Positions 1 to 20,232 of a DNA stretch of 20,232 nucleotides are shown one piece after another. A model generated the notes under the pieces. The model was not told where the DNA came from. It searched no databases and was given only the letters and a program-made list of their open reading frames with translations. Origin of the DNA: a virus. The stretch's first letter is position 1; the number at the start of each line of letters is the position of its first letter. The translations under genes and the position numbers were made by a program. The DNA lies in the IMG/VR virus record IMGVR_UViG_3300048912_000075, positions 1 through 20,232 of that record; one strand, 5' to 3'.

Positions 1-2
1 AC

Positions 3-1823
3 CGCAATGACTCAATCGCGCGCTGGTCAGCTGGGGTGACCTGGGGTGAGCTGCTGGGGCCCGATGGGTGGACAGAGCTGGGCAGGGTGGACAGCTGTGG
101 CTGCCCGGTGTTCACCAAGCCCGGTGGTGGCAATAGCAACGATCGATCAGCCACCGGCCATGAGGCCAGCTGTGCCGTGCCGTTCTTGAACATCGAGGGC
201 CATGGGCCCCTGCACCTGTGGACCACTGAGCCCCCGGCACCGTTGGATCTGTGGATCTCAGTGCACGGCCAGACGCTCACCAAGCTGCAGTACCTGGCCG
301 TTACCCGGTTCGATGGTGACACTGATCTGGCGCTGGGCTACCTGGGCTTGGCCGGGCCCGGCTTGACCCCATCCGGCTGGGTGGAAAGCCTGCCACCGGC
401 TGAGATCCCACGTGATCCCAGGGATGACATGGGATCTGGGATGACAGCGACCGATCAACCAAGCCCAGAGCCAGATCTGGTGCCGGATATGTCTGATCCC
501 AATGATCAACTTGAGCCTGATGTCAGAAAGCCCCTGACCAGCGAAAACGTCTCATCCCATGATCCCAGCCCCCTAGTAACCGGGGATCTGGGATCAGACA
601 GCCACCGTGACCCTTTCTGGCGCGCCGATGAGACGGCTGAGATCCGGGAGTTGATCAAGCAAGCTGCCAAGCGTCAAGAGGTTGAGGCCAGGGCCAGGGA
701 GCTACGTGAGTACCGGATCTCAGGTGGCACTCTGCGGATGCGGATCAAGGCAGCCAGCTCGATCATGACGACGGCTGTAGAGGCCTCTGTGGCTCATCGC
801 GCCGATGGGGTGGCCATCCTGTACCGGGGCCGGGTAAACACCATCTGGGGGCCATCTGAGAGCGCTAAAAGCTGGTTCTCACTGTGCTGTGCCATCGACA
901 CACTGAGCCGGGGTGGCTCTGTCCTGATCATCGACACTGAGGATGATGAGTCTGGCTTTGACAGCCGGATGACTGCCATTGGCTGGCCTAAGCACCCAAG
1001 GGCCAGCTACGTACAGCTGATGATGGCCCCTACCTCGATCGAGCGTGATGAGCTACTGGCAGCTGCCAAGGCAGCTGATCTGGTGGTGGTCGATTCGCTT
1101 GATGGGTTGCTGGCCATCCTGGCTTTGGAGAGCAACAACGCCACGGCTGTCCGTACAGCTGGGGCCATGCTCAAGCAATGGGCCCAGGCTGGCAACGCTG
1201 CAGTGTTGGTGGTGGACCACAGCACTGAGAAAGTTACTGAGGGCAAACCGGCAACGGCCATGGGCAGCTCAGCCAAGAAACAACTGATTGATGGCGTGAT
1301 GCTCAGGGCCGATCGTGAGACTGAGTGGAAGCCCCAAGCCCTCTGCACAACGATGATCATGCTGGGCAAGGATCGACACGGACAGGTCAAGCAATGGGCT
1401 GAGTATAAGAGTGATGCACCTGGGGAGCGTGCCTTTGGCCGGTTGGCCAGGCTGCAGATGGTCAGCTCAAGCCCTGACACACCAAGCGTTCTCAGTCTGC
1501 TCAGGCCACCCAGCTATACCGATATGCCTGAGACTCTCATCCGGGCAACCAAAGATGAGATCAAGGCCATTGAGGGCCAGCTACTCACAGCCCTGATCGA
1601 TGCCAAGGGCAAGCTACTCAGCCGTACCGATCTGCTGGCCGTGGCTGGGGATAAGAACGATCGAAAGGGCTACAGCCAGATACTCGATGCCCTGGCAGAA
1701 CGCAACCCACCAGAGGGCTTGCTGGGGGGCATCAAGGTGCACATCAGCAAGCACGGCCAAGAGACTCGATACCACTACAGCTGGGAGAGTCCAGACACCA
1801 AGGGAGACAGCACAGATGACTAG
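3..1823 (+). CDS. Primase/helicase-type replication protein, 5' partial (RepA-like AAA_25 ATPase)
   Basis: The frame is open to the left edge, and the residues before the GTG at 36 (NDSIARWSAG) fit the family, so the gene starts upstream, probably with a primase-polymerase domain not seen here. Residues below count from that GTG. Residues 1-115 resemble the small domain found after the primase domain in actinophage proteins (CGCPVFTKPGG, SATGHEASC, PLHLWT). Residues about 123-188 are a polar, Pro/Asp-rich linker encoded by repeated DNA. Residues about 255-480 form a RecA/RepA-like ATPase: P-loop GPSESAKSW (about 271), IIDTEDD (about 298), Walker B DLVVVDS (about 348) and VVDHS (about 393). 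The usual P-loop Gly before Lys is Ala. The likely role is ATP-driven unwinding or priming at the phage origin. Family is confident; exact enzymology is inferred. Confidence 0.85.
   Translation, partial: RNDSIARWSAGVTWGELLGPDGWTELGRVDSCGCPVFTKPGGGNSNDRSATGHEASCAVPFLNIEGHGPLHLWTTEPPAPLDLWISVHGQTLTKLQYLAVTRFDGDTDLALGYLGLAGPGLTPSGWVESLPPAEIPRDPRDDMGSGMTATDQPSPEPDLVPDMSDPNDQLEPDVRKPLTSENVSSHDPSPLVTGDLGSDSHRDPFWRADETAEIRELIKQAAKRQEVEARARELREYRISGGTLRMRIKAASSIMTTAVEASVAHRADGVAILYRGRVNTIWGPSESAKSWFSLCCAIDTLSRGGSVLIIDTEDDESGFDSRMTAIGWPKHPRASYVQLMMAPTSIERDELLAAAKAADLVVVDSLDGLLAILALESNNATAVRTAGAMLKQWAQAGNAAVLVVDHSTEKVTEGKPATAMGSSAKKQLIDGVMLRADRETEWKPQALCTTMIMLGKDRHGQVKQWAEYKSDAPGERAFGRLARLQMVSSSPDTPSVLSLLRPPSYTDMPETLIRATKDEIKAIEGQLLTALIDAKGKLLSRTDLLAVAGDKNDRKGYSQILDALAERNPPEGLLGGIKVHISKHGQETRYHYSWESPDTKGDSTDD
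402..600. repeat. GATCCCA repeat block inside the primase linker
   Basis: Two elements here recur in the non-coding region before the portal gene. Element 1 (405-444) matches 7212-7251 at 35 of 40 positions by hand. Element 2 (534-599) matches 7133-7197 over about 65 bases with several differences, and both keep an inverted repeat of ATCCCA/GATCCC type around an 18-20 base loop. The block encodes residues about 123-188 of the primase-like protein without breaking the frame. Confidence 0.75.
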
Positions 1824-2136
1824 GACAACTACGGCAACGGTTGAGAGTCTGCAGGCCTCAGTAAGAGTGCTCATGGTGGGCAATCGGCAAGTGACAGCAT
1901 CGATGGCCAAACAACTCGATGAGGTTGAGCCACATCAACTAATCCCAATGGGCCGGGTAGTGCTGGGTGCGAGAGATCCCCAGTGGCCTGAGATCACAGT
2001 TGTTGGCGCACACCGGGTAACCAGTGAGCTGGTGCGCTGCACTGTGGTTGGTGAAAGCTGGTTTGGCAGGGCTGCTGATCCTGATTGGGACTGGGCTGAG
2101 GCTCAGCCTTTGCTCATCCTGGGGGGCTTGCGATGA
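1816..2136 (+). CDS. Small phage protein of unknown function
   Basis: This 106-residue frame starts at an ATG overlapping the last 8 bases of the primase gene and ends in a 4-base overlap with the nuclease gene, so translation is probably coupled. It begins MTRTTTATVESLQ and contains QVTASMAKQLDEVEP and GRVVLGARDPQWPEITVVGAH. It looks like a small mixed alpha/beta protein with an acidic, Trp-containing tail. I see no catalytic motif, membrane segment or Cys cluster. Small proteins of this kind sit between primase and resolvase genes in related phages, which suggests an accessory replication role (inference). The same frame is open upstream to 1600, but that part lies inside the primase gene. 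Confidence 0.7.
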   Translation: MTRTTTATVESLQASVRVLMVGNRQVTASMAKQLDEVEPHQLIPMGRVVLGARDPQWPEITVVGAHRVTSELVRCTVVGESWFGRAADPDWDWAEAQPLLILGGLR

Positions 2137-2456
2137 CTAACGCGCTGGCCAAGGGCACGCGCTGGCGCAAGGCCGTACAGGATTGGTTCACCGGCATCGG
2201 CTATGAGTGCGTGGCCAAGGCATGGATGCAACCTGGGGATGACATCACAGCTGTGAGAGGGATGTTGGCTCTCAGCGTTGAGTGCAAGGATCATCGAGCG
2301 CTGGCCATCGGCACGTGGGTGGACCAGGCAGAGCGCCAGTGCCCAGAGGGTCAGATCCCGATTGTGGTGGCACATCGACTGGGGCACAGCAGAGCAGAGG
2401 ATGCCTTTGTGATCATGTCTGCTCACACCTTTGGTGACCTGTTGGAATCACTGTGA
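2133..2456 (+). CDS. PD-(D/E)XK nuclease, Holliday-junction-resolvase-like
   Basis: This 107-residue protein begins with a basic helix (TRWRKAVQDWF). The expected nuclease core follows: Asp37 in QPGDDI, then a strand LALSVECK giving the E50-C-K52 signature of the PD-(D/E)XK fold, then WVDQAERQ. Length and motif order match the short Hjc-like resolvases of actinophages. The inferred role is metal-dependent cutting of branched replication or recombination intermediates before packaging. The ATG overlaps the upstream stop by 4 bases, and the downstream GTG overlaps this stop by 4, so it sits in a tightly coupled replication operon. The fold is well supported. Junction specificity rather than general nuclease activity is inferred. 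Confidence 0.8.
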   Translation: MTNALAKGTRWRKAVQDWFTGIGYECVAKAWMQPGDDITAVRGMLALSVECKDHRALAIGTWVDQAERQCPEGQIPIVVAHRLGHSRAEDAFVIMSAHTFGDLLESL

Positions 2457-2608
2457 TCAATCGACTCTGCTACTGGCTCAGGGCACGTCGGTGCACGTGC
2501 CGGGGGTATCCCAAGCGCTTTGCCGGTTGCACGGTGCAGATCGGTGGCATGGTTCACCAGATCGATGGGCCCTGCTACCTCTGTGACACATACGGCCAGC
2601 CGCTATGA
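2453..2608 (+). CDS. Tiny Cys-rich protein, possible zinc binder
   Basis: This 51-residue frame starts at a GTG overlapping the nuclease stop (GTGA), the spacing seen throughout this operon. The sequence begins MINRLCYWLRARRCTCRGYP and later carries GPCYLCDTYG. The pairs CTC and CYLC could make a small zinc-binding site, and the N-terminal half is strongly basic, suggesting contact with nucleic acid. No family is recognised. Support is the coupled start and the Cys pairs. The stop codon overlaps the start of a dispersed repeat at 2607. Confidence 0.5.
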   Translation: MINRLCYWLRARRCTCRGYPKRFAGCTVQIGGMVHQIDGPCYLCDTYGQPL

Positions 2609-2675
2609 AACCCGTTGCGCGACATACGATGTGGGGCGGCCGGCCGTTACACACAGTAACGGGCGCAACAGGTTT
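2607..2675. repeat. Dispersed boundary repeat, copy 1
   Basis: The 69-base element starts at the stop codon of the preceding gene. Outer arms 2608-2620 and 2663-2675 form a 13-bp inverted repeat with one mismatch. Inside are ACAT/ATGT, the palindrome GGCCGGCC, and a 7-bp hairpin (CCGTTAC 2644-2650, GTAACGG 2656-2662, loop ACACA). It shares an exact 20-base block (2648-2667) with copy 3 at 16495-16514. As RNA it could fold into a branched structure. Confidence 0.7.
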
Positions 2676-2685
2676 GGGACCGTAG

Positions 2686-2832
2686 ATGACTGAGGGGGGC
2701 CCAACCGGTGGCTTGCTGGTGGCCATTGCCATCTGGGTATGGCGTCATCGCAGACCATGGCACGGCAAGCACAGCAGAGGCTTTCATCGCAAACGTGGGA
2801 AGCATGAGGATGATCGGGATGAGAGTGCTTGA
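2686..2832 (+). CDS. Possible small membrane protein
   Basis: This 48-residue frame begins MTEGGPTGGLLVAIAIWVWR and ends in a very basic then acidic tail (HRKRGKHEDDRDESA). Residues about 8-19 are hydrophobic enough for one short membrane segment, followed by positive charges that would stay inside. It overlaps the methyltransferase start by 14 bases. The ribosome site is weak and no family is recognised. It could be a small holin-like or membrane accessory protein, or a chance frame. Confidence 0.35.
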   Translation: MTEGGPTGGLLVAIAIWVWRHRRPWHGKHSRGFHRKRGKHEDDRDESA

Positions 2833-3454
2833 TCTCTACTGTGGCGCTGGTGGCGCTGGCCATGGCTACTGGCTGGCCGGGCACTCAGTGCTGGGGGTGG
2901 ATCTCTGGCCACAGCCTGAGTACCCACATCCGATGATCGAGGCAGACGCGCTGAGCTTTCTCAAGCTGGGTTACCTGGGATCGTTCGATGTGATCCATGC
3001 CAGCCCACCGTGTCTGGCCAGCACAGCCCTCAACAAAGGCACCAACGGCAGAGCCAGGATCGATCTCATTGCCAAGACACGCGCTGCACTGCAGCGCACT
3101 GGGCTGCCCTACGTCATCGAGGGAGTGAGGCTGGCCAAGCTGAGGCCTGATCTGATCCTGTGTGGGGAGATGTTCAAGCTGGGGGTACTGCGGCACCGGC
3201 ACTTTGAGCTGGGTGGTGGGCTCTCGATTCCCCAGCTCGATCACGTACCGCACCGGGGCCGGGTACGCGGGTACCGGCACGGCCAGTGGATCGAGGGCCC
3301 GTATCTGCAGGGCTATGGCCAAGGTGGGGGCAAGCCCAGCGTGACTGAGCTGGGTGAGGCCATGGGCATTGACTGGATCACTGATCCAGTGGCACTCAAC
3401 CAAGCAATCCCACCGGACTACACCAGATGGATTGGCGAATCATGGACGATCTAG
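2819..3454 (+). CDS. DNA cytosine-5 methyltransferase (Dcm-like)
   Basis: This 211-residue protein begins MRVLDLYCGAGGAGHGYWLA, the AdoMet-binding motif I of C5-cytosine methyltransferases. The Pro-Cys catalytic motif IV follows at about residues 61-65 (ASPPC), and LRHRHFEL matches motif VIII. It would transfer methyl groups from AdoMet to cytosines in phage DNA, probably to protect it or to mark it for packaging. The usual ENV of motif VI reads EGV here (about residue 100). The protein is short and has little room for a separate target-recognition domain. I chose ATG 2819 because GAGGA lies 8 bases upstream; ATG 2804 is an in-frame alternative. The next gene starts within its last 13 bases. 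Confidence 0.82.
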   Translation: MRVLDLYCGAGGAGHGYWLAGHSVLGVDLWPQPEYPHPMIEADALSFLKLGYLGSFDVIHASPPCLASTALNKGTNGRARIDLIAKTRAALQRTGLPYVIEGVRLAKLRPDLILCGEMFKLGVLRHRHFELGGGLSIPQLDHVPHRGRVRGYRHGQWIEGPYLQGYGQGGGKPSVTELGEAMGIDWITDPVALNQAIPPDYTRWIGESWTI

Positions 3455-3636
3455 AGCGTGAGCTATCGATCTTGCTCAACCGGCATCATGCCGAAAAGCC
3501 AAGCAACACACCGGATTACACCCTGGCCCATTACATGATTGGCTGCCTCGATGCGTTCACTGAGGCAACCGTCAAGCGTGATCAGTGGTACCTGGGTGCC
3601 GGGCATGTCCACCACATTGGAGAGAGCCCGGTATGA
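3442..3636 (+). CDS. Conserved small actinophage protein of unknown function
   Basis: This 64-residue protein starts MDDLERELSILLNRHHAEK and continues SNTPDYTLAHYMIGCLDAF, ending near QWYLGAG. The pattern 'ELSxLLNRH...E..SNTPDxxLAxxxxxCLxAF' is one I recognise from many actinobacterial phages, where it lies close to terminase genes. Its function is not known to me. It is probably helical. ATG 3427 is an alternative start, but the family alignment begins at the second Met. It overlaps the methyltransferase end and shares 4 bases (ATGA) with the next gene. Confidence 0.75.
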   Translation: MDDLERELSILLNRHHAEKPSNTPDYTLAHYMIGCLDAFTEATVKRDQWYLGAGHVHHIGESPV

Positions 3637-3857
3637 CAGACCAGGATGTGGCAGAGGCCATCTCAAGCGATGCCAAGATCAGGATTGCTGCCGTTAACAC
3701 TGTGATGCAACACCTCTCGATGTTCCCCAGCTCGATGGCTGCAGAGGATCTGTGGGAAAACAACCCAGAGCTGACAGAGATCGAGGCTGAGGCAGCTGGG
3801 GAGTTGGCTGATCTCATAGCCATCTCGATCTCTGCAGGGATCGGGGCCATGCCGTGA
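3633..3857 (+). CDS. Hypothetical acidic helical protein
   Basis: This 74-residue protein starts MTDQDVAEAISSDAKIRIAA at an ATG overlapping the previous stop. It is acidic and helix-rich (AEDLWENNPELTEIEAEAAGELADLIA). I see no Cys, no catalytic motif and no strong membrane segment, although the C-terminal ADLIAISISAGIGAMP is mildly hydrophobic. Coupled overlaps on both sides support translation. Function is unknown. Confidence 0.65.
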   Translation: MTDQDVAEAISSDAKIRIAAVNTVMQHLSMFPSSMAAEDLWENNPELTEIEAEAAGELADLIAISISAGIGAMP

Positions 3858-4057
3858 CGTGCTCAGTCTGTGGATCGGTCACCACCCAGATCTGTACCGA
3901 TCCGACGTGCTACACCAATAGCCCAGCTCACCACCCAGCTGATCGGTTCAAGGTGGTGGATGCCATCACCCAGGCAGCCATCAAGCTGGGGTGGCTGCCC
4001 ATCTGGGCTGAGTCCGGTGAGCAATTGGTAACCCTGACAGTGAGGCCAAGGACATGA
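3854..4057 (+). CDS. Hypothetical protein with N-terminal Cys cluster
   Basis: This 67-residue protein starts at a GTG overlapping the previous stop. Its N-terminus, MTCSVCGSVTTQICTDPTCY, holds four Cys in two pairs (CxxC and CxxxxC), which would suit one zinc ion. The rest (FKVVDAITQAAIKLGWLPIW) looks like a helix then a strand. It may bind nucleic acid or protein, but no family is recognised. It shares 4 bases with the collagen-like gene that follows. Confidence 0.6.
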   Translation: MTCSVCGSVTTQICTDPTCYTNSPAHHPADRFKVVDAITQAAIKLGWLPIWAESGEQLVTLTVRPRT

Positions 4058-4431
4058 GCTATGACGATGATCAGACAGTCAAGCTCAGGGTGAGAGCCCT
4101 TGAGCTGACAGCACCCATAGCTGGGCCCCAAGGCCCAGCTGGGCCAGCTGGCCCCAAGGGTGACACCGGGGCCCAGGGCCCGGCCGGTACACCGGCACCG
4201 GCCATGTTCAAGCAAGCCGGGGGTTACTCAACCAATGGCACTGGTGACATCTCGATTGCCACAACCGGTGTGGCCCCATCCGTGGTGGTGTCCATGATCG
4301 AGGCCAGTGGTGCCTACTTCACCACCAGGATCTCAGGTGCCCCAGCTGGCAATGCGTGGATCAGGGTGTGGCAAGCCGGTGGCCAGCCACTACCTAACGC
4401 TTTCATCTTGATGTCAATCGTGGCGTGGTGA
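4054..4431 (+). CDS. Collagen-like protein with a tail-tip-type C-terminal domain
   Basis: This 125-residue protein has three parts. Residues 1-23 form a short head. Residues about 24-46 are collagen-type Gly-X-Y triplets (GPQGPAGPAGPKGDTGAQGP), which usually drive trimer formation. Residues about 50-125 form a beta-rich domain with GGYSTNG, GAPAGNAWIRVW and PNAFILMSIVAW. The same motifs occur in the tail-region gene at 18458-18832 (GGYTTNQ, SAPAGNVWFQF, PNVFAIIDWIAMGY), so the two are paralogous. A trimeric surface or receptor-binding role is therefore likely, although the gene lies among early-region genes. The start overlaps the previous stop (ATGA). Confidence 0.75.
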   Translation: MSYDDDQTVKLRVRALELTAPIAGPQGPAGPAGPKGDTGAQGPAGTPAPAMFKQAGGYSTNGTGDISIATTGVAPSVVVSMIEASGAYFTTRISGAPAGNAWIRVWQAGGQPLPNAFILMSIVAW

Positions 4432-4433
4432 GA

Positions 4434-4649
4434 ATGAGCCTGAGTCATTGGGCTTTCGCCCTGGGTGGATTCATGTTGGGTGCAGCGCTGGTGCTGTGGT
4501 GGTGGTACTGGGCAGACGGCAGGAGGGATGAGGATGAGTATCGAGGCAGAGCAGATGTACCGGGAGTGGATCAGGCTCAATGGTCCACTGACCCCGATGA
4601 CGGTGGTGGACCTGATCAGCTGGGTGATTACTCAGGCCAGACGTCATGA
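4434..4649 (+). CDS. Small single-span membrane protein
   Basis: The frame encodes 71 residues beginning MSLSHWAFALGGFMLGAALV, which continues into LWWWYWADGRRDED: one membrane helix then charged residues. The C-terminal half is Asp/Gly/Pro-rich. It starts 2 bases after the collagen-like gene; GTG 4425 is an in-frame alternative. The last 116 bases overlap the next gene in another frame. A single-span holin-type or membrane accessory role is possible, but no holin family is recognised. Confidence 0.5.
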   Translation: MSLSHWAFALGGFMLGAALVLWWWYWADGRRDEDEYRGRADVPGVDQAQWSTDPDDGGGPDQLGDYSGQTS

Positions 4650-4758
4650 GGCTGAGGGCCACCGGCACATCACCATCACGGACAGGGACGATCTGACCCA
4701 GCTGGGGTATGAGCTGCACCAGGATGGCGGGTACCACAGACGCGCTGAGAGTCCCTGA
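4534..4758 (+). CDS. Hypothetical helical protein
   Basis: This 74-residue protein begins MSIEAEQMYREWIRLNGPLT and continues PMTVVDLISWVITQARRHEAEG, then ITDRDDLTQLGYEL. It starts 7 bases after a strong Shine-Dalgarno AGGAGG (4521-4526), one of the best in the window; ATG 4528 is an alternative. It is probably a small helical protein with no clear catalytic motif. It overlaps the preceding membrane-protein gene by 116 bases in another frame, and the strong ribosome site favours it as real. A GC-rich hairpin follows 9 bases after its stop. Confidence 0.6.
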   Translation: MSIEAEQMYREWIRLNGPLTPMTVVDLISWVITQARRHEAEGHRHITITDRDDLTQLGYELHQDGGYHRRAESP

Positions 4759-4767
4759 GATCGATTG

Positions 4768-4787
4768 GCCGGGGGATAGCCCCCGGC
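4768..4787. terminator. GC-rich hairpin, likely terminator or module boundary
   Basis: Arms GCCGGGGG (4768-4775) and CCCCCGGC (4780-4787) pair perfectly over 8 bp around the loop ATAG. It lies just after a stop codon and before the HNH-terminase module. There is no T-run, so it resembles the U-tail-free terminators proposed for GC-rich actinobacteria. Activity is inferred. Confidence 0.5.
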
Positions 4788-4823
4788 TGATCGTTGCCCT
4801 ACGGCCCAGCTGAGTGCCACCCT

Positions 4824-5009
4824 GTGGCTGTGGGAAACAAGCCGGGGGTAGTTGTAACCAGGGTGGTGGCCAGAATAGGTGGGCCCTGCTTGGGATACCG
4901 GGCACGGTGCGTGGCCTGCCGTTGGTGCTCAGCTCGATACCAATCACCGGATCAAGCCAGAGCTGTGGGCAGAGAGCACAGGGGCACCCATGCCACCCAG
5001 ATCCCGTAG
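4824..5009 (+). CDS. Small zinc-finger-like protein
   Basis: This 61-residue frame has Cys22, Cys29, Cys32 and Cys35 (GPCLGYRARCVACRWCSARY) and then His52 and His56 (REHRGTH), a plausible zinc-ribbon or finger layout. The spacing and basic residues suggest DNA or RNA binding. It ends 20 bases inside the HNH-terminase gene. The start is uncertain: the frame opens at 4791, TTG 4794 and GTG 4830 are alternatives, and no convincing ribosome site is seen. No named family is recognised. Confidence 0.45.
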   Translation: MAVGNKPGVVVTRVVARIGGPCLGYRARCVACRWCSARYQSPDQARAVGREHRGTHATQIP

Positions 5010-6972
5010 GCCACCACCCATCAAGCGCACATCGGGTGACAGCTTCACCAGAGCAGACCGGCTCACGCTGGCTGAGATTGCTGGCTGGCATTGCCAGCTC
5101 TGTGGCAGGCCACTGCAGGCCACCGATCCCAAGGCCCCTGACTACCTGATAGCCGGACATGTGGTGGCTCATCAGGATGGGGGCAGACCGGTACTGGCCA
5201 ACGGCCGGGCAGAGTGCCAAGCCTGCAGCACCACCATTGGTGCAGCGCAAGGGAACATCAAAGCCAAGCGCGATTGGATCGAGCTACAGGACCAGCTACG
5301 CCAGGCTAGGGCAGAGGTACAACGGTACGAAAATATCGTTGCGACACAACAACTCTCAGTCACAGAGCCCGGTTTTTCGACAGGCCCCCCCAGCCAGGAA
5401 AGGCCGCCCCTTTCCGTCCCCATCCCCCAGACCCCCGGGAGCCCTGCAGCTAACCCCTTGGGGCCCAACGGTTCTCATGATCATCGGCCGGCAGACCCAC
5501 AACCGTTGCTGCACAAGGATTCTCAGCCCTCTGAGTTCAAGGAAGTGGAGTGGATCGAGGGAGAGGGCCTCTTGATCGTTCCTGAGAATGCTTGCTGGCC
5601 AAGGTTTATGACTGGGCCTCATCCGGACGCTATCGGATCGTATGGGGCTGAGCTGGCTCAGTTTGCCGTTGATCGGACAGGAAAGCCCTTGGACTGGTGG
5701 CAACGGCTGATCTCTGCACGCATCCTTGAGCACGATGCTGATGGGGTGCTGGTCTGGCAGGAATGGATCTTGAGCGTGGCCAGGCAGCTGGGCAAGAGCT
5801 ACTGGTGGCGTGAGCTGTGTCTGTGGCGGATGTCCAAGGCTGATGAGATCGGTGAGCCCCAGGAGATCCTGCACATAGCCAACAAACTCAAGGTGGCCAA
5901 CAAGATCCAACGGCCTGCCAGGGCTTGGGCTGAGACTCAGGATGGCTGGGATGCCCGGCACGGCAACGGAGTGCAGGAGGTACGGCACGGCCTGAGCACG
6001 TGGGCCCTGAGCACGGCTGAGGGAGCCTACGGGGCAACGATCTCCCTAGCTGGGGTGGATGAGGCCTGGGACATCCCAGCTGAGCACATTGACGATGGTG
6101 TGGTCCCGACGATGCTTGAGAGCAAGTGGTCCCAGCTGGGGATCATCAGCACAGCCCACCATCTGGCCACTGATCTGGTGATCAACCGACGTGCCGGGGC
6201 CATGAAAGGTGATGGCACGTTGCTCATCGAGTGGTCTGCCCGGCCCTGGCTGGCGCTCGATGATCGAGCTGGGTGGAGACAGGCAAGCCCCCGGTGGACT
6301 CCCAAGCGTGAGGCCCAGCTAGCGCGTGAGCTGGCCAGGGCCCTGAGCACCCAGAGCCTCAGTACCGATCCGGTGGCGTTCTTTCGCTCCCAGTACCTCA
6401 ACCAGTGGCCGAACAAGCCAGCCCAGAGCCTTACCCGGCCGGGGCTGCCGTTGCTGCCTGAGGGCACCTGGGCAGAGCTGGCCGGTGATGCCGACACTCC
6501 CGGCTCAGTGGCCTTTGCCGTTGAGGACATGGCTGGCCGTGGCGTGGCCGTGGCTGCAGCTGGGAGAGCCCAAGATGGCCGGATCGTGGTGCAGGCCTTT
6601 GAGCTGGGTGATCGGTCCGTGGCCTTTGAGTGGATCGGGATGCACAGCCGATCCCGGCCCGGTTGCTCTGTGATCGTCGGGCCCAGCCTGCAGAATGACC
6701 CTCAGATCGAGGATCTGGGCATCCCGGTGGACATCAGCACCTATGCCGACACCAAGGCCTCTCTGAGTGCCCTGAGGCAGCTGGTGAGCCGTCGAATGGT
6801 GATGCACGCCAACTCACCCAAGCTGGCCGATCAGATGACGATGTGTCGCGTGGTGGAGCCCCCAGCTGGGGGAATCAGGGTGATCAGCTCAGACCCATGG
6901 GACCTGATCCGGGCAGCCAGCTGGGCCGTGACCACCATCGAGCGTGAGCGTAGGGCTTTGAACATCTGGTGA
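4990..6972 (+). CDS. HNH endonuclease fused to terminase large subunit
   Basis: This 660-residue protein joins two functions usually encoded separately. Residues about 28-95 are an HNH nuclease: CQLC (36-39), GHVVAH (56-61) followed by a GGRPVLANGRAEC stretch, and CQAC (76-79), giving the ββα-metal core plus a four-Cys zinc site. Residues about 114-184 are a Pro/Ser-rich linker. The remainder is a phage terminase: adenine-region DWWQ, Walker A-like ARQLGKS (about 264), Walker B with catalytic acid VDEAW (356-360), STAHH coupling motif, and a C-terminal nuclease region (FAVEDMAGRG). It would cut concatemers and drive ATP-dependent packaging through the portal. I chose ATG 4990 because the HNH fold starts just after it; the frame is open to 4879 without family-like sequence. 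No separate small terminase was recognised. Confidence 0.88.
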   Translation: MPPRSRRPPPIKRTSGDSFTRADRLTLAEIAGWHCQLCGRPLQATDPKAPDYLIAGHVVAHQDGGRPVLANGRAECQACSTTIGAAQGNIKAKRDWIELQDQLRQARAEVQRYENIVATQQLSVTEPGFSTGPPSQERPPLSVPIPQTPGSPAANPLGPNGSHDHRPADPQPLLHKDSQPSEFKEVEWIEGEGLLIVPENACWPRFMTGPHPDAIGSYGAELAQFAVDRTGKPLDWWQRLISARILEHDADGVLVWQEWILSVARQLGKSYWWRELCLWRMSKADEIGEPQEILHIANKLKVANKIQRPARAWAETQDGWDARHGNGVQEVRHGLSTWALSTAEGAYGATISLAGVDEAWDIPAEHIDDGVVPTMLESKWSQLGIISTAHHLATDLVINRRAGAMKGDGTLLIEWSARPWLALDDRAGWRQASPRWTPKREAQLARELARALSTQSLSTDPVAFFRSQYLNQWPNKPAQSLTRPGLPLLPEGTWAELAGDADTPGSVAFAVEDMAGRGVAVAAAGRAQDGRIVVQAFELGDRSVAFEWIGMHSRSRPGCSVIVGPSLQNDPQIEDLGIPVDISTYADTKASLSALRQLVSRRMVMHANSPKLADQMTMCRVVEPPAGGIRVISSDPWDLIRAASWAVTTIERERRALNIW

Positions 6973-7309
6973 TCTGGGTACTGTCCGTGGGCTCTCACCC
7001 AGCCCCCGACTGGCCATGATCGTGCTGGGTGAGAGTCCATACCCTGAGAGACACAGGGGCCCTTAGCGTGGCACTGAGAGCCTCTTGGGACCACTGGTTT
7101 GAGATCCCAGCCCCAGATCTCATCCCAGGCCTCTGACCAGGGAAAACGAGTCATCCCAGATCCCTCCCACCTATAGTGCCCTGGGATCTGGGATGACCCC
7201 TGGCACAGCACATCCCACGAGATCCCTGGGATTAGCTGGGATCTGGGATGAGATCGAGGCCATATAGCCCCTTTGCCCCTGTCTCGCAAGAGAGGCAGAA
7301 TGATGATCT
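6973..7309. promoter_or_regulatory. 337-base structured non-coding region between terminase and portal
   Basis: No convincing gene lies here. It holds a 12-bp perfect inverted repeat (6992-7003/7024-7035) flanked by GGGTA/TACCC (6976-6980/7040-7044). A 13-bp inverted repeat (7116-7128/7243-7255) encloses a 15-bp perfect one (7150-7164/7183-7197). The 18-base loop of the last contains TATAGT (7172-7177), a -10-like hexamer, though no good -35 is seen. The motif GGGATCTGGGATGA or its complement occurs three times. The first hairpin may end terminase transcription; the others could be operators or an RNA switch before the head genes. Confidence 0.55.
7101..7255. repeat. GATCCCA repeat block, non-coding copy
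   Basis: Element 2 (7133-7197) and element 1 (7212-7251) lie here in the opposite order to the copies in the primase gene, and a further partial unit sits at 7101-7128. The 14-base unit GGGATCTGGGATGA occurs at 7183-7196 and 7238-7251, and as its complement at 7151-7164. Confidence 0.75.
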
Positions 7310-8635
7310 ATGGCAGATACACCGGGTAACCACAGCCGATCTCTGCCACCCCCGGATGACCCTCGATCCGCCACCCCCAACGCCAATGAGCCCATGGGCA
7401 CGGTGAGCCCTACCTACCCCGGTGTGCCCACGGTGCCCAGCCCTGCAGATCTGCCCACCGGTACAGCTGGGGTGCCCGGCCAGTACGACAATCTTGGCGT
7501 TGGCGGGACTCACGTGATGTACCCGGCCGACAATCCGCCACCGGGCATGATGCCCTGGGCTGGCTGGCCGGTGGAGTGGCAGCTGCCCAACATGCTCAGC
7601 GCAAGCCCCCGGTGGATGGGTGGTGGCACTGACATTGTCTGGACAGCCATCGACCGTAACGCCACGGCCATAGCTGACATGCCGGTGGTGGTCAGCAGGA
7701 ACGGTGCCAAGCAAGCAAGCCCCAGCTGGCTCAACAACCCCAGCCCAGAGCTGTACAGCCAGTGGGCTGAGTTCATGCGCCAGTGCTGCTGGGCCTACTG
7801 GGCAACCGGTGAGATCTTCATTGTCTGCACCAGTCGCTTTGCCGATAGCGGGTACCCACGGACGTTCATGATGCTTGACCCATGGATGGTCAACGCTGAG
7901 ATTCTCGATGGGGTACGGCACTACACCATCAACGGCCACGATGCCGATGCTGAGATCTTGCACATCCGGTACAGCTCATGGCCTGGGGATGCCAGGGGCC
8001 ATGGGCCCCTTGAGGTAGCCGGTGAGCGGACAGCTGCAGCTCGGGCCCTCATGCTCTATGCGTCCAATCTGGCCAGCTCTGGTGGTGTGCCCTGGGGCAT
8101 CCTCACCAGCAAGATGAGGATGAGCAAGGCTGAGAGCGAAAAGCTCAAGAGGCAATGGATCGAGGCATCCCGATCGAGGCTAGGGGCCCCGGCCATCCTT
8201 GATGCGGATCTCAATCTACAGATCACCCAGACCACGCCACGTGACATGACCCTGACCGATCTGCAGAAATTCGCAGAGGCCAGATTGGCTGTGCTGCTTG
8301 GTGTTCCGCCATCAATGCTGGGGTTGCCCAGTGGCTCAGACTCTCTCACCTACACCAACACCAACAGCATCTTTGACTACTGGTGGCGGATCACACTCAA
8401 GCCCCACGGTGGCTACATTCTCAAGGCCATCTCTGAGTGGGCTCTGCCCGGCCATGTTGACCTACTGCTCAATGCCGACAGCTACACCCAGCCATCGGCT
8501 CTTGAGCGGGCCCAGTATTACCAGATCATGGCTGCCCTTGGTGCCATTGGAGTCTCTGAGATCCGCGCTGCAGAGGGCCTGTCCGTTGACGATCAACCCA
8601 GCGCCATCCCTCAGCCCCAGACGGTTGCACAGTGA
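7310..8635 (+). CDS. Portal protein (HK97-like)
   Basis: This 441-residue protein belongs to the HK97-type phage portal family. The first 70 or so residues are a Pro-rich, probably disordered head. The portal core follows: DIVWTAIDRNATAIADMPVV, ELYSQWAEFMRQCCWAYWAT, EILHIRYSSWPGD, then the crown/clip region GILTSKMRMSKAESEKLKRQ and the wing strand QKFAEARLAVLLGVPPSMLG. Twelve copies would form the ring through which DNA enters the head and to which connectors bind. It lies between the terminase and the protease, the standard head order. The ribosome site GAGAGG (7290-7295) is 14 bases before this ATG, further than usual; a mini-frame at 7303 lies at the ideal distance. Confidence 0.92.
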   Translation: MADTPGNHSRSLPPPDDPRSATPNANEPMGTVSPTYPGVPTVPSPADLPTGTAGVPGQYDNLGVGGTHVMYPADNPPPGMMPWAGWPVEWQLPNMLSASPRWMGGGTDIVWTAIDRNATAIADMPVVVSRNGAKQASPSWLNNPSPELYSQWAEFMRQCCWAYWATGEIFIVCTSRFADSGYPRTFMMLDPWMVNAEILDGVRHYTINGHDADAEILHIRYSSWPGDARGHGPLEVAGERTAAARALMLYASNLASSGGVPWGILTSKMRMSKAESEKLKRQWIEASRSRLGAPAILDADLNLQITQTTPRDMTLTDLQKFAEARLAVLLGVPPSMLGLPSGSDSLTYTNTNSIFDYWWRITLKPHGGYILKAISEWALPGHVDLLLNADSYTQPSALERAQYYQIMAALGAIGVSEIRAAEGLSVDDQPSAIPQPQTVAQ

Positions 8636-8645
8636 GAGGCCAATC

Positions 8646-9299
8646 ATGACTGACCATGATCTCTACATCCGGGAGTTTCCAACGGATCTGGACATCCGTG
8701 AGCTGCCTGATGACGGCATGTTGGTTGAGGGCTTGGTGGTCCCTTTCGGCATCGAGGCAGACATCGTGGAGCCACGTGAGAGCGGGGTGATCCGGTACCG
8801 GGAGGCCTTTGCCCCCGGCTCTTTCGATCGCGCCATCAGGGCCCCCCACTGGGTTGCCTTGACGTACAACCACTCTGAGGACATGCCCAACCGGATGGGG
8901 CACGGCCGGGAGTTCCATGAGTCTGCAGAGGGCTTGGTGGGCATCTTCAAGCTCGATGCCACGCACGCTGCCCAGGCCAGGGACATCCTCACCGGCTCTC
9001 ATCGAGCGTTCTCAGTGGGCTTTGTGTCCGTGGTCCCCCGGCCCCTGATCGAGCGTCCCAACTCACTGGTGATCCGTAAGAGCGTCATCCTGAGGCACGT
9101 GGCAGCCGTCCCAGCTGGGGCCTATGCCTCTGCAGCTGTCAGCTCGATCCGTGAGGATGCCGACGATGTACCGACCACCAATGAGTCAGCAGAGGCCGTG
9201 GCCAAGGCTGAGCTGGCCGATGTGTTCGCATTCATTGATCAGGCTGCCCAGGAACAGAAACGGTGGGATGCCTTGCTCAATCCGGATGCTCAGGTCTAG
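8646..9299 (+). CDS. Prohead protease (HK97-like, peptidase family S78)
   Basis: This 217-residue protein begins MTDHDLYIREFPTDLDIREL, then VEGLVVPFGIEADI. The probable catalytic residues are His76 (ALTYNHSEDM) and Ser123 (HRAFSVGF), in the order typical of HK97-family proteases. The third position, where many members have EVS, reads RHVAAVPAGAY, so an acid is not obvious. It would trim the capsid and scaffold regions during head maturation. The ATG follows GAGAGG (8634-8639) by 6 bases, with the site overlapping the portal stop. The frame is open back to 8298, but that part lies inside the portal gene. The acidic, helical C-terminus may act as scaffold or capsid contact. Confidence 0.9.
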   Translation: MTDHDLYIREFPTDLDIRELPDDGMLVEGLVVPFGIEADIVEPRESGVIRYREAFAPGSFDRAIRAPHWVALTYNHSEDMPNRMGHGREFHESAEGLVGIFKLDATHAAQARDILTGSHRAFSVGFVSVVPRPLIERPNSLVIRKSVILRHVAAVPAGAYASAAVSSIREDADDVPTTNESAEAVAKAELADVFAFIDQAAQEQKRWDALLNPDAQV

Positions 9300-9344
9300 C
9301 CTCAGCCACGTACCAAACCGACACACCCAGCGACAGCAGAGACA

Positions 9345-9375
9345 CCTACGGCTTGTGGGCACGGCCCCAAGTAGG
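9345..9375. terminator. Stem-loop between protease and capsid genes
   Basis: Arms CTTGTGGGC (9352-9360) and GCCCCAAG (9364-9371) pair with one bulged T around the loop ACG. CCTA (9345-9348) and TAGG (9372-9375) extend the stem past a CGG bulge. It lies in a 133-base gap (9300-9432) with no gene. It could be an attenuating terminator or an mRNA-stabilising 5' structure for the capsid message. Confidence 0.45.
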
Positions 9376-9432
9376 CAGATCTGGCGTGAGTGGGCACACC
9401 GGTGAGATCCCAGCTATCAAAGGGTTTTCACC

Positions 9433-10698
9433 ATGGATCAGATCAGTACCAAGCTCATTCAAGAGCGCCAGACGCTTGTGAGCCGGGCAGAGGACATCAA
9501 GACTCGTGCCTTTGAGGACAATCAGCGTGATCTGGTTGACACCGAAAAGAGCACGCTCATCAACATTCAAGAGCGCGTGCGCAACATCGATGCCCAGCTT
9601 GCGCTCACCACAACGGATCTCAAGCTGGCCGATGACACTGCAGCTGCCATCGCGCGCTACTCCGGACAGCCCCACGTGCCGGATGGCGGGCACCAGTGGC
9701 GCTCTGCCGGTGAGGCTCTCTGGGATTACATTCACCAGTACGACGATCGGGATGCACGTGAGCGCGTGCGTAGGTTCCAAGGCCGTGCCGCTGAGCACAT
9801 GGGCACCAAGGCTGAGGTAACCGTGGCCACGGCCGGTGGCTTTGGTGGGCTCATCCTCAATCCGGTGGTGGGCCCTGTCATTGACACCAGCTGGGGTGGC
9901 ACGCCATTCCTTGACCTGATCGGCCCTCTTCCGGCCCCCGGCCCTCTCAATTTCATGAGGCCCCGGATCGTTGACCCAAACCTCAACGATGGCGCTGGGC
10001 CCCAGACCGGCAGCAAGGAAAAGGCAGAGCTGCCCAGCAAGAAATTCGACGTGCTGGCAGATCCGGTGCAGCTGTCCACCGTGGGCAGCTACCTCAACCT
10101 GAGCTTGCAGGCAGAGGCACTGGTGGCCGGATCTCTTGATCTGGTGGTCACTCAGCTCAATCGACGCACGGCCAGGGCAGCTGAGAATGCCGTGGTGGCT
10201 GAGGCTGCCAAGACAACGGCTCAGGTCACCCTGGCAGCTGGGGCTGATGCTGCCACCACGCTGGCTGCCATCTATGAGGCTGCAGCGCTGGTGTTCACCA
10301 CCACCAATGAGCTGCCCACGTGGCTGGCCATGGGGCCCAACGGATGGGCCCAGCTGGGGTCACTGGTGGATCTCGCTGGCCGTCCGATCTTCCCCAGCAT
10401 CGGGGCCATCAATGCACCGGGCACCAGCGTGGCCAGTGGCTTTGGTGGCACGGTGGCCGGACTCCGGACCACGGTCACTCCCGGCATCACTGACACCACG
10501 ATGTACATGGGCAATGGCGTTGGCATGGAGGCATATATCTATCGCTTCCCGGTGCTCTCCCAGGTTGAGCCCTCGATCTTGGGTCGTCAGATTGCCGTGG
10601 CAATCGCGCTGGGTCTGTACTCAGCCACCACCACTGAGGCTGGCCCCGGTGGCACCCCAGCTGCCCTCAAGGCAGGAATCGTCAAGATCGCCCCGTAA
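9433..10698 (+). CDS. Major capsid protein (HK97 fold)
   Basis: This 421-residue protein is recognised by its position after the protease and by its HK97-type layout. Residues 1-75 are a charged coiled-coil region (KLIQERQTLVSRAEDIKTRA), like the delta domain that the protease removes. Next come a short connector (SAGEALWDYI) and the capsid core beginning near TKAEVTVATAGGFGGLILNP. Later features are ELPSKKFDVLADPVQLSTVG, the helix QAEALVAGSLDLVVTQLNRR, and TWLAMGPNGWAQLGSLVD (the usual 'MNPxxWxxL' area). The C-terminus is GLYSATTTEAGPGGTPAALK. Many copies form the icosahedral shell. A good ribosome site AAAGGG (9419-9424) lies 8 bases before the ATG, as expected for a highly made protein. 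Confidence 0.9.
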   Translation: MDQISTKLIQERQTLVSRAEDIKTRAFEDNQRDLVDTEKSTLINIQERVRNIDAQLALTTTDLKLADDTAAAIARYSGQPHVPDGGHQWRSAGEALWDYIHQYDDRDARERVRRFQGRAAEHMGTKAEVTVATAGGFGGLILNPVVGPVIDTSWGGTPFLDLIGPLPAPGPLNFMRPRIVDPNLNDGAGPQTGSKEKAELPSKKFDVLADPVQLSTVGSYLNLSLQAEALVAGSLDLVVTQLNRRTARAAENAVVAEAAKTTAQVTLAAGADAATTLAAIYEAAALVFTTTNELPTWLAMGPNGWAQLGSLVDLAGRPIFPSIGAINAPGTSVASGFGGTVAGLRTTVTPGITDTTMYMGNGVGMEAYIYRFPVLSQVEPSILGRQIAVAIALGLYSATTTEAGPGGTPAALKAGIVKIAP

Positions 10699-10700
10699 GC

Positions 10701-10770
10701 GAAAACCCTTGCGCTACATAGGGTCTGAGGCGGCCGGCGCACGGTCATCGTATGCAGCGCAAGGGTTTTC
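10701..10770. repeat. Dispersed boundary repeat, copy 2, with 15-bp inverted ends
   Basis: Arms GAAAACCCTTGCGCT (10701-10715) and AGCGCAAGGGTTTTC (10756-10770) are perfect complements around 40 bases. The element begins 2 bases after the capsid stop. A-tract/stem/T-tract symmetry would allow a two-way terminator. The left 38 bases match copy 4 at 34 positions by hand count. The bases AAGGGTTTTCACC (10761-10773) also occur just before the capsid ATG (9420-9432). Confidence 0.75.
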
Positions 10771-10796
10771 ACCCATGCAACGAAAGAGGTAACGCT

Positions 10797-10946
10797 ATGG
10801 GACGTTTGAGCCGTGAGGCCGGTGGCCTTGGGGAGTACAGCGATGACAACGCCAATGAGCAACCTGAGCCAGAGCTAGAGCCGGATGACGGTTGGCCGGT
10901 CATGGATCTGCCCCCGGTTGAGGATGATGAGGATGAGCCAGCATGA
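10797..10946 (+). CDS. Very acidic small protein after the capsid gene
   Basis: This 49-residue protein starts at an ATG preceded by AAAGAGG and ends in a 4-base overlap with the next gene. After MGRLSREAGGLGEYSDDNAN it is almost all Asp, Glu and Pro (EPELEPDDGWPVMDLPPVED). It is probably disordered. The position between capsid and connector genes suggests a head-associated or neck accessory role, but no family is recognised. The in-frame ATG at 10752 lies inside the repeat and is less likely to be used. Confidence 0.55.
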   Translation: MGRLSREAGGLGEYSDDNANEQPEPELEPDDGWPVMDLPPVEDDEDEPA

Positions 10947-11260
10947 CGGCAGCCGGGTACTACGACACCAGCTATCCACCCAGTCTCTTTGGGCCCCCAG
11001 CTGCCCTTGACCCATCGATCACGGCTCTCTTGCCAACCACGGTGGCAGCTGCAGCTGGGCCGACCACGGTGCAGGTCAATGGCACCAACTTTGAGGCTGG
11101 CTCTGTGATCGAGATCGATCAGGTTGCAGTGCCAACAACTTTCGTATCTGCTACCCGGTTGACCACCAGCTATGACCCCAGCGTGGCTGGCACGGTGGCC
11201 TTTACCGTGCGCAACCCCAGCAACATGGAATCAAACTCAGTGAGTTTCGTGGTGTCATGA
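10943..11260 (+). CDS. IPT/TIG-like Ig-fold protein, possible head decoration
   Basis: This 105-residue protein has a Pro-rich start (GYYDTSYPPSLFGPPAALDP) and then one IPT/TIG-type immunoglobulin-like domain. The tell-tale parts are ITALLPTTVAAAAGPTTVQV, NGTNFEAGSVIEIDQ, 'VPTTFVSATRLTTSYDPS', and the last strands GTVAFTVRNPSNMES followed by SVSFVV. Such domains in phage head regions commonly decorate capsids or tails and may bind surface sugars. Overlaps of 4 bases on both sides put it in the connector operon. The fold is fairly sure; the decoration role is inferred. Confidence 0.75.
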   Translation: MTAAGYYDTSYPPSLFGPPAALDPSITALLPTTVAAAAGPTTVQVNGTNFEAGSVIEIDQVAVPTTFVSATRLTTSYDPSVAGTVAFTVRNPSNMESNSVSFVVS

Positions 11261-11655
11261 CAGCTGCCCTGGGGCCCAGGTTCCCGCCATCGTTTGTCTG
11301 GGATGGCAACCCAGCCGACGTGATCGAGCAAGCGCGCGCATATCTGGCGCTCAACGCCAATGATCCGGACATGGCACGGTTGGCCACGGTGACCGATGCC
11401 GCTATCGAGCTGGTGCGCCAGTACCTTGACGCGCCGTTGCCGTTCGATGATCTGGCCCAGACTGCCCCCATACCGGCCCCAGTCTTTCAAGCGTGCGTTT
11501 TCATCACGGTTGAGGGTTACCGGCGCAAGGACGCCACGTTTGGGCTCACAGGCTCATTCTCAGCCGATGGCATCCCGGTACGGATCTCCAACGATTGGCT
11601 GGCCCCGGCCCTCAACCTGTTGGCACCGTACAAAGAGGGCTGGGGGCTGGCGTGA
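11257..11655 (+). CDS. Head-tail connector / adaptor protein
   Basis: This 132-residue, mostly helical protein has the features of phage head-tail adaptors of the gp6 type: a first helix (NPADVIEQARAYLALNANDP), a second (MARLATVTDAAIELVRQYLD), then PAPVFQACVFITVEGYRRKD and the C-terminal DWLAPALNLLAPYKEGWG. It would form a ring under the portal. The order capsid, small head proteins, adaptor, tail terminator supports this. It shares 4 bases with both neighbours. Subfamily is uncertain. Confidence 0.75.
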   Translation: MTAALGPRFPPSFVWDGNPADVIEQARAYLALNANDPDMARLATVTDAAIELVRQYLDAPLPFDDLAQTAPIPAPVFQACVFITVEGYRRKDATFGLTGSFSADGIPVRISNDWLAPALNLLAPYKEGWGLA

Positions 11656-12041
11656 CCACCACTCAGGCCCGGCCGGTGATCAACGATGCCATGAGGCCCA
11701 TCCTCGATGCCCTCACGGCAGCTGGGATCAGGGCCACCAACGATCTCAAGATGCTCAACCCACCGTGCGCGTATCTGGCTGCCCCAGAGCTGACCTTTCG
11801 ATTCCGCAAAGGTGATTTCACAGCCACCTACTCGCTGCTACTGGTGAGCGCCAACACCAGTCGTCGGCTGGCTTTCGATGAGATCTCAGCTCTGCTCTCG
11901 CTGTGCCAGCAAGTGCTGGGTGAACGGGCCCAGACTGCCCGGCCGGTGGATGTTCCCACCAACGATGGCTCAGCTGTGCTGCTGGGCTATGAGCTTTCGT
12001 GGTCCGAAACGATCAGACAAACCCAAGGAGCGCCAGCATGA
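11652..12041 (+). CDS. Probable tail terminator / head-tail joining protein
   Basis: This 129-residue protein starts at a GTG overlapping the adaptor stop. It opens MTTTQARPVINDAMRPILDA, followed by LTAAGIRATNDLKMLNPPCAYLAAPE, a pattern I associate with actinophage tail terminators, then strands FRFRKGDFTATYSLLLVSAN and the helix DEISALLSLCQQVLGERAQT. It would cap the tail tube and join it to the neck. Position directly before the major tail gene fits. The frame is open from 11595, but that part lies inside the adaptor gene. Confidence 0.7.
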   Translation: MTTTQARPVINDAMRPILDALTAAGIRATNDLKMLNPPCAYLAAPELTFRFRKGDFTATYSLLLVSANTSRRLAFDEISALLSLCQQVLGERAQTARPVDVPTNDGSAVLLGYELSWSETIRQTQGAPA

Positions 12042-12703
12042 CTGCACCAGCACCTACTCTGCCCACGGATACCGGCCAGCTCGGGCCGGGCACGCTCAAG
12101 GTGGGCCCGGTTGGTAGTGAGATCGACGTGTCCTGCTACATCAACAATGCCGGGATTGAGGTATCCAAGAACACCACGGATCAGACCTACAAGCTCTGTG
12201 GCGTTGCCCGGCCGGGGGTGACCACCTATACGTACACGCTGTCCGGCAATGTGGATGTTGATCTGGCCAATGATGCTGGCCTCATGGCTCTTTCGTGGGA
12301 TGACGCGGGTAGCTCCCAGTCGTTTGAGTTCACCCCCAACGATGATCTTGGGGTGACGTTCACCGGCACCTTGACGATCGACCCACTCAACGTGCAGGGC
12401 AGTGAGTATGGCGCTGACATCACATCTGATTTTGCCTGGGTCTGTGTCGGTAAGCCCACGGTGGACCGTGGTGGCTCAGGTGGTGGCACGGTGGCCATTA
12501 CCGGGGTTACGGCCGGTAGCCCCGGCTCATTCCAACCGGGCAACGCAACCATTCCGGCCAATCTCGCTGCCCTCAAGGCAGATCCGGTGGTGGGTGACGC
12601 TGTGCACACCGGGGCAGCTTGGACCACCGGCCAGAGTGTCAACCTGGGTACCGGGGCAGCTCACTGGGATGGCACGGCCTGGGTAACCGGTCTGGTGCCC
12701 TGA
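12038..12703 (+). CDS. Major tail protein with C-terminal extension
   Basis: This 221-residue protein follows the tail terminator with a 4-base overlap and AAGGAG upstream of its ATG. Residues about 15-150 carry the tube fold: GTLKVGPVGSEIDVSCYINN, GVTTYTYTLSGNVDVDL, the loop SWDDAGSSQSFEFTPNDD, and FTGTLTIDPLNVQGSEYGAD. Residues about 158-221 form a Gly/Thr-rich extra domain (GTVAITGVTAGSPGSFQP, then AAHWDGTAWVTG), probably exposed on the tube surface. It would polymerise around the tape measure protein. Identification rests on order and fold features. Confidence 0.8.
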   Translation: MTAPAPTLPTDTGQLGPGTLKVGPVGSEIDVSCYINNAGIEVSKNTTDQTYKLCGVARPGVTTYTYTLSGNVDVDLANDAGLMALSWDDAGSSQSFEFTPNDDLGVTFTGTLTIDPLNVQGSEYGADITSDFAWVCVGKPTVDRGGSGGGTVAITGVTAGSPGSFQPGNATIPANLAALKADPVVGDAVHTGAAWTTGQSVNLGTGAAHWDGTAWVTGLVP

Positions 12704-12704
12704 G

Positions 12705-13088
12705 ATGGCCGGTGGGATCGAGGCAACCGTTAACGTGCCGGGGCTCAAAGATCTGGTGCGATTGATGCGCAAGGCTGGCGTAGACATGGCCGATCTCAAA
12801 GAGGCCAACAAGGCAGCTGGCAGCATCGTTGCCACCAGGGGCAAGAGTGTGGCCCCCAGGATGACCGGCAAGCTGGCTGCCTCGATCCGACCCAGTAAGA
12901 CAGCAAGGAAAGCCGTTGTGCGAGCTGGGGGCTCAGGCATCCGGTACGCGCGCTTTCAAGAGTTCGGTACACGCAAGAACAGCGCCAAGCATTACCTGTA
13001 CGGCTCTGCTGAGTGGACCCAGCCCCAGTGGGTGCCCAAGTATGAGCATGACCTGTCCGTCATCATGTCAAGGATCAGAGGGAGTTAG
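12705..13088 (+). CDS. HK97 gp10-like tail completion / neck protein
   Basis: This 127-residue basic protein has the gp10 family pattern: a first helix VPGLKDLVRLMRKAG, AAGSIVATRGKSVAPRMTGKLA, the strand ASIRPSKTARKAVVRAG, then IRYARFQEFGTRKNSAKHYL. The 'P.xTGxLxxSIR...YAxxxEFGT' signature is clear. Family members act in tail completion or head-tail joining. It usually precedes the tail terminator, whereas here it lies after the major tail gene, an order also found in actinophages. It begins 1 base after the major tail stop. Confidence 0.8.
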   Translation: MAGGIEATVNVPGLKDLVRLMRKAGVDMADLKEANKAAGSIVATRGKSVAPRMTGKLAASIRPSKTARKAVVRAGGSGIRYARFQEFGTRKNSAKHYLYGSAEWTQPQWVPKYEHDLSVIMSRIRGS

Positions 13089-13092
13089 ACCG

Positions 13093-13380
13093 GTGCGCAA
13101 GCTAGAGATCCATGTGGTGATGGATGACGGTACAGAGCACGATGTCTCAAGCCGATCGGCCGATTACGTGGCCTATGAGGCTGAGGCACGTAAGAGAGGC
13201 TGGGGCACGCTCTCTGACAGCCCCAGCACATGGGAGGCCTTCGTGGCTTACCGGGCCTTGAGCCGGACACGTGCTATCTCAATGCCTTTCGATCGATTCC
13301 TAGAGTCTGTTGACATCATCGAGGCCACCCCGGCTGAGACTGTGGCACTCCCAAAGGCACTTACGGCCGTCTCATCGTAG
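13093..13380 (+). CDS. Tail assembly chaperone (gpG-like)
   Basis: This 95-residue protein starts at GTG: MRKLEIHVVMDDGTEHDVSS, then YVAYEAEARKRGWGTLSDSP, AFVAYRALSRTRAISMPFDR and FLESVDIIEATPAE. This is the pattern of short gpG-like chaperones that bind the tape measure protein during tail assembly. It lies directly before the tape measure gene. Near its end it carries CCCAAAG in the phase needed for a -1 frameshift, giving a longer gpGT-like form. It starts 4 bases after the gp10-like gene. Confidence 0.8.
   Translation: MRKLEIHVVMDDGTEHDVSSRSADYVAYEAEARKRGWGTLSDSPSTWEAFVAYRALSRTRAISMPFDRFLESVDIIEATPAETVALPKALTAVSS
13350..13356 (+). other. -1 ribosomal frameshift slippery site CCCAAAG
   Basis: In the chaperone frame the codons are CTC CCA AAG, so the heptamer sits as C CCA AAG, the canonical X XXY YYZ phase. 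Slipping back one base gives CCC AAA and enters a frame open to 13556. A weak hairpin (CGTAG 13376-13380, CTACG 13389-13393) follows about 19 bases later. Confidence 0.75.
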
Positions 13381-13556
13381 AGCTGGCCCTACGTACCCAT
13401 ATCCCGCCATCGGCTTGGCTGGCTGAGAGCGATGAGCTGATTGAGACAGCCGTGGCCATATTGATCGAGGGAGATGAGGCCAGTGGCAGGGGCAAGCCGG
13501 ACACAGCTAACCGTAGAGATCCTTACCGACGCAACCAAGGCCGCTCAAGGGCTTAA
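13350..13556 (+). CDS. Frameshifted extension of the tail assembly chaperone (gpT part of gpGT)
   Basis: This frame is entered by -1 slippage at 13350-13356 and has no suitable start of its own. It reads KGTYGRLIVELALRTHIPPS, then AWLAESDELIETAVAILIEG. 'GRLxVELAxxTGIPPSxW' is the sequence I expect in the second part of actinophage tail chaperones. The fused product, made from 13093, would be about 154 residues. Its last 83 bases overlap the tape measure gene in another frame. The longer form is thought to bind tail subunits while the shorter coats the tape measure. Confidence 0.75.
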   Translation, partial: PKGTYGRLIVELALRTHIPPSAWLAESDELIETAVAILIEGDEASGRGKPDTANRRDPYRRNQGRSRA

Positions 13557-16452
13557 CCAGGCTGCCAGTGGCTTTGAGGCTTTCGCAGACAAAGCCAAGA
13601 AAGCCGTGGTGGGTGCCTTTGCCGGTGCTGCCATCGTGGGCTTTGCCAAGCAAGCCATCTCAGCTGCCTCTGATCTGCAGCAAGCCATGGGTGGCGTTGA
13701 TGCTGTGTTCAAGGGCAGTGCTGCCCAGGTCCATGAGTGGGCAAGTGACACCAGCGACTCAATCCGGTTGCCCCAGGCAGAGTTTGAGCAACTGGCCACG
13801 ATCATCGGCAGCCAGCTCAAGAATGCTGGCGTATCGATGGATCAGCTGGCCCCCAAGACAAAGAGCCTGATCCAGCTGGGGGCTGATCTGGGGGCCCGGT
13901 TCGGTACCACCACGGCCCAGGCCGTTGAGGCCCTGTCATCGGCCCTCAAGGGCGAGATGGACCCCCTTGAGGCCTATGGGGTCACGCTCAACGCTGCAGC
14001 TGTGAGCGCTGAGATCATGGCCATGGGCTTGGATACCAGCACCACAGCTGCCCAGCAATCGGCCAAGGCCCAGGCCACGCTCTCTCTGATCACCAAGCAA
14101 TCAGCAGACTCTCAGGGGGCAGCTGCCAGCGAGAGTGACACTTACGCTGCAGCTCAAGAGGCCCTCAATGAACAGTTTCAAAACCTGCTAGCTGCCGTGG
14201 GTGGCCCCCTGCTGTCCACCCTGGCCACCCTGCTACACACCCTGGGTAGCTTGCTGCCCATCGTTGAGCCGTTGCTGGTGGGAGTCTCCAAGCTGGCCGT
14301 GGCCCTCACGGACCTACCTACCCCAGCTCTGCTGACGATCGCTGCATTCTCCGGATGGATGGTGCTGCAACAGTTTGCAGCTGGGGCAGCGCTCATCCCA
14401 ACCGTGATGCTCAATGCCCGCGTGGCCCTCTTGCTGGCCTCTGCAGCCGTCAAGACGTTCTTTGCCTCGATCGGCCCGGTGGGCTGGGCAATCCTTGGGA
14501 TCGGTGCCCTGGCAACGGCTGTGGCTGTGTTCTCGCATGACAGCCAGGACGATCTCAAGGCCGTTGAGGACAGCTACGCATCAATGGTGGATGCGTTCAA
14601 ACAAGGTGGGCTGGCCAAGCTCAAGGAATCGATCTTTGATGCCGCTGCAGCTGGGGGCTTGGACAAAGCCCTACAGAATGCCGGTATCTCGATGCAAACC
14701 TACGTACTGGCATCCGTGGGGGCAGCTGGGGCCTCTGAGGATCTGGCTGCCCAGGTCAAGGCATCCACTGAGACGATCTTTGACCAGGGCAAGGCCTTTG
14801 GGGACATCGGTGACGCTGCCAAGGCAGCCGGGATCTCACAGCTGACCTTTCTCCAAGCCGTGTCCTCTGGGGATCTCACGGCCACCACGGCAAAGATGCA
14901 GGAATACGCCAACTCTCAGTCTGAGCTGACCGGTAACACTCAGACCGGCATTGACATCATGAACAAGTGGAACGATTCCACCAAGAACGGCCAGGCCACG
15001 GCTGCCGCTCTCATGAACGTCAACAGCTTGGCAGCTCAGACCCAGGAAAAGCTCTCAGCCAGCCTGGGTGCTGCAGCTGAGAAAGCCAAGGCACTGGGCA
15101 CGGCCCAGGGCGATGCCGCTGCAGACACACTGGCCCTGGCAGCTGCCCAGGCCAAGCTCAAAGAGGACACGGACGCTGCCAAGAAAGCCACTGAGAGCAC
15201 CGGGGCCACAACGTTTCTCACGGCCATGAAGAACGAAACGGACAACGCCAACCGGGCTCTTGAGATCTTTCTGGCCACGATCGAGAGCTACACCCAGCGC
15301 AATGAGGCAGCTGAGGCTGGCACCGTGGGCTGGGTCAGAGGGCTGCAGGATGCCGGTGAGGCCCTCAAGAAAATGACGGAAGAGGGCACGGTATCTGTTG
15401 ATGCGCTGGCCAACTGGGATGTGACAGCGCTGCAGGCCACCAAGGCCAGCCAGGCTGCCTATGACGCGCTCAACGATCAGGCATCGAGCTATGCCGCTGT
15501 GACCACCGGGGCATTCAATGCTGCCGGTGGAGCTGCCAACCTTGAGGCAGCCACGGCAGCTGCCACCACGGCTGCCAACAACGCTCATGCTGAGTTCCTG
15601 CAGATGGCCATGGCAGCTGGGCTCACTGAGGCCCAGGCCTCTGCTCTGGCCAATCAGCTGGGGATCTTGGATGCCACCCAGATCGACCCCAAGGTGTTCC
15701 AACTCATCGCTGAGGATGAGGGAGCCCGGCTCAAGCTGCAGCAACTACAGGCCCAGGGCATCGACCCCAAGACAGTCACGGTATCGGCCGTGACCGATCC
15801 GGCCACTGGTGCTGTCAAACAAATGTTGAGCTACATCGATGCCTCTGGCGCGACTGTCAACGTTGATGCCACGGTGAACGATGCCACCGGCCAGATCGGC
15901 AAGGTTGAGAGTGGCAGCTATGACGCCACAGTCAAGACAGATGCCGACACCAGCAAGGCCACCAGTGACATCAACAAAACGGCCAAGGATCAGTACAACG
16001 CCACGGTCAAGGTGCAGGCTGATCTCAACCAGGCCAACTCCCAGGTAGCTGGCCTGATGAGCAACATCAATGCCCAGGTGGCCAGGGTCAATGTGCAAGC
16101 CGTTGACCAGGCATCGAGTCAGATCCGGGGCATCACCAACGCTTACTACCAAGCCACCATCACGGTGAGAGCAGATACCTCCCAGTACATGTCAACGTTC
16201 AACTCTCTGCCCACCACGAAAACCATTACCCAGCAAGTGGTGACGGTAGCTGCCCCGGCACCGGCCCCCAGCTTGATGGCAGCTGGGGCATCGGCCAGCC
16301 CCCGGCTGGCCACTCCCACCACCAGTGGGGCACCGGTCACGATCAACATCTCTGGGGCTCTCGATCCGGATGCCACGGCCAGGCAGGTATCAAACCTCAT
16401 GCGTACCCGGACACGTCGAGCTGGGGCAGCTCACATGAGCGTGACGATATGA
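13474..16452 (+). CDS. Tape measure protein
   Basis: This 992-residue protein is the longest in the window and follows the tail chaperones. Residues 1-250 are Ala-rich helical coiled coil with the tape-measure pattern SAASDLQQAMGGVDAVFKGS and EFEQLATIIGSQLKN. A hydrophobic block at about 272-355 (ALLTIAAFSGWMVLQQFAAG, GPVGWAILGIGALATAVAVF) suits membrane insertion during DNA entry. The middle is more Ala-rich helix. Residues about 770-930 hold repeated beta-like units (VNVDATVNDATGQ, YDATVKTDADTSK, YNATVKVQADLNQ). At about 1.5 Å per residue, the family rule, the tail would be near 150 nm. GTG 13483 is an alternative start. No lysozyme or peptidase motif is evident. Confidence 0.9.
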   Translation: MRPVAGASRTQLTVEILTDATKAAQGLNQAASGFEAFADKAKKAVVGAFAGAAIVGFAKQAISAASDLQQAMGGVDAVFKGSAAQVHEWASDTSDSIRLPQAEFEQLATIIGSQLKNAGVSMDQLAPKTKSLIQLGADLGARFGTTTAQAVEALSSALKGEMDPLEAYGVTLNAAAVSAEIMAMGLDTSTTAAQQSAKAQATLSLITKQSADSQGAAASESDTYAAAQEALNEQFQNLLAAVGGPLLSTLATLLHTLGSLLPIVEPLLVGVSKLAVALTDLPTPALLTIAAFSGWMVLQQFAAGAALIPTVMLNARVALLLASAAVKTFFASIGPVGWAILGIGALATAVAVFSHDSQDDLKAVEDSYASMVDAFKQGGLAKLKESIFDAAAAGGLDKALQNAGISMQTYVLASVGAAGASEDLAAQVKASTETIFDQGKAFGDIGDAAKAAGISQLTFLQAVSSGDLTATTAKMQEYANSQSELTGNTQTGIDIMNKWNDSTKNGQATAAALMNVNSLAAQTQEKLSASLGAAAEKAKALGTAQGDAAADTLALAAAQAKLKEDTDAAKKATESTGATTFLTAMKNETDNANRALEIFLATIESYTQRNEAAEAGTVGWVRGLQDAGEALKKMTEEGTVSVDALANWDVTALQATKASQAAYDALNDQASSYAAVTTGAFNAAGGAANLEAATAAATTAANNAHAEFLQMAMAAGLTEAQASALANQLGILDATQIDPKVFQLIAEDEGARLKLQQLQAQGIDPKTVTVSAVTDPATGAVKQMLSYIDASGATVNVDATVNDATGQIGKVESGSYDATVKTDADTSKATSDINKTAKDQYNATVKVQADLNQANSQVAGLMSNINAQVARVNVQAVDQASSQIRGITNAYYQATITVRADTSQYMSTFNSLPTTKTITQQVVTVAAPAPAPSLMAAGASASPRLATPTTSGAPVTINISGALDPDATARQVSNLMRTRTRRAGAAHMSVTI

Positions 16453-16453
16453 C

Positions 16454-16516
16454 GAAAAGCCTTGCACGCCATAGGGTGTGGTCCGGCCGGCGGCTACACA
16501 CAGTAACGGGCGCACG
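16454..16516. repeat. Dispersed boundary repeat, copy 3
   Basis: It begins 1 base after the tape measure stop with GAAAAGCCTTGCACGCC, ATAGGGTGTGG and CCGGCCGG, and shares the exact 20 bases 16495-16514 with copy 1. The outer right arm is largely lost, so the long inverted repeat seen in copies 1 and 2 is degenerate here. The next gene starts 12 bases after it. Confidence 0.65.
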
Positions 16517-16528
16517 GGATCTCGCATC

Positions 16529-18436
16529 ATGACCCAGCCCCTTAACACTCCCCCCACGTGCTCTGTCTGGATCGATGGCACCCGGATGGCCGATGGGCAG
16601 CCGGGGGAGCCCGACGATGCCCCCTGTGTGCTCACTGATCTCAAGATCACCTGGGGCAGAGGCAGCACCATCGATCAGCCGGTGCCCGGATCGGCCACGT
16701 TCAAGGTGCTGGATCTGGCCGGTGGGCTCAGCTTTCTCGATGTGATCAAGCTGGGATCGGCTGTGGGCATCCGGACTGAGGGCACGGTCTGGGACGATCC
16801 AACCGTCTCGATGCTGCCGGTGGGCTTTGACACGGCCAGCTATTGGAATGCCACTCACGCCATGGTTGGGGACTCACTGCAGATTGAGCCCCAGGGGCCC
16901 GGCACTGGTGGTGTGCTGGTGGTGCTGCCCCCAGCTGCCTACAGCTCAGATCCATCGGCTTGGAATGAGATCCCGCGTAGCAAGGCTCACCAGACATGGC
17001 AGCTGTCTGGCTCAGTCACCCTGCAGACCGATCTGGGTACCGCGCGTCAAGTGATCAAGATCCTGCCGGTGTACTACGGCAACCCCGATGGCTCTGATGC
17101 TGTGCTGGGAGATCCCATCTTGGTTGTGGGCCCGGCCAAGGTTGGTCCCTGGCCGTTCACAGTGGATTTCACCCCGGCTGATGATGTCTGGGTCGGCATC
17201 CGCTATGAGCTGTGGCCTACCGGCCCCCGGTGGATGGATCTGGCTGCCTCTCTCAGCTGGGAGAGCCTGGGAGCCCAGCCCCAGTGGGATGAGCTGGCTA
17301 CGGCCATCCTGGGGCCCCCTACGTTGCTCGCACCGGCAGCTGGGGTGACCAGGACAGCTCTGGTGTTTTCCGGACACGTAACGGATCTGGTTGCCAGCTA
17401 TGACACCGGCATCGGGGGCACGGTGGTGGATGTCATTGCATCGGATTACATGGCAGAGCTGGCCAATCGGTACGTGGGTGATGCCCCCTGGGGGGCTGAG
17501 TCCCTGGGCTCACGGTTCTCCCGGATCTTGAGCGTGGCCGGACAGGGCATCAATCACGATGTGGACCCTGCCCCAGCTGCTCTCACGGTGAGCTACCGGG
17601 ATGTGGACTCCCAGCCGGTAGCTCGATTGCTCCAAGAGCTGGCCATCTCTGCAGCCGGGGTGCTGTGGTCTGCCACCAATCTGGTTACCGGTGAGTTTCT
17701 CTGGCTTGAGGACATCGGCAACCGGGTAGCGCTCAACATCCTGACGAAAGATCCCGATGGATGGATCAGGGTGCACCCAGCTGGGGCCGATGTCACTGGG
17801 GCAGTGACCATCTCTGCCTGCAGCCTCTTGCTTGAGCCGGTGGAGTGGGAGCAGACCTATGCGGACTACTCAACCCAGGTGGGACTCATGTGGCTGGATC
17901 AGGTCTATGACCCTGGGCCCCCGGCTGTCATCAAGCCCACCGGCCGTGAGATCACGGTGGTGGATGCTGCCTCAGAGGCACTCACCGGCCGACGACGGTT
18001 GAGCGTGTCCACCCAGCTGGCTCTGCAGACAGAGGCCCAGACCATTGCCAGCACCATCCTTGCCCGGCTACGGGTGCCCGGCTGGCGCGTGTCCGGGCTC
18101 ACCTGGGAAATGGACCCCCATGAGCCACTCACTCAGGCAGAGCTGGGGGTGATGCTGACCATCCTCGATGGCACTACCCGGATCGGTCTGCCGATCCTGC
18201 TCACTGATGTTCCGCCATGGTCACCCATGGGCAGTGCCGATCAGATACCGCTCTACCTTGAGGGAGCGAGATTCACCAATCACAACGGGTATTGGAAGAT
18301 CGAGCTACTGACATCCGATGCCCACAACCAGGGCACGGCAGCCATCCCATGGACAGCTCTCCCAGCTGATTGGCTCTGGACTCAGTTTGACCCATCCGTG
18401 AGCTGGGATGCCTTGGCCGGGGTGAGCATCCAATGA
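16529..18436 (+). CDS. Minor tail protein, probable tail-tip hub
   Basis: This 635-residue protein is the first gene after the tape measure. Residues 1-90 (TCSVWIDGTRMADGQPG, VLTDLKITWGRGSTIDQPVP, SATFKVLD) and later parts (ALVFSGHVTDLVASYD, VDVIASDYMAELANR, ARLLQELAISAAGVLWSA) match the hub/baseplate-like proteins of actinobacterial siphophages. Residues about 95-235 form an inserted beta-sandwich-like region (YWNATHAMVGDSLQIEPQ, PWPFTVDFTPADDVWVGIRY) resembling carbohydrate-binding modules. The C-terminal third contains repeated strands (RRRLSVSTQLALQTEAQTIA, LEGARFTNHNGYWKIEL). It would close the tail tube and anchor receptor-binding proteins. No separate distal tail gene is seen. I chose ATG 16529; the frame upstream to 16478 lies in the repeat. 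Confidence 0.75.
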   Translation: MTQPLNTPPTCSVWIDGTRMADGQPGEPDDAPCVLTDLKITWGRGSTIDQPVPGSATFKVLDLAGGLSFLDVIKLGSAVGIRTEGTVWDDPTVSMLPVGFDTASYWNATHAMVGDSLQIEPQGPGTGGVLVVLPPAAYSSDPSAWNEIPRSKAHQTWQLSGSVTLQTDLGTARQVIKILPVYYGNPDGSDAVLGDPILVVGPAKVGPWPFTVDFTPADDVWVGIRYELWPTGPRWMDLAASLSWESLGAQPQWDELATAILGPPTLLAPAAGVTRTALVFSGHVTDLVASYDTGIGGTVVDVIASDYMAELANRYVGDAPWGAESLGSRFSRILSVAGQGINHDVDPAPAALTVSYRDVDSQPVARLLQELAISAAGVLWSATNLVTGEFLWLEDIGNRVALNILTKDPDGWIRVHPAGADVTGAVTISACSLLLEPVEWEQTYADYSTQVGLMWLDQVYDPGPPAVIKPTGREITVVDAASEALTGRRRLSVSTQLALQTEAQTIASTILARLRVPGWRVSGLTWEMDPHEPLTQAELGVMLTILDGTTRIGLPILLTDVPPWSPMGSADQIPLYLEGARFTNHNGYWKIELLTSDAHNQGTAAIPWTALPADWLWTQFDPSVSWDALAGVSIQ

Positions 18437-18457
18437 CCAACTACAGAAAGGCTTGAG

Positions 18458-18832
18458 ATGGGACAGACAGCAGGTGGCCTGCCATGGCCAGAGCCCTCGA
18501 TGCCGGTGAGAGATGGGGCACTGGCCATCCGGCAGCTGGCAGAGGTTCTAGACCCCAGGATGGCCCACAGTGATGGGGGGTTGCCGATCAGGATAGTTGC
18601 CAGCTCAGGTGGTTACACCACCAATCAGTTTGGCGGGGTGGCCATCCCGGTGCCATTCCAGACTGTGGTGATGGGGCAGGGTAATGCCCAGGCCACTGCC
18701 TATGGCTACTCATGGAATAGAGATCCATCCGCACCGGCTGGCAATGTGTGGTTTCAATTTACCGATGTGGTTGCTCATGCCGCCACACCCAATGTCTTTG
18801 CAATTATCGACTGGATAGCGATGGGGTACTGA
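18458..18832 (+). CDS. Tail-tip protein, paralogue of the collagen-like protein
   Basis: This 124-residue protein starts 6 bases after AGAAAGG (18445-18451). Residues 1-45 (PSMPVRDGALAIRQLAEVLD) look like a helical attachment segment that could bind the tail tip. Residues about 48-124 form a beta domain with GGYTTNQFGG, SAPAGNVWFQF and PNVFAIIDWIAMGY, matching the C-terminal domain of the protein at 4054-4431. The position after the hub suggests a receptor-binding or tip-decorating role (inference). Confidence 0.7.
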   Translation: MGQTAGGLPWPEPSMPVRDGALAIRQLAEVLDPRMAHSDGGLPIRIVASSGGYTTNQFGGVAIPVPFQTVVMGQGNAQATAYGYSWNRDPSAPAGNVWFQFTDVVAHAATPNVFAIIDWIAMGY

Positions 18833-18834
18833 TC

Positions 18835-18981
18835 ATGACTGCTACCTGTGTTAATCCTGAGTGCTCTGAGAATGGCATTGCCAAGGGCATGGCCCCCGGT
18901 ACTACCCTGCCGGTTGGCATCATCATCCGGTGTGGTGTGTGTGGCTCAGAGTGTGAGATGAGTGAGCCAGATGCCGAATAA
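18835..18981 (+). CDS. Small zinc-ribbon protein
   Basis: This 48-residue protein begins MTATCVNPECSENG and ends RCGVCGSECEMSEPDAE. Cys pairs CxxxxC and CxxC(xxxC) form a rubredoxin- or zinc-ribbon-like site. Tiny zinc-ribbon proteins of this kind are common after minor tail genes in actinophages; their function is unknown to me. It starts 2 bases after the previous stop and overlaps the next small gene by 11 bases. Confidence 0.7.
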   Translation: MTATCVNPECSENGIAKGMAPGTTLPVGIIIRCGVCGSECEMSEPDAE

Positions 18982-19135
18982 GTGGGCAGCCGACGATGCC
19001 GATTACCGGCTGATCTGGCTGCACCTTGAGCGCCAGCGTGGCCTTGATCCCCAGCGCTTTCTACGGCTTGATGATGGCCGAATTGTGCGGGTAGGTCATG
19101 ACGCTGAGGGAGAGGCTGACGATGAGCACCAGTGA
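18971..19135 (+). CDS. Small hypothetical protein before the endolysin
   Basis: This 54-residue frame begins MPNKWAADDADYRLIWLHLE and continues RQRGLDPQRFLRLDDGRIVR, with an acidic tail. It starts inside the zinc-ribbon gene and ends 14 bases inside the endolysin gene, the chain overlap typical of this phage. The amphipathic pattern looks protein-like and it uses the same codons as its neighbours. It has no membrane segment, so it is not a holin. Function is unknown. Confidence 0.55.
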   Translation: MPNKWAADDADYRLIWLHLERQRGLDPQRFLRLDDGRIVRVGHDAEGEADDEHQ

Positions 19136-20018
19136 CGATTACCGGGCCGTTGTCACCCAGCTGAGAGCCTGGGGGTTTTCCGTCACTGAGTGGTCAGGGT
19201 GCTATGGCCGTAGCAATGGTGGTGGGTGGAGCGCTGGGGTACCGGTAGGCCATGTGAACCATCACTATGTCTGCAGCCTCAATCCGGACCAGGGATACAT
19301 CAACAACCTGTGTGCCAATCTGGCCAATGGCAGCGTGGTCAATTGGTTTGCCGATGTGCATGGGGTGGCCTACCTGATCGGTACCGGGCCCATGAACCAC
19401 GCGGGCACCGGCAATCAATCGGTGCTTGATCGGACCAGGAACGATCAGCCCCCGGCCAGCAACCCAGCTGGGGCAGCTGGATCGATCTCAGGCAACTCCC
19501 ACTACTCCGGTACGGAGTGCCAGCATCCTGGGGACTCAACCCCATGGCCAGCCCCGATGCTTGATGTGATGGTGGCCATCAACGCTGCAGAGGCCTTGGT
19601 CTGGGGATGGTCGGAAAACCGCGCCATCAACCACAGCGAGTGGAGCAATCGAAAGATCGACATGAGCGCTGGTGGCGGGATCAACTCAGACGGTTGGTCA
19701 GCTGCAGAGCTACGTAGGCGAGTGGCAGCTCAGATGGCCGGGAGCACCGGCCCAGTACCCCCAGAGCCCGAACCGACACAGGAGGATGACGAGATGATGC
19801 AGCTGCTCAAGATCGCTGGGGGTGACGGCAAGATCTATGCCGCCAACGTGACCGGCCGACGTTTCTACTACATCGGCAGCCCTGACAGCCTGTATGCCAA
19901 CCAGCTGGCCGGTACCTACTCACCGGACATCAAAGAGATCGACTCCGGACAGCTCAATCATGTTCGCTGGGCCTGTCAGAGCCAGGCTGACGATGATCCG
20001 GCCACCCCGATTCCGTGA
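19122..20018 (+). CDS. Endolysin, N-acetylmuramoyl-L-alanine amidase
   Basis: This 298-residue protein has an N-terminal Amidase_2/PGRP-type domain (about 1-215). VGHVNHHYV (His44, His47, His48), NHAGTGNQS, 'HYSGTECQHPGD' and the late zinc ligand in NHSEWSNRKIDM fit a zinc amidase that cuts the bond between muramic acid and the peptide stem. A Pro/Glu-rich linker (about 216-228) leads to a C-terminal region (MMQLLKIAGGDGKIYAANVT, RRFYYIGSPDSLYANQL) that is probably a cell-wall-binding or targeting domain of unknown type. I chose ATG 19122 because GGGAGAGG lies 7 bases upstream; ATG 19098 is an alternative. No signal peptide is seen, so export would need a holin, and none is recognised next to it. 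Confidence 0.87.
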   Translation: MSTSDDYRAVVTQLRAWGFSVTEWSGCYGRSNGGGWSAGVPVGHVNHHYVCSLNPDQGYINNLCANLANGSVVNWFADVHGVAYLIGTGPMNHAGTGNQSVLDRTRNDQPPASNPAGAAGSISGNSHYSGTECQHPGDSTPWPAPMLDVMVAINAAEALVWGWSENRAINHSEWSNRKIDMSAGGGINSDGWSAAELRRRVAAQMAGSTGPVPPEPEPTQEDDEMMQLLKIAGGDGKIYAANVTGRRFYYIGSPDSLYANQLAGTYSPDIKEIDSGQLNHVRWACQSQADDDPATPIP

Positions 20019-20038
20019 GCTTGAGCACTGTACAGCTG

Positions 20039-20158
20039 TTCGAGGACTCGAGAATTTTGATCATGAGAATGAGCGAAAAGCCTTGCGCCACATAGGGTCT
20101 GGGGCTGCCGGCCGGTAGCCACTGATGTCCGGGTTAATGGGATGTTTGAGTCCTCGAA
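20039..20158. repeat. 11-bp inverted repeat flanking boundary repeat copy 4
   Basis: TTCGAGGACTC (20039-20049) is the exact complement of GAGTCCTCGAA (20148-20158). The right arm lies inside the loop of a second, longer inverted repeat (20125-20178), so the two are interleaved. Confidence 0.65.
20075..20120. repeat. Dispersed boundary repeat, copy 4
   Basis: Starts GAAAAGCCTTGCGCCACATA and continues GGGTCTGGGGCTGCCGGC. Its 38 bases match copy 2 at 34 positions. It ends in a near-palindrome, GGCTGCCGGCCGGTAGCC (20103-20120). The right inverted arm is absent. It lies 56 bases after the endolysin stop. Confidence 0.7.
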
Positions 20159-20178
20159 AGTTCCATTAACCCGGACAT
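20125..20178. promoter_or_regulatory. 16-bp perfect inverted repeat, operator-like
   Basis: ATGTCCGGGTTAATGG (20125-20140) and its exact complement (20163-20178) are separated by 22 bases. The right arm ends 3 bases before a -10-like hexamer, so a protein bound here would cover the -35 region. It could be a repressor or replication-protein site, or one stem of an RNA pseudoknot. Confidence 0.6.
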
Positions 20179-20194
20179 TGGTATGATGGCCTTT
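20161..20194 (+). promoter_or_regulatory. Extended -10 promoter-like sequence
   Basis: TGGTATGAT (20179-20187) is an extended -10 (TGn plus TATGAT), which can work without a good -35. A weak TTCCAT lies at 20161-20166. Transcription would start near 20194 and run rightwards out of the window. Confidence 0.4.
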
Positions 20195-20220
20195 CCACCC
20201 CAGCAAGCCAGCCGGGGTGG
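20195..20220. terminator. GC-rich hairpin at the right edge
   Basis: CCACCCC (20195-20201) and GGGGTGG (20214-20220) form a 7-bp stem, extended by GC/GC past an A-C mismatch. It has no T-run. It could end late transcription or protect the 5' end of a message from the adjacent promoter. Confidence 0.4.
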
Positions 20221-20232
20221 GCCCCTGACCTG

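Follow-up and report, generated by a model that had tools for sequence, protein, structure and literature searches.

A repeated iteron block with a widespread actinobacterial core: a possible replication origin within the primase-helicase gene of a phage

Why should a phage carry the same block of DNA twice, once inside a replication gene and once in the gap between its terminase and portal genes? We addressed this question in a 20,232-base IMG/VR record (IMGVR_UViG_3300048912_000075), which was analysed over its whole length and is referred to here as the window. A first-pass annotation had noticed two elements of a primase-like gene that recur in swapped order in the terminase-portal gap. 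It had read them as a non-coding repeat domesticated as a protein linker, which might be either a binding site, such as iterons, or a spreading repeat.

The recurrence itself was confirmed. Within-record comparison matched 405-450 to 7212-7257 at 85% without gaps (E 4.5e-10) and 530-594 to 7129-7194 at 81% (E 2.0e-11), and the order of the elements is reversed between the sites (405-444 followed by 534-599 in the gene, 7133-7197 followed by 7212-7251 in the gap). The 14-base unit GGGATCTGGGATGA was located at all the places that had been reported for it, exactly at 431, 7183 and 7238 (+) and at 7151 (−), and with one change at 583 (+). When up to three mismatches were allowed, it gave 14 matches, compared to a mean of 4.1 and a maximum of 9 in shuffled sequences. 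The shorter 7-base units, (C/G)ATCCCA/TGGGAT(C/G), occur eight times in 400-600 and eight times in 7100-7260 versus 20 times in the remaining 19.9 kb, and a first-order Markov model gave at most four units per 200 nt. The first-pass annotation had considered that the match might fall within codon and base bias. Its score was 28.5, and none of 200 synonymous-codon shuffles scored as high (mean 14.4, maximum 22.5). Codon or base bias was thus ruled out by these shuffles together with the clustering of the units against the Markov model. The tetranucleotide GATC is very frequent both in the window (255 sites, 12.6 per kb) and in its relatives, and a DNA methyltransferase gene is found at 2822-3454.

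Each block is composed of two parts, namely eight phage-specific (G/C)ATCCCA units per site and a widespread core. The core, which had been overlooked in the first pass as had the units at 495, 7103 and 7121, reads AGCCYCTGACCAG(C/G)GAAAACG and is located at 528-549 and 7127-7148. Its 16 bases at 534-549 differ from those at 7133-7148 at a single position, and the next-best match in the window has three mismatches. No third copy of the block was found in the window. Another family of repeats, 61-70 nt in length (GAAAACCCTTGCGC...GGCCGGC), occurs at 2607-2675, 10701-10769, 16454-16525 and 20075-20135, as well as in the related contigs L125 (~3745), L127 (2865-2936) and L131 (3509-3578). Its copies sit just past stop codons; the copy at 10701 is predicted to fold as a terminator-like 15-bp hairpin and two others fold poorly.

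The genes and block elements listed next lie on the + strand. The genic block is hosted by a primase-helicase gene (3..1823; phrog_906, E 7.6e-36; AAA_25, E 9.8e-13), the 5′ end of which is cut by the contig edge. In the full-length relative from L127 (834 aa), Pfam places Prim-Pol at 22-206 and AAA_25 at 502-637. As first proposed, the block lies in a linker between two domains, here the Prim-Pol and AAA/RecA-like domains. Genic element A (404..445) comprises GATCCCA at 404 and 414, GGGAT at 421, TGGGATC at 430 and TGGGATG at 437; it translates as IPRDPRDDMGSGM within the linker, and its counterpart in L127 is found at 1089-1124. A lone GATCCCA unit in the linker (495..501) is kept in L127 (1180). 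It is followed by the genic core AAGCCCCTGACCAGCGAAAACG (528..549), of which CTGACCAGCGAAAACG is identical in L127, and, 3′ of the core, by genic element B (550..599), where CATCCCA at 553, GATCCCA at 561, GGGATC at 583 and TGGGATC at 589 surround a CCCCCTAGTAACC loop. Structure prediction for the full-length primase was useless (mean pLDDT 31), and its C-terminus gave a weakly winged-helix-like model of low confidence with no significant match.

The other copy lies downstream of the terminase large subunit gene (terL, 4990..6972; phrog_9, E 1e-19), whose stop codon is 154 nt from the gap core. The N-terminus of TerL harbours an HNH endonuclease-like domain (4990-5300; HNH phrogs, E 4e-05), which is a separate genome-end gene in many cos phages. 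Two units, GATCCCA at 7103 and CATCCCA at 7121, precede the core (7103..7127) and form a TCATCCCA pair in relatives. Gordonia phage BiPauneto shares 21 bases with the gap core AGGCCTCTGACCAGGGAAAACG (7127..7148). This core is followed by gap element B (7150..7198), a hairpin-capable inverted double-unit pair TCATCCCAGATCCC...GGGATCTGGGATGA, and by gap element A (7211..7251), with CATCCCA at 7211, GATCCC at 7221, GGGAT, TGGGATC at 7237 and TGGGATG at 7244. The portal protein gene (7310..8635; PF04860, E 4.5e-40) starts 162 nt past the gap core. The general layout is that of a core followed by two inverted double units around a CC..CTAG loop (element B), plus a second cluster of four or five units (element A), with units in both direct and inverted orientation.

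The block is conserved among close relatives. All five relatives that reach the gap (L125, L126, L129, L130 and L131; ~75-80% protein identity) carry the gap block, of which L131, whose contig starts inside it, holds the end only. The genic block is present in L127, the sole primase relative found (~75-80% protein identity). The unit is thus not absent from close relatives, which the first-pass annotation had named as a possible outcome, and is present at both sites. In L125 an additional gene is located between terL and the block, which still adjoins the portal gene. L127 and L125 could be pieces of a single phage that carries the two blocks, since they stem from the same metagenome and their contig ends overlap by ~126 identical bases. 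The most constant part among relatives is CTGACC(A/T)G(C/G)GAAAACG after AAGCC(T/C), not the GATCCCA unit. In the region covered in L133-L137 (~50% identity), core and units are absent. Exact matches to core plus unit in viral contigs were confined to these two places and to this clade. With GGGATCTGGGATGA alone as the key, viral contigs gave mostly single matches, and a second copy was seen only in the clade of the window. Core plus unit gave 11 matches in genomes, of which none came with homology to TerL, portal or primase. When the window was compared to L127, 23 of 35 linker codons were identical versus 313 of 435 in the rest of the gene, hence no extra synonymous conservation of the linker, a comparison in which two sequences have little power. 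Changes in the first base of the unit were too few to judge covariation between the sites.

Furthermore, we searched for the core in other viruses and genomes. The pattern YCTGACCWGSGAAAACG was found in at least 119 IMG/VR viral stretches versus one for the reversed letters, and at 34 places in 198 genomes from a single group of actinobacteria versus none for the reversed pattern. Among annotated phages, 467 records match the core, and their hosts are all actinobacterial as far as named; six differently named taxa with the core are Cheoctovirus, Tortellinivirus, Beenievirus, Gustavvirus, Charlievirus and Sasvirus. The core adjoins a tyrosine integrase in BarrelRoll, Squirty and Tortellini. In Squirty it stands on both sides of a tRNA-like segment, while Tortellini has one core at the cos end and one, with one mismatch, at the integrase. 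In addition, a primer adjoining the phiJoe int-attP locus includes part of the core. No description of the core was found in the literature searched, subscription papers being outside its coverage.

Eight of the 34 genome places are located upstream of a carD-like gene start (L157, L159-L162, L164, L165 and L179; seven of the eight probably Streptomyces), and a chromosomal role for a core-binding factor is possible there. Some others adjoin tRNA genes in actinobacterial chromosomes (L158, L167 and L173), as would be expected for the ends of integrated elements. Core-like sequences are also present near or in long left-end non-coding gaps of the Zierdtviridae BiPauneto (L182, 710-1350) and Cruella (L312, 1500-2073); those of BiPauneto lie amid GTAGTAC repeats and mark a candidate origin.

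We then considered 34 loci in unrelated viral contigs where the core lies outside long ORFs. The adjacent genes were primase/helicase in 15, terminase/portal in six and integrase in six, the remaining seven being unassigned or other. Neighbours in replication, packaging or integration were found at 27 of the 34 core loci versus 4 of 20 control genes drawn at random from the same contigs more than 2 kb from the core (Fisher p 3.6e-5, only indicative because the gene classes were defined once the first results had been seen and part of the contigs are related to one another). This association may be partly indirect, as intergenic spaces in phages cluster near replication genes, cos and attP anyway. 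At 8 of 29 loci, 7-mer repeats round the core exceeded those at random places of the same contig at p≤0.05, where 1.5 loci were expected. The repeats are specific to each contig, for instance GTGGCCGATC in L223, GTACGCATC in L237, GTGTCGGGA in L211 and ACCGAAC in L222. In L223, three core or near-core copies are found amid the GTGGCCGATC iterons next to a primase-helicase gene. The unrelated contig L248 encodes one 1732-residue ORF with Prim-Pol (142-315), primase/helicase to ~944 and DNA_pol_A (1399-1723), and its core is located in frame between domains, in a linker at residue ~1068. Nine of the ten GACGGGTT/AACCCGTC units of this 11.9-kb locus fall within 285 bp and, like the core, are in frame between the domains. 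The window and L248 thus place the core plus private repeats in the linker of a primase protein twice, with unrelated repeats.

The block is probably a working DNA landmark rather than a stray repeat, since unrelated actinobacterial viruses keep the 16-22-base core at replication, packaging and integration sites. We propose that the two blocks act in cis as DNA sites of a common system and that the genic copy is most likely a replication origin or part of one, and we give this reading a probability slightly above 0.5. The odds that the genic block is the phage replication origin, placed in the initiator gene, are about one in two. Several features of known systems are present: as in lambda, a cluster of short repeats inside a replication gene (eight units in 400-600, kept in L127); as in P4, two separated clusters of the same iterons (400-600 and 7100-7260); and, as in cos regions, a core close to the genes for HNH and terminase (here an HNH-TerL fusion, with the core 154 nt beyond it). 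By eye, no marked A+T-rich unwinding stretch was seen at either site, and 1-kb segments have 58-64% G+C. The core was absent in or near the gene of the closest annotated primases examined (Evaa and Bernardo). The GC skew changes from +0.072 (1-7000) to 0.000 (7250-20000) at the TerL-portal gap, where the flanking genes run in the same direction; it was dropped as origin evidence, as the window has no origin-type minimum.

In the proposed system, a pan-actinobacterial core (A)AGCCYCTGACCWGSGRAAACG would be flanked by the phage-specific 7-bp iterons (G/C)ATCCCA, and the disordered primase-helicase linker would absorb the origin sequence. The iterons would be bound by a phage protein, either the primase-helicase, perhaps via its winged-helix-like C-terminal domain, or a partner, and the core by a host protein common to actinobacteria. 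The resulting nucleoprotein complex would load the primase-helicase. The gap copy, since it shares units and core with the genic copy, should bind the same proteins and may serve as a second site, cos-related or similar to P4 crr. Of the interpretations first offered, the one of a binding site such as iterons in both places is thus favoured on sequence grounds, as the blocks are kept in relatives and the core recurs at unrelated actinophage loci.

More tentatively, the core might be the site of a putative sequence-specific actinobacterial host factor acting at origins, cos and attP, with each phage adding its own iterons and with several of the origins located in primase linkers. Enterobacterial phages use IHF in this manner, a parallel for the proposed factor. 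The IHF known from mycobacteria binds without sequence preference (PMC3724605, PMC6155035). It was rejected as the core binder, being called non-specific in the literature with no reported motif, and the factor behind the core would consequently be a new one. The core provides a sequence handle by which the origins and ends of many actinophages may be predicted, and it can serve directly as an assay probe to fish out the host protein.

A role in packaging, with the gap block as a cosB- or pac-like site and the genic block as a secondary or decoy site bound by terminase, is unlikely, but it has the genome ends in its favour. We inspected 60 records spread over the ranking of the 467, many of which are relatives, and in 52 of them the right genome end lies within 160 bp of the core, mostly at 55-160 bp and often with the core just past an HNH gene. 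In BFK20 (Sasvirus), the core is found at 30-53, at the left end, next to the annotated cos, and the order in the window is HNH-TerL, block, portal. However, a second such site in the primase gene would risk cutting of the genome, and cores near the primase genes of other phages are left unexplained. Moreover, the window, L125, L126, L129 and L130, five of the six contigs reaching the gap, are assembled across it without a break and L131 alone starts there, which argues mildly against a fixed genome end at this position.

Transcription control is likewise an unlikely explanation. Here a phage regulator would use the units as its operators, and the core would be a promoter site for a host factor, serving the portal operon and acting within the primase gene. 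The gap is indeed the start of the structural genes, and cores are found not only upstream of the carD-like starts in large actinobacterial genomes, but also in the operator region of an HTH gene in Gilgamesh and, in a plasmid, upstream of repL. An operator halfway along the primase ORF, on the other hand, is odd, and cores also occur between the tRNA-like attP segment and the integrase and at genome ends.

It is improbable that the block is a mobile or gene-converted repeat which multiplied in this genome and which the linker tolerated. Linkers tolerate insertions, and the identity between the two sites is of the same order as that between relatives. Against this, all close relatives covering either site carry the block, which rules out a recent insertion, and no other copy occurs in the window. 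As both copies are found in relatives of ~75-80% identity, the block is not a recent spreading repeat, and its core recurs widely as a cis element that has other repeats around it in other phages. The spreading repeat of the first-pass annotation is therefore not upheld, and neither is domestication as a linker, as the copies are orthologous and there is no sign that the gap copy is older.

In each of the five copies that were folded, the hairpin 3′ of the core was more stable than in shuffled sequences (z −2.8 to −7.9). A structured RNA working in the transcript is nevertheless very improbable, as the arms consist of the repeated unit and pair because the iterons are inverted, an Rfam search gave no match, the units at 7103, 7121 and 495 lie outside any stem, and two copies, the genic one of the window and that of L126, have a broken stem but retain their units, which speaks for binding sites of proteins rather than for a folded RNA.

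The proposed origin system can be compared to several known ones. The attP regions of BarrelRoll, Squirty and Tortellini carry the same core close to the integrase gene, whereas no integrase was seen in the 20-kb window. In the cos regions of the actinophages Tweety, Tortellini, Sekhmet, Mahdia and BFK20, the same core lies 30-160 bp from the end, often past an HNH gene, but no GATCCCA units were seen there, and the site in the window lies between the genes for TerL and portal. The satellite phage P4 has two separated iteron clusters, ori and crr, for its α primase-helicase. The window resembles P4 in having two separated iteron clusters, a likeness of arrangement, and no counterpart of the actinobacterial core is known in P4. 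In phage lambda, ori lies in the linker of O between its DNA-binding and partner-binding halves. It maps within the O gene and contains four iterons of ~19 bp bound by O (PMC5043065, PMC4488673). The genic block is similar to lambda ori in that its iterons are located inside the gene of a replication protein. The differences are that this gene encodes a primase-helicase, that the 7-bp units stand in direct as well as inverted pairs, that an A+T-rich stretch is not apparent, and that the block includes a widespread core and recurs 6.6 kb away. Origins in initiator genes are already known from lambda, while the literature searched yielded no short core common to the replication, packaging and integration sites of unrelated actinobacterial phages.
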